Assembly: GCA_018714695.1 (NCBI GenBank)
Contig: DVNB01000108.1
Coordinates: 1-45,245 of the forward strand
Source: Candidatus Ornithomonoglobus merdipullorum
GTDB taxonomy: Bacteria > Bacillota > Clostridia > UBA1381
Length of the DNA: 45,245 nucleotides
Reading direction: 5' to 3'
Position numbers and translations under genes: made by a program. Below the pieces are notes generated by a model. The model saw only the letters and a program-made list of their open reading frames with translations. It was not told the origin of the DNA and made no database searches. Of the stretch, positions 1 through 45,245 are shown in pieces; position 1 is the stretch's first letter; each line of letters begins with the position of its first letter.

Positions 1-1
1 G

Positions 2-97
2 ATTTTGAGCGTCATAGAAACATGTAAACGCAAGGGAGAGAGCGTGTTTGGTAAGATAACAGAGATGCTCTTAGACAGACCTATTATGGCACAATAG
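2..97 (+). CDS. IS transposase, C-terminal fragment (IS66-like), cut by window edge
   Basis: An open frame runs from the window edge to a TAG stop at 95-97 and encodes 31 residues beginning ILSVIETCKRKG and ending LLDRPIMAQ. Many IS66-family (DDE) transposases end in a tail of the type S-V-x-E-T-C-x-x-x-G-x-x-V-F, so I infer the 3' end of such a gene. Its last nine codons also occur inverted at the right edge of the window, supporting a multicopy element. The catalytic domain is outside the window, so the family is uncertain. Confidence 0.5.
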   Translation: MLSVIETCKRKGESVFGKITEMLLDRPIMAQ

Positions 98-131
98 GTC
101 TTTTTGGAGTGCGCGATACCTGAATAGTAAC
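68..131 (+). repeat. 64-bp IS end, left member of a perfect inverted repeat pair
   Basis: Bases 68-131 equal the reverse complement of 45182-45245 at all 64 positions. Identity stops at 132 on the inner side, while on the outer side the window ends, so the full repeat is longer. The block holds the last codons of the transposase, a terminator hairpin and a terminal sequence that, read inward to the IS, starts GTTACTATTCAGG. I infer that base 131 is the IS boundary. Confidence 0.85.
78..105 (+). terminator. Terminator of the IS transposase
   Basis: AGACCTATT and AATAGGTCT form a 9-bp stem with a 7-nt loop and are followed by a T-run. The transposase stop codon lies within the right arm. The same hairpin is present inverted at the right end of the window. 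Confidence 0.75.
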
Positions 132-132
132 C

Positions 133-158
133 CCGCTGCTCCGGCAGCGGTTTTTTTT
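133..158 (+). terminator. Rho-independent terminator between the IS and the fol operon
   Basis: CCGCTGC (133-139) pairs with GCAGCGG (144-150) around a 4-nt loop and is followed by eight T residues. It probably insulates the downstream operon from transcription leaving the IS. Confidence 0.85.
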
Positions 159-171
159 ATTTGCTCTGCTG

Positions 172-200
172 TTGAAATACGGTCAAAAGTGTGGTATACT
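172..200 (+). promoter_or_regulatory. Sigma-A promoter of the 238-2523 operon
   Basis: TTGAAA (172-177) and TATACT (195-200) are separated by 17 bp. Initiation near 207 would give a leader of about 30 nt before the first gene. Confidence 0.8.
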
Positions 201-237
201 AATATAAGATCAAACGTCAGCGGAAAGGACGATGAAT

Positions 238-729
238 ATGGCAGACAACGAACTTATGGTATTGATATACGAAACTATGCAAAAGCAGCTCAATCAGTTC
301 AAGGATTCGCGCGTTGTTATGCAGACGCTCTGCAACAGGGTCGGAGAGCTTGAAAAGCTTGTTGGCGAGCTCTGCGAGCATTCAAAAAAGATCGACGAGC
401 GGCTTTCTGCCGCGGAGGGCTCACTTAAATCGCTCCGTGACATAACCGGCTCGAACAACAAGCTTACCGACAGTATAAACGCCATGCGTGGAACTCTGGG
501 AACTGTTGTAGCGCCCGGAATAACACTTGTCGGAAACACACACAAGGAGATCAAGCAGTCGATACGCGACCTCACTGTCGTTCATAAGCAGGTCATGGAC
601 GAATTCGAACAGTACGAGCTTCGTCTTGCACAGCTCGAGGACGAGATACGGAGGATGATGCGCCGACAGCTTTTAAAGTCGGATCTTGGTGAAGAAAAAG
701 ACACGGAGGGCGGGACTGAAAATGGATGA
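238..729 (+). CDS. Coiled-coil protein of unknown function
   Basis: I do not recognise this 163-residue protein. It has no signal peptide or membrane segment and is rich in Glu, Lys, Arg, Leu and Gln with heptad-like spacing (about residues 10-70 and 105-150), so it is probably a mostly helical cytoplasmic coiled coil. A short Gly/Val/Pro stretch near residue 90 may break the helix. I chose ATG 238 over ATG 232 because the GGAAAGGA element (222-229) lies 8 nt before 238 but only 2 nt before 232. It is the first gene of an operon and its end overlaps the FolB-FolK start by 8 bp, suggesting coupled translation. Its link to folate is unknown. Confidence 0.7.
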   Translation: MADNELMVLIYETMQKQLNQFKDSRVVMQTLCNRVGELEKLVGELCEHSKKIDERLSAAEGSLKSLRDITGSNNKLTDSINAMRGTLGTVVAPGITLVGNTHKEIKQSIRDLTVVHKQVMDEFEQYELRLAQLEDEIRRMMRRQLLKSDLGEEKDTEGGTENG

Positions 730-1543
730 CTGCATAATGATAGATAATCTGGTGGTATTTGCAAACCACGGCGTTTATAAAGAAGAAAAGACTATGGGCC
801 AGCGGTTCGTGATATCCATGAAACTCTATGCGGATCTCTATCCCGCGGCAAAATCGGACGATCTTACAAAGGCATTGAATTATGCCGAGATATGCTCCTT
901 TGTGACAAAATTCACTCAGACCCACCGCTGCTGCCTTATCGAGGCGGCAGCAGTGAACATCGCAGATGCCTTGCTAAAAGGCTATCCCGCGATCGACCGC
1001 GTCGAGATAACTCTGAAAAAACCTTGGGCGCCGATAGGGCTGCCGCTCGATCAGGCAGCAGTGCATCTCACCCGCTCACGCCACCGCGCATATATAGGCA
1101 TAGGCTCAAATCTCGGGGACAAAAAGGGATATCTTGACCTTGCGGTGCGCTCACTTGATGAGGACGAAAACTGCATAGTGCGAAGGGTCTCTGACTACAT
1201 AGTTACAAAACCTGTCGGTGAAGTGGAGCAGGACGATTTCTTAAACGGCTGCATTGAGCTTGACACGCTCTACACTCCGCATGAGCTGCTTGACAGACTG
1301 CATGAGATAGAGAATGCCGCCGGCCGCACACGAGATATACACTGGGGACCGCGCACTCTCGATCTCGATATACTTCTATACGACAGCGAAATGATACACG
1401 ACGAGACGCTCACGATACCGCATCCCGAGATGCACAAGCGTACCTTCGTACTGGAGCCGCTTTCACAAATAGCTCCTTTTGCAAAAAATCCCGTGCTTAA
1501 CAAATGCGCGGCAACGCTTCTTGAAAGGATCAAACAACAATGA
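722..1543 (+). CDS. folBK: Bifunctional dihydroneopterin aldolase / HPPK (FolB-FolK fusion)
   Basis: This 273-residue fusion carries two consecutive folate-pathway enzymes. Residues 1 to about 115 are a FolB domain (start MDDCIMIDNLVVFANHGV; Glu-containing YKEEKTMGQRF), which cleaves dihydroneopterin to 6-hydroxymethyldihydropterin. From about residue 124 the FolK domain follows, with YIGIGSNLGDKKGYL and the signature HWGPRTLDLDILLYD, which pyrophosphorylates that product. Both domains look complete. I place the start at ATG 722, preceded by GGAGGG 11 nt upstream; an upstream in-frame GTG would lie deep inside the previous gene. The stop overlaps the next start as ATGA. FolE, FolP and FolC are not in the window. 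Confidence 0.93.
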   Translation: MDDCIMIDNLVVFANHGVYKEEKTMGQRFVISMKLYADLYPAAKSDDLTKALNYAEICSFVTKFTQTHRCCLIEAAAVNIADALLKGYPAIDRVEITLKKPWAPIGLPLDQAAVHLTRSRHRAYIGIGSNLGDKKGYLDLAVRSLDEDENCIVRRVSDYIVTKPVGEVEQDDFLNGCIELDTLYTPHELLDRLHEIENAAGRTRDIHWGPRTLDLDILLYDSEMIHDETLTIPHPEMHKRTFVLEPLSQIAPFAKNPVLNKCAATLLERIKQQ

Positions 1544-2523
1544 CACATCCGGACTATTACGATAAATTCAAATGCATCGCAGACAAATGCGTCCATAACT
1601 GCTGCCGCGGCGGCTGGGAGATAGAGATAGACGACGAGGCACTTGACCGTTTTTCAAAGCTCCCCGGAGAGTTCGGTGACAAAGTCCGCGCATCTATAAG
1701 CCCAGAAAATATCTTTATACACAAACACGGCGAATGCCCGCTGCTCTCACCCGAAGGCAAGTGTGAAATGGTCTTGAACGGTGCAGAGCTCTGCGTGATA
1801 TGCGACGAGTATCCGCGGTTTACGGAATTTTTCGGCGATTACGCCGAGCGCGGCATATCTCTCTCCTGTGAGGCCTCGGCGGATATAATCTTACACAAAA
1901 AAGACAAATCCGAAATAATATTTGACACAGCCGCGGACTGCGACGAGCCTATATTTGTACTCCTGAAAAAAGCACGCGATGATATTTTCGCAATACTTCA
2001 GGACCGGGATACGGATATTTTCAAGAGGATGCGTCTTGCTCTCGATTACGGCAGACATTTGCAGGACAGGATAAACGAAAATAACTTCAAATCGTTTGAA
2101 TACACGCCATCGGACACATTTTCAAACCATCGCAGCCTGAGCGAGATAATCCCTGTTTTTAAGGAACTTAGCATTCTAAACAAAGAATGGGCTGCGATGC
2201 TTGAAAAGCTGGAAGCAGACGAGCAGTCCCGGCTGCGGCACACTCTTGATCCGATCATCGGGGAGCAGCTTGCCGTATACTTCGTATACAGATATTTGTT
2301 GAAAGCCGCTTTTGACTGCGACGCTTTTGCAAAGCTAAAATTTTCATTTCTAAGCGTTATGATGATCGCGGCGCTCGCAAACTCATTCGGAAACATCGAA
2401 GAATGTGCCAGGCTCTATTCTGTCGAAATAGAGCACAGCGAAGAAAATATCGATATTATATACGATGAATTTCTGTTCAACGATGCTTTTTATCATAATA
2501 ACTTTATAAATATAATAAGCTGA
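1540..2523 (+). CDS. FliB-like Cys-rich protein (flagellin lysine-N-methylase family)
   Basis: This 327-residue protein has the N-terminal cysteine pattern of the FliB family: FKCIADKCVHNCC then W near residues 12-27, C-P-L-L near 67, G-K-C, a C-V-I-C-D-E-Y-P-R motif near 85-93, and a later LSCEA. In Salmonella FliB methylates flagellin lysines; the cysteines may bind a metal cluster. No flagellar gene is present here, and homologues are common in non-motile Clostridia, so the substrate is unknown. It is the third gene of the operon, coupled to folBK by a 4-bp overlap, and a terminator follows. The C-terminal half is helical and unassigned. Confidence 0.75.
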   Translation: MTHPDYYDKFKCIADKCVHNCCRGGWEIEIDDEALDRFSKLPGEFGDKVRASISPENIFIHKHGECPLLSPEGKCEMVLNGAELCVICDEYPRFTEFFGDYAERGISLSCEASADIILHKKDKSEIIFDTAADCDEPIFVLLKKARDDIFAILQDRDTDIFKRMRLALDYGRHLQDRINENNFKSFEYTPSDTFSNHRSLSEIIPVFKELSILNKEWAAMLEKLEADEQSRLRHTLDPIIGEQLAVYFVYRYLLKAAFDCDAFAKLKFSFLSVMMIAALANSFGNIEECARLYSVEIEHSEENIDIIYDEFLFNDAFYHNNFINIIS

Positions 2524-2578
2524 ACTGTGATTGTTGCACGCTGCGTACATCACAATGATTTTCTTGCCGACACCAAAC

Positions 2579-2614
2579 GGGGCTGAATGTTAATACTTGC
2601 ACCAGCCCCTTTTT
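2579..2614 (+). terminator. Terminator of the fol/FliB-like operon
   Basis: GGGGCTG (2579-2585) pairs with CAGCCCC (2603-2609) and is followed by five T residues on the plus strand. The convergent lipoprotein gene ends at 2636. On the minus strand the hairpin has a weaker T-run and may serve as a poor bidirectional terminator. Confidence 0.7.
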
Positions 2615-2635
2615 CATTTTCGTATAAGTATATCA

Positions 2636-3352
2636 TTACTGACTTTTCCCTTCGATCACCAGCCTTTTGTATTCATCCTTCAGCATCCCCTCGATCTCTG
2701 TAAGCCTTATATCAAATTCTACAAATCCCTTTGCATAGTATGAGAGTGTATACGGAGGAAAAAATATTACGAGGTCACTGTCGGTAACATAAAAATTGTT
2801 TTCGGTTTCATCGTTCACTGACGGCTGCTCCCAAAGCCCACTGTAACGTTCCGGATCCTCTTTTATCTCTTCCTCCATAAGCAGCGTTAGCTTTTCTTTA
2901 TATTCTTCATCGGAAAACAGCTCGGAAAGTGTTAGGTTATGAGGATCCGATGATATTACATCTATGTTTCTCGGATACCATGAGGTATTCCCGTGGGCGC
3001 CTCCCACATATATATAATGCGACTCCACGAACGATACAAATCCGCTGTCGGCACGTTTTACATCCTGCGTTATATTGAGAGCTGACTTTACTCCCTCCGG
3101 CAGTGTCTCCGCCGCCTCCTGCGCCAATGAGTCGAACTCCTCGACCGCCGCTTTTACGTCGTTTTCCACCGACAGATTCAACTCGGACTCATACTCCTTA
3201 TTCTCAAATCCGGAAAATGATATCGTTTCCGCATACACTGTGGAATACCCGGTCTCAAACTCCTCCGAGGTTATCTCGGTCCCATAGCCTCCGGCAGCGG
3301 AACATGCGGATACCGGCAATACAGCCGCCAGCGCCGCCGCCAATGACCGCAT
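2636..3352 (-). CDS. DUF3298/DUF4163 (RsiV-like) lipoprotein coupled to spoIVA
   Basis: This is a predicted exported lipoprotein of 238 residues. The N-terminus is hydrophobic and ends in a lipobox-like V-S-A-C at about residues 14-17, so it is probably anchored to the outer face of the membrane. Residues about 95-130 contain VSFVESHYIYVGGAHGN, typical of DUF4163. Residues about 190-225 contain NFYVTDSDLVIFFPPYTL, typical of DUF3298. The pair occurs in PdaC and in the anti-sigma factor RsiV, but this protein lacks the cytoplasmic and transmembrane regions of an anti-sigma factor. I use ATG 3352, which overlaps the spoIVA TGA by one base; GTG 3355 is equally possible. No good ribosome binding site is visible, so translation may depend on spoIVA. 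Confidence 0.72.
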   Translation of the reverse strand: MRSLAAALAAVLPVSACSAAGGYGTEITSEEFETGYSTVYAETISFSGFENKEYESELNLSVENDVKAAVEEFDSLAQEAAETLPEGVKSALNITQDVKRADSGFVSFVESHYIYVGGAHGNTSWYPRNIDVISSDPHNLTLSELFSDEEYKEKLTLLMEEEIKEDPERYSGLWEQPSVNDETENNFYVTDSDLVIFFPPYTLSYYAKGFVEFDIRLTEIEGMLKDEYKRLVIEGKSQ

Positions 3353-4830
3353 CACAGTATCAGGCAGAGCAGACCTCCGCCGCCCTCGTTTATGATCCGC
3401 TCCAGTGTCTCGCGCAGCTTATTGCGCGCCTCCTCCGGCATACGGTCAAGCTTGTTTCTGAGCCCGTCATTTACGAGCTCGTTTAACGTTTTTCCGAATA
3501 TGTTGGACTGCCACAGCCGCTGAGGATCGTCACGATACTCATTGAGAAGATTTTCAATGAGCTCCTCCGACTGCTTAACCGTTCCGACAATAGGACTGAC
3601 CTCGGTCTCTATATCCGCCCTCATCATATGTATCGACGGCGCGCAAGCCTTCAGCTTTACACCGTATCGCCCGCCCTGCTTTATTATCTTCGGCTCCTCA
3701 AGCACCATCTCGTCACTTGTGGGCGAAACTATCCCGTAACCGGTCTCACGTACCGATACGAGCGCATCCTTAACATGCTCGTATTCGCGCCTCATTGCAG
3801 CCAGCTCCGAAAGCTGCTTCAATAGCGTTTCATCATCCTTTATTTCTATGCCCGCATATTCGCTCAATATCCTATAAAACACCTGCTCGGAAAGCTCCGT
3901 CACGATCCTTGCCGCACCCGTTCCGAGATCCACATTTACCGACTCTGCCTTTTTCACAAAACCCGGCTTGCCCAGCTCGGAGCACACGCTCTTGATATCG
4001 CGTATCCTTTCAGCATTTTTTGCCGCACTGCGCACCGCAGCATAAAGCTCCTTCACAAGCTCATGCTCACTGCCGAGCATAATGATCCAGTCCGGCACGC
4101 TTATCTCTATCTCACTCAGCGGGAACTCGAGCAGTATCCGGTTTATTATCCCGTTGATGTCCTCGGCAGAAAGCTCCGCACAGTTTACCGGCATAACGGT
4201 AACGTCATACGCCGATTCTATCTCCCGCGCCGCCGCACGCGCCGTGTCCGAGTTTGGCGCGGCGGAATTCAGAAGCACGATAAATGGCTTGTTTATCGCC
4301 TTTAACTCTCCTATGACTCTTGCCTCCGCGCTTACGTAGCTCTCCCTTGGTATCTCGGTAAACGATCCATCCGTAGTCACCACAAGACCTATCGTTGAAT
4401 GATCTGTTATTACCTTCTTAGTACCTAGCTCCGCGGCATCGTTAAACGGGATAGGATGATCGAACCATGGCGTGTTCACCATCCTGGGTTCACCATCCTC
4501 CTCATAGCCGAGCGAGTCGTCAACTATATATCCCACACAGTCTATCATGCGTACACGCATGCTGGCATTGTCACCCGGCGCGATCTCGACAGCCTCGTTC
4601 GGTATAAACTTCGGCTCGGTAGTCATTATCGTCCGCCCCGCAGCCGACTGCGGCAGCTCGTCACGTGTACGCTCCGCCTGATATACATCTGTCATGCTAG
4701 GTATGACAAGCGTATCCATAAACTTCTTTATAAACGTCGATTTTCCCGTCCGCACAGGTCCCACGACACCTATATAAACATCGCCGTTATTGCGCTTGGC
4801 AATATCGCTGTAGATATTGGTCTCTTCCAT
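3352..4830 (-). CDS. spoIVA: Stage IV sporulation protein A, spore coat morphogenetic ATPase
   Basis: SpoIVA polymerises on the forespore surface with ATP hydrolysis and forms the basement layer of the spore coat. At 492 residues it has the family's usual length. The Walker A motif GPVRTGKST is at residues 24-32, followed by the conserved stretches TTEPKFIPNEAVEI, RMIDCVGYIVDDS and VNTPWFDHPIPF. The C-terminus GGGGLLCLIL resembles the conserved end needed for forespore targeting in Bacillus. AAGGAGG lies upstream of ATG 4830. I could not find a convincing sigma-E promoter in 4831-4910. A terminator-ended RNA lies directly upstream and the coupled lipoprotein gene follows. This gene shows that the organism belongs to a spore-forming lineage. 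Confidence 0.97.
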   Translation of the reverse strand: MEETNIYSDIAKRNNGDVYIGVVGPVRTGKSTFIKKFMDTLVIPSMTDVYQAERTRDELPQSAAGRTIMTTEPKFIPNEAVEIAPGDNASMRVRMIDCVGYIVDDSLGYEEDGEPRMVNTPWFDHPIPFNDAAELGTKKVITDHSTIGLVVTTDGSFTEIPRESYVSAEARVIGELKAINKPFIVLLNSAAPNSDTARAAAREIESAYDVTVMPVNCAELSAEDINGIINRILLEFPLSEIEISVPDWIIMLGSEHELVKELYAAVRSAAKNAERIRDIKSVCSELGKPGFVKKAESVNVDLGTGAARIVTELSEQVFYRILSEYAGIEIKDDETLLKQLSELAAMRREYEHVKDALVSVRETGYGIVSPTSDEMVLEEPKIIKQGGRYGVKLKACAPSIHMMRADIETEVSPIVGTVKQSEELIENLLNEYRDDPQRLWQSNIFGKTLNELVNDGLRNKLDRMPEEARNKLRETLERIINEGGGGLLCLIL

Positions 4831-4910
4831 TACGGTTCCTCCTTGATCTCAGGTTTGTTTCTCTATATTTATATTCGATGAGGACCGAAATAGAACGAGA
4901 TTTATTACAT

Positions 4911-4950
4911 AAAAAAAGCACCCCCTGCCATTAAGGCTTGATCGAGGTGC
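4911..4950 (-). terminator. Terminator of the candidate RNA, 80 bp before spoIVA
   Basis: On the minus strand GCACCTC (4950-4944) pairs with GGGGTGC (4924-4918), including one G-U pair. An inner GCC/GGC pair is possible in the loop. Seven T residues (4917-4911) follow. It would stop transcription before spoIVA unless it acts as an attenuator. Confidence 0.72.
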
Positions 4951-5272
4951 AGCGCGGTTAATTTGAATACCCTGAACAGGAAGCCCGAACGGCATAGTCC
5001 CTTAAACACCATCCGCGTATGTCAGACACACTATGTATGCCGGACATATTCCTTCTCATGCCCTTGGGGGATATATAGGCAAATGTGAGATCGCCGGACT
5101 TCCTTTTCCGGATGCTCAACATATGACCGCGCGATCCGCTTCCTTGTATTTATAACGAACAGATCTCTTTCTATAAAAATTTTCAGCTTTTCCGCTAAAT
5201 TGATAATTTTTTATCATTAAAAAGATTTATTTATTCAAAGCGAACCTTTTGTTGAATACTATTTAACAATTA
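4911..5272 (-). ncRNA. Candidate structured RNA (about 360 nt) upstream of spoIVA, family unknown
   Basis: A consensus minus-strand promoter (5279-5307) and a minus-strand terminator (4911-4950) bound this stretch, which has no reading frame of note. Visible pairing on the minus strand includes CCGGA-loop-TCCGG near 5100-5117, and CGGCATA near 5040 pairing with TATGCCG near 4995. It could be a stand-alone RNA or a leader that attenuates before spoIVA. I looked for marks of 6S, tmRNA, RNase P, SRP, T-box and cobalamin elements and found none convincing. The boundaries are inferred from promoter and terminator only. Confidence 0.5.
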
Positions 5273-5278
5273 TTATAT

Positions 5279-5307
5279 ATTATATAATAAAATATTTCTG
5301 TTGTCAA
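5279..5307 (-). promoter_or_regulatory. Consensus sigma-A promoter of the candidate RNA
   Basis: On the minus strand TTGACA (5307-5302) and TATAAT (5284-5279) are separated by 17 bp. Both hexamers match consensus, so transcription is expected to be strong. The -35 lies about 50 bp upstream of the divergent regulator gene. A plus-strand TATAAT at 5283-5288 overlaps this -10, so the two directions may share one regulatory region. Confidence 0.85.
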
Positions 5308-5355
5308 CAGCTATTTATGAATAATTTGTTAACTAATAATGAAAGGAAATATATT

Positions 5356-5613
5356 ATGTTCAAACTTAAAGCACCGGACGGTACCAATAACATCTGCGGA
5401 AAGCGGATTAAGGAGCTTAGGCTCGGAATGGATCTGTCGCAGCGCAGACTTGCGGTAAAGCTCCAGCTCCTCGGCTATGACGTTGATAATTTCTTTATAA
5501 GGCGCGTTGAAAACGGAGAACGTTTTATTACCGATATAGAGCTACAGATGTTCAGCCGTGTCTTTAACGTCCCTGTAAATGAGCTGTTTCCCGCGTCTCA
5601 TGCCAGAACATGA
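5356..5613 (+). CDS. Small XRE-family helix-turn-helix regulator
   Basis: The 85-residue protein is essentially one Cro/C1-type HTH domain: GKRIKELRLGMDLSQRRLAVK forms the first helices (quoted to show the LSQRRLA turn), then a recognition region around IRRVENGERFITDIEL and the end RVFNVPVNELF. It lacks a ligand or dimerisation domain. I chose ATG 5356, which has AAAGGA 8 nt upstream; an ATG at 5317 has no such site. It is divergent from the strong promoter of the candidate RNA and could regulate it or itself. Its target is not known. Confidence 0.82.
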   Translation: MFKLKAPDGTNNICGKRIKELRLGMDLSQRRLAVKLQLLGYDVDNFFIRRVENGERFITDIELQMFSRVFNVPVNELFPASHART

Positions 5614-5640
5614 GCGCGGGTCCGGCATCTTTTAAATAAA

Positions 5641-5672
5641 AACACCGGGCATTTCATAATATACCCGATGTT
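5641..5672 (-). terminator. adhE terminator, possibly shared with the XRE gene
   Basis: On the minus strand AACATCGGGT pairs with GCCCGGTGTT over 10 bp (two G-U pairs) with a 12-nt AT-rich loop, followed by a T-rich run. On the plus strand the stem has two mismatches but is followed by TATATTTTTT, so partial use by the convergent regulator gene is possible. Confidence 0.72.
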
Positions 5673-5684
5673 GTATATTTTTTA

Positions 5685-8300
5685 TCAAACGGCATCGCCG
5701 TTATAAGCTTTTATCATTAATTCTTTGATCTCCTCAACAAGCGGAAGTCTCGGATTTGCCGTTGTACACTGATCCTCGAACGCCTTGTTCGCTATATCGT
5801 CAAGCTTATCCATATACTCCTTCTCACTTATTCCGCACTCTGCAAAAGATCTTGGCATACTGCACTCATCCTTGAGCTTCATAACTGCGTTTATAAGGTT
5901 ATCTACGCTCTCCTCTGTTGTCTTTCCTCCGAAGCCGCATGCATGAGCGATCTCTGCATACTTCTTATCGGCAATAAAGCTCTTGTACTTCGGCCATGAA
6001 ACGAACTTCGTCGGCGTCTGACTGTTATACTTTATAACATACGGAAGCAGGACCGCATTTGCACGGCCGTGCGGTACATGATACTCTCCGCCTATCTTAT
6101 GAGCGATAGAGTGGTTTACGCCAAGGAACGCGTTCGTGAATGCCATACCCGCAATACAGCTTGCGTTATGCATCTTCTCTCTCGCCTCTCTGTCGTCTGC
6201 ACCGTTGTTATAAGCTCTGGGCAGATACTCAAATACAAGCTGGCATGCCTTTATAGCAAGAGCATCCGTATAATCCGATGCCATTACAGAAACATATGCC
6301 TCAATAGCATGTGTCAATACATCCAGACCTGTATCCGCGGTCGGCGCCTTCGGCAGCGACAGTACGAACTGCGGATCGATTATCGCAATGTCCGGTGTCA
6401 GCTCGTAATCCGCTAGCGGATACTTCATATTGTTCTTCTTGTCGGAAATTACGGCGAACGACGTTACCTCCGAGCCTGTTCCCGATGTAGTCGGAATAGC
6501 CACAAGCTTAGCCTTTACACCCATCTTCGGGAACTTGAACGCACGCTTTCTTATATCAAGGAATCTGAGACGAAGTCCCTCAAAATCAGCGTCGGGATGC
6601 TCATAATATACCCACATTCCCTTTGCCGCATCCATAGCGCTTCCGCCGCCGAGAGCGATTATAACGTCCGGCTTGAACTTCTCCATCATAGCCGCGCCCT
6701 TTTCTACTGTATCGAATGACGGATCCGGCTCAACATCAGAGAATATCTCGCAGTGTACATGATTCGCACGCTTTCTGAGATAATAAAGTATCTTATCCAC
6801 ATAACCGAGCGTTACCATCCCCGGATCGGTAACTATGAATGCCCTTGTTATATCGGGCATCTTCTCGAGATACTGTATCGAATCATACTCAAAATAGATC
6901 TTATCCGGTACCTTGAACCACTGCATATTAATTCTCCTTTTGGCAACTCTCTTCTGATTTATAAGGTTCACCGTCGATACGTTGCCGCTGACGCTGTTTC
7001 CGCCGTAGCTTCCGCAGCCTAGTGTCAGTGACGGCATATTTGTATTATACAAATCACCTATAGCTCCGTGCGATGACGGTGAATTTACTATAAGACGGCT
7101 TGCCTTCATTACCGATGCGAATTTCTCTATAACGTCCTTATCCTGCGCATGGATCACCGCGCTGTGTCCCATACCGTTAAAGAGCACCATCTGCTCAGCA
7201 AGGTCAATACCCTGATCCTCATTTTCTGCTATCATATATCCGAGCACAGGGCTGAGCTTTTCGCGCGAAAGCGGATGATCCGGTCCCACACCGCCGATAC
7301 GGCATACAAGTATTTTAGTTGTCTTCGGAACGTTCTTAAGTCCTGCATGCTCTGCGATCCACGCTGCCGACTTACCTACTATATCCGGATTTACCGCGCC
7401 TTTTTCACTGTTTATGCAGTAATCGGAGAGGATCTTTACCTCATCCTCCGTCGCAAAATAGCAGCCGCCTTTCTTCATGAGCTTCTCGAACTCGTCCGAG
7501 ATCTCCTTGTCGACTATTGCCGCCTGCTCCGACGCACAGATCATTCCGTTGTCGAACGACTTTGAAAGAATGAGATCGTTTACCGCCTGGAGAAGATCTG
7601 CCGACTTATGGATATAACACGGCACATTTCCGGGACCAACGCCGAGCGCCGGTTTACCTGTGGAATATGCAGCCTTGACCATGCCGCTTCCTCCCGTAGC
7701 AAGCACCGTTGCAACACCCGGATGGTTCATAAGCGCATTTGTAGCTTCTATAGACGGATACTCGATCCACTGTATGCAGTTTTCCGGAGCCCCTGCCTTT
7801 ACAGCCGCGTCATAGACCGTCTTTGCCGCCGCGACCGAGCACTGCTGTGCCGCCGGGTGGAAACCGAATATTATCGGATTTCTTGACTTTATCGAGATGA
7901 GCGACTTAAAGAGCGTTGTGGATGTCGGGTTAGTAACGGGAGTAACTCCGCAGATTATTCCCACCGGTTCCGCTATTATCTCATAGTCCTCAAGCTCGTT
8001 TTCGGCTATAACACCTACCGTCTTTTCATTTTTTATCGAATGATAAATATATTCAGTAGCGAACATATTCTTTGTTATCTTGTCCTCATATATGCCTCTG
8101 CCTGTCTCGTCTACAGCAAGCTTTGCAAGCTCCATATGCTTATCGAGCCCTGCAAGAGTCATCGCTTTGACGATCTTGTCTATCTGCTCCTGATCCATCG
8201 ACATAAATTCATGGAGAGCCTTCTGAGCCTTTTTCACATATCCGTCGATCATTTCATTTACGTTGATCTCAGGTTTTGCAGATTCGTTCTTCTTTGCCAT
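5685..8300 (-). CDS. adhE: Bifunctional acetaldehyde-CoA / alcohol dehydrogenase
   Basis: AdhE reduces acetyl-CoA to acetaldehyde and then ethanol, regenerating NAD+ in fermentation, and usually forms helical spirosomes. The 871-residue length is typical. The N-terminal aldehyde dehydrogenase half carries the nucleotide-binding ATGGSGMVKAAYSTGKP stretch and the catalytic Cys in NGMICASEQ. The C-terminal half is an iron-dependent alcohol dehydrogenase with GGGSAMDAAK and the metal-binding NHSIAHKIGGEYHVPHGR. AGGAGG lies 8 nt before ATG 8300, which fixes the start over an upstream TTG. It has its own promoter with a leader near 147 nt, a Rex-like site at the -35 and its own terminator, so it is monocistronic. 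It sits between gpsA and spoIVA. Confidence 0.97.
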   Translation of the reverse strand: MAKKNESAKPEINVNEMIDGYVKKAQKALHEFMSMDQEQIDKIVKAMTLAGLDKHMELAKLAVDETGRGIYEDKITKNMFATEYIYHSIKNEKTVGVIAENELEDYEIIAEPVGIICGVTPVTNPTSTTLFKSLISIKSRNPIIFGFHPAAQQCSVAAAKTVYDAAVKAGAPENCIQWIEYPSIEATNALMNHPGVATVLATGGSGMVKAAYSTGKPALGVGPGNVPCYIHKSADLLQAVNDLILSKSFDNGMICASEQAAIVDKEISDEFEKLMKKGGCYFATEDEVKILSDYCINSEKGAVNPDIVGKSAAWIAEHAGLKNVPKTTKILVCRIGGVGPDHPLSREKLSPVLGYMIAENEDQGIDLAEQMVLFNGMGHSAVIHAQDKDVIEKFASVMKASRLIVNSPSSHGAIGDLYNTNMPSLTLGCGSYGGNSVSGNVSTVNLINQKRVAKRRINMQWFKVPDKIYFEYDSIQYLEKMPDITRAFIVTDPGMVTLGYVDKILYYLRKRANHVHCEIFSDVEPDPSFDTVEKGAAMMEKFKPDVIIALGGGSAMDAAKGMWVYYEHPDADFEGLRLRFLDIRKRAFKFPKMGVKAKLVAIPTTSGTGSEVTSFAVISDKKNNMKYPLADYELTPDIAIIDPQFVLSLPKAPTADTGLDVLTHAIEAYVSVMASDYTDALAIKACQLVFEYLPRAYNNGADDREAREKMHNASCIAGMAFTNAFLGVNHSIAHKIGGEYHVPHGRANAVLLPYVIKYNSQTPTKFVSWPKYKSFIADKKYAEIAHACGFGGKTTEESVDNLINAVMKLKDECSMPRSFAECGISEKEYMDKLDDIANKAFEDQCTTANPRLPLVEEIKELMIKAYNGDAV

Positions 8301-8453
8301 AATCAAAATCCTCCTAAACAGCGTAAAAATTTGATTTATTTAAACAGCAGAGCTGATAAAGCATCTCCGCCGATAATCTTTGCCGCACTATAGTTTATGC
8401 TTTATTTCAAATATCTATCCTCGTTTGCAGCTCTTATCCTCAGCTCCTAGAAC

Positions 8454-8482
8454 ATTATAATACATCGTTATTAATTTGTCAA
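8454..8482 (-). promoter_or_regulatory. Sigma-A promoter of adhE
   Basis: On the minus strand TTGACA (8482-8477) and TATAAT (8459-8454) are separated by 17 bp. Initiation near 8447 gives a leader of about 147 nt. In the rest of 8301-8659 I see AT-rich DNA and the gpsA terminator, nothing else. Confidence 0.85.
8465..8482 (-). promoter_or_regulatory. Possible Rex operator overlapping the adhE -35
   Basis: The minus-strand bases TTGACAAATTAATAACGA resemble the Rex consensus TTGTTAA-N4-TTAACAA at 10 of 14 fixed positions and overlap the -35 element. Rex senses NADH/NAD+ and is known to repress adhE in Clostridia. The match is imperfect and the region is AT-rich, so this is a hypothesis. Confidence 0.35.
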
Positions 8483-8613
8483 TATAATTTTCTCATTTTC
8501 TACATTTTTTATAAATTGATCTATATTTAACCGGCTTGTTCGTTATTTTTTTGTCAGAATGCACGAAATATACCTGCAAAGGTAAATTTTTATTAAAATT
8601 GGTGTAAAATAAT

Positions 8614-8656
8614 AAAAGCAGCGCGTCCGACATTTTCTGTCTTCCGCTCTGCTTTA
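8614..8656 (-). terminator. Terminator of the der-plsY-gpsA operon
   Basis: On the minus strand AAAGCAG (8655-8649) pairs with CTGCTTT (8621-8615), the stem continues with GCG/CGC after a bulge, and a T-rich tract follows. It lies just after the gpsA stop. Confidence 0.65.
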
Positions 8657-8659
8657 TAA

Positions 8660-9640
8660 TTACTCCACCGTTTTTCTCCGCGTCATAAGCATGTTTACCG
8701 CTTCTCTGGGATCCATCCCTTCAAACAGTATCTTATACGCATGCTCTATGATTGGGGTCTCAACATTATATTTCCTGCTGAGATTATACGCCGCTCCCGC
8801 GGTATTTACTCCCTCGACGACCATATGAACCTTTTCCAAAGTGTCCTCCAGCGTCATACCGCTGCCTATGAGGCTGCCAGCCCTGTAATTGCGGGAAAGC
8901 TTGCTCGTTCCCGTAACTATGAGATCTCCAAGTCCCGAAAGGCCGGAAAATGTAGCAGGTCTGGCGTTCATCGCAGTACCGAGACGGGTTATCTCGGCAA
9001 GCCCTCTGGTTATCAGTGCCGCTTTGGTGTTGTCGCCGTAGCCCAGACCGTCGGATATCCCAGCGCAAAGTGCAATAACATTTTTAAGAGCGCCGCCGAG
9101 CTCTACTCCTATTATATCGTCGGACGTATATACCCGAAAAGTCGGACACATGAATGCGTCCTGCAAAAATTCCGCGGTTTCCTTCGACTCCGACGCCACA
9201 ACAACGGTCGTAGGAATGCCTCGGCTCACCTCCTCGGCATGCGATGGACCGCTCAGTACCGATATATCCGCCTCAGGTATCTCCGAGCGGTACACCTCAG
9301 AAAGCCTCAGCTCACCCTCAAGTCCCTTGGATATGTTCACGATCTTCTGACCCGGAACTATGTACGGAGCCATCTGCTTTGCAGTGGTGCGTGTTGCCGG
9401 CGACGGAGCAGCGGTCACTACTATCTCTGCTCCATTTATGCATTTCTCCATATCATGACTGCATACTATACTCTCCGGAAGCCTGACGCCCGGAAGAAAT
9501 TCCTTGTTCTCTCGATCCCTGTTAAGCCTGTCCGTTTCCTCCTGTATCCATGACCAAAGATACACGTCATTTCCTTTTCCGGCAAGAAGTACGGATATTG
9601 CAGTTCCCCATCCGCCGGAGCCTATAACGGCAATTTTCAT
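8660..9640 (-). CDS. gpsA: Glycerol-3-phosphate dehydrogenase [NAD(P)+]
   Basis: GpsA reduces dihydroxyacetone phosphate to sn-glycerol-3-phosphate, the backbone for phospholipids. The 326-residue protein begins MKIAVIGSGGWGTA, a Rossmann loop, and has the conserved VVTAAPSPATR, LSGPSHAEEV (catalytic region), ELGGALKNVIALCAGISDGL and TFSGLSGLGDLIVT motifs. ATG 9640 is preceded by GGGAG at 8 nt spacing; an in-frame extension further upstream has no motif or ribosome binding site. It is third in the der-plsY-gpsA operon, so its product feeds the acyltransferase encoded just upstream. Confidence 0.97.
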   Translation of the reverse strand: MKIAVIGSGGWGTAISVLLAGKGNDVYLWSWIQEETDRLNRDRENKEFLPGVRLPESIVCSHDMEKCINGAEIVVTAAPSPATRTTAKQMAPYIVPGQKIVNISKGLEGELRLSEVYRSEIPEADISVLSGPSHAEEVSRGIPTTVVVASESKETAEFLQDAFMCPTFRVYTSDDIIGVELGGALKNVIALCAGISDGLGYGDNTKAALITRGLAEITRLGTAMNARPATFSGLSGLGDLIVTGTSKLSRNYRAGSLIGSGMTLEDTLEKVHMVVEGVNTAGAAYNLSRKYNVETPIIEHAYKILFEGMDPREAVNMLMTRRKTVE

Positions 9641-9674
9641 CGCTTTCACTCCCTTAATCCAAATATATTCCGTC

Positions 9675-10307
9675 TCACTTTTTCTTGGCGCCGAGCTTGC
9701 TTTCCTCTCCCTTTGCAAGCCTTGCTATATTTCCGCGGTGCTTCCATACCAAAAGCGCCGCCACAGCTATCACACATGCGATCCCCACCGCGTTTCCGCG
9801 CAGATTTATCGTCTCAAGCACCGCAAAAAGCACCGCCGCTATTATCGAGCCCAGTGAGACATATCTCGTTGCCGCCATTATTATAAGCGCGACAGCAAGC
9901 ACTATGAGCGCCGTCTGCCAATTCCACATAAACAGGACTCCCAGTCCCGTTGCGACTCCCTTTCCGCCTCTGAACCCGAAAAACACCGGGAAGCAGTGCC
10001 CCGCACAGACTGCGAGACCGGCAAGGTATACGCACTGTTCATACGCGCCAAAAGCCACCGCTGCACGTGCGAGAAGCACCGCCGCAACGCCCTTTATTAT
10101 ATCTATCACGAGCGTTATAACAGCGTATTTCTTGCCCATAGTGCGAAGCATATTCGTAGCGCCTGCATTTCCTGAGCCGCTTTCACGTATATCCTTACCG
10201 CTGACAGCCTTTGATATAAGTATAGATGAATTTATACTGCCTATCAGATATGCCGCAATGACGCTCAAAACGGAAACTATTATCGGTACTATTATCGTTA
10301 CTGCCAT
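9675..10307 (-). CDS. plsY: Acyl-phosphate:glycerol-3-phosphate acyltransferase
   Basis: PlsY is an integral membrane enzyme that moves an acyl group from acyl-phosphate to glycerol-3-phosphate, giving lysophosphatidic acid. The 210-residue protein has several hydrophobic helices and the three conserved family loops: SGNAGATNMLRTMGKK, AGHCFPVFFGFRGGKGVATGLG and the C-terminal KHRGNIARLAKGEE. I prefer ATG 10307, with GGTGG about 5 nt upstream, over a TTG at 10328 that has no site. It follows der after 25 bp and precedes gpsA. Confidence 0.95.
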   Translation of the reverse strand: MAVTIIVPIIVSVLSVIAAYLIGSINSSILISKAVSGKDIRESGSGNAGATNMLRTMGKKYAVITLVIDIIKGVAAVLLARAAVAFGAYEQCVYLAGLAVCAGHCFPVFFGFRGGKGVATGLGVLFMWNWQTALIVLAVALIIMAATRYVSLGSIIAAVLFAVLETINLRGNAVGIACVIAVAALLVWKHRGNIARLAKGEESKLGAKKK

Positions 10308-10332
10308 TTGATCCACCAACCCTTTCAAATGC

Positions 10333-11658
10333 TTACTGATCTTTTTTCTTTCTCTCTCGTATTATAAAGCGTATCGGAGTTCCCTCAAATCCGAAATTCT
10401 CTCGTATCTGATTCTCTATAAACCTCAGATATGAAAAATGGAACAGCTCCTTATCATTTACAAACAATACAAAGGTCGGCGGCGCCACCGACGCCTGAGT
10501 ACCGTAGTATATACGCAGCCTTTTTCCCTTATCCGACGGCGGCTGCTGCTTGTTTACGGCTTCGTTCAATACATCATTCAGCATTCCGGTTGTGATCCTG
10601 CGCTTATGCTGCTCGTTTACCTTCTTGATCTCATCAAGCAGCTTTTCCACTCTCTGTCCAGTCTTTGCACTTATAAACATCATGGAGGCGTATGACATGA
10701 ACGCAAATACCTCTCTGAGTCTTCTTCGGAACTCGTTCATTGTCTTGTCGTTCTTCTCTACTATATCCCACTTGTTTATGACAAAAATACACGCCTTGCC
10801 CTGATTGTCAGCATATCCCGCTATCTTTGTGTCCTGCTCCGCCATACCTTCGGTCCCGTCTATCATTATCACACAGACGTCGCTTCGGTCTATCGCAGCG
10901 AGCGATCTTATGACACTATACCGCTCTACGCTTTCATCGACCTTGCCGCGCTTGCGCATACCGGCGGTGTCTATAAACAAGAACTTATCTCCGTTCTTCT
11001 CATAATGCGTATCTATCGCGTCGCGCGTCGTACCCGCCACATTTGAGACTATGACTCTTTCCTCGCCCATTATCTTGTTTATGAGCGAGGATTTTCCCGC
11101 ATTAGGTCTGCCTATCACAGCTACCTTGATCTCATCCTCATCCTCAGAAAGATCGGCATCTGCCGGAAACAGCTTAGTTATCTCGTCAAGCAGATCGCCT
11201 ATTCCCAATCCGTTTGCCGACGAGATAGCCACCGGATCTCCAAGACCCAGATTATAGAATTCATAGAACTCCATCGGCGGCTCTCCTATGTTATCCACCT
11301 TGTTTACGGCAAGCACTATCTTCTTCTTGGCCTTCATAAGCATCTGTGCCACCTCATGGTCGTTCGCCGTAACTCCATCCTTGACGTTTACCATCATTAC
11401 AACCACGTCCGCCATCTCTATGGCAAGCTGTGCCTGCTCACGCATCTTGGACAATATCTCATCCTTAGAATACGGCTCGATACCTCCGGTATCTATCAGC
11501 GTAAAATGCTTGTCGAGCCACGACACATCCGAATATATCCTGTCACGTGTAACTCCGGGGATGTCCTCCACTATGCTTATCCTCTCCCCTGAGATCTTAT
11601 TGAATAGAGTCGACTTCCCGACATTCGGTCTTCCGACTATCGCTACCAATGGCTTCAT
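10333..11658 (-). CDS. der: Ribosome biogenesis GTPase Der (EngA)
   Basis: Der is an essential GTPase with two tandem G domains that acts in assembly of the large ribosomal subunit. In the 441-residue protein the first G domain has GRPNVGKST near residue 9, DTGG and NKVD. The second, from about residue 177, has GRPNAGKSS, DTAGMRKRGKVDE and NKWD. The C-terminal KH-like domain ends in GTPIRFIIRERKKK. ATG 11658 has AGGAG 13 nt upstream; a TTG at 11670 sits against the Shine-Dalgarno element and is unlikely. It is first in an operon with plsY and gpsA, a gene order common in Firmicutes that usually continues into spoIVA. Confidence 0.97.
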   Translation of the reverse strand: MKPLVAIVGRPNVGKSTLFNKISGERISIVEDIPGVTRDRIYSDVSWLDKHFTLIDTGGIEPYSKDEILSKMREQAQLAIEMADVVVMMVNVKDGVTANDHEVAQMLMKAKKKIVLAVNKVDNIGEPPMEFYEFYNLGLGDPVAISSANGLGIGDLLDEITKLFPADADLSEDEDEIKVAVIGRPNAGKSSLINKIMGEERVIVSNVAGTTRDAIDTHYEKNGDKFLFIDTAGMRKRGKVDESVERYSVIRSLAAIDRSDVCVIMIDGTEGMAEQDTKIAGYADNQGKACIFVINKWDIVEKNDKTMNEFRRRLREVFAFMSYASMMFISAKTGQRVEKLLDEIKKVNEQHKRRITTGMLNDVLNEAVNKQQPPSDKGKRLRIYYGTQASVAPPTFVLFVNDKELFHFSYLRFIENQIRENFGFEGTPIRFIIRERKKKDQ

Positions 11659-11710
11659 GTATAAAAACAAGCTCCTTTCGAAATAATAACTCTTATGACT
11701 ATACAGGTAT

Positions 11711-11739
11711 ATTCTATCACAATATCACGAAATAATCAA
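11711..11739 (-). promoter_or_regulatory. Sigma-A promoter of der-plsY-gpsA
   Basis: On the minus strand TTGATT (11739-11734) and TAGAAT (11716-11711) are separated by 17 bp, about 50 bp before the der start. Confidence 0.7.
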
Positions 11740-11745
11740 GAAAAA

Positions 11746-11777
11746 AAGAGGAAATTATGCAATGATAATTTCCTCTT
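11746..11777 (-). terminator. secDF terminator
   Basis: AAGAGGAAATTAT and ATAATTTCCTCTT form a perfect 13-bp stem with a 6-nt loop, and on the minus strand a run of T residues follows. It separates secDF from der. Confidence 0.88.
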
Positions 11778-11791
11778 GGTAAAATTTGATA

Positions 11792-14050
11792 TTATTTTTT
11801 CTTTGATGTGTTTTTCTTCGCAGCTGCCGTCGCTTTTGACCTAGCCTCAGCTTCCTTCCATGAAGCCCAGTATGTGGCAGCTATGAATATCGATGTGTAC
11901 GCACCGACAACTATACCGATGATAAGCGGAAGTGCGAACTGCCTTATCGTCGCAACACCGAGGATGTAAATCATAACTATAGTTATAAGCGTCGTTATTG
12001 TTGAGCTTACCGTACGTCCCAATGTTTCATTGATGCTCCTGTCCGCCATTGCCGTGATAGCCTCGGAGCTTCTGCGGCTCTTCATATTCTCACGGACACG
12101 GTCGAATATGACGATCGTATTGTTTATACAATAACCTATAACTGTGAGCATTGCTGCGATAAACGTCGTGTTTAGCGCTATATTCGTTATTGTATATACG
12201 CTCGCCATGACAAGCACGTTAAGAGCCAGAGTAGCGACCGCCATGATCGCGCTGCGCCAGTCAAATCTTATTATGATGTATACGAGCATACACAGTATAG
12301 CAAGCAGGGTGTACGAAAGCGCCTTCTGCTGTACCTGCGCACCGAAGCTCGGCGATGTTGACTGAACGTTCAAAAGCGCTTCATCATTAAGCGAATATCT
12401 CTCCTGCAGTGCTGCAAATGCCGCTTCCTGATTGCTTTCGTTGCTTGTTCCGTCCTCGGATGCCGGGATCTTTATGATCGCGGTCTCACCTGCGGCACCT
12501 GACTTCTGCACGACAGGCTCAAGCCCTGTAGCATCATTTACAATGCTTGATATCTCATCATTGTCAAACTCTTGTCCGATCGCTACCTGCATTCTTGTTC
12601 CGCCCAAGAATTCAACGTCAAAATTGAATCCGCTGTGAACGAAATACATTACTACACCGACAACGACCACGAGCACCGGCAAAAGAAGGAACTGCAGTTT
12701 GTGTCTTGAAAACGCAAATTTCTTTCCTTCATCAGCATTTTCCGCTTTCTTGACATTATAGAACAGGCTCTTGTTTCTCACACCTATGTTTACAAGGTTC
12801 CTCATCAAGAACTTAGTTACAACGATAGCCGTGAACATAGAGAGGATAACACCTATGCCGAGTGTTGTTGCAAAGCCTGTTACTGTGCCTATGCCAGACA
12901 TATAGAGAACAACGCACGAGATTATCGTAGTTATGTTCGAGTCGATGATAGCCGAGAATGCCTTTGAGAAGCCCGCTTCAACGGATGCTCTTACGGTCTT
13001 GCCAAGCTTTAGCTCTTCCTTCATACGCTCGAATATGATACAGTCGGCATCTACCGCCATACCGATCGAAAGCACGATACCGGCGATACCGGACAGGCTC
13101 AGATTAACTCTGAATACACCCATTACAAGGCAGATAAGTCCCACATATATCAGCAGCGACAGATCTGCTATAAGACCCGGGAGCCTGTATCTTATTACCA
13201 TGAACAGCATTACGAGTATGATGCCTATACCTGCAGCCCAGAGACTCGTCGGCAGCGCGTCACGTCCGAGCTCTGCTCCGACAGTCTCCTGCGATATCTT
13301 TTTCATCTCAAACGGAAGGTTACCGGAATTTATCTGGTTTGCCAGTGTTGCCGCAGACTCGGCATCGAAATTACCGGTTATAACGCATGATGTGGAATCT
13401 ATCTTCTCCGAAACAAGCGGACTTGATACGACCTCTTCGTCCATTACTATCTTTATTATATTATTGGGCGATGACTGTGCAGCAGCCTTCTCAGTAGCAT
13501 CAGCGAACTTTCTCGCACCGTCTGCGGTAAACTCTACCTGAACATAATACTGCGGATTTGAATTCTCACTTGGCTGACCATAGATGCTCTGCGCAGATGC
13601 AACATCAGTCCCCTCAAGGACTACATTGTCCTGATAATCCCTGAACGTCAGCTTTGCGACCTCAGAAAGCAGCTCGACAGCAGCATCAGTCTGCTCCGTA
13701 GCGGACATCTCACCCGATCCCGTATCTGTGCCCGACGGGATCTCGATCGTTACTTGTCCGTTCTCTCCAACAGATATACGGGCCTCCGTATATCCGGCGC
13801 CGTTAAGACGCATCTCGTATACCGATCTTACCGAGTTCATTTCTTCCTCGGTAGGATTCTCGGCATCTGCCTGGAAGGTAATTACCGAACCGCCTGCAAG
13901 GTCTATACCCTGTCTGATACCGGTCTCACCGTCAAGCATACCGCCGTATGTAGCGCTTAACGAGCCCGGCAGACCGAAGATCGCAACAAGATTCAGCACT
14001 ACAGCCGCAGCGATAACAAGACAAAAAGTAACTATACTTCTTTTTCTCAT
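11792..14050 (-). CDS. secDF: Protein translocase subunit SecDF (fused)
   Basis: SecDF uses the proton gradient to help SecYEG export proteins. This 752-residue protein fuses SecD (to about residue 440) and SecF. The SecD part has an N-terminal membrane helix, GIDLAGGSVITF at about residues 48-59 (normally GLDLKGG), a periplasmic-type domain, and the membrane block with GMAVDADCIIFERMKEE. The SecF part begins near residue 460 with FNFDVEFLGGTRMQV and has a second block with IGYCINNTIVIFDRVREN. The C-terminus is Lys-rich. ATG 14050 has AAGGAA about 13 nt upstream; the in-frame upstream extension lacks family features. It has a promoter, a long structured leader and its own terminator. The SCIFF peptide genes that often sit near secDF in Clostridia are not visible. 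Confidence 0.96.
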   Translation of the reverse strand: MRKRSIVTFCLVIAAAVVLNLVAIFGLPGSLSATYGGMLDGETGIRQGIDLAGGSVITFQADAENPTEEEMNSVRSVYEMRLNGAGYTEARISVGENGQVTIEIPSGTDTGSGEMSATEQTDAAVELLSEVAKLTFRDYQDNVVLEGTDVASAQSIYGQPSENSNPQYYVQVEFTADGARKFADATEKAAAQSSPNNIIKIVMDEEVVSSPLVSEKIDSTSCVITGNFDAESAATLANQINSGNLPFEMKKISQETVGAELGRDALPTSLWAAGIGIILVMLFMVIRYRLPGLIADLSLLIYVGLICLVMGVFRVNLSLSGIAGIVLSIGMAVDADCIIFERMKEELKLGKTVRASVEAGFSKAFSAIIDSNITTIISCVVLYMSGIGTVTGFATTLGIGVILSMFTAIVVTKFLMRNLVNIGVRNKSLFYNVKKAENADEGKKFAFSRHKLQFLLLPVLVVVVGVVMYFVHSGFNFDVEFLGGTRMQVAIGQEFDNDEISSIVNDATGLEPVVQKSGAAGETAIIKIPASEDGTSNESNQEAAFAALQERYSLNDEALLNVQSTSPSFGAQVQQKALSYTLLAILCMLVYIIIRFDWRSAIMAVATLALNVLVMASVYTITNIALNTTFIAAMLTVIGYCINNTIVIFDRVRENMKSRRSSEAITAMADRSINETLGRTVSSTITTLITIVMIYILGVATIRQFALPLIIGIVVGAYTSIFIAATYWASWKEAEARSKATAAAKKNTSKKK

Positions 14051-14193
14051 TTGCGTTTTACATTCCTTTCTTTTTTCGGGCTTGCGCCGGACACATGAAA
14101 GCGCGGCAAAGCCGCGCCCCAAACCGACACAACGCAGGCAATAATCTGCCGGCCCTTTTTTTGACCCGTCTCAAAATCCGCTTCTCGCAGCAT
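14047..14193 (-). CDS. Candidate leader peptide upstream of secDF (48 codons)
   Basis: A minus-strand frame starting at ATG 14193 encodes 48 residues and stops as ATGA over the secDF start. It has a KKGRQ stretch followed by a short hydrophobic core (IIACVVSVWGAAL) and a basic tail, a signal-peptide-like layout. Arrest peptides such as VemP (upstream of secDF in Vibrio) and SecM have this general position and shape. Against it: GAAGG abuts the ATG with no spacing, the region is GC-rich and hairpin-forming, and no arrest motif is recognisable. Treat as speculative. Confidence 0.2.
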   Translation of the reverse strand: MLREADFETGQKKGRQIIACVVSVWGAALPRFHVSGASPKKERNVKRK

Positions 14194-14220
14194 CCTTCAC
14201 GAAAAACCTATTTTGAGACG
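14099..14220 (-). promoter_or_regulatory. Structured leader of secDF mRNA
   Basis: Two inverted repeats lie between the promoter and secDF. CGTCTCAAAAT (14167-14177) pairs perfectly with ATTTTGAGACG (14210-14220) across a 32-nt loop, and GCGCGGC pairs with GCCGCGC around 3 nt near 14100-14116. Neither is followed by a T-run on the minus strand, so they do not look like terminators. The leader is about 185 nt. A role in regulation is inferred from the structure only. Confidence 0.45.
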
Positions 14221-14240
14221 CGCCATTTCACATATAAGCT

Positions 14241-14269
14241 ATTATACAACTTATACGCATTTAAGTCAA
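14241..14269 (-). promoter_or_regulatory. Sigma-A promoter of secDF
   Basis: On the minus strand TTGACT (14269-14264) and TATAAT (14246-14241) are separated by 17 bp. Initiation near 14234 gives a leader of about 185 nt. Confidence 0.85.
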
Positions 14270-14336
14270 GACTTTTTTCTGCTTTGTTCACATTTTTGAA
14301 ACAATGTTGCTTGCATTGGCCATTGATAAGGCATAT

Positions 14337-14360
14337 GAAGCGGGCTCATACACCCGCTTC
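14337..14360 (-). terminator. Hairpin over the larC-like stop codon, weak terminator
   Basis: GAAGCGGG and CCCGCTTC form a perfect 8-bp stem with an 8-nt loop that contains the stop codon. No T-run follows on the minus strand, so it may be an mRNA 3'-end stabiliser rather than an efficient terminator. The operon could read on toward secDF, which has its own promoter. Confidence 0.4.
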
Positions 14361-15569
14361 ACGTTTTATTCTCTCATATGCCTCGGCATAGCTTATACCG
14401 TTGCGTTCAGCTGCCGCCTCGGTATCCTCACGAGACGGTATGATCCGCCTGATCCCATAGCCTTCGATCTGTTTCATCCTTATCTTTCCCATTGAGGTAA
14501 GGATCTCCGTATCCTCCGCATCCATCTCGTATACCGCACTTCCGCGCCTGCGCACCGATGCAGCCGATGTGTTGGCAAGTATACATCTTGCAGCATCATC
14601 AGCTGCGGTCTCGGCGCAGATCACCTTCAGAAGCACGCCTCTCCCGTTTACAGCCGACACTATCGGAAGCGTATAAGCATCCCTTACACCTTCGTCCAAA
14701 AGTCTTGAAAGCATGTGATCTATTGCCGCGCCGCTTTCACCGTACAGCTCCGACTCAAGCTCGACCTCCGCCGCATTTGCCGCTGTTACGGCTATGTCGC
14801 CTATCTCCGCCCTTACACAGTTCACGCCGTTTCGGTATTCACGTGTTCCGAAGCCAGCGCCCGAGCGCTTCGCCGATATTTCCGGCGCCTCGCCAAAGCT
14901 TTCCGCAATAGACTTAATAAGCGCGACTCCTTCGGCGGTACACATCTCAAAGCTTTCGGTCCCCGGAATGCTCGGTATCCCGTCAAGCAATTCTGCGATA
15001 ACAGGGATCGGTATATCCGTTTCTCCCTTCGATGTTCTCGTTCTTCCGCTTCCTACCGCTATCGGTGATGATAATATCTTATCACAGTTAAGCTCCTCCA
15101 GCGCCATGAAAACTCCTACCACGGACGCTATAACGTCCCTCGATCCTGTACGGTGAAGGATCACGTCCCTCATATCCTCCCCGCGCACCTTCGCATCCGC
15201 CTCTGCCATCATCTCATATACCGCTGCTGCGCGGCGTCTGACTCTTCCGCTCACAGAGAGCTCGTCTATGAGCTCTGCAACGTCCGGAAGAGCCCGCATC
15301 ACATGCCTGTGATGTGAACGATGTCTCCTCGGCTCCATATCCTCGTCTATTTCATCCTCGTAATCCTCCTGCCCGGAACGTTTGAATTCGATAATACGCC
15401 CGCTTATGCCTCTCACTGCCGTCTCGCTGCTCTCGAGCCTTATCCCTTCAAAGCCTATATCATTAAATCTTCCTATAAACTGTCCAGGTCTCTCAAGACA
15501 GCCTATGAGCGCTCCGAGAAGCTTCGCGCCCGTTATCCCCATCGACGCATCAATATAAAGAATACTCAT
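14346..15569 (-). CDS. Divergent LarC-like protein (nickel-pincer cofactor family)
   Basis: LarC inserts nickel into the pincer cofactor of lactate racemase, using CTP. This 407-residue single frame matches the family end to end: an N-terminal ILYIDASMGITGAKLLGAL, a His-rich HRSHHRH at 83-89, the SSPIAVGSGRT and IPIPVIAELLDGIP stretch near 168-197, and SGAGFGTREY. Several signatures are altered: GISGDM is GITGAK (residues 11-16) and HEVGAxDSI is HRTGSRDVI (139-147). LarA, LarB and LarE are absent from the window. It follows the nitroreductase by 45 bp at the end of the hemB operon. It may be a LarC paralogue with another role. Confidence 0.75.
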   Translation of the reverse strand: MSILYIDASMGITGAKLLGALIGCLERPGQFIGRFNDIGFEGIRLESSETAVRGISGRIIEFKRSGQEDYEDEIDEDMEPRRHRSHHRHVMRALPDVAELIDELSVSGRVRRRAAAVYEMMAEADAKVRGEDMRDVILHRTGSRDVIASVVGVFMALEELNCDKILSSPIAVGSGRTRTSKGETDIPIPVIAELLDGIPSIPGTESFEMCTAEGVALIKSIAESFGEAPEISAKRSGAGFGTREYRNGVNCVRAEIGDIAVTAANAAEVELESELYGESGAAIDHMLSRLLDEGVRDAYTLPIVSAVNGRGVLLKVICAETAADDAARCILANTSAASVRRRGSAVYEMDAEDTEILTSMGKIRMKQIEGYGIRRIIPSREDTEAAAERNGISYAEAYERIKREAGV

Positions 15570-15614
15570 CCCTCTTCATCCTCCGTCAATCAAATATATT
15601 TGTCTATTATGTTC

Positions 15615-16127
15615 TCAAAAATGCTCTCTGAACGAAATCACTTCGATCCCCTCACGCTTGCCGTGCATCTCCGATGCCTCCTCTGCCGGATATCCGGTCG
15701 GAAGAAAGCCTTCTATAACATAATTCTCGGGGACATCGAAAAGCTCTCTGGCTTTTTGCTCGTCAAACGCACATACCCACGTCGTTCCGAGACCCATATC
15801 CGCGGCGGCAAGCATCATATGTGTTTTCGCTATCGCGGTATCGATAATGCCGTGATCGACATTGTCCTTATGCCTGTGCCATGATACATCCTTATCATAG
15901 CAGAAAAGGAAGTTGAGCGGGGCAGCAAAACCGAACCGTGTGCATTCGTCAACCCTTTTGAGCTGTTCCCTATCCGTCAAAACAAGTATGCGCTGCGGCT
16001 GACGATTGCATGCAGTCGGCGCAAGATCTGCAGCCTCCAAAAGCTTTGCTATCTTCTCCTCCTCTACCGGCCTGTCCTCAAATTTTCTGCATGAATATCT
16101 GTTTTTAATAAGCTCCGAATATTCCAT
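15615..16127 (-). CDS. Nitroreductase-family FMN protein
   Basis: This 170-residue protein has the nitroreductase fold's N-terminal signature (IKNRYSCRKFEDRPVEEEKI), the P-T-A-C-N-R-Q-P-Q loop near residues 37-45, and the C-terminal G-L-G-T-T-W-V-C motif near 133-140 with GFLPTGYPAEE. Such small proteins bind FMN and use NAD(P)H on unknown acceptors. BluB, which makes dimethylbenzimidazole, belongs to the same superfamily, but this protein is shorter and I see no specific BluB features. It lies 12 bp after the sirtuin gene and before the larC-like gene. Its substrate is unknown. Confidence 0.85.
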   Translation of the reverse strand: MEYSELIKNRYSCRKFEDRPVEEEKIAKLLEAADLAPTACNRQPQRILVLTDREQLKRVDECTRFGFAAPLNFLFCYDKDVSWHRHKDNVDHGIIDTAIAKTHMMLAAADMGLGTTWVCAFDEQKARELFDVPENYVIEGFLPTGYPAEEASEMHGKREGIEVISFREHF

Positions 16128-16139
16128 TTTGTTTCCTCC

Positions 16140-16829
16140 TTATATATTCCCCAGTACTTCTTCAACTCTGCCGCGTATCACAAGATCGGCACGTGAGTCA
16201 AACTCCGTAGGGGTCTCGTTTATTATCACAAATCTGTTTCCCATATAGCTGTCAACTATATCGCTTGCCGGGAATACCGAAAGCGATGTTCCCGCGACTA
16301 TAAGCATTCTCGCCGCCATGGCGAATGCATTCGCCATGCGAAGCATGTAGCTGTCAAGCGGCTCACCGTAGAGCACAATGCCAGGTTTTACCACACCCCC
16401 GCACACACACCTAGGCACGCCATTTGAGCCTGCAACATACTCGGCGCCGTGCCTTTTTCCGCAGTTCATACAATAGTTGTAATTAACATTTCCATGCAGC
16501 TCGTAGACCACGTTGCTGCCCGCCTTACGATGGAGCCCGTCAACGTTCTGCGTTATTACTGCCTTAAGCTTTCCTCGCTTTTCAAGCTTCGCAAGTGCGT
16601 AATGCGCAGCGTTTGGCACGGCATCAGGAAACAGCAGATTCTTTCGGTAGAAATCAAAGAATTCCTCCGTTCTGTTCACGAAAAAATCATGTGAGAGCAC
16701 CTCTTCTGCCCTTTCGCCTCCGATCCCTTCCGCGCTTCTGAAATCCGGTATTCCGCTCGCCGTTGAAACTCCGGCTCCGCCGAAAAACACTATATGCTCC
16801 GATCTTTCGATCATTTCCTCAAACGTCAT
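16140..16829 (-). CDS. Sir2-family NAD-dependent protein deacylase
   Basis: The 229-residue sirtuin has GAGVSTASGIPDFRS near residues 18-32, TQNVDGLH near 94-101, the catalytic His in ELHGN, a structural zinc site (C-M-N-C then C-V-C-G-G) and the C-terminal VAGTSLSVFPA. It removes acyl groups from lysines using NAD+. ATG 16829 is preferred over a TTG at 16850 that overlaps cobT. It starts 13 bp after cobT; in Salmonella the sirtuin CobB was found because it can substitute for CobT, so the pairing is of interest, although the biochemical link is unproven here. Confidence 0.93.
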   Translation of the reverse strand: MTFEEMIERSEHIVFFGGAGVSTASGIPDFRSAEGIGGERAEEVLSHDFFVNRTEEFFDFYRKNLLFPDAVPNAAHYALAKLEKRGKLKAVITQNVDGLHRKAGSNVVYELHGNVNYNYCMNCGKRHGAEYVAGSNGVPRCVCGGVVKPGIVLYGEPLDSYMLRMANAFAMAARMLIVAGTSLSVFPASDIVDSYMGNRFVIINETPTEFDSRADLVIRGRVEEVLGNI

Positions 16830-16842
16830 CTGAAACCTATCC

Positions 16843-17901
16843 CTACTCAAGTATCTTATATCCTTCTCTGTCCCAGCTGCCGAAGGTCTGCATCTGCCGG
16901 TACACTCCGGCCGCCATATCTATAAGCGGCATAAGCGCCACGGCTCCGCTGCCTTCGCCGAGGAACATCCCGCAGTTTATGTATGGTTCAAGCCCTAAAG
17001 CATCCATGGCAAGCGAAAACGCGGGTTCCTTTGACGAATGTGACGGTATCATATACCCGAGCGCATTGTTGCACAGTCTGTAAGCGCAGAGCGCCGCTGC
17101 GGCAGATATGACACCGTCTATAATTACCGGAACATGCACTGCCGCTCCGCCTAAAAACACTCCGCAAAGCCCTGCAATGTCAAGTCCGCCCACCTTTGAA
17201 AGGACATCCATGATATCATCCGGATCGGGCCTGTTTATCTCTATCGCTCTTTTCACCGACGCGAGTTTTCTTTTCATACCCTCGCCCGACAATCCGGCGC
17301 CGCGCCCCGTTACTCTTTCGGGTTTCTCTCTTAGAAGCACCGAAAGCACCGCGGCAGTTGTCGTAGTGTTCCCTATGCCCATCTCACCCGTGGCAATGAG
17401 CTCATACCCGGCAGTCTTAAGCTCCGCCGCCTTATTTATACCGACCTCTACGGCACGAATTGCCTCCTCACGTGTCATTGCAGGCCCTTTTACCATGTTA
17501 TTTGTGCCGCACATTACCTTTTCGGACCTTACGGTCACGCCGTCCACGTCTCTTTCGACTCCGATGTCTACAGGGAACAGATCACAGTCTGCTCTTTCCG
17601 CCATTATACAGACACTTGCCGCGCGTTTTGTAAAATTCTCCGTCACCATCGCCGTTATATCACGACCGCACTGTGTCACTCCCTCGTCTACCACACCATT
17701 GTCAGCACACATTATAACGAGCGCCTTTTTATCACACGGAGCGTTTACATCGCCGCTGACAGCCGCGATCTGTGTGACAAGCTCCTCAAGCCTGCCGAGG
17801 CTGAACAGCGGCTTTGCGACCGTGAGCCACCGCTGCCGCGCCGCTTCCGCAATATTCTCATCCACAGGTCTTATAAGACCCAACGCTTCATCCAATCTCA
17901 T
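16843..17901 (-). CDS. cobT: Nicotinate-nucleotide:dimethylbenzimidazole phosphoribosyltransferase
   Basis: CobT activates the lower-ligand base by transferring ribose phosphate from nicotinate mononucleotide, giving alpha-ribazole phosphate. The 352-residue length is typical. Motifs: IMCADNGVVDEGVTQ, ATGEMGIGNTTTTAAV, GRGAGLSGEGM and, near the C-terminus, the glycine-rich FLGEGSGAVALMP whose Glu corresponds to the catalytic residue in the family. It overlaps cobO by 4 bp and precedes the sirtuin. The base used is unknown, since no lower-ligand synthesis gene is in the window. Confidence 0.96.
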   Translation of the reverse strand: MRLDEALGLIRPVDENIAEAARQRWLTVAKPLFSLGRLEELVTQIAAVSGDVNAPCDKKALVIMCADNGVVDEGVTQCGRDITAMVTENFTKRAASVCIMAERADCDLFPVDIGVERDVDGVTVRSEKVMCGTNNMVKGPAMTREEAIRAVEVGINKAAELKTAGYELIATGEMGIGNTTTTAAVLSVLLREKPERVTGRGAGLSGEGMKRKLASVKRAIEINRPDPDDIMDVLSKVGGLDIAGLCGVFLGGAAVHVPVIIDGVISAAAALCAYRLCNNALGYMIPSHSSKEPAFSLAMDALGLEPYINCGMFLGEGSGAVALMPLIDMAAGVYRQMQTFGSWDREGYKILE

Positions 17902-18431
17902 ATCTCTATATATTTTCTCATAGCGACACCCCTGTCAAAAGGGTGCTTTATCTTTTTCATTTCAGTAACATAATCGGAAAGCTCGACCAGCCTTTTCTCC
18001 GGCTCTCTCCCGGTCATTACAACCTCAAGCCCATCCGGCTTTGATCTCAGAAATTCAAGGAGCTCCTCTTCCGGCACAAAATCATACTTCAGCGCAGGTA
18101 TGACCTCGTCGAGCACAAGCATATCGAAATCCCCAGCCTCCGCGCAAAGCTCACGGAATCTTTTCATGTAATATTCACGTGCTCCGGCTTTTTCTTCGTC
18201 CGTCATGTTCCATACAAATTTCATATCATCCGGTCCGTCCCGGAGCTCTATACCGTCTATCGAGCCGAGCGCCGAGCGCTCACCTGATACATTGCTCTTT
18301 AAAAACTGAAAGAACAGCACACGGCCTCCGCCTCCGGCGCATCGCAGAGCCTGTCCGACAGCGGCTGTCGTTTTCCCTTTCCCGTCGCCGCAATATATGT
18401 GTACAAGTCCCGTTTTATCCTCTCTGCTCAT
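17898..18431 (-). CDS. cobO: Corrinoid adenosyltransferase (CobO/BtuR type)
   Basis: This enzyme transfers adenosyl from ATP to reduced cobalt in cobyrinic acid diamide or other corrinoids. The 177-residue protein has the P-loop variant GDGKGKTTAA at residues 15-24, F-F-Q-F-L-K, DMLVLDEVIPAL near 104-115 and MTGREP near 139, all typical of the CobA/BtuR family. It overlaps hemL and cobT by 4 bp each, so the three are probably translated together. Confidence 0.95.
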   Translation of the reverse strand: MSREDKTGLVHIYCGDGKGKTTAAVGQALRCAGGGGRVLFFQFLKSNVSGERSALGSIDGIELRDGPDDMKFVWNMTDEEKAGAREYYMKRFRELCAEAGDFDMLVLDEVIPALKYDFVPEEELLEFLRSKPDGLEVVMTGREPEKRLVELSDYVTEMKKIKHPFDRGVAMRKYIEI

Positions 18432-19711
18432 GCTCCGAAATATTCCTCCGCATCCTTTACCGTCTTATCTATATCCTCATCCGTATGCGCAGCCGATACG
18501 AACAGCGCCTCAAACTGGCTCGGTCCGATATAGCTGCCATGATCGAGCATATGCCTGAAATACGCGGCAAATCTTCCTGTATCCGAGCTCTTTGCCGACT
18601 CATAATCACACACTTCGGCGTCAGTGAAATACAGGCATGAAAGGGATCCTATCCCCGTTACTCTATACGGAAGTCCCGCAGCTTCGACCGCTTTTTTCAG
18701 TCCCGACCTCAGTCTTTCACCGAGAGCGCCTATACGCCCATAGATCCCGCGATCCTCCCTCAGGATCCTGAGCTGCGTTATACCTGCTCGCATAGCTATC
18801 GGATTTCCGCTGAGCGTTCCCGCCTGATACACCTTTCCAACCGGTGATACGACGCTCATTATGTCGCGTCTGCCGCCGTATGCGCCGACAGGCATACCGC
18901 CTCCTATTATCTTTCCGTAGGTGACAAGATCGGGAGTAACTCCGAAATATTCCGCCGCACCGCCGAGCGCAAGACGAAATCCGGTTATTACTTCATCAAA
19001 TATCAGAAGCGCGCCGTATTCATCACAGAGCTGTCTAAGCTCCGATAAAAATCCTTCCTCCGGCACAACAACACCCATATTTGCCGCGACCGGCTCGACT
19101 ATGACACATGCAATGCTGTCTGGATTTTTGCAAAACAGCGCCCTTACCGAACCGGCATCGTTATATACCGCCGTAAGCGTATCCTTTGCGCACCCCTCCG
19201 GTACTCCCGAGGAATCGGGCACACCGGACGTCATAACACCGGAACCGGCCTTTACGAGCATTGCGTCCGCATGACCGTGATAGCAGCCCTCAAACTTTAT
19301 CACCTTATCCCTTCCGGTAAAGCCTCGGGCGGCGCGTATCGCGCTCATGACAGCCTCTGTACCGGAGTTGACCATTCTTATCATTTCAACGCACGGCACG
19401 ATCTCGCAGATAAGCTCAGCCATCTCCACCTCAAGCGCCGTTGCCGCGCCGTAGCTAAGACCGTTTTCAGCCTGCCTGATCACCGCCTCATGAACACGGC
19501 TGTCGCAGTGACCGAGTATCATCGGTCCCCACGATCCTATATAGTCTATATACCGGTTACCGTCCTCATCATATATATACTGACCCTTTGCCTTTTTTAT
19601 AAACCGCGGCGATCCTCCCACGGCTCCAAAGGCGCGTACCGGTGAATTGACTCCGCCCGGCATTACCTTTACCGCCCTTTCGAAAAGCGCTTCGGACACA
19701 TCCGTTTTCAT
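18428..19711 (-). CDS. hemL: Glutamate-1-semialdehyde 2,1-aminomutase
   Basis: HemL converts glutamate-1-semialdehyde to 5-aminolevulinate, the second step of the C5 route. The 427-residue PLP enzyme has VMPGGVNSPVRAF, NSGTEAVMSAIRAARG, CYHGHADAML, IFDEVITGFR and the PLP lysine in YGKIIGGGMPVGAYGG (about residue 266). I set the start at ATG 19711, whose A is the last base of the hemB TAA stop (TAATG), with AAGGGA upstream. An in-frame extension to 19798 lies inside hemB and lacks family similarity. It overlaps cobO by 4 bp. Confidence 0.96.
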   Translation of the reverse strand: MKTDVSEALFERAVKVMPGGVNSPVRAFGAVGGSPRFIKKAKGQYIYDEDGNRYIDYIGSWGPMILGHCDSRVHEAVIRQAENGLSYGAATALEVEMAELICEIVPCVEMIRMVNSGTEAVMSAIRAARGFTGRDKVIKFEGCYHGHADAMLVKAGSGVMTSGVPDSSGVPEGCAKDTLTAVYNDAGSVRALFCKNPDSIACVIVEPVAANMGVVVPEEGFLSELRQLCDEYGALLIFDEVITGFRLALGGAAEYFGVTPDLVTYGKIIGGGMPVGAYGGRRDIMSVVSPVGKVYQAGTLSGNPIAMRAGITQLRILREDRGIYGRIGALGERLRSGLKKAVEAAGLPYRVTGIGSLSCLYFTDAEVCDYESAKSSDTGRFAAYFRHMLDHGSYIGPSQFEALFVSAAHTDEDIDKTVKDAEEYFGA

Positions 19712-20688
19712 TATCCGATCAGTCCCTTCTTTATATACTGCGCGATCTCCTTCGCAAAATACGTTATAAGTATATCCGCGCCTGCCCTGTACATGCATGC
19801 CGCCGTCTCGCAGATCATCTTTTCCTCGTCAATATATCCAAGCTTTGCTCCCGCCTTTATCATAGCATATTCGCCGCTCACGGAATAGAGCGCTGTCGGC
19901 ATTTTGAATTTTTCCTTTATCCTATACAGCACGTCAAGATATGCCATTCCCGGCTTTACCATAATAATATCCGCGCCCTCGGCTATGTCGAGCTCCGCTT
20001 CTCTTACAGCCTCGTCCGTATTGTGGAAATCCATCTGATAACTCTTTCGGTCGCCGAATGCCGGCGCGGAGCCTGCCGCCTCTCGGAACGGTCCGTAAAA
20101 CGCCGACGCATATTTTGCGGAATACGCCATTATCGGAGTATTTATAAATCCGTTTTCATCAAGCGCGTTTCTGATCGCTCCCACGCGTCCGTCCATCATA
20201 TCTGATGGCGCCACCATATCCGCGCCCGCCCTTGCATGTGATACCGCAGTCCTTGCAAGCAGCTCAAGTGTCTTATCGTTATCGACATGATCGCCGCAGA
20301 GCGCGCCGCAGTGACCGTGCGAGGTGTATTCGCACAAGCACACATCGGTGATATAATAAAGCTCCGGATATTTCTCCTTCGCAGCCCGAAGCGCCTTCTG
20401 GATGATGCCATTATCATCCCAAGCGTCCGAGCCGATCTCATCCTTATATGCCGGTATCCCAAACAGCATAACGCTTTTTACACCTGCCGCTATGACCTCC
20501 TCAAGGCATTCACCCATCCGGTCTATGCTGTAGCGGTACTGCCCCGGCATAGCCTCGATCTCTTCTTTTATATTTTCACCTTCGATAACAAACATCGGAT
20601 ATATAAGCGAATCTGCGCTCACGCGGGTCTCACGCACCATGGAGCGGACCGCCTCCGAGCTCCTGAGCCTTCTGGGTCTGTAGAGCAT
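19711..20688 (-). CDS. hemB: Delta-aminolevulinic acid dehydratase (porphobilinogen synthase)
   Basis: HemB joins two 5-aminolevulinate molecules into porphobilinogen. The 325-residue protein has a zinc-type cysteine motif DVCLCEYTSHGHCG near residues 115-128 and two active-site lysine motifs, SAKYASAFYGPFR and MVKPGMAYLD. ATG 20688 has GAGGAA 6-7 nt upstream; an upstream extension is unsupported. Its own promoter lies just upstream, so the hemB-hemL-cobO-cobT-sirtuin group can be transcribed independently of the main operon. Confidence 0.97.
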   Translation of the reverse strand: MLYRPRRLRSSEAVRSMVRETRVSADSLIYPMFVIEGENIKEEIEAMPGQYRYSIDRMGECLEEVIAAGVKSVMLFGIPAYKDEIGSDAWDDNGIIQKALRAAKEKYPELYYITDVCLCEYTSHGHCGALCGDHVDNDKTLELLARTAVSHARAGADMVAPSDMMDGRVGAIRNALDENGFINTPIMAYSAKYASAFYGPFREAAGSAPAFGDRKSYQMDFHNTDEAVREAELDIAEGADIIMVKPGMAYLDVLYRIKEKFKMPTALYSVSGEYAMIKAGAKLGYIDEEKMICETAACMYRAGADILITYFAKEIAQYIKKGLIG

Positions 20689-20724
20689 TGTAAATTCCTC
20701 CAAATCATTCTTTTGATCATATTT

Positions 20725-20753
20725 ATTATAGCACGACAATGCGGCTTTGTAAA
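20725..20753 (-). promoter_or_regulatory. Sigma-A promoter before hemB
   Basis: On the minus strand TTTACA (20753-20748) and TATAAT (20730-20725) are separated by 17 bp, in the 112-bp gap between cbiP and hemB. No strong terminator is visible after cbiP, so read-through from the main operon is also possible. Confidence 0.8.
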
Positions 20754-20800
20754 GATGTTTTGCATACGCTTTTTACTCGGCAATATGCCATTTCTTTATC

Positions 20801-22291
20801 TCATACACCTATGATCTCATATATCCTGTCGATATCCGTATTCTCACGCACCGCCATTGCCAGCTTATCGTACTGTGTCTCCTTATAGGCCTTCATGTCA
20901 AAAGCCTTTACGCCTTCGGCGGAAAGTCCCTTTCTCTCCATAAGCGCCGAGACTATCACCGTTACGACCTCGGCACTGTCGAATATGCCGTGAACATATG
21001 TACCGTATACATTACCGCACACAGCCCCGTCCGGCTTTACTGTCCCGTTCTCATACAGCCCGGCAAAAGCTTCGCCGCGTACCTCCGTATCTCCCATATG
21101 TATCTCGTAGCCCTCGATATCAGCGCCGCGCAGCGCTCCGAATATGCCGCTGCCGCATTTGATCCTTCCTCTGACACGCACAGTATGTTTCGTGTCCATA
21201 AATACGGTCACGATATCAAGCAGTCCCATGCCCCTTATACGTCCGCCGTGCTCTACACCCTGAGGATCACTGAGCTCACGCCCCAGCATCTGATAACCGC
21301 CGCATATCCCCATGACCGGGATCCCCCGCCCGGCGAGTCTTACTACGGCAGCCTCAAGACCGTTCTGACGTATATGCAAAAGATCGCCCATAGTATTTTT
21401 TGTGCCGGGGATTATTATCATATCCGGCTCTCCCAGCTCGTGCGCTGTTTTTACATATCTTAATGAAACATTCTCATTGGATTCCAGCGGAGTGAGGTCG
21501 GTAAAATTCGAAATATGCGGAAGACGCAGCACCGCTATATCAACAGCCCCGCCCCTTCCGTGTGAATCGAGCCGTTCTGTGAGAGAATCCTCCTCGTCTA
21601 TATCGGCGTCGGTATACGGCACAACACCAAGAACAGGCTTTTGGGTGAGCCGCTCTATGACGTCAAGCCCGCTTTGCAGTATCGTCTTGTCACCGCGGAA
21701 CTTATTTATTATAAGCCCCTTTATAAGCGCGCGCTCGTCCGGCTCCAGAAGCTCGACCGTACCGTAGAGCTGCGCAAAAACACCGCCGCGGTCTATATCG
21801 CCCACCAGAAGCACCGGAGAATCTGCAAGCTTCGCCATGCCCATATTTACAATATCGTTTGTTTTTAGATTTATCTCTGCCGGGCTTCCCGCCCCCTCTA
21901 TAACTATAATATCGTTTTCTTCGGCAAGCGAATCATACGCTTTCTTTATTACCGGTATGTATCCCGTTTTACGCCTGAAATATTCCTTTGCCTTCATACT
22001 GCCTATCGGCACACCGTTTATTATGACCTGAGAACCGACATCACTTGTCGGCTTTAATAGTATCGGATTCATTCTCACATCCGGCTCGCGCATAGCCGCC
22101 TCCGCCTGCATGACCTGTGCTCTGCCCATCTCCAGCCCGTCACGGGTGACATACGAATTTAGCGCCATATTCTGCGACTTGAACGGCGCCACCTTATATC
22201 CGTCCTGTGTGAATATCCTGCAAAGCGCTCCTGCAATAAGGCTCTTGCCGGCGCCGGACATTGTTCCCTGTATCATTATCGCTTTAGCCAT
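20801..22291 (-). CDS. cbiP: Adenosylcobyric acid synthase (glutamine-hydrolysing)
   Basis: CbiP (CobQ) amidates four side chains of adenosylcobyrinate a,c-diamide with ATP and glutamine. The 496-residue length is typical. The N-terminal synthetase domain has [25 protein letters not shown] and [11 protein letters not shown]. The C-terminal glutamine amidotransferase domain has the catalytic Cys in [11 protein letters not shown] and the His in [10 protein letters not shown]. It overlaps cobD by 8 bp and is the last gene of the main corrinoid operon. Confidence 0.97.
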
Positions 22292-23297
22292 CGATCTCCT
22301 CCAATGCTTTTATAAGCATCATGTTCTCCTCATGCAGCCTCACGGCTGTCCTATATGACCGTTCGTCCAGATCTCTGTAATTCGCGCATGAGCGTATCAA
22401 TATCCCGTATTTTAAAAGCTCTTCCCTCAGCCCGGCGCGATGCTTGAAAAACATAAAATTAGCCGTAGGTTCGTAATGCTCTATCCCAAGCCTTTTAAAT
22501 TCACTCTTCAAAAATTCACGCTCCGCTTTTATGTACTCCCTAGTTTTTTTGACATGCTCACGCGCCCCGCATGCCGCGATCCCCGCAGCCTCCGCAGGCG
22601 CGGAAATCTCCCACGGCTGACGTGAGGAATACATTCCTGAAAGCACAGCCCTGTCCGAGCACAGCATATACCCCAGACGCAGCCCCGGTATCGCATACAT
22701 TTTTGTAAACGACCGCAGGATCGCAAGATTCCTGTATTCACCGATCATATCCGATACCGAATACCTTTCCGGCTCATCAAGAAAATCATTGAAACACTCA
22801 TCAACGACCACGAATATTCCCAAACGCGCCGCACTTGCGATGATCTCTTCAAGCTCGTTCCTTTCCTTCAGCGTCCCCGTCGGATTGTTCGGTACGCATA
22901 TAAACAAGAGATCAGTATCATCCGACAGCATACCCGAAGCCCCTTCGCGCTCATTGTAGTATATGATCTCCGATCCCATACACTCGGCGGCACGACCGTA
23001 CTCAGAAAACGACGGTGCTGCGATCAGGGTCTTTTTCGGTTTAAGGCACGCGGTGAGCGTAAATATAAGCGATGCCGCTCCGCTGCCGCATATTATATCA
23101 TCCGCATCCGCACCTGTCATATCCGCTATCGCATTCCGCAGTGATTCGCTGTACGGATCGGGATATACAGAAACATCCGCTTCGCGAAACGCGCGGATCA
23201 CCTCATCGGGAGCTCCCAACGGATTTATATTCGCTGAAAAGTCCGTTATCCCCTTTCCGTATCTGAAGGCGTCGCCGCCGTGTCTGTTATCTCTCAT
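22284..23297 (-). CDS. cobD: L-threonine-O-3-phosphate decarboxylase
   Basis: CobD makes (R)-1-amino-2-propanol O-phosphate, the linker between corrin and nucleotide loop. The 337-residue class I/II PLP aminotransferase-like protein starts MRDNRHGGD, typical of CobD, and has [27 protein letters not shown] and the PLP-lysine motif [16 protein letters not shown]. Such proteins are easily annotated as histidinol-phosphate aminotransferase; the operon context and N-terminal HGG motif favour CobD. It lies 13 bp after cbiB, whose enzyme uses its product. Confidence 0.92.
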
Positions 23298-23310
23298 TCA
23301 AAATCCCTCT

Positions 23311-24279
23311 TTAAAACAATATAAAATACAAAGCCGTTTTCAATCCGAGAAGTATAACAAGCGCCATGACCGACGCTGCATACATCAGCCTGTTCGCGCG
23401 CACTATATCCTCCGGCTCGATCTCCCTGCGCTCGTCACCTATGTATTCCTTTTTATAAAGTTTTCCAAAATAGTATGCATCCCCGGCCAGTCTCACACCC
23501 AGTGCTCCGGCGCATGCCGCCTCAGTCTGGGCGCTGTTGGGACTTGCATGTTTTGCTCTGTCACGTCTGAATATCCTCATCGCTCCCGCTCCGTCCATGT
23601 GAGTTATGTACGCCGCGAGCACGATCAGCAGTCCCGAAAGGCGCGAAGGTATAAAATTCACCGCATCGTCCAGCCTTGCTGCCGCCCTGCCGAGCTTTAT
23701 ATATTTTTCGTTCTTATAGCCCACCATTGAATCCATAGTGTTTACAGCCTTATACAGAAATCCGAGCGGCGCACCGCCGGCAGCGAAATACAGCATAGGC
23801 GCTATAACTCCATCCGAAGCATTCTCTGCGACAGTCTCTACCGCCGCTCTTATAACTCCCTTTTCGTCAAGCGCAGCCGTATCACGTCCTACTATCATCG
23901 AAACGGCACGGCGCGCATCTTCAAGACTGCCGTATTTTATCGCGTCGTATACCTTCATGCTCTCACACCTGAGCGACCGCGCCGCCAGTATGAACCAACA
24001 CATAATACTTTCCGCAGCCACATACAGCCAAGGGCTGACAAAGTATGCCGCTGCAGATACCGCTGCTGCCGCAGCCGTTACCACTGCACAGACAATAATG
24101 ACAAGCATTATCCCTGCCGCGATCTCATGCCCTCGGAATATACGTCTTAAAACGCGTTCACAGATCGATATCAGATCTCCTATAATACATATCGGATGAA
24201 ATCTCCAATGCGGATCTCCGAATATACAGTCAAGAACAAATCCTGCCGCGAGTGCCGCGGCGGAATATATGATAAGCAT
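23311..24279 (-). CDS. cbiB: Adenosylcobinamide-phosphate synthase
   Basis: CbiB attaches aminopropanol phosphate to adenosylcobyric acid. The 322-residue membrane protein has several hydrophobic segments and the family motifs DCIFGDPHWRFHPICIIG near residues 17-34, GRDTAALDEKGVIRAAVETVAENASDGVIAP (from about 128; read the core ETVAENASDG), YKAVNTMDSMVGY and SPNSAQTEAACAGAL. It sits between the short cobU-like gene and cobD. Confidence 0.96.
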   Translation of the reverse strand: MLIIYSAAALAAGFVLDCIFGDPHWRFHPICIIGDLISICERVLRRIFRGHEIAAGIMLVIIVCAVVTAAAAAVSAAAYFVSPWLYVAAESIMCWFILAARSLRCESMKVYDAIKYGSLEDARRAVSMIVGRDTAALDEKGVIRAAVETVAENASDGVIAPMLYFAAGGAPLGFLYKAVNTMDSMVGYKNEKYIKLGRAAARLDDAVNFIPSRLSGLLIVLAAYITHMDGAGAMRIFRRDRAKHASPNSAQTEAACAGALGVRLAGDAYYFGKLYKKEYIGDERREIEPEDIVRANRLMYAASVMALVILLGLKTALYFILF

Positions 24280-24291
24280 TTATTATATCTC

Positions 24292-24624
24292 CTACTTTAT
24301 TTTTACCGGTATACCGCAGACAAGCCTGTACACCTCATCGGCACACCCGGCAATGCGGCAGACTATACGTCCCGTCACTTCGCGTATTATTCTCTCACTG
24401 CTTTCGGCGGGTACTATACCCATACCGATCTCGTCACAGGTCACGGCATCCGGCTTTTCCGACCCTATAAGCTCAAAGACCCTCTTTTCGGGATCATCAC
24501 CGTTTTCCACGCACTCCCTTATATACTCGTGCAGGTCAAAAAGCGCTCTTTCCTCGCTTATCCCGAGTGTTTCGGAAACAAAACGCCGCTTCCCCTGATA
24601 TGCTCCGCCCGTAACAAGAATCAT
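24292..24624 (-). CDS. Short CobU-like protein, lacks a canonical P-loop serine and guanylylation His
   Basis: This 110-residue protein resembles a shortened CobU. The N-terminus has GGAYQGKRRF where CobU has GGxxSGKS, and the C-terminus keeps CDEIGMGIVP (63-72) followed by GRIVCRIAGCADEVYR and GIPVKIK, which match the canonical end of CobU. The central region with the RxxRHxxR histidine is missing. A full-length CobU with the opposite pattern is encoded two genes upstream. The gene overlaps cobS by 4 bp and is intact, so it is probably a real short family member rather than decay. Function unproven; it may bind nucleotide or corrinoid or partner the longer protein. Confidence 0.75.
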   Translation of the reverse strand: MILVTGGAYQGKRRFVSETLGISEERALFDLHEYIRECVENGDDPEKRVFELIGSEKPDAVTCDEIGMGIVPAESSERIIREVTGRIVCRIAGCADEVYRLVCGIPVKIK

Positions 24625-25376
24625 AAGAACCTCCCTGCTGCGATCACCGCAGCCGCGACTGCGCCCTCGCAGATCTGTAAAAACCAGCCCGCAAGATCGC
24701 CGGTTATACCTCCAAATCTTTTAACGCTCGTGTACCTGTATATAAAAAACACAATAAGTGCCGCAAACGTCATCCCAATGCCGCGCCGCGCATCTATAAA
24801 TACCGAGGCACACACAGCTGCCGCCGCCCAGACGACCAGCACCGCCGCAGTACGCTTTTTATCTGCCGCTGAAGAAAATGCCGCAGCCAATCCCGTATTC
24901 TTCGCCAGCGGGAACTTCACAACAGAAAGTCCGCTGAGCGAACGTGACAATATACAGCCTATAGCTATAACGGGAATATCCGGCGCTGTCGCCTCGCTCC
25001 ATATTCCCATCATCAATACAAAATACACTGCGGTATATATCACCGAAAATGCCCCTATATGCGGATCCTTCAGAATTTCCAGACGTTTTCCCTTATCCGC
25101 ATACGATGCCGCGGCATCCGAGGTGTCAATAAATCCGTCCATATGTATCCCGCCTGTGAGTATTATAGGCAAGACCGTCATTACAGCCGAAAACAGAAGT
25201 GTCCCCGCACCGAGCGCATTCATCAAAGCAGCCGCGCAAAGCGCTGTCGCTCCGAGCACCGCACCGACCAAAGGGAAGAAGCACATTGCATACCGCATAG
25301 CTCTCTCGTCCCACTCTGTTTTCGGCATAGGTATCCTTGAATACATTGAAAACGCTATGATCACCGATCTCAGCAT
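24621..25376 (-). CDS. cobS: Adenosylcobinamide-GDP ribazoletransferase (cobalamin synthase)
   Basis: CobS joins adenosylcobinamide-GDP to alpha-ribazole (or its phosphate), the last assembly step. The 251-residue polytopic membrane protein has the family N-terminus IIAFSMYSRIPMPK and the conserved ILTGGIHMDGFIDTSDA with D-K-G-K-R near residues 80-105, and RYTSVKRFGGITGDLAG near 210-228. ATG 25376 has AGGGGGG about 5 nt upstream and overlaps the cobU end by 7 bp. Confidence 0.95.
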   Translation of the reverse strand: MLRSVIIAFSMYSRIPMPKTEWDERAMRYAMCFFPLVGAVLGATALCAAALMNALGAGTLLFSAVMTVLPIILTGGIHMDGFIDTSDAAASYADKGKRLEILKDPHIGAFSVIYTAVYFVLMMGIWSEATAPDIPVIAIGCILSRSLSGLSVVKFPLAKNTGLAAAFSSAADKKRTAAVLVVWAAAAVCASVFIDARRGIGMTFAALIVFFIYRYTSVKRFGGITGDLAGWFLQICEGAVAAAVIAAGRFL

Positions 25377-25909
25377 TTTATCCCCCCTTTTATCACTGTC
25401 GGCACAGAGCATACCACCTCTGTCACTCTGTCCGCGATGCCCGCGATATAAATATTTATATCGGCAAGCGCGCGCATGTACATATCCGTCCCCTCGCCAT
25501 AGTCTATGCCGTCAGAGAACACCTCATTTGTAACTATACATGCGCTGCGGCACACTCTTGCCAGCATATCGACACCTCTCTTTATCCTTTGCACACACCC
25601 GGGATCCATCCGGTCTGTTCTGAACATCTCATTGGCGACAAGATTCCCGACGCATTCAAGCAGCACATCAGAGCCGCGAGCTATACAAAGGCTTTCAAGC
25701 TCCGTAAAGCATTCAACCGTCGCAAACCCTTTTCCGCCCCGCAATCTTTTATGTCTCGCTATCCTTGCCTCTCCCTCGGCGCCAAACGGCTGCATCGTCG
25801 CGATGTATATGAGCGGCGCACCGGTATTTATTTCGTGCAGAGCACAGATGCGTTTTTCCGCATATGCCGATTTGCCGCTCCCGCTGCCGCCCGTTATAAG
25901 CTCTATCAT
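25370..25909 (-). CDS. cobU: CobU-type adenosylcobinamide kinase/guanylyltransferase
   Basis: CobU phosphorylates adenosylcobinamide and transfers GMP to it. The 179-residue protein has the P-loop GGSGSGKS (7-14), the RIARHKRLR motif with the likely guanylylated His53, VLLECVGNLVANEMF near 82-96 and VTNEV near 116-120. The next block, canonically GLGIVP, is replaced by FSDGIDYGEGTDMYMRAL. The nearby short paralogue retains that missing motif. ATG 25909 overlaps the cbiA stop as ATGA, fixing the start; a longer in-frame extension lies within cbiA. Confidence 0.9.
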   Translation of the reverse strand: MIELITGGSGSGKSAYAEKRICALHEINTGAPLIYIATMQPFGAEGEARIARHKRLRGGKGFATVECFTELESLCIARGSDVLLECVGNLVANEMFRTDRMDPGCVQRIKRGVDMLARVCRSACIVTNEVFSDGIDYGEGTDMYMRALADINIYIAGIADRVTEVVCSVPTVIKGGIKC

Positions 25910-27261
25910 TTCCCGTACCTCATACATTCGTCGATAAATCTCTCTGCGAACCGCGGTTCTGAGCGGAGATATATGTGCGGAAACCCCGCAAAGAGCGTCC
26001 CCTCCGTATGGACACATTCCCAGCTGCGTCTTCCCCCGGGCTTTACGGCTATACATCCGCTGCCGTTATCAGTACTGTCCCAGTAATGGAATTCATGTAT
26101 CCTCACGGTCTCGCCGCGGTCAAGATATACGCAGCTGCGAATAGCCGAAAGCTCCGCATAGCCGAATCGGACAAGTCTGTCCCTTTTGACCGCATCCGCC
26201 TTTATAACTCCCGCCATATCGGCAAAACAGCCCTTCTTGACCTCTATCCTTTCGTGCAGATACATAAAGCCCCCGCATTCGGCTATGCACGGCATACCGC
26301 TCTCTATACACCCTCGTACACTTTTAAGCATCGGTGTGTTTTTACTAAGAGCCTCGGAATGCAGCTCGGGATAACCACCTCCGAAGATCAGCCCCGATAC
26401 GCCGTCCGGAACATTCTCGTCTTCGATCGGACTGAAGTACACCGGCTCAGCGCCCATGCTCTTTAAGATGTCAAGATTGTCCTTATAATAAAAACAGAAT
26501 GCACGGTCATACGCAACGCCTATTTTTACATGTCCCCTGTATAGAAATTCACTTTTTTCCGCATCGATAGACGGCGCGCTTTCCGCAAGCTTTAATATAA
26601 GCCCGAGATCTACAGTCTCGGCTATCATCTCCGCGTTTTTTTCGATCACATCTGCATCATTTTCCCATGGCATTGTAAGTCCTAAGTGGCGGCTCTCCAC
26701 AGTGTTTTCAAGTCTCGGTATATAACCTGCGGCAGCCGTTCCTGTCTCACGCTCGATCACCGGCTTTAGCATTTTATATGTCATCTCTGTAACACCGCTG
26801 AGTATGACTGCCTTTATGTTGCTGTCATTCCGAAAACCTACGATCCCGTTTATAACGGATATTATCGTATACGACATACCTCGCGCGGGGATCACAAGCA
26901 CCGCCGGTACACCGAGAGTTTTTAGTGTATCGTACGTGCTGGCCTTATCGGAATCCGGCTTCACGCCGTCATAATAGCCCATAACTCCCTCGATCACCGC
27001 GATATCCGCATCCTTCGCATTCTCACAAAACACCTCACGAAGCTCTGCTGGCGACAAAAAAAACGGATCAAGATTTACTCCCTGCCGTCCCGCAGCGGCG
27101 AAATGGTGCATCGGATCTATATAATCCGGACCGCATTTAAACGGTGAAACGCTGAGCCCCTTATTTACAAACGCTCTCATGACCGCACATGCGGCGGTCG
27201 TCTTGCCGCCGCCGCTCATCGCCGAAACGAAGGCTATACGCGGTATTGCCTTACTCATCAT
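25906..27261 (-). CDS. cbiA: Cobyrinate a,c-diamide synthase
   Basis: CbiA amidates the a and c side chains of cobyrinic acid with glutamine and ATP. The 451-residue protein has an N-terminal MSGGGKTT P-loop-like motif, PFKCGPDYIDPMHH near residues 41-54, VIEGVMGYYDG near 94, and a C-terminal amidotransferase domain with GLIFGGGYPELH, the catalytic Cys in IAECGGFMYL and the His in RIHEFHYWD. GGAGG lies 7 nt before ATG 27261; ATG 27258 is also possible. It overlaps cbiET by 11 bp and cobU by 4 bp. Confidence 0.96.
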   Translation of the reverse strand: MMSKAIPRIAFVSAMSGGGKTTAACAVMRAFVNKGLSVSPFKCGPDYIDPMHHFAAAGRQGVNLDPFFLSPAELREVFCENAKDADIAVIEGVMGYYDGVKPDSDKASTYDTLKTLGVPAVLVIPARGMSYTIISVINGIVGFRNDSNIKAVILSGVTEMTYKMLKPVIERETGTAAAGYIPRLENTVESRHLGLTMPWENDADVIEKNAEMIAETVDLGLILKLAESAPSIDAEKSEFLYRGHVKIGVAYDRAFCFYYKDNLDILKSMGAEPVYFSPIEDENVPDGVSGLIFGGGYPELHSEALSKNTPMLKSVRGCIESGMPCIAECGGFMYLHERIEVKKGCFADMAGVIKADAVKRDRLVRFGYAELSAIRSCVYLDRGETVRIHEFHYWDSTDNGSGCIAVKPGGRRSWECVHTEGTLFAGFPHIYLRSEPRFAERFIDECMRYGK

Positions 27262-28450
27262 CACTCATCCTCCGAAGTGTAAATATGTATACTGGATTCT
27301 CGCCCAGAATAAGCGTACTCCTGCCGGCGTTTCTCGAACGAGCCGCGGATATGAGAGACGTCTCGCAAGACAGTCTGAGCCGTTCTGCGATCCGGACAGT
27401 CTCTGACAGAGTTTCAAGCGTTACAGCCGTAAGAACTATTTTAGCGTCCCCGTTTTTTCCAAGCACCGCCTCTATTATCTCTCGAAGATTGCCTCCGCTG
27501 CCGCCTATAAATACTCTGTCGGGCGCGGGGAGCTTTTCAAGAGCCGCCGGCGCATCACCGCCGACTATCCTTACGTTATCGGCAAGAAATTTCCGTCTGT
27601 TTTCTTCTGTAAGCCGCAGCGCTTCTTCGCCGCGTTCTACCGCATAGACCGTTATGTCATGCGATATCAGTGAAAGCGCTATTGAAATGGAGCCGGTCCC
27701 GGAGCCTATGTCGTATATGACGCTTTCCCGATCGGGATCAAGTGCCGCGAGCACAAGAGCTCTGACGCTCTCTTTTGTCATCGGTACCTTTCCGCGTATG
27801 AAATCGCCGTCACTCGGATGCTTTCCGAGCAGACATTTCGGTGAGCAGTTTTCTATAATGACTGCTGCCGGATCGGCTGCTTCGCCGGTATATGACTCCG
27901 GAGCTGTCGTTATTATCCGTTCATCTTCATATCCGAGCCTCGATCCGATATATACCCTGCATTCCGCGCCGTATTCACCAAGCTCGCTGCATATCCGCAG
28001 CGCATCGGCAGCCCTGCCCAGCAGCGCAAACGTGTAACGGCTGTCTCTCACACGGCAAACGATACTCTTATCAATACCGTGCAGGCTTACCACATCTGTA
28101 TCCTCCGCAGCGATTCCCAGTTTTGCACACATATACGAAAGTGTCGATATGCCCGGAAGCGTTATGATCTCATACCCGGAAAGTCTGTCCCTGAGCTTTT
28201 TCGCGCCGCTGTAAAATGACGTGTCCCCCGAGAGCAGCACCGATACTGACGAATACTCCGAATGTTCCGACAAATATTCCGCTATCTCAACGGGCTTGTA
28301 CGATACGTACATTGGCTTACCGCTGTCCTTCACCGATTCTAACACACGCGCCGCGCCTATAAACGCATCAGACGCCGCTATTGCGTCACGCGCCTCCGCG
28401 GTCAGCGTTCCCGCGCCGCCCATTCCCGTTCCTATAAGATAAACCTTCAT
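27251..28450 (-). CDS. cbiET: Cobalt-precorrin-7 C5 / precorrin-6B C15 methyltransferase, decarboxylating (CbiE-CbiT fusion)
   Basis: This 399-residue protein fuses two methyltransferases that act late in corrin formation: CbiE methylates C5 and CbiT methylates C15 and decarboxylates the acetate on C12. CbiE covers residues 1 to about 200 (MKVYLIGTGMGGAGTLT; LLSGDTSFYS; LPGISTLSYM). CbiT covers about 212-399 (IRGKVPMTKESVRALVL; YDIGSGTGSISIAL; IGGSGGNLREII). The fusion resembles aerobic CobL. It starts 65 bp before cbiD ends, the longest overlap in the operon. Confidence 0.95.
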   Translation of the reverse strand: MKVYLIGTGMGGAGTLTAEARDAIAASDAFIGAARVLESVKDSGKPMYVSYKPVEIAEYLSEHSEYSSVSVLLSGDTSFYSGAKKLRDRLSGYEIITLPGISTLSYMCAKLGIAAEDTDVVSLHGIDKSIVCRVRDSRYTFALLGRAADALRICSELGEYGAECRVYIGSRLGYEDERIITTAPESYTGEAADPAAVIIENCSPKCLLGKHPSDGDFIRGKVPMTKESVRALVLAALDPDRESVIYDIGSGTGSISIALSLISHDITVYAVERGEEALRLTEENRRKFLADNVRIVGGDAPAALEKLPAPDRVFIGGSGGNLREIIEAVLGKNGDAKIVLTAVTLETLSETVRIAERLRLSCETSLISAARSRNAGRSTLILGENPVYIFTLRRMSDDE

Positions 28451-29543
28451 TGATCGTCTCCTTTATAACACTCTCGCTTCCGCCCCGGCAAAGCTCTCCG
28501 TAAACATTCGAAAAAACGATGAACGCGTGTTCGATACGCCCGGCACATCTTTTGCCGATATAGTGATCTATACGCGCGGCGATCCTTTTCATCACTTTTT
28601 CAAGTGCTCCGCATTCTTTAAGCACGGATACGGCATCATCAGTCGTAACACTCTCCATTATCCGCTCAAGCTTATCCTTTGGCACTCCCTCCAGCGCCGC
28701 GTTCGCACAAAGCACCTCCGCTCTTCCGTCGGCAATGCGCGAATGCGTGTTCATTATCCCGGCCGCAAGCTTTATCAGCTTTCCTGCATGACCTATCAGA
28801 AGTATTCCCGCAAAACCTTTATCCGCCGCAAGATCTATGGCTTCACCTATGAAATTCCCGCATTTGACCGCCGCGTCGATGTCAAGTCCAATGTTTTGCA
28901 TTATATAATCCCTGCCGTAATTACCCGGTGTGACGAGCGCAAACGTGTGACCGTTTGCTTTTTTAAAACTGAGCTCTACGGAGATCGTGTCTATAAGCGC
29001 CTTTGTGCTCATAGGCTCAACGATACCGGTCGTGCCGAGTATCGATATACCACCCTCTATTCCCAGCCGCGGGTTAAATGTCTTTAAAGCAGCCTTATCA
29101 CCGCCCGGCACGGATATAACTATCTCGGCACCGCTCTCCGTCCCGTACTCGTCCATAACATCATACACAGCCTCAGTGATCATTCTTCTCGGTACGCTGT
29201 TTATTGCTGCCTCGCCGACTGGCTGTTCAAGCCCCGGCTTTGTCACTCTGCCTACCCCCTTGCCTCCGTCTATCCGTATATCCTTTCCGCAGAGGCGCAC
29301 TCGGGAGTATATCAAAAGCCCGTCGGTTATATCAGGATCATCACCGGCATATTTTTGTACGGCACACACTGCAATGTCTCCGTCAAAATGCGCATCAATA
29401 AGCAATGCTGTCACAGTCTCTCCCGACGGCGTGACAACCCCCTCGCTCTCCGGGATCATGCCCGAGATCAACATCCTTACGGCTGCCTTTGAGGCTATCG
29501 CGGCACAGGTGCCGGTCGTGTATCCCTTTTTCAGCTTACCCAT
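28386..29543 (-). CDS. cbiD: Cobalt-precorrin-5B C1-methyltransferase
   Basis: CbiD methylates C1 in the cobalt-early route and is a hallmark of anaerobic cobalamin synthesis. The 385-residue protein starts MGKLKKGYTTGTCAA and has VSVPGGDKAALKTFNPRLGIEGGISILGTTGIVEPMS (from about 155; core LGIEGGISILGTTG), plus LIGHAGKLIKLAAG. The last 20 or so residues (GNGRRGNADRGGA) look low-complexity and are encoded inside the overlap with cbiET. It overlaps cbiK by 8 bp at its start. Confidence 0.96.
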   Translation of the reverse strand: MGKLKKGYTTGTCAAIASKAAVRMLISGMIPESEGVVTPSGETVTALLIDAHFDGDIAVCAVQKYAGDDPDITDGLLIYSRVRLCGKDIRIDGGKGVGRVTKPGLEQPVGEAAINSVPRRMITEAVYDVMDEYGTESGAEIVISVPGGDKAALKTFNPRLGIEGGISILGTTGIVEPMSTKALIDTISVELSFKKANGHTFALVTPGNYGRDYIMQNIGLDIDAAVKCGNFIGEAIDLAADKGFAGILLIGHAGKLIKLAAGIMNTHSRIADGRAEVLCANAALEGVPKDKLERIMESVTTDDAVSVLKECGALEKVMKRIAARIDHYIGKRCAGRIEHAFIVFSNVYGELCRGGSESVIKETINEGLSYRNGNGRRGNADRGGA

Positions 29544-30336
29544 TACTCTTGTGATCTCCTATTGCCATTCGGATATGATCCGCAAATATCGCTCTTACTC
29601 CTTCGTATTCTCCGAGTCCGCGTCTTTCACATATGACCTCATACCCTTCGGCTTCAAGCTCCGTAAGCCACGATCCCTCGCCGCTCCCGCAAATATCATT
29701 CAGTGCATGCTCTCCGGCAACCATGAGAAGCGGCTTGAGTATCACTCTTTTCGCCCCCGAAATCCGAAGCCTGCTCTTTACATCCTCAATATCCGGAAAC
29801 GCCTCAACTGTGCCAACAAAACAGTTTTTATGTCCCCTTGCGTTCAAGCGGTACGCAAGGGCGGCATACGCCGAATTTGCGCAGTGTTCTGTACCATGTC
29901 CGACAAACACCGCCGCGGTCCCGTCGTCCGTAAGCTGTGGCGCAGCTTCCGCCATCACTTCTGCAAGCCGTTCATAATCGCTGTCATATGTGAGAAGCGG
30001 AGTACCTATGCACATCGTCTCAAACCGGTCTCTGTATCCGTATACCTGCTCTCTCATCAGCTCATATTCGTATCCGTTTATAATATATGTAGGCTGTACG
30101 ACAATATCGGAATATCCTTCTCCTGCAAGCTTTTCAAGCGCTCTCGGAACATTATCCGTCTCCATCCCGTCACGCGCCTCAAGCTTTGCTATTATCCTTT
30201 CACTAGTAAACGCCCGTCTTACCTCATAATCTTCAAAAGCCGCCCCGAAGCTTTTCTCTGCCGCTTCTATCGCAGCCATTGCGCCTTTACAGCTCGTACC
30301 AAAGCTTACGGCAAGTATCGCTCTTTTGTAATCCAT
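29536..30336 (-). CDS. cbiK: Sirohydrochlorin cobaltochelatase
   Basis: CbiK inserts cobalt into sirohydrochlorin at the entry to the cobalt-early pathway. The 266-residue length and the start AILAVSFGTSCKGA, VQPTYIINGYEYE, the metal-binding FVGHGTEHCANSAY and LKPLLMVAGEHALNDI motifs are typical, with His residues in both. I set the start at ATG 30336, with GAGGAG 8 nt upstream; an in-frame extension to 30414 runs through hairpins and lacks similarity. It is the first gene after the ATPase insertion and no promoter is obvious before it. Confidence 0.95.
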   Translation of the reverse strand: MDYKRAILAVSFGTSCKGAMAAIEAAEKSFGAAFEDYEVRRAFTSERIIAKLEARDGMETDNVPRALEKLAGEGYSDIVVQPTYIINGYEYELMREQVYGYRDRFETMCIGTPLLTYDSDYERLAEVMAEAAPQLTDDGTAAVFVGHGTEHCANSAYAALAYRLNARGHKNCFVGTVEAFPDIEDVKSRLRISGAKRVILKPLLMVAGEHALNDICGSGEGSWLTELEAEGYEVICERRGLGEYEGVRAIFADHIRMAIGDHKSNG

Positions 30337-30365
30337 TGATAATTCTCCTCTCATGTACCGATAAC

Positions 30366-30430
30366 TCGCCGTGGACAGCCAAAACAGAACACGGCGATGA
30401 GACTTGGTGAACATTCCTGCATATGTTCAC
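30366..30430 (-). other. Two perfect hairpins between the AAA ATPase gene and cbiK
   Basis: GTGAACAT/ATGTTCAC (30407-30414 with 30423-30430) follows the ATPase stop, and TCGCCGTG/CACGGCGA (30366-30373 with 30390-30397) follows that. Both have 8-bp perfect stems but no T-run on the minus strand. They may be processing or stability elements that allow read-through into cbiK. Confidence 0.4.
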
Positions 30431-31723
30431 TCATATCAGCTCACCCAGTTTTCGTGCAAGGTACAACGGTATATTTGTAACTGCGCCGTCACGACGGTAT
30501 GACCGTTTCGAAAAACGCACGGCATATTTGGGTGATCTTTCCGAAATATATCGCTTAAATGACGGCGCTGTCTTATCCTCTCCCCCTTTTACTTCTATAG
30601 GTATTATGTCGCTGCCATACTGTACAATAAAATCGATCTCTCCTCTTTTATCCGCAAAATATCTGGGCGCGACCTCGAACTGTCCGGTAAGCTGCTGCAA
30701 TACGTAATTTTCGGTCAGTGGTCCTTTGAACTGATAATCGCTTTTCAAAAGGATCGCGCTGTTATCGATACCCGCCATATGCTTTAGCAGCCCCGTGTCA
30801 AACATGAACAACTTGAATTGACTCAAGCTATCAAATGCGGACAGCGGATGCTCTGGCTTCGACACGTTATATACCCTGTTCACCATTCCTGCCGAAACGA
30901 GCCACTCTATCGCTTCCTCATATTCGCGTGCCCTTGCTCCCTCACGCACCGCGCCGTAAATAAACTTTTCGTTTGCCTTTGCAAGCTGCGTTACTATACT
31001 TCTGAATACCATGAGTATCCTGCCGCTGTTGATCCTGCCATTATGCTTTGAGAAATCGTTCTCATATATCTCTGTCAATTCATGCTGGATCCGCGATATT
31101 CTCGCGGGATCCTTATGCTTTACCCATGACGCAACACACTCCGGCATTCCGCCTATAATGATGTAGTTATTATACGCCTCAAGCAGCTTCGAATGGAATA
31201 TCTCCTCTATCGTCCGATCCTTGCTTATCGTTTCATAATACGAAAACAGCTGCGGTTTTGTCGCCTCCAGAAATTCGTCAAACGTCATAGGCGCTATATC
31301 GAGCAGGTTTACCATCCCCACAGGGTACGTTTTCGGCTGTGAGAGAAGTGTTCCCAACAAACTTCCCGCCGCGATAACATGATATTCATTTGCTTTTTCA
31401 TAAAAATATTTCAACGAGTTCAATGCGGCGGAACACTCCTGTACCTCATCAAAAATAATTAGCGTCTTCCCCGGTACTATCTCGCGTTCCGCGATCAGCG
31501 ACAACAGCTCCACTATTCTGCGCGGATCCTTATTCGCCTCAAAGATAGAACTCAGCTCTTCCTCTTCATCAAAATTAAGATAGACGAAATCTTCGTAGCA
31601 GCTTTTCCCAAACTCTTTCATAAGCCACGTCTTACCCACCTGCCGCGCACCCTTGAGTACCATGGGCTTGCGTTCTTCGTCATTTTTCCAATGTATCAGT
31701 TCACGTATCGCGTTCCTTTTCAT
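30431..31723 (-). CDS. AAA_14/DUF4143 ATPase inserted in the cobalamin operon
   Basis: This 430-residue protein belongs to the widespread AAA_14 plus DUF4143 family. It has a P-loop GARQVGKTW at residues 25-33, Walker B TLIIFDEVQ near 88-96, AAGSLLGTLLS, and a C-terminal PD-(D/E)XK-like block GEIDFIVQYGSDIIPIEVKGG (core EIDFI...IPIEVKGG). The cellular role is unknown; relatives are scattered and often horizontally acquired. It has its own promoter and breaks an otherwise tightly packed set of cbi genes (gaps of 145 and 94 bp). ATG 31723 is preferred over TTG 31744; no strong ribosome binding site is visible. No cobalamin role is suggested by the sequence. Confidence 0.88.
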   Translation of the reverse strand: MKRNAIRELIHWKNDEERKPMVLKGARQVGKTWLMKEFGKSCYEDFVYLNFDEEEELSSIFEANKDPRRIVELLSLIAEREIVPGKTLIIFDEVQECSAALNSLKYFYEKANEYHVIAAGSLLGTLLSQPKTYPVGMVNLLDIAPMTFDEFLEATKPQLFSYYETISKDRTIEEIFHSKLLEAYNNYIIIGGMPECVASWVKHKDPARISRIQHELTEIYENDFSKHNGRINSGRILMVFRSIVTQLAKANEKFIYGAVREGARAREYEEAIEWLVSAGMVNRVYNVSKPEHPLSAFDSLSQFKLFMFDTGLLKHMAGIDNSAILLKSDYQFKGPLTENYVLQQLTGQFEVAPRYFADKRGEIDFIVQYGSDIIPIEVKGGEDKTAPSFKRYISERSPKYAVRFSKRSYRRDGAVTNIPLYLARKLGELI

Positions 31724-31756
31724 GAAGATCACCGTCCGTTGCAAAATAATACATAT

Positions 31757-31785
31757 ATTGTATCACATTTTTCCCGCATTTTCAA
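31757..31785 (-). promoter_or_regulatory. Sigma-A promoter of the AAA ATPase gene
   Basis: On the minus strand TTGAAA (31785-31780) and TACAAT (31762-31757) are separated by 17 bp. It could also drive cbiK and the genes beyond. Confidence 0.75.
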
Positions 31786-31842
31786 TCCGTTATTTACACA
31801 TTTCTCCGCCAATTTAAAATGTCTTTCTACACATTTTTCCGA
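31764..31842 (+). repeat. Three direct repeats CACATTT-(T/C)-T-CC around the ATPase promoter
   Basis: CACATTTTTCCCG begins at 31764, CACATTTCTCCG at 31799 and CACATTTTTCCG at 31830, spaced 35 and 31 bp (about three helical turns). The first lies within the spacer of the ATPase promoter and the others upstream of it. They could be binding sites for a regulator, but the region is AT-rich and chance is possible. Confidence 0.4.
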
Positions 31843-31868
31843 AATCATGCCGTGGACCGGCATTTCTA

Positions 31869-32504
31869 TCACTGCTGTCTTTTTATCATATACAGAAGCG
31901 CGTTACAGATCGCTGCCGCGACATTGCTGCCGCCCTTGTTGCCAGCCGCCGCAATATACGGCACACCGATCCGCATGATCGCTTCCTTTGCTTCCACTAC
32001 ATTCACAAATCCCACCGGTACAGCTATCACCAGCTTCGGGTTTATCCTGTGCTCACAAATAAGCTCGTTCAGTCTTATAAGTGCGGTCGGCGCATTCCCG
32101 ACCGCAAATATGAGCTCATTTTTCAGAGTAAGAGCGTGATCTACAGCCGCGCATGATCTTGTTATCCCGCGTGCCTTCGCCTCCGCCGCGACCTCCGGAT
32201 CGGCTATGAAACAGTGTACGTCGCCGCCTATCGAGCGCAGTATAGCTTTGTTTATCCCTGCGAGCGCCATACTTGTATCCGTAACTATATGCGCTCCGTT
32301 TTTGAGAGCTTCCACTCCGTGCCTCACGGCGTCCTCTGAAAACTGTAGGTTCTTTACATAGTCAAAATCCGCCGTGGTGTGTATCACACGCTTCAGGACC
32401 GTCTTATTCTCGGGCAGCATTTGTATGTCCCCCAATCTTGACTCTATTATCTCCATACTGCGCTTTTCGATCTCTGAGGGCTTTGTATATTCATATACAC
32501 TCAT
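31869..32504 (-). CDS. cbiC: Cobalt-precorrin-8 methylmutase
   Basis: CbiC moves a methyl group from C11 to C12, giving cobyrinic acid. The 211-residue protein has the family features IEKRSMEII near the start, RVIHTTADFDY near 44-54 (active-site His), HIVTDTSMALAGINK, CFIADPEVA, FAVGNAPTAL and the end VPYIAAAGNKGGSNVAAAICNALL (core AGNKGGSNVA). ATG 32504 overlaps the cobA-hemD stop as ATGA. The next cobalamin gene, cbiK, is separated from it by the ATPase gene. Confidence 0.96.
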   Translation of the reverse strand: MSVYEYTKPSEIEKRSMEIIESRLGDIQMLPENKTVLKRVIHTTADFDYVKNLQFSEDAVRHGVEALKNGAHIVTDTSMALAGINKAILRSIGGDVHCFIADPEVAAEAKARGITRSCAAVDHALTLKNELIFAVGNAPTALIRLNELICEHRINPKLVIAVPVGFVNVVEAKEAIMRIGVPYIAAAGNKGGSNVAAAICNALLYMIKRQQ

Positions 32505-33991
32505 CGCTCTCCCCTTTCCGCGTCGCATACGATAGCCTCCGCCATAGAAGCAAGCGATGCATGATCCGCGGTCATGCATTCCATACCGTATCCCACAGCC
32601 TTCTCAGCGGTGCTGCCGCCTATGCATACGGCTTTAAAAGATGAGAGATCGGCATTCTTATGAAACTGCATAAACCCTTCTACCGTAGAACCACTCGTAA
32701 ATGTTACATAATCTATTTTTCCTTCGTTTATAAGCTCCGTCATATTGAATTCGCATTCCGGTACAGTTCTGTATACGGTTATCTCCGTAAACCCAATTCC
32801 GGATCTTTTGAACACCTCGTCGATCTCCCGGTTTGCGTTTTCCGCGCGCAAAAGCAGTACCTTCTCTGCTCCTGAATCTACGATCGCCGTGCCCAATACC
32901 CTTCCGCTGTATTCACCGGGCACTATATCTGCATTTATACCGTATTCCGAAAGCGCCCCGGCTGTAGATCCGCCTATAGCTGCGATCTTTACACCGCCGA
33001 ACACTCTCGCGTCACAGCCTTGCTTTTTGAGTAACTCCATCACTGTTCTTACGCCATTTGCGCTCGTGAATGCCACGGTATCGCATTCCTTAAGCTCTCG
33101 CTTTATCTGATCCGCCGTCCTGCCGTCCACGAGATCTTCCGTGTGTATACATGGACACTCTATCACCTCAGCGCCCATGCTGTAAAGTATTGAGGAAAGT
33201 CCGCTTGAGCTGTTCTCATGTCTTGTTACGGCTATTGTTTTCCCGTGAAGCGGCAGCTTTGAATACCAGTCGAATTTTTCACTCAGCTCGCATACGCCTC
33301 CGACTATAATTATAGCAGGACTTTCTATCCTGCCCGCTTTTTTTTCAATATTATTAAGTGTCCCCAATATTTTTTTCTGAGCCGGCGTCGTTCCATGCTC
33401 TATCACCGCGCACGGCGTGTAAATATCCATTCCGCCGTTCATAAGCCCCTTTACTATATGGCTCAAAAGTGCTGCGCCCATTAAAAATATAAGCGTTCCG
33501 CCTATGCCGGCATAGGCCTTAAAGTCGATATCAGGATTTATACCGTCTCTTGTATGCGCCGTCACTATATGCACTGAAGCTGACGTGCCGCGATGCGTCA
33601 CCGGTATTCCGGCATAAGCAGGCACCGCAACGGCAGAGGTTATTCCTGGCACGACTTCAAACGGCACGCCGTTTTTCTGCAAAAGCTCAAGTTCTTCGCC
33701 GCCTCTGCCGAAAACGAAGCTGTCACCGCCTTTTAGCCGTACTACGTTTTTTTCGTCGAGCGCGTGGTCCAGAAGAAGTCTGTTTATTTCATCCTGAGAT
33801 ACTCTATGAGAACCACAGCGCTTGCCTACGTCTATCCGCTTTGCTCCGTCCGGTATAAGCTCAAGCACCCCGGCACCTACAAGCCTATCGTACAAAACCA
33901 CATCGGCACTTTTTATCGCCTCAGCGCCCTTCAGCGTCAAAAGTCCCGGATCACCGGGTCCTGCGCCGACCAACGTGACCTTACCAAGCAT
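32501..33991 (-). CDS. cobA-hemD: Uroporphyrinogen-III methyltransferase / uroporphyrinogen-III synthase fusion
   Basis: This 496-residue fusion carries two consecutive steps out of order: HemD closes the ring to uroporphyrinogen III and CobA (SUMT) methylates C2 and C7 to precorrin-2. Residues 1 to about 245 are SUMT ([61 protein letters not shown] with core [10 protein letters not shown]). Residues about 250-490 are HemD ([51 protein letters not shown]). The same fusion is known in Clostridium josui and other Clostridia. The SirC-type dehydrogenase domain found in CysG is absent. Confidence 0.95.
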
Positions 33992-33997
33992 TCATTC

Positions 33998-34870
33998 TCA
34001 CTCCTTTGATCTGATCATCCGTGCGAGCCGTTCTCCCGCGCCGGATGCGTTTTCCGCACTGTCCGTAATCTCTGCTCTTATTATTTTACCGCCCCTGACG
34101 TCCATACCTATAATATTTATCCTGTCCCCGTCAAGTCTGCAAAATGCCGCCGCAGGCGCCGAGCAGCCGCCGTTTGTCTCCCTTATAAATGCACGTTCTG
34201 CTTCCGCACATATCCGTGACTCCCTGTTGTCTATAGTGTCAAGGAACGAATATGAGCAGTCTGCACGGCACTCTACAGCTATTATCCCCTGCCCTGCCGC
34301 AGGAAGTATTTCCTTTGGCGAAAAAACACGGCTTATCCGCTTTTCAAGTCCCAGACGTACTATACCTGCCTTTGCAAGCACAAGAGCAGAATACTCTCCC
34401 GCGTCAAGCTTTTGAAGCCTTGTAATCACATTACCTCTTACCGGTTTTACCCTCACTCCCGGAAACAGCTTTGTTATCTGCGCTGCGCGGCGCAGGCTTG
34501 CACAGCCTATAGGCAGTGTCATGTCAAGTTTATCTGTCCCCTCCGGCAGGATAAGCACATCGCGCGGATCCTCGCGCTTCGAATACGCAGCTATCCTTAT
34601 TCCGTCCGGAAGCTCCGAAGGTATATCTTTAAGACTGTGTATAGTTATATCCACCCTGCCTGAGAGCAGCGCCGTATCAAGCTCCTTTATGAACAATCCC
34701 TTTCCGCCGACCTTGTCGAGAGTCCTGTCAAGTATCCTGTCACCCGTGGTTTTCATAGTCACCAGCTCCGTAGCCATCCCGGGCTCTGCCGCGCGGATGA
34801 GCTCCAATATTATCTCACTCTGCGCCACGGCAAGCACACTTTCACGGCTGCCCGCTGTTATCTTTTTCAT
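33998..34870 (-). CDS. hemC: Porphobilinogen deaminase (hydroxymethylbilane synthase)
   Basis: HemC links four porphobilinogens into hydroxymethylbilane using a dipyrromethane cofactor. The 290-residue protein has GSRESVLAVAQSEI near residues 7-20, GKGLFIKELDTAL, TIHSLKDIPSELPDG with the catalytic Asp, RRAAQI, VRGNVITRLQKL and the cofactor cysteine in NGGCSAPAAA near 240. It overlaps cbiJ by 29 bp and precedes cobA-hemD by 6 bp, so its unstable product is handed directly to HemD. Confidence 0.97.
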   Translation of the reverse strand: MKKITAGSRESVLAVAQSEIILELIRAAEPGMATELVTMKTTGDRILDRTLDKVGGKGLFIKELDTALLSGRVDITIHSLKDIPSELPDGIRIAAYSKREDPRDVLILPEGTDKLDMTLPIGCASLRRAAQITKLFPGVRVKPVRGNVITRLQKLDAGEYSALVLAKAGIVRLGLEKRISRVFSPKEILPAAGQGIIAVECRADCSYSFLDTIDNRESRICAEAERAFIRETNGGCSAPAAAFCRLDGDRINIIGMDVRGGKIIRAEITDSAENASGAGERLARMIRSKE

Positions 34871-35597
34871 CGGCTACTCCCTCCTCCATCAGCCTGTATA
34901 TACAATGTTCCAATTCGTCAAAGCTCATTCCTCCGTTTTTCTCCTTCGGACGCCTTATTATAAGCACAGTCATCCCAAGATGCTTCGCCGCTCTGAGCTT
35001 TTCGGGCATACCTCCGGTTTTGCCGCCGTCCTTTGTGACAAGATATTTACAGCCTGCAAAATCCGTCAGATCATCCTCATAAGAAAACGGCGGGGTCTTA
35101 AACATAAGATTGTCTATCCCCAGCCCGGCACATTTTTCCCTTACCTCCGGCGTGTCGAGAACTCTCGCCGAAACCCTGTCTCCGATAACGGAAAACTCTC
35201 CGAGCTCTTTGCTGCCCGTGCTCACAAATACTCTGCCGCCGCATCCTCTCAGGTAGTCCGCCGCCAAAGCTACACTGTCAAAATATAAAGCGTCATCACA
35301 AACGGTCGTCTCTCTTATAAGCCTGAAATACCGCTTGCCGATTTCTGAACAGGCTGACGAAATATTTTCCGACACGACCTTTGCGTATGGATGCGTAGCG
35401 TCTACCACGGCATCCGCATCGGATATGACCCCGCATATCCCGTCTTTGCCGAGCCTGCCAGCTTTTACATCCGCGCCGCGCATCAGCTCCGCACCGTATT
35501 CCGTTGCAACATATGCTGTTACATCCGCACCATGCGCCGAAAGGCGCTCACACATCTTCCTGCCGTCCGCAGTTCCCGAAAAAACAACGATCCTCAA
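34842..35597 (-). CDS. cbiJ: Cobalt-precorrin-6A reductase
   Basis: CbiJ reduces one double bond of cobalt-precorrin-6A with NADH. The 251-residue protein has the family layout: MRIVVFSGTADGRKMCERL, an ATEYGAEL stretch, DAVVDATHPYAKVVSENI near 64-81, VFVSTGSKELGEF, and KYLVTKDGGKTGGMPEKLRAA near 190-210 (core TKDGGKTGG). It overlaps cbiH by 4 bp and hemC by 29 bp. The last 25 or so residues are hydrophilic and encoded within the hemC overlap. Confidence 0.93.
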   Translation of the reverse strand: MRIVVFSGTADGRKMCERLSAHGADVTAYVATEYGAELMRGADVKAGRLGKDGICGVISDADAVVDATHPYAKVVSENISSACSEIGKRYFRLIRETTVCDDALYFDSVALAADYLRGCGGRVFVSTGSKELGEFSVIGDRVSARVLDTPEVREKCAGLGIDNLMFKTPPFSYEDDLTDFAGCKYLVTKDGGKTGGMPEKLRAAKHLGMTVLIIRRPKEKNGGMSFDELEHCIYRLMEEGVADEKDNSGQP

Positions 35598-36319
35598 ATC
35601 CTGTACCCCCTGGGCGTCACAAGCCGTCCGTTTATGACACGAGTCTCGCTGTTCCCGATAAAAACAGTCGTGAACATATCCGTATGGGCATCCTTCAGCT
35701 CATCCAAGGTATATATCTCGTATCTCTCACCGTTCCTGCCTATGTTTACCGCACAGGCACACTGTGTTTCGGCTGACTTATACTCTGCGATACATTCACA
35801 GGCGCGCTTTAAATATCCGCTTCGCTTTTTGCTCGATGGATTGTAAAGACATATAACAAAATCTGCCTCGGCGGCAAGCCTAAGCCTTTTCTCTATGACC
35901 TCCCAAGATGTAAGCCTGTCGGAAAGACTTATTACCGCAAAATCATGACCTATCGGCGCGCCTGCGACCGCCGCGCCGCTGCACGCCGCCGTTATCCCCG
36001 GTATCACTTCTATCTCTACCTCAGGATGCCCGGCACAAATCTCATATACCAGAGATGCCATTCCATATACTCCCGCATCTCCGCTCGACACGACCGCCGC
36101 ACACCTGCCTGCAAGTGCGCATTCAAGCGCTGTACGGCAGCGCTCTGTCTCACGTGTCATCGTTGAGGAAATTATCTCCTTGCCGTCAATAATATCCTTT
36201 ATAAGCTCAATATATGTCCCGTAGCCTACTATAACCTCCGCTTCGCTCAGCGCATCGACCGCCCGCGGCGTCATATCTGCTCTGTCGCCCGGTCCGATCC
36301 CGACAACATATATTTTCAT
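35594..36319 (-). CDS. cbiH: Cobalt-precorrin-3 C17-methyltransferase (ring contraction)
   Basis: CbiH methylates C17 and drives contraction of the macrocycle. The 241-residue tetrapyrrole methylase has MKIYVVGIGPGDRADMTPRA, VIVGYGTYIELI, VSSGDAGVYGMASLVYE, PGITAACSGAAVAGAPIGHDF (core AAVAGAPIGHDF) and CLYNPSSKKRSGYL, which is characteristic of CobJ/CbiH. ATG 36319 has AGGA about 10 nt upstream; an extension to 36361 overlaps hemA and lacks similarity. There is no fused extra domain. Confidence 0.95.
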   Translation of the reverse strand: MKIYVVGIGPGDRADMTPRAVDALSEAEVIVGYGTYIELIKDIIDGKEIISSTMTRETERCRTALECALAGRCAAVVSSGDAGVYGMASLVYEICAGHPEVEIEVIPGITAACSGAAVAGAPIGHDFAVISLSDRLTSWEVIEKRLRLAAEADFVICLYNPSSKKRSGYLKRACECIAEYKSAETQCACAVNIGRNGERYEIYTLDELKDAHTDMFTTVFIGNSETRVINGRLVTPRGYRI

Positions 36320-36323
36320 CCGA

Positions 36324-37547
36324 TCACGTCCTTTCCGCGGCTGCTCTGCGCCTTGCCTCACGCGACCCGCCCTCTATCCTCTCACAGCACAGACCGAGCG
36401 CATCGCTTCCCACAGTATCACGCAGGGATTTCAATATCAGATCGGCAGCCTTTTCCGCAGCCACAATCGCCGCAGTCTCCGCATCACCGCTTTCCCGCAC
36501 TGCGTCAAACTCCGCAGAGCACAAAACACGCTCAGAAACAGCCCTTTTTATATCGTCTATCAACGGAAGCATGTCTCTGAATCTGTCCCACTGCATGAAT
36601 TCCTCCACCGAACTCTCCGCTATAGAATACACTGCCTTTATTTCAGGATCTGCCTTATGACCTTCGCTGTATATATCATCTATATCAAAGCATCGCGTCA
36701 ACTCTCCTACCCCCTTCTCTATATCACGCGGCACTGCAAGATCGAATATGCACAAGGGCATTCCCGGAAGACGCTCCGCAGCCTCACGCGTAAGCGTAAA
36801 GTGAGGGCTTCGAGTCGCGCTTATAACTATATCGCTCTCCGCCACGCTTGCAAGCCTTGCGGCATATTCCACAGGCACGGCACCTCTCGGGATTATATTT
36901 TCACCAGACCTGTATGAACGTATCGTTATCTTTACATCACAGCCGCGCTCGATAAGAGTCTTTGCCGCGAGACAGCCCATTTTTCCGCTTCCTATGACGA
37001 GTGCGCGTCTTCCTTCAAGACCGCCCGCCAGCTCCTCTGCCATATCCACTGCGCGTATCGCGGCGGACCTTGGGACCGCCGTTATATGGTGCTCGGTAAG
37101 CGCTCTTTTCCCGGAGGCTACAGCTTCTCTAAAAAGCGTGCTGAGAACAGCATCCATACCGCCCGACTCCCGGCTCAGCTCAGCTGCACCGCTTATCTGT
37201 GAAACGATCTGCTCCTCGCATATTATTGCCGAATGCAGTCCGCACGCTACCTCCGAAAGATGGCGCACTGCGTCCACACCGTATCTGACCTTCATCCTGC
37301 CCTCGAAACCGATACCCTCCTCACCGCATGTCTCAAACAAGATCCCTGTCGGATCCTCGATACTGTCCTTAAACGATACATATATTTCCGTCCTGTTGCA
37401 GGTAGAAACTATGACACATCCGAGAATATTCTCTCTCTTACAAATATCCTCCGTCATCCTTCTTATTTCATCCTTACCAAAGCTCAGTCTTCCTCTGAGC
37501 TCCAACGGTGCAGATCTGAAATCTGTTCCTGCCATCGCAAGCTTCAA
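36324..37547 (-). CDS. hemA: Glutamyl-tRNA reductase
   Basis: HemA reduces glutamyl-tRNA to glutamate-1-semialdehyde, the first committed step of the C5 route. The 407-residue protein has the catalytic Cys in VIVSTCNRTEIYV near residue 50, ACGLHSAIICEEQIVSQ, the Rossmann loop LVIGSGKMG near 186-194, SATRSPHFTL and FDLAVPRDIE. No fused precorrin-2 dehydrogenase domain is present. It overlaps cbiG by 4 bp and is separated from cbiH by 4 bp, so tetrapyrrole precursor supply is built into the corrinoid operon. Confidence 0.96.
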   Translation of the reverse strand: MKLAMAGTDFRSAPLELRGRLSFGKDEIRRMTEDICKRENILGCVIVSTCNRTEIYVSFKDSIEDPTGILFETCGEEGIGFEGRMKVRYGVDAVRHLSEVACGLHSAIICEEQIVSQISGAAELSRESGGMDAVLSTLFREAVASGKRALTEHHITAVPRSAAIRAVDMAEELAGGLEGRRALVIGSGKMGCLAAKTLIERGCDVKITIRSYRSGENIIPRGAVPVEYAARLASVAESDIVISATRSPHFTLTREAAERLPGMPLCIFDLAVPRDIEKGVGELTRCFDIDDIYSEGHKADPEIKAVYSIAESSVEEFMQWDRFRDMLPLIDDIKRAVSERVLCSAEFDAVRESGDAETAAIVAAEKAADLILKSLRDTVGSDALGLCCERIEGGSREARRRAAAERT

Positions 37548-38563
37548 AATTCAACACTCCAATCCATTTCCGCTATGGCGGCGGTGACACCTTTTCCCGC
37601 CGTCTTTCTTACTACAAGCCTCGTTTTCCTGCCGAGCCGCTCCCCGCAAAGCACAGCTGCCCTTTCACACACATTTCCCGCACCGGTGACTTGTCTGACA
37701 AACTCGGACTCGGTAAAATCTCCTCTCACACTGCAAAGCTGATCTGCCGTATAGAATTCCGCCGTCACACCGAGTTGTTTTGCAAGCGCCCCAACCGATG
37801 GCTCGTTTGCTTTGAGATCTACAGATGCAACAGCTGCCGCCGCATCAGCTCTTATCCCGTACTCATCCAATAATCCCGTTACAAGCTCGATGAGAGCGTC
37901 TGTTTCGGCTCCGGCACGGCTCCCTACTCCTATGATATATCTTTTTGGTATAAGGCAAAGCGTATGATCAAATACCGCTCTCGGCTTGTCGCCAATATAC
38001 AGCCCGCACTCCCGCCCGCTGCCGCTGACGATCCCATCGGGCAAGCTGTTCTTTACCTCAAATTCGGAAACCAGTCCGACAGTGCTGCCCCCAAGCAAAG
38101 CCGAGGAAATGTATTTGATCTCTGAAATATCGTCGACCGCATAGCCGTTTTTCACCGCCCATTCGTCTGCTGCAAAGCAGCCGTTTATATCGGTCGCGGT
38201 GGTTATGACAGCATTTGCTCCTATGTGAGCGGCTATCATCCGCGCATACCCGTTGGCGCCGCCTATGTGTCCGGAAAGTATCGGTATAACGTATCTGCCC
38301 CTTTCATCTGCGGCTATTACAGCGGGGTCCGATCGTTTCGAGACTATATACGGAGCACATGCGCGAACAGCTATCCCGACAGCGCCAATGAAAACTATCA
38401 GTGCCGAATCACGAAATCTTGCGCCTGTCCAATCGGCAAGGCTTTCACTCCTCCTGTTAAAGTTCTTTCCCGTTCTAATGACCTCAAAGCCTTTGAGACA
38501 GCCGGCTATCTGTTCACCGAGTTTGTCACCGGTTTCAGTAAACGATATGATTGCCACTCTCAT
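37544..38563 (-). CDS. cbiG: Cobalt-precorrin-5A hydrolase
   Basis: CbiG opens the lactone of cobalt-precorrin-5A and releases acetaldehyde, a step found only in the anaerobic route. The 339-residue protein has all three family regions: N-terminal MRVAIISFTETG to about 50, the central FIGAVGIAVRACAPYI with PILSGHIGGANGYARMIA (core LSGHIGGAN) and TATDINGCFAADEWA, and the C-terminal RYIIGVGSRAGA with ASVDLKANEPSVGALA. It overlaps cbiF and hemA by 4 bp each. Confidence 0.95.
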   Translation of the reverse strand: MRVAIISFTETGDKLGEQIAGCLKGFEVIRTGKNFNRRSESLADWTGARFRDSALIVFIGAVGIAVRACAPYIVSKRSDPAVIAADERGRYVIPILSGHIGGANGYARMIAAHIGANAVITTATDINGCFAADEWAVKNGYAVDDISEIKYISSALLGGSTVGLVSEFEVKNSLPDGIVSGSGRECGLYIGDKPRAVFDHTLCLIPKRYIIGVGSRAGAETDALIELVTGLLDEYGIRADAAAAVASVDLKANEPSVGALAKQLGVTAEFYTADQLCSVRGDFTESEFVRQVTGAGNVCERAAVLCGERLGRKTRLVVRKTAGKGVTAAIAEMDWSVEF

Positions 38564-39309
38564 TTCTGTTCCCTTCTGTAGCCGTGCGAGAAACCGGGAT
38601 CATACAGTTTCGACCGCTCATAATCCCTGCCTAGGAAATCTCCTACGAGAACCAGCGCTGTCCTGTTTATCCCCTGCTCCGCCGCATCAGCGGCAAGATC
38701 CCCGACGGTGGTCATGACCGTCTTTTCATCATCCCATGTTGCCTTGTATACGATCGCAGCGGGCGAGTCTTTACGGTATCCGCCCGATATCAGCCGCGCT
38801 GAAAGCTCCTCGAGCATCCCCGCTGAAAGGAATATCACCATAGATGCACCATGGCTTGACAGAAGCTCTATACTTTCTCTTTCGGGAACAGGTGTTCGTC
38901 CCGCCATCCGGGTTATTATTACAGATTGACTCACTCCGGGCAGCGTATACTCCGCGCCTATCGCTGCCGATGCTCCGAACATTGAACTGACACCCGGACA
39001 GACGTCATATTTTATACCCAGCCTGTCCAATGCATCGATCTGCTCACGTATCGCCCCGTATATCGATGGATCACCCGTGTGAAGTCTTACCGTCTCCTTA
39101 TCGGCATTTTCAGCTATTACGCCGATCACTTCCTCAAGTGTCATTCCCGAACTGTCGTAGATCTCGCAGTCTTTCCGCGCACAGCATAAAAGCTCCTTGT
39201 TTACAAGTGAGCCTGCATATATTATTATATCCGCCTTTTCCAATAAATTTCTTCCGCGCACCGTTATTAGATCCGCCGCTCCCGGTCCTGCGCCCACAAA
39301 ATGAACCAT
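38560..39309 (-). CDS. cbiF: Cobalt-precorrin-4 C11-methyltransferase
   Basis: CbiF methylates C11 of cobalt-precorrin-4. The 249-residue tetrapyrrole methylase starts MVHFVGAGPGAADLITVRG and has IIYAGSLVNKELL, VRLHTGDPSIYGAIREQ near 93-109, PGVSSMFGASAAIGAEYTLPG (core AAIGAEYTLPG) and the CobM/CbiF-typical TRMAGRTPVPERE. It follows cbiL by 4 bp and overlaps cbiG by 4 bp. Confidence 0.96.
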   Translation of the reverse strand: MVHFVGAGPGAADLITVRGRNLLEKADIIIYAGSLVNKELLCCARKDCEIYDSSGMTLEEVIGVIAENADKETVRLHTGDPSIYGAIREQIDALDRLGIKYDVCPGVSSMFGASAAIGAEYTLPGVSQSVIITRMAGRTPVPERESIELLSSHGASMVIFLSAGMLEELSARLISGGYRKDSPAAIVYKATWDDEKTVMTTVGDLAADAAEQGINRTALVLVGDFLGRDYERSKLYDPGFSHGYRREQK

Positions 39310-39313
39310 TTAA

Positions 39314-40012
39314 TTACTCCTCCGCCATATGCTGTTTTACTATAAACAGCGTGAAATACCCCACCGGCATATTTATCTCCTCAAGATTGTATGCAAAGCG
39401 TTCTCCTTCCATACCGCACCGCTCCGCCATATACACTTTGGCATCACAGCCACAGTCCCTAAGTATATCGCAAAGCCGGTCTGCCTCGCGTCCCGCCTTC
39501 ATGAACACCTTTGTGCCCGGCAAAAGCATAAGATCAGCAGAAAGCTCATAGCTTGCAGGCATTATGACAAGAGGCTCGTTCCGCTCACACAGCGCCGTAT
39601 TAAGCCTAGCGGCGGCAGCACAGAATGAGGTTATACCCGGTATCAGTTCCGTTTCAAAGCCCATATCCTTTACGATCTCATTTACCTTCATATAAGTTGA
39701 ATAGACAGTGACATCACCCAATGTAATAAAAGCTATATCCGCACCTTTATCTAAATATCCGGCTATCATATTCGCTGTCTCTTCATAATTTTTTCTCAGC
39801 TCCGAGTGATCCTTTGACATCGGCATCACAAATTCTATTACTTTTTTGTCCTTTATGTACTCAGAGACTATGTCATAAGCCGCTTTGCCTCCGCCTTTTG
39901 TTACGGGCGATGCTATTATATCAGCTTCTTTCAGTACCCTAAGCGCCTTTAACGTCAAAAGCTCCTTATCTCCCGGTCCGACTCCAACTCCATAAAGCTT
40001 TCCTTTCCGCAT
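39314..40012 (-). CDS. cbiL: Cobalt-factor II C20-methyltransferase
   Basis: CbiL methylates C20 of cobalt-factor II, the first methylation after cobalt insertion. The 232-residue protein has KLYGVGVGPGDKELLTLKA near 5-22, the CbiL-type SPVTKGGGKAAYDIV, FVMPMSKD, FITLGDVTVYSTYMKV near 95-110 and PGITSFCAAAARLN. It is the first gene of the main corrinoid operon. GGAGG lies 6 nt before ATG 40012 and a promoter lies 35 bp upstream of the start. Confidence 0.95.
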   Translation of the reverse strand: MRKGKLYGVGVGPGDKELLTLKALRVLKEADIIASPVTKGGGKAAYDIVSEYIKDKKVIEFVMPMSKDHSELRKNYEETANMIAGYLDKGADIAFITLGDVTVYSTYMKVNEIVKDMGFETELIPGITSFCAAAARLNTALCERNEPLVIMPASYELSADLMLLPGTKVFMKAGREADRLCDILRDCGCDAKVYMAERCGMEGERFAYNLEEINMPVGYFTLFIVKQHMAEE

Positions 40013-40046
40013 TACGATCCTCCGTTATCTTATTGCTTCTTCACAT

Positions 40047-40075
40047 ATTATACACTAAAATATTTGTATTGTACA
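40047..40075 (-). promoter_or_regulatory. Promoter of the main corrinoid operon
   Basis: On the minus strand TGTACA (40075-40070) and TATAAT (40052-40047) are separated by 17 bp. Initiation near 40040 gives a leader of only about 28 nt, too short for a cobalamin riboswitch. Confidence 0.72.
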
Positions 40076-40136
40076 GTGCTTTTCGGAATTTTGTTTCGAT
40101 TTTGCCGTGAGTCTGTAAAATTTCATATGAACACTA

Positions 40137-40165
40137 TTGAATAAATGGGACCGCTGTGGTATAAT
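40137..40165 (+). promoter_or_regulatory. Sigma-A promoter of the Rpn-like gene
   Basis: TTGAAT (40137-40142) and TATAAT (40160-40165) are separated by 17 bp, divergent from the cbiL promoter about 60 bp away. Confidence 0.8.
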
Positions 40166-40199
40166 AGAACTACAAAGACTACACAGGAGAGAGCATATC

Positions 40200-41192
40200 A
40201 TGAAAGAATATACCGATACTGCAAAACGGATCATTGCCGCATCAGACGACCCAAAAAAAGATGCGCCAGCAAAGAGAGTGCTTATGAGCAAACTGATAAT
40301 AGCTCATATACTGAAGGACTATGTAGAAGAGTTTTATGATGTAAGCGTTGATGACATAATCAATAAATGCATAGAAAATGTGAGCTATGGAGAAGTCCCC
40401 GTTGATAATAACGCAGCACCGGAATTCATAAAGGGACTCGCAAACGAAGATAAATCGACCTCAGGTGATGACCTAATAACATATGACGTTCTTCTTGAGG
40501 TTGCCACCTTGCTCTCGGAGCAAATAGGAATCATCGTAAATGTAGAGCCTCATAACAGAGATAATGGTCGGCTTCCGTACAGTATCATAAACAGGGCAAG
40601 ATATTATGTTGCCAGATTGGTATCGGCTCAAAAGGGCAGATATTTTGTCAAATCTGATTATAACAGCATCCGAAAGGTGTATTCTATATGGATCATAATG
40701 ACTCCAAACGAAGGAAAGAATACTGTAACAAAATATGAAGAAACGCCCAAATGTATTGTCGGCAATTACACGGAGCCGAATTCTTCACCGCTTACATCAA
40801 TAATTATGATACGGCTCGGTAAGATAGAGGAATCCGCGGGAGCACTAAAAATTCTGAATATGCTTATGACAGCTATGAGCGCTGAAAAAAAGATAAAAAT
40901 GCTTGAGGACGAGGGTGTCAAAATGACACGCGAATTCAAAAAGGAGGTAGAAGATATGTGTGATTGGACAGAAGCATTTGCCGAAAGAGCTAGAGAAGAC
41001 GGCTGGGAACAAGGATTAGCTGAAGGCAGAGCTAAAGGCAGAGCTGAAGGCAGAGCTGAAGGCAAAGAAGAGGCTAAGCTCAGCGCTGTGCGCAATATAA
41101 TGCGTTCGCTCAATCTTGCGGCAGACAAGGCACTCACTGCCGTGGGCATACCCCAGGCAGAGTGGGACAATTATCTTCCACGGCTTACTTGA
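40200..41192 (+). CDS. Rpn-family / PD-(D/E)XK nuclease transposase-like protein
   Basis: This 330-residue protein resembles the PD-(D/E)XK family annotated as Rpn or putative transposase. The N-terminal half includes an LMSKLIIAHILKDYVEEF segment and SAQKGRYFVKSDYNSIRKVYSIWI (core YNSIRKVYSIWI), typical of the nuclease domain. The C-terminus has tandem EGRA-K-GRAEGRAEGK repeats followed by a helical end with a GIPQAEWD motif, a hallmark of the family. Members are multicopy in gut Clostridia; E. coli Rpn proteins are DNA endonucleases that promote recombination. ATG 40200 has AGGAGA 9 nt upstream. It is a monocistronic unit divergent from the corrinoid operon. Confidence 0.8.
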   Translation: MKEYTDTAKRIIAASDDPKKDAPAKRVLMSKLIIAHILKDYVEEFYDVSVDDIINKCIENVSYGEVPVDNNAAPEFIKGLANEDKSTSGDDLITYDVLLEVATLLSEQIGIIVNVEPHNRDNGRLPYSIINRARYYVARLVSAQKGRYFVKSDYNSIRKVYSIWIIMTPNEGKNTVTKYEETPKCIVGNYTEPNSSPLTSIIMIRLGKIEESAGALKILNMLMTAMSAEKKIKMLEDEGVKMTREFKKEVEDMCDWTEAFAERAREDGWEQGLAEGRAKGRAEGRAEGKEEAKLSAVRNIMRSLNLAADKALTAVGIPQAEWDNYLPRLT

Positions 41193-41203
41193 GCAAAAAA
41201 CAC

Positions 41204-41234
41204 GGGCATTCGTTTTTCGGCGAATGCCCTTTTT
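41204..41234 (+). terminator. Terminator of the Rpn-like gene
   Basis: GGGCATTCG (41204-41212) pairs with CGAATGCCC (41221-41229), a 9-bp stem with an 8-nt loop followed by five T residues. Between 41235 and 41369 I see no gene or clear signal. Confidence 0.88.
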
Positions 41235-41369
41235 CTATGTCATATTTTATCTTTCTGCCACCGAAATCAATGACATGTAAATGAACAATCTCGTTACTTA
41301 AAAGCAGCTTGTATTTGTTCACGCCTTTTTACACCTAGCTGCCTCAATGGAACACAATGAAAAGAAAGA

Positions 41370-41391
41370 ACCCGCTCCTTCCGGAGCGAGT
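41370..41391 (-). terminator. Terminator of the cohesin-like/SLH gene
   Basis: On the minus strand ACTCGCTCC pairs with GGAGCGGGT around GGAA (9 bp with one G-U pair), followed by TCTTTCTTTT. Confidence 0.72.
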
Positions 41392-41426
41392 CCCTTTATG
41401 CTGAATACCTGTTATACAATATTCAA

Positions 41427-43991
41427 TTATACAAGACCTACTGCGCCAAGATACTGATAGATTATAGCAGCAGCCTGTGCTCTCGTTGCTGTAGCCTTCG
41501 GCTCAAACGTTGTAGCGGATGTACCGTTGATAACGCCTGCAGCATTAAGAGCTGATACATATGTCTTTGCATAATCTGCGATCTGTGCTTCATCAGCAAA
41601 TACTGTAGCTGTACCTGCCGGCAGCTTAGCAAGGTTGCCTGTTGCCTCAATTGCTCTGTAGAGCATTGCAGCCATCTGCTCACGCGTGATCGTAGCGTTC
41701 GGATCAAATGCTGTCTCCGATACACCGTTTACGATACCGTTAGCAGCCGCAGCCTGTACGTAACCGTAGAACCAGTCACTCGGACTTACGTCAACGAATG
41801 TCTGTGCAGCGTTCGGTGTTGCGCTGATACCGAATGTAGCGCAAACCATCTTAGCAAACTCGGCTCTTGTTACGCTAGCGTTCGGATCAAATATAGTATT
41901 CGAGCGTCCGTTAATGATACCTGCCGATACAAGGTAATTGATAGCAGGCTGAGCCCACTGTACCGAACCAAGGTCAGTAAAGTTGATGCCCGGTGTTACT
42001 ACACCTGTGCCGCCGTTCGGACGAGCTATACCGCCGCCTGCTGAGTTACCGTTGCCGGTTGAACCGCTGTTCGAGCTGCCGCCGCTGTTGCTGTTTGAAC
42101 CTGTTCTTGTAAATGTAGCGCTTACATCTGTGTCTCTGTTAACAGTTATAGTCTTCGGTGAAGATGTGCCGCTGATATCGCCGCCCCATCTTGAGAAGTC
42201 ATATCCGTTGTCAGCGATTGCTCTCAGTCTTACGCTTGTGCCTGCCGGAATCTCCTCTTCGATATCCTCATCATCAGTGTCAAGCGATACCGAGTTACCG
42301 TCTGCATCTGTATATGTGACAGTTATTGCACCGTGTGAAGGTGTATCAACAGTAAGAGTTACCATACCGTCTTCAGGCTCCTCTGTAGACTCAGGCGGAT
42401 ATACACCCTCATATGCAGGATAAACAGTCATAAGGTTCTCAGCTGCCTGCTCAGTAGTCTGATAAGCCGGTGAAGCTGTTACTGTTACGCCGTCCTTGAT
42501 AAGGAAGGTAAGATTGTCTATTACATCCTTCATGTCGCCGTCGCCGTAACCGTTTCTGTTGTAACCGTTGATAAGGTTGAAATACTCATCCTCTGTAAGC
42601 TGCTCACCGTTGTACTCTGCAACGAAGTCTTCGCCATACTCAGCTGCGCTGCTGCCGTTTGTTACATCAACAACTGCAGCTATGAGCGAACCGCCGTCCA
42701 TTGTATCCGGTACATCTACGAGTATGTCTGAGAACTTAACCTCATCGTCACCCTCAAACTCAGGCTCTGCTGTAGCTGTTGCTGACGGAGCCTCACTTGT
42801 TGTAGGTGCCTCTGACGAAACCGGAGTCGGATTTGCAAGTACTGTTACAGATGAAACCTCAAGTGTTCCAGCATCGACTGTCAACTTAGGATATGTGCCA
42901 TTATCTACATATGCAATCTCTGAACCAGAAGCAAGGTTACCTACCAAGTCTGACTGTAACTCTGATGCAAATGTTATTGTTATAGTTGCAAGCACATCTC
43001 CGTGAGTTGCAATGGTATGCGGATGGAACGGATCTGATCCATATCCATTGACCTTACATATTCCGTTATCATTGTTCTGTGTGCCAGCAAATGCACTTCC
43101 ACTATTTCTTACTGCTGTTACTGTATAATCGGGAACATTGTCACCAAAATCAATCATTGCAGTCCATGAAGTAATATTGTCAATACCTACAGCCTTGACA
43201 TCTATAACTGCAACAGTAGACGAACTTTCATCAGCTTTATAGTCAAATACTATACCCTCAGTAACTTCCTCTGTTGGCTGTTCTGTCTCAACGGGAGACG
43301 TCGTTCCAATCGGAATCGCTGTAGGTCTTGTTGTTACATACGGCGTTGCTACTGGAGCAGCTGTTTCAGTCGGTGCAGCTGTTTCAGTCGGTGCAACTGT
43401 TTCAGTCGGACCAGCCGTTTCAGTCGGACCAGCTGTTTCAGTTGGTGAAGGATTAGCTAAAATTGTATCCGATACTGCTGCAAGAGTACCTGCCTCAATC
43501 GTCAATTTCGGATATGTACCGTTATCCACATACGCAACCTCTGATCCAGTTGTCAAGGTTGCCGTAAGATCAGTTTCAAGTGGTTCTTCGAATGTAAGCG
43601 TTACAGTAGCTAAAACATCACCATGAGTAGCTACAACATGAGGATGGAACGGATCTGAACCATATCCATTAACCTTACATATTCCATTATCGTTATTCTG
43701 CGTGCCAGCAAATGCGCTTCCTGTATTTCTTACTGCGCTTACTGTATAGTTGGGAACATCATCTCCCAAATCTATCATCGCAGTCCATGAGGTAATATTA
43801 TCCACTTCTGCAGCCTTTATTTCAATCACAGCTGTTGTTGAATTACTATTACTCTCATCATAGTCAAGCACAATTCCCTGTGTAGCCGTACTCGTATCAT
43901 CAGCTGCACTAACTGACAACGCCCCGGTAAAAGCACTTGTCAGCATCGCTACCGAGCATACAAACGACACAAATTTCTTTGTTGCTTTCAT
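41427..43991 (-). CDS. Secreted scaffoldin-like protein: two cohesin-like modules plus three SLH domains
   Basis: This 854-residue protein is exported (signal peptide about 1-29, SVSA/AD) and probably held on the cell wall. Order: module 1 (38-171), a Pro-Thr-Glu linker (182-240), module 2 (245-380), a Pro/Ser linker, an unassigned acidic region (413-535), an InlB/Listeria-Bacteroides-type beta repeat (about 542-628, VRLRAIADNGYDFSRWGGD), a Gly/Ser/Asn linker, and three SLH domains (about 669-850; TRAEFAKM, TREQMAAML, TRAQAAAII). The two modules are about 75-80% identical and share SWTAMIDLGDDVPNYTV and GDVLATVTLTF, a beta-rich layout like cohesins; this is inference from pattern, not a search. 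ATG 43991 has AAGGGAG 5 nt upstream. It probably shares a transcript with the dockerin-like gene upstream. The DNA is more AT-rich than neighbouring genes. Confidence 0.75.
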   Translation of the reverse strand: MKATKKFVSFVCSVAMLTSAFTGALSVSAADDTSTATQGIVLDYDESNSNSTTAVIEIKAAEVDNITSWTAMIDLGDDVPNYTVSAVRNTGSAFAGTQNNDNGICKVNGYGSDPFHPHVVATHGDVLATVTLTFEEPLETDLTATLTTGSEVAYVDNGTYPKLTIEAGTLAAVSDTILANPSPTETAGPTETAGPTETVAPTETAAPTETAAPVATPYVTTRPTAIPIGTTSPVETEQPTEEVTEGIVFDYKADESSSTVAVIDVKAVGIDNITSWTAMIDFGDNVPDYTVTAVRNSGSAFAGTQNNDNGICKVNGYGSDPFHPHTIATHGDVLATITITFASELQSDLVGNLASGSEIAYVDNGTYPKLTVDAGTLEVSSVTVLANPTPVSSEAPTTSEAPSATATAEPEFEGDDEVKFSDILVDVPDTMDGGSLIAAVVDVTNGSSAAEYGEDFVAEYNGEQLTEDEYFNLINGYNRNGYGDGDMKDVIDNLTFLIKDGVTVTASPAYQTTEQAAENLMTVYPAYEGVYPPESTEEPEDGMVTLTVDTPSHGAITVTYTDADGNSVSLDTDDEDIEEEIPAGTSVRLRAIADNGYDFSRWGGDISGTSSPKTITVNRDTDVSATFTRTGSNSNSGGSSNSGSTGNGNSAGGGIARPNGGTGVVTPGINFTDLGSVQWAQPAINYLVSAGIINGRSNTIFDPNASVTRAEFAKMVCATFGISATPNAAQTFVDVSPSDWFYGYVQAAAANGIVNGVSETAFDPNATITREQMAAMLYRAIEATGNLAKLPAGTATVFADEAQIADYAKTYVSALNAAGVINGTSATTFEPKATATRAQAAAIIYQYLGAVGLV
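42852..43259 (-). repeat. Second copy of the duplicated cohesin-like module
   Basis: This segment matches 43479-43880 at an offset of about 621 bp (207 codons), roughly 85% at DNA level where I compared them. The most conserved part encodes SGSAFAGTQNNDNGICKVNG and the following GSDPFHPH. Confidence 0.8.
43357..43446 (-). repeat. Five tandem 18-bp repeats encoding the PTETAx/PTETxx linker
   Basis: The unit GCAGCTGTTTCAGTCGGT (plus strand) is repeated five times with few changes (starts 43357, 43375, 43393, 43411, 43429). Each encodes PTETAA or a variant (PTETAG, PTETVA). Such repeats can vary in number by slippage and would change the length of the linker between the two modules. Confidence 0.9.
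43479..43880 (-). repeat. First copy of the duplicated cohesin-like module
   Basis: It encodes residues 38-171 of the scaffoldin-like protein and pairs with 42852-43259. The level of divergence suggests an old duplication or partial homogenisation. Confidence 0.8.
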
Positions 43992-44038
43992 ATATACTCC
44001 CTTCATAAAACAATTATTAATATCTGATTAATTGCATT

Positions 44039-44069
44039 AGCGCAGAAACACATAACGAATTCCTGCGCT
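44039..44069 (-). other. Stem-loop between the dockerin-like and scaffoldin-like genes
   Basis: AGCGCAG (44039-44045) pairs with CTGCGCT (44063-44069) over 7 bp. On the minus strand it is not followed by a T-run, so it is unlikely to be an efficient terminator and could set the relative level of the two genes. I see no clear promoter between 43992 and 44091. Confidence 0.4.
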
Positions 44070-44091
44070 TTTGCATCAAATATTACCAAAC

Positions 44092-44751
44092 TTATTCTGC
44101 TTTAGCCTGTACCTGTATTTCTGTACTTACTAAATCATTGTAGCCCTGTGCTACATTTCCAACTTCAAAAGATGCAATCTTAGCAGCATCTGTTGATGTA
44201 GCATTATTATCCAAGTCAACATCGCCTATTTTTACAGTCTCAGCATCAATGCCAGATACAACTGTATACTCAGCACCAACTGCATCATTATAGCCTTCTG
44301 CTGTCATACCAACCTCTGCTGATGCAATCTTAGCAGCATCGGACGAAGTTGCCTTTTCATCATCATCTACATCGCCGATAACTATTGTTATATTTCCTGG
44401 CTCAACCGCACCTACTGTGAAAGTTGTTTTCTGCATTGATCCATCAGTACCGCCGATACGCACTTCATATGTACCGTCTGCCAAAGTTCCAACCGGAACA
44501 GAAGCAAATGATGTGCCATCGTCTTTCTGATCGATCTGCTCTACTACATCGCTAGCGTTGCTTGAATCCACTGTTACGCCCGCTTCATTAACTATCAAAA
44601 GAGTCTGTGAAGCACCTGTAGCTGTAACATCGCTGAGCGTTACAGTACCGTCGGCATAGTCTGCCGTCATCGCCATTGCTGAAGCTGTCATTGCCATCGA
44701 TGCAGCTGAAACTGCTGCGATCGCGAACAAAGTTTTAGATAATTTCTTCAT
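44092..44751 (-). CDS. Secreted protein with two dockerin-like calcium-loop repeats
   Basis: The 219-residue protein has a signal peptide (about 1-26, ending A-S-A-M-A) and an N-terminal beta-rich region (30-115) of unknown type. Two similar repeats follow: IGDVDDDEKATSSDAAKIAS (about 125-144) and IGDVDLDNNATSTDAAKIAS (about 175-194). Each has acidic residues at loop positions 1, 3, 5 and 12 (D-x-D-x-D-x6-D), as in the F-hand loops of type I dockerins. They lie 50 residues apart, wider than in classical dockerins. GGGG is 7 nt before ATG 44751, favouring it over ATG 44769. It has its own promoter and lies just upstream of the scaffoldin-like gene, suggesting that the two products bind each other; this is inference. 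Confidence 0.7.
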   Translation of the reverse strand: MKKLSKTLFAIAAVSAASMAMTASAMAMTADYADGTVTLSDVTATGASQTLLIVNEAGVTVDSSNASDVVEQIDQKDDGTSFASVPVGTLADGTYEVRIGGTDGSMQKTTFTVGAVEPGNITIVIGDVDDDEKATSSDAAKIASAEVGMTAEGYNDAVGAEYTVVSGIDAETVKIGDVDLDNNATSTDAAKIASFEVGNVAQGYNDLVSTEIQVQAKAE

Positions 44752-44852
44752 CTTCTTACCCCTTTTCATTAAAAAATATAAATTTGCTTGCTCTGCGCAT
44801 CGATAAAATTGCGGACCCTGATGCGCTCACAATGCTATATTCATATATCTAC

Positions 44853-44881
44853 ATTATAAACTACTTTAGTTCAAAATGCAA
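44853..44881 (-). promoter_or_regulatory. Sigma-A promoter of the dockerin-like/scaffoldin-like genes
   Basis: On the minus strand TTGCAT (44881-44876) and TATAAT (44858-44853) are separated by 17 bp. Initiation near 44846 gives a leader of about 95 nt. Confidence 0.75.
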
Positions 44882-44978
44882 TATTTTTTTTTGATTAAAA
44901 TTATTTTTGTGCACAATGTACATAAGAGCGTTTTTATTCTGTGTATCTTGTCCATATCCTATATCGTGTAAATAAAAA

Positions 44979-45000
44979 CCCTCCCCTTATGCGGGGAGGG
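44979..45000 (-). terminator. Terminator of the small transcript
   Basis: CCCTCCCC and GGGGAGGG form a perfect 8-bp stem with a 6-nt loop. On the minus strand TTTTTATT follows. The stop codon of the small ORF lies in the loop. Confidence 0.85.
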
Positions 45001-45082
45001 CGTAACCGCTGCCTTGCGGCAACGGTGGAGGGGTCTTACAAAAACACGAGTATTTATCCCGTGTCTGCCGCATTCCGATCAT
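44987..45082 (-). CDS. Candidate 31-residue small ORF, unknown
   Basis: The frame starts at ATG 45082, with GAGG about 6 nt upstream, and encodes a 31-residue basic peptide starting MIGMRQTRDKYSCFCK and ending in a Pro/Gly-rich tail (PPPLPQGSGYALPA). It fills the space between promoter and terminator. Because the same bases form perfect hairpins, the reading frame may be incidental to an RNA or a repeat element. No function can be assigned. Confidence 0.3.
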   Translation of the reverse strand: MIGMRQTRDKYSCFCKTPPPLPQGSGYALPA

Positions 45083-45111
45083 CTGCGGCCTCGTCTTTTC
45101 CTTCTATAATC

Positions 45112-45140
45112 ATTATACCACAAAAGAAACAAATATTCAA
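45112..45140 (-). promoter_or_regulatory. Sigma-A promoter of the small transcript
   Basis: On the minus strand TTGAAT (45140-45135) and TATAAT (45117-45112) are separated by 17 bp, some 40 bp inside the IS boundary. Confidence 0.78.
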
Positions 45141-45181
45141 TACTTTTCTAAAAAAATCAATCGACAGAAATACAATAATAC

Positions 45182-45245
45182 GTTACTATTCAGGTATCGC
45201 GCACTCCAAAAAGACCTATTGTGCCATAATAGGTCTGTCTAAGAG
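45182..45245 (-). repeat. 64-bp IS end, right member of a perfect inverted repeat pair
   Basis: This is the exact reverse complement of 68-131. The likely IS boundary is base 45182 (GTTACT...). The element continues beyond the right edge of the window. Adjacent host bases differ between the copies (C at 132; on the matching strand G, complement of C45181), which helps place the boundary. Confidence 0.85.
45216..45245 (-). CDS. IS transposase, last nine codons of a second, inverted copy
   Basis: Read on the minus strand from the window edge, these bases give LLDRPIMAQ and a stop. They match the end of the transposase frame at the left edge (68-97) base for base. The rest of the gene lies beyond the window. 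The two copies face each other with their 3' ends inward. Confidence 0.5.
   Translation of the reverse strand, partial: LLDRPIMAQ

Follow-up and report, generated by a model that had tools for sequence, protein, structure and literature searches.

A predicted two-part surface assembly with a hypervariable, putative cohesin-dockerin recognition region in Candidatus Ornithomonoglobus merdipullorum and its relatives

SLH anchoring scaffoldins, secreted proteins in which one or more cohesins are combined with SLH domains, form a known class (PMC11557425). In the type II cohesin/X-dockerin system of Acetivibrio, the cohesins lie on an SLH protein and the C-terminal dockerin of the partner follows another domain, a layout which the locus analysed here appears to share. 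Non-cellulosomal cohesin modules are found in glycoside hydrolases of Clostridium perfringens (2jh2, 2vo8, 2w1n) where, by the entry titles of 2vo8 and 2w1n, the cohesin sits on an enzyme, whereas the putative cohesins here sit on a wall anchor. The cell-wall anchoring cohesin of Ruminococcus flavefaciens ScaE matches these modules weakly, and its wall anchor and partners differ from those of the present pair. Here we analysed 45,245 nucleotides (the window) of Candidatus Ornithomonoglobus merdipullorum (GCA_018714695.1, contig DVNB01000108.1, positions 1-45,245). A preliminary description of the window had claimed a two-gene surface pair, and both open reading frames were confirmed on the minus strand, where all features given below lie: an anchor (41427-44006, 859 aa) and a client (44092-44769, 225 aa). 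A search of titles and openings of abstracts, with subscription literature mostly outside its coverage, returned no published description of such a pair.

The anchor gene (41427..44006), as read from the ORF list and Pfam, encodes two putative cohesins, a middle domain, an InlB-type repeat and three SLH domains, and its start is likelier at 43991 (MKATKK) than at 44006, where the frame opens. The three SLH domains, a wall anchor (41460..41990), were recovered by Pfam (E 4.5e-41) and by PDB search, as had been claimed, and a single-sequence PDB search with the anchor matched mainly SLH proteins. An InlB-type B-repeat (Flg_new_2; 42105..42320) was detected by Pfam with E 3.4e-08, and the consensus of relatives delimited a middle (X/linker) domain of unassigned type (42372..42746), common to the relatives, with a mean identity of 44% in the genus. 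The signal peptides proposed for both proteins were accepted on by-eye judgement only. With SLH domains by Pfam, a predicted cohesin fold in module 1 and a signal peptide judged by eye, the anchor has the make-up of an SLH anchoring scaffoldin.

The two modules of the anchor, residues 38-178 (43473..43895) and 245-392 (42831..43274), share 65% identity in the best self-alignment and 71% in a multiple alignment, which bears out the duplication first reported; a recent duplication was rejected, pS between them being 0.65. The structure check suggested earlier was run for module 1, whose AF2 model, of moderate confidence, shows the nine-stranded jelly-roll cohesin fold, and the first 45 of the 50 matches listed in a VIA-align 2 comparison were cohesins. 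A PDB profile search with the modules gave a weak match, its sole two hits, 8ajy_A and 4iu2_A, both being named cell-wall anchoring protein; we take them to be ScaE cohesins. The suggested HMM check was divided in its outcome: Pfam and NCBIfam scans of the window proteins gave no Pfam cohesin match for the modules, while partners encoded at the same locus in relatives (L051, L137, L138) are Pfam cohesins above cut-off and the client-family profile matches dockerins. Profile comparison to cohesins, in which the reference row L110 was misplaced and loci L111, L116 and L126 were skipped, was weak for window-type modules alone (9%, controls 0.2-0.9%), and reached 20% for the modules of the genus, where the highest control scored 4.8%, and 81% for modules of the whole family. 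A single-sequence PDB search with one L051 module returned nothing of use. The predicted fold, the weak PDB profile match and the Pfam cohesins of the relatives support the identification of the modules as cohesins, which the preliminary description had inferred. Silent divergence was lower in the module cores than at their edges (pS 0.217 vs 0.495), and because silent sites of the cores are also more alike, the copies are kept alike by gene conversion as well as by selection. The gene-conversion test cut both ways; our prior expectation had been that selection alone held the cores alike.

The client gene, encoding a small secreted protein, was assigned to 44092..44751 from the ORF list and leader conservation. 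Its frame opens at 44769, and the start at 44751, as first proposed, is likelier because the conserved GAAAAGGGGTAAGAAG precedes the ATG there. For the N-terminal domain (44398..44673) a PDB search found no relatives, the best match having E 0.51 and unrelated names; a single-sequence PDB search with the client gave nothing of use, and Pfam showed no enzyme domain, in keeping with the earlier remark on a missing catalytic domain. By motif, the C-terminal region carries a dockerin half 1, GDVDDDEKATSSDAAKIASAEVG (residues 132-154 of the 225-aa ORF; 44308..44376), and a half 2, GDVDLDNNATSTDAAKIASFEVG (residues 182-204; 44158..44226). Both of these calcium loops, already noticed in the preliminary description, have Asp at loop positions 1, 3, 5 and 12, the pattern of type I-like duplicated dockerins (Asp/Asn at 1, 3, 5; Asp at 12). 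The window client alone gave a Pfam dockerin E of 1.6, below cut-off; Pfam Dockerin_1 was found at E <=0.05 in 22 of the 31 clients of the family, and the family profile matched solved dockerins in the PDB, which supports assignment of the C-terminal region as a dockerin at the level of sequence. The profile aligned also with the X-dockerin chains 4wi0_B and 2b59_B, a further likeness to the Acetivibrio system.

Upstream of the client lie a perfect -10 TATAAT (44853..44858), seen also in relatives, and a weak -35-like TTGCAT (44876..44881), read in the sequence. Many relatives carry TTGAAATTT at the -35 position, and TATAAT occurred within the searched interval in 32 of 44 upstream stretches. 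The single visible promoter of the preliminary description is partly upheld: its TATAAT stands in a conserved promoter-leader block, but its -35 is weak and a generic promoter scan did not report it, finding no excess of promoters (3 found vs 3.9 expected). By alignment, a conserved 5' leader (44752..44847) contains a short covarying hairpin and the ribosome-binding site GAAAAGGGGTAA; among 23 of the 31 leaders found, longer or divergent ones being omitted, all four predicted pairs of the hairpin showed at least one double change. Folding predicted a strong hairpin between client and anchor (44018..44085; MFE -27.9, z -4.2). In the comparison across loci, the SLH class was recounted by Pfam with the unscanned L148-L150 counted as without SLH, and SLH-type loci have longer client-anchor gaps too, leaving hairpins more room. 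This hairpin and the InlB-type repeat of the anchor are both absent from the preliminary description.

What goes chiefly beyond that description is a hypervariable, apparently exchanged recognition island, not visible from a single sequence. We read 41 of the 42 first-search matches (all but G034:C53), and the client set excludes ten of these 41 (L063, L064, L066, L070, L072, L074-L078) in which no dockerin was seen by eye. Fifteen further matches were read, weaker ones with a possible dockerin (G061:C64, G066:C23) being left out, and the loci number at least 45. A single-assembly artefact was rejected, since 40 loci from different genomes are laid out alike. The docking parts vary from one species to the next, while the remainder of the locus, with its promoter, leader, client signal peptide and SLH, is much alike. 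Fast drift alone, in a surface pair under weak constraint and with neither allele exchange nor selection for diversity, would be allowed by the protein identities alone, and surface proteins often evolve fast; we nevertheless regard it as very unlikely. In the pair L142/L144, silent sites of the island are saturated (pS 0.73-0.76) as against a silent difference of 0.16 in SLH. No DNA match was found across the island between matching flanks, and the module tree rejects the SLH clade. Drift is opposed also by the copies within one protein, which stay alike in module pairs and dockerin half-pairs; the latter number 44 as computed, with L151 from outside the family and the false first halves L040 and L150 (one loop seen) included, L052, L144 and L146 out of register and L138 and L140 giving none, and cross-genus module alignments are uncertain in the middle, which may lower the 'between' values. 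Module pairs grouped by the tree (L142/L057, L143/L065, L144/L060, L139/L141) have dockerins only 0.26-0.39 alike, so that these pairs do not support one-piece transfer of dockerin and module.

Binding of client to anchor is a prediction, and the client might instead dock on other cohesins, Pfam cohesins being present at C64 and C45 of its own genome, with the anchor modules serving as adhesins that share the cohesin fold only. Dockerin-module co-variation beyond SLH relatedness, which fell short of significance (partial Mantel 0.16, p 0.08), leaves room for such a reading, but we hold it to be quite unlikely, since client and anchor genes are adjacent in 40 of 41 judgeable loci, dockerin and module had both changed in nine and were both kept in one of 10 pairs with SLH identity >=0.75, and variation is concentrated on the cohesin strands that bind dockerins (by a permutation treating positions as independent). 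A conventional anchoring scaffoldin, whose cohesins recruit dockerin enzymes encoded elsewhere and for which the client is one of several, would belong to the known class introduced above (PMC11557425), and the second cohesin/dockerin locus of the genome, C64, could be taken in its favour. The suggested genome search for other dockerins found only one above the Pfam cut-off, at C64 beside its own cohesins, and a single copy of the client with no second similar protein, in a genome 86% complete from which other clients may be missing. Change of the recognition parts from species to species is likewise something that a docking site shared by many enzymes should presumably resist, and we consider this explanation unlikely. 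No carbohydrate-active enzyme was recognised beside the pair on reading the ORF lists, Pfam being limited to the pair and an adjoining 351-aa ORF, in line with the earlier statement that none is nearby. A cellulosome was rejected on the single dockerin above cut-off, at another locus of the 86% complete genome, and the client devoid of an enzyme domain; the non-cellulosomal surface assembly suggested at the outset fits these data.

We consider it probable that this locus codes for a surface assembly of two parts, with a species-private cohesin-dockerin lock and key exchanged by recombination. A single promoter would serve both genes, and the intergenic hairpin, in the window and other loci, probably leaves client mRNA in excess of anchor mRNA. 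The anchor would be held in the cell wall via its three SLH domains and offer two cohesins, to which the client would bind through its C-terminal two-fold dockerin, so presenting its N-terminal domain on the surface. Dockerin and cohesin faces would be matched within a genome and different between species, the recognition part being swapped by recombination on a conserved backbone of promoter, leader, client signal peptide and SLH. More tentatively, this lock may hold a surface coat that is diversified and exchanged like a serotype locus under pressure from phage, host immunity or self-recognition; if so, cohesin-dockerin pairing would serve surface identity and not enzyme assembly. Should binding be as predicted, about 40 matched pairs of anchor and client form a natural series whose specificity changes through exchange in nature; 24 of these pairs share one SLH backbone. 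Such a series would supply orthogonal pairs for protein assembly and a candidate variable surface locus in uncultured Clostridia. It would also allow the evolution of cohesin-dockerin specificity, with two cohesins and two dockerin halves changing in concert, to be tested directly.

Among known systems, slpA of Clostridioides difficile is variable in a conserved setting, and encodes a single S-layer precursor with other anchor domains and no known cohesin or dockerin. We compared this cassette for mode of variation only; Pfam found SLH and an InlB-type repeat in our anchor and no slpA-type S-layer precursor. The likeness is in one respect, the surface protein of the S-layer cassette reportedly serving as a phage receptor. 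In the cip-cel operon, intergenic stem-loops set the ratios of cellulosome subunits via selective RNA processing and stabilisation (PMC4423207), whereas the hairpins here are predicted. Compared with the Acetivibrio system, the client here is not a scaffoldin and has no recognised enzyme domain, its gene adjoins that of the anchor, and the recognition parts are hypervariable.

The client, a small secreted dockerin-like protein of 225 aa, is encoded by an ORF on the minus strand (44092-44769), and 85 bases past it lies the ORF of the 859-aa anchor on the same strand (41427-44006), on contig C13 of a genome of 2.65 Mb in 124 contigs that is 86% complete. Pfam analysis of the anchor revealed three SLH domains together with a repeat of InlB type. 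The best self-alignment of the two anchor modules (residues 38-178 and 245-392), the first of which has a cohesin fold by computation, gives 65% identity with a silent difference of 0.65, and their duplication is therefore old. In the client, Asp is present at loop positions 1, 3, 5 and 12 of both dockerin halves, and the repeated stretches around these halves are likewise 65% identical (silent difference 0.66). Thus, the duplicated modules, the SLH domains and the two D-x-D-x-D-x6-D loops of the preliminary description were all borne out. In the profile searches which it had proposed, Pfam found no cohesin in the anchor, and the sole Pfam match of the client was Dockerin_1 at E 1.6. The client family profile retrieved solved dockerins, including that of ScaH (E 3.1e-11) and those of endoglucanases and xylanase Y, the top ranks being two chains named serine protease. 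Dockerin_1 was matched at E 0.05 or better by 22 of 31 aligned clients (best 2.8e-12). A PDB search with the client N-terminal domain gave no useful match. Facing the anchor gene is a 351-aa ORF (40137-41192, plus strand); it contains EGRAEGRAEGK-type repeats and matches PDDEXK_2 weakly, at E 0.045, which misses the cut-off.

Relatives of the client (query P0002) were present at E 0.001 in 34 of the 70 family genomes, and its profile matched at E 1e-8 in 67 of the 95 genomes of the order, many matches covering the N-domain only or the dockerin only. Dockerin-bearing clients occur in at least 45 of the 70 family genomes, a lower bound based on the stronger loci, and in one locus from another family of the order (L151). 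Of the 45 client loci, four adjoin a contig end (L043, L044, L058 and L140) and L062 has no partner gene next to it; the other 40 are followed 10-121 bases on by a same-strand gene, the product of which has a signal-like N-terminus. Among the 37 of these 40 partners scanned with Pfam, SLH was found in 24 (16 and 8 from two scans), cohesin over the cut-off in three and a weaker cohesin match in L061. The 16 of the 40 partners that do not belong to the SLH type are shorter, and for most of them position is the only sign of cohesin identity. In a class sample of 391 genomes, 18 matched at E 1e-22, 14 within the family and 4 outside the order. Among the five loci from the latter, L163 and L166 adjoin a gene whose product starts cohesin-like, as judged by eye, L162 and L164 are followed by different genes and L165 by none. 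In front of the client there is often a conserved gene (L138, L145, L146 and others), whose product of about 220 aa has membrane-like stretches as judged by eye; in some loci this gene itself comes after an NlpC/P60-like gene. Sequences like the client N-domain but devoid of a dockerin, often with another C-terminal part, were seen at L063, L064, L066, L070, L072, L074, L075, L076, L077 and L078, and one genome (G034) alone holds 10 client-profile matches. At L040, a single calcium loop is seen in the client and three modules in the anchor; at L138 the client loops are shortened, yet the anchor carries Pfam cohesins.

Between conserved flanks, the predicted recognition part of the pair forms a hypervariable island. 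Among six species of the genus, the SLH part averages 0.63 identity, the client signal peptide 0.66 and the client N-domain 0.52, as against 0.29 for the module and, among five species, 0.33 for the dockerin half. Within one protein of this genus set the two modules are 0.81 alike. Similarly, dockerin halves of 44 clients are 0.73 alike within a client as compared to 0.29 between clients, with the largest gaps at columns 10, 18 and 14 (0.78, 0.73 and 0.72), and Asp columns 1 and 12 are also kept between clients (0.73 and 0.89). According to PMC5141474, cohesin recognition by type II dockerins centres on positions 11 and 12. Our columns 10 and 11 start their count at the first Asp and become 11 and 12 if the preceding Gly is counted as well; in our own reading, the two numberings correspond. 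In 17 proteins, the likeness of module strands 3, 5, 6 and 8, numbered on the cohesin scheme by their order in the model, is 0.95 within a protein and 0.15 between proteins, as against 0.80 and 0.27 for the other strands. According to PMC5429695, cohesins bind dockerins through the 8-3-6-5 sheet. Mean GC3 was 0.32 in dockerins, 0.32 in modules and 0.43 in the SLH part, modules being below SLH in 22 of 24 loci.

Exchange rather than drift would be the best reading of the island differences. Loci L142 and L144 are 95% identical in SLH (silent difference 0.16), 22% identical over about 300 residues past the anchor signal peptide (silent difference 0.73) and 34% identical in the dockerin regions. 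Their DNA matches at 91-94% over most of the stretch that begins with the pre-SLH part and continues downstream. L141 and L144 match at 91% across 4.7 kb on the upstream side, and at 87-91% in the SLH part and beyond it. Upstream identity drops to 72-83% nearer the client, and the region from the client N-domain or C-terminal part to the pre-SLH or SLH part gave no DNA match at E 1e-5. The window and L039 show a like gap between flanks of 76% and 68%, the match ending just before the dockerin and resuming past module 2; L139 and L141 align in the client N-domain (79%) and the partner start region (83%), whereas the module cores and the greater part of the dockerin remain unaligned. L141-L144 group together in the SLH tree (support 99/100), and in the module tree each stands beside another species, namely L139, L057, L065 and L060 (supports 97/95, 88/86, 93/89 and 82/78); their clade was rejected for modules (AU p 4.2e-09, with long branches flagged by the program). 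In 10 pairs the SLH parts are identical to 0.75 or more; nine of these pairs have changed in both module and dockerin, and one (L055/L069) has kept both. Against exchange, the overall test of dockerin-module co-variation gave a partial Mantel of 0.16 (p 0.08), and dockerins of the module-tree pairs (L142/L057, L143/L065, L144/L060 and L139/L141) are only 0.26-0.39 alike. Between module copies, silent divergence pooled over 17 proteins was 0.217 in cores as compared to 0.495 in edges, suggesting that the copies undergo gene conversion with each other; amino-acid change was lower still (ratio 0.22 in cores, 0.43 in edges).

The upstream region is conserved across genera, and 32 of 44 upstream stretches contain TATAAT in the interval that was searched. 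In 23 selected loci the leader has a mean column identity of 68%, and it holds a predicted hairpin of four pairs with double changes in all four. A predicted intergenic hairpin with z near -3 or below was found at 14 of 24 SLH-type loci versus none of 16 others, with mostly different stem sequences; in the window z was -4.2. Because intergenic stem-loops set the cellulosome subunit ratio in Clostridium cellulolyticum, according to PMC4423207, it is reasonable to infer by analogy that the client may be more abundant than the anchor. Effective codon number among window ORFs of at least 150 aa is lowest for the anchor gene, at 40.4, the next value being 41.1. High expression would fit this but is not proved by it, since the GC3 of the anchor gene (0.35) is likewise unlike that of most of the window.

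Other loci carry related modules. A second cohesin-dockerin locus of the same genome (L152, C64:6000-25000, at 4817-14325) encodes three proteins: one of 1934 aa has a dockerin at its end, one of 774 aa carries three Pfam cohesins, and one of 415 aa combines SLH with a cohesin-like part below cut-off. On contig C45, also of this genome, the product of L004 (1357-2358) is 333 aa long, looks secreted and carries a Pfam cohesin; its N-terminal part resembles Cu_amine_oxidN1 by eye only; the partner of L137 joins Cu_amine_oxidN1 and cohesin. At L155 (G034:C90, 2643-7858), a 1381-aa protein with a C-terminal dockerin, seen by eye, has a 352-aa protein immediately after it, with Pfam cohesins in both frames. 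With the anchor as query, its own genome gave 68 matches at E 1 or better, a count that takes in the anchor and falls mainly within residues 670-855, and the organism therefore has very many SLH proteins.

Computation shows the architecture, the pairing of the genes, the fold of module 1 and the variable island, from which we infer binding, stoichiometry, display and a selecting agent. The SLH domains would fix the anchor in the wall, the client would be caught through its two-fold dockerin on either cohesin, its N-domain would be put on display, and the recognition part would be diversified and swapped. By title and opening lines of abstract, we found no description of such a client-anchor pair in the literature. 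The pair is not a cellulosome. Its working would resemble that of an SLH anchoring scaffoldin serving a single dedicated client, and its way of varying that of a serotype or S-layer cassette.
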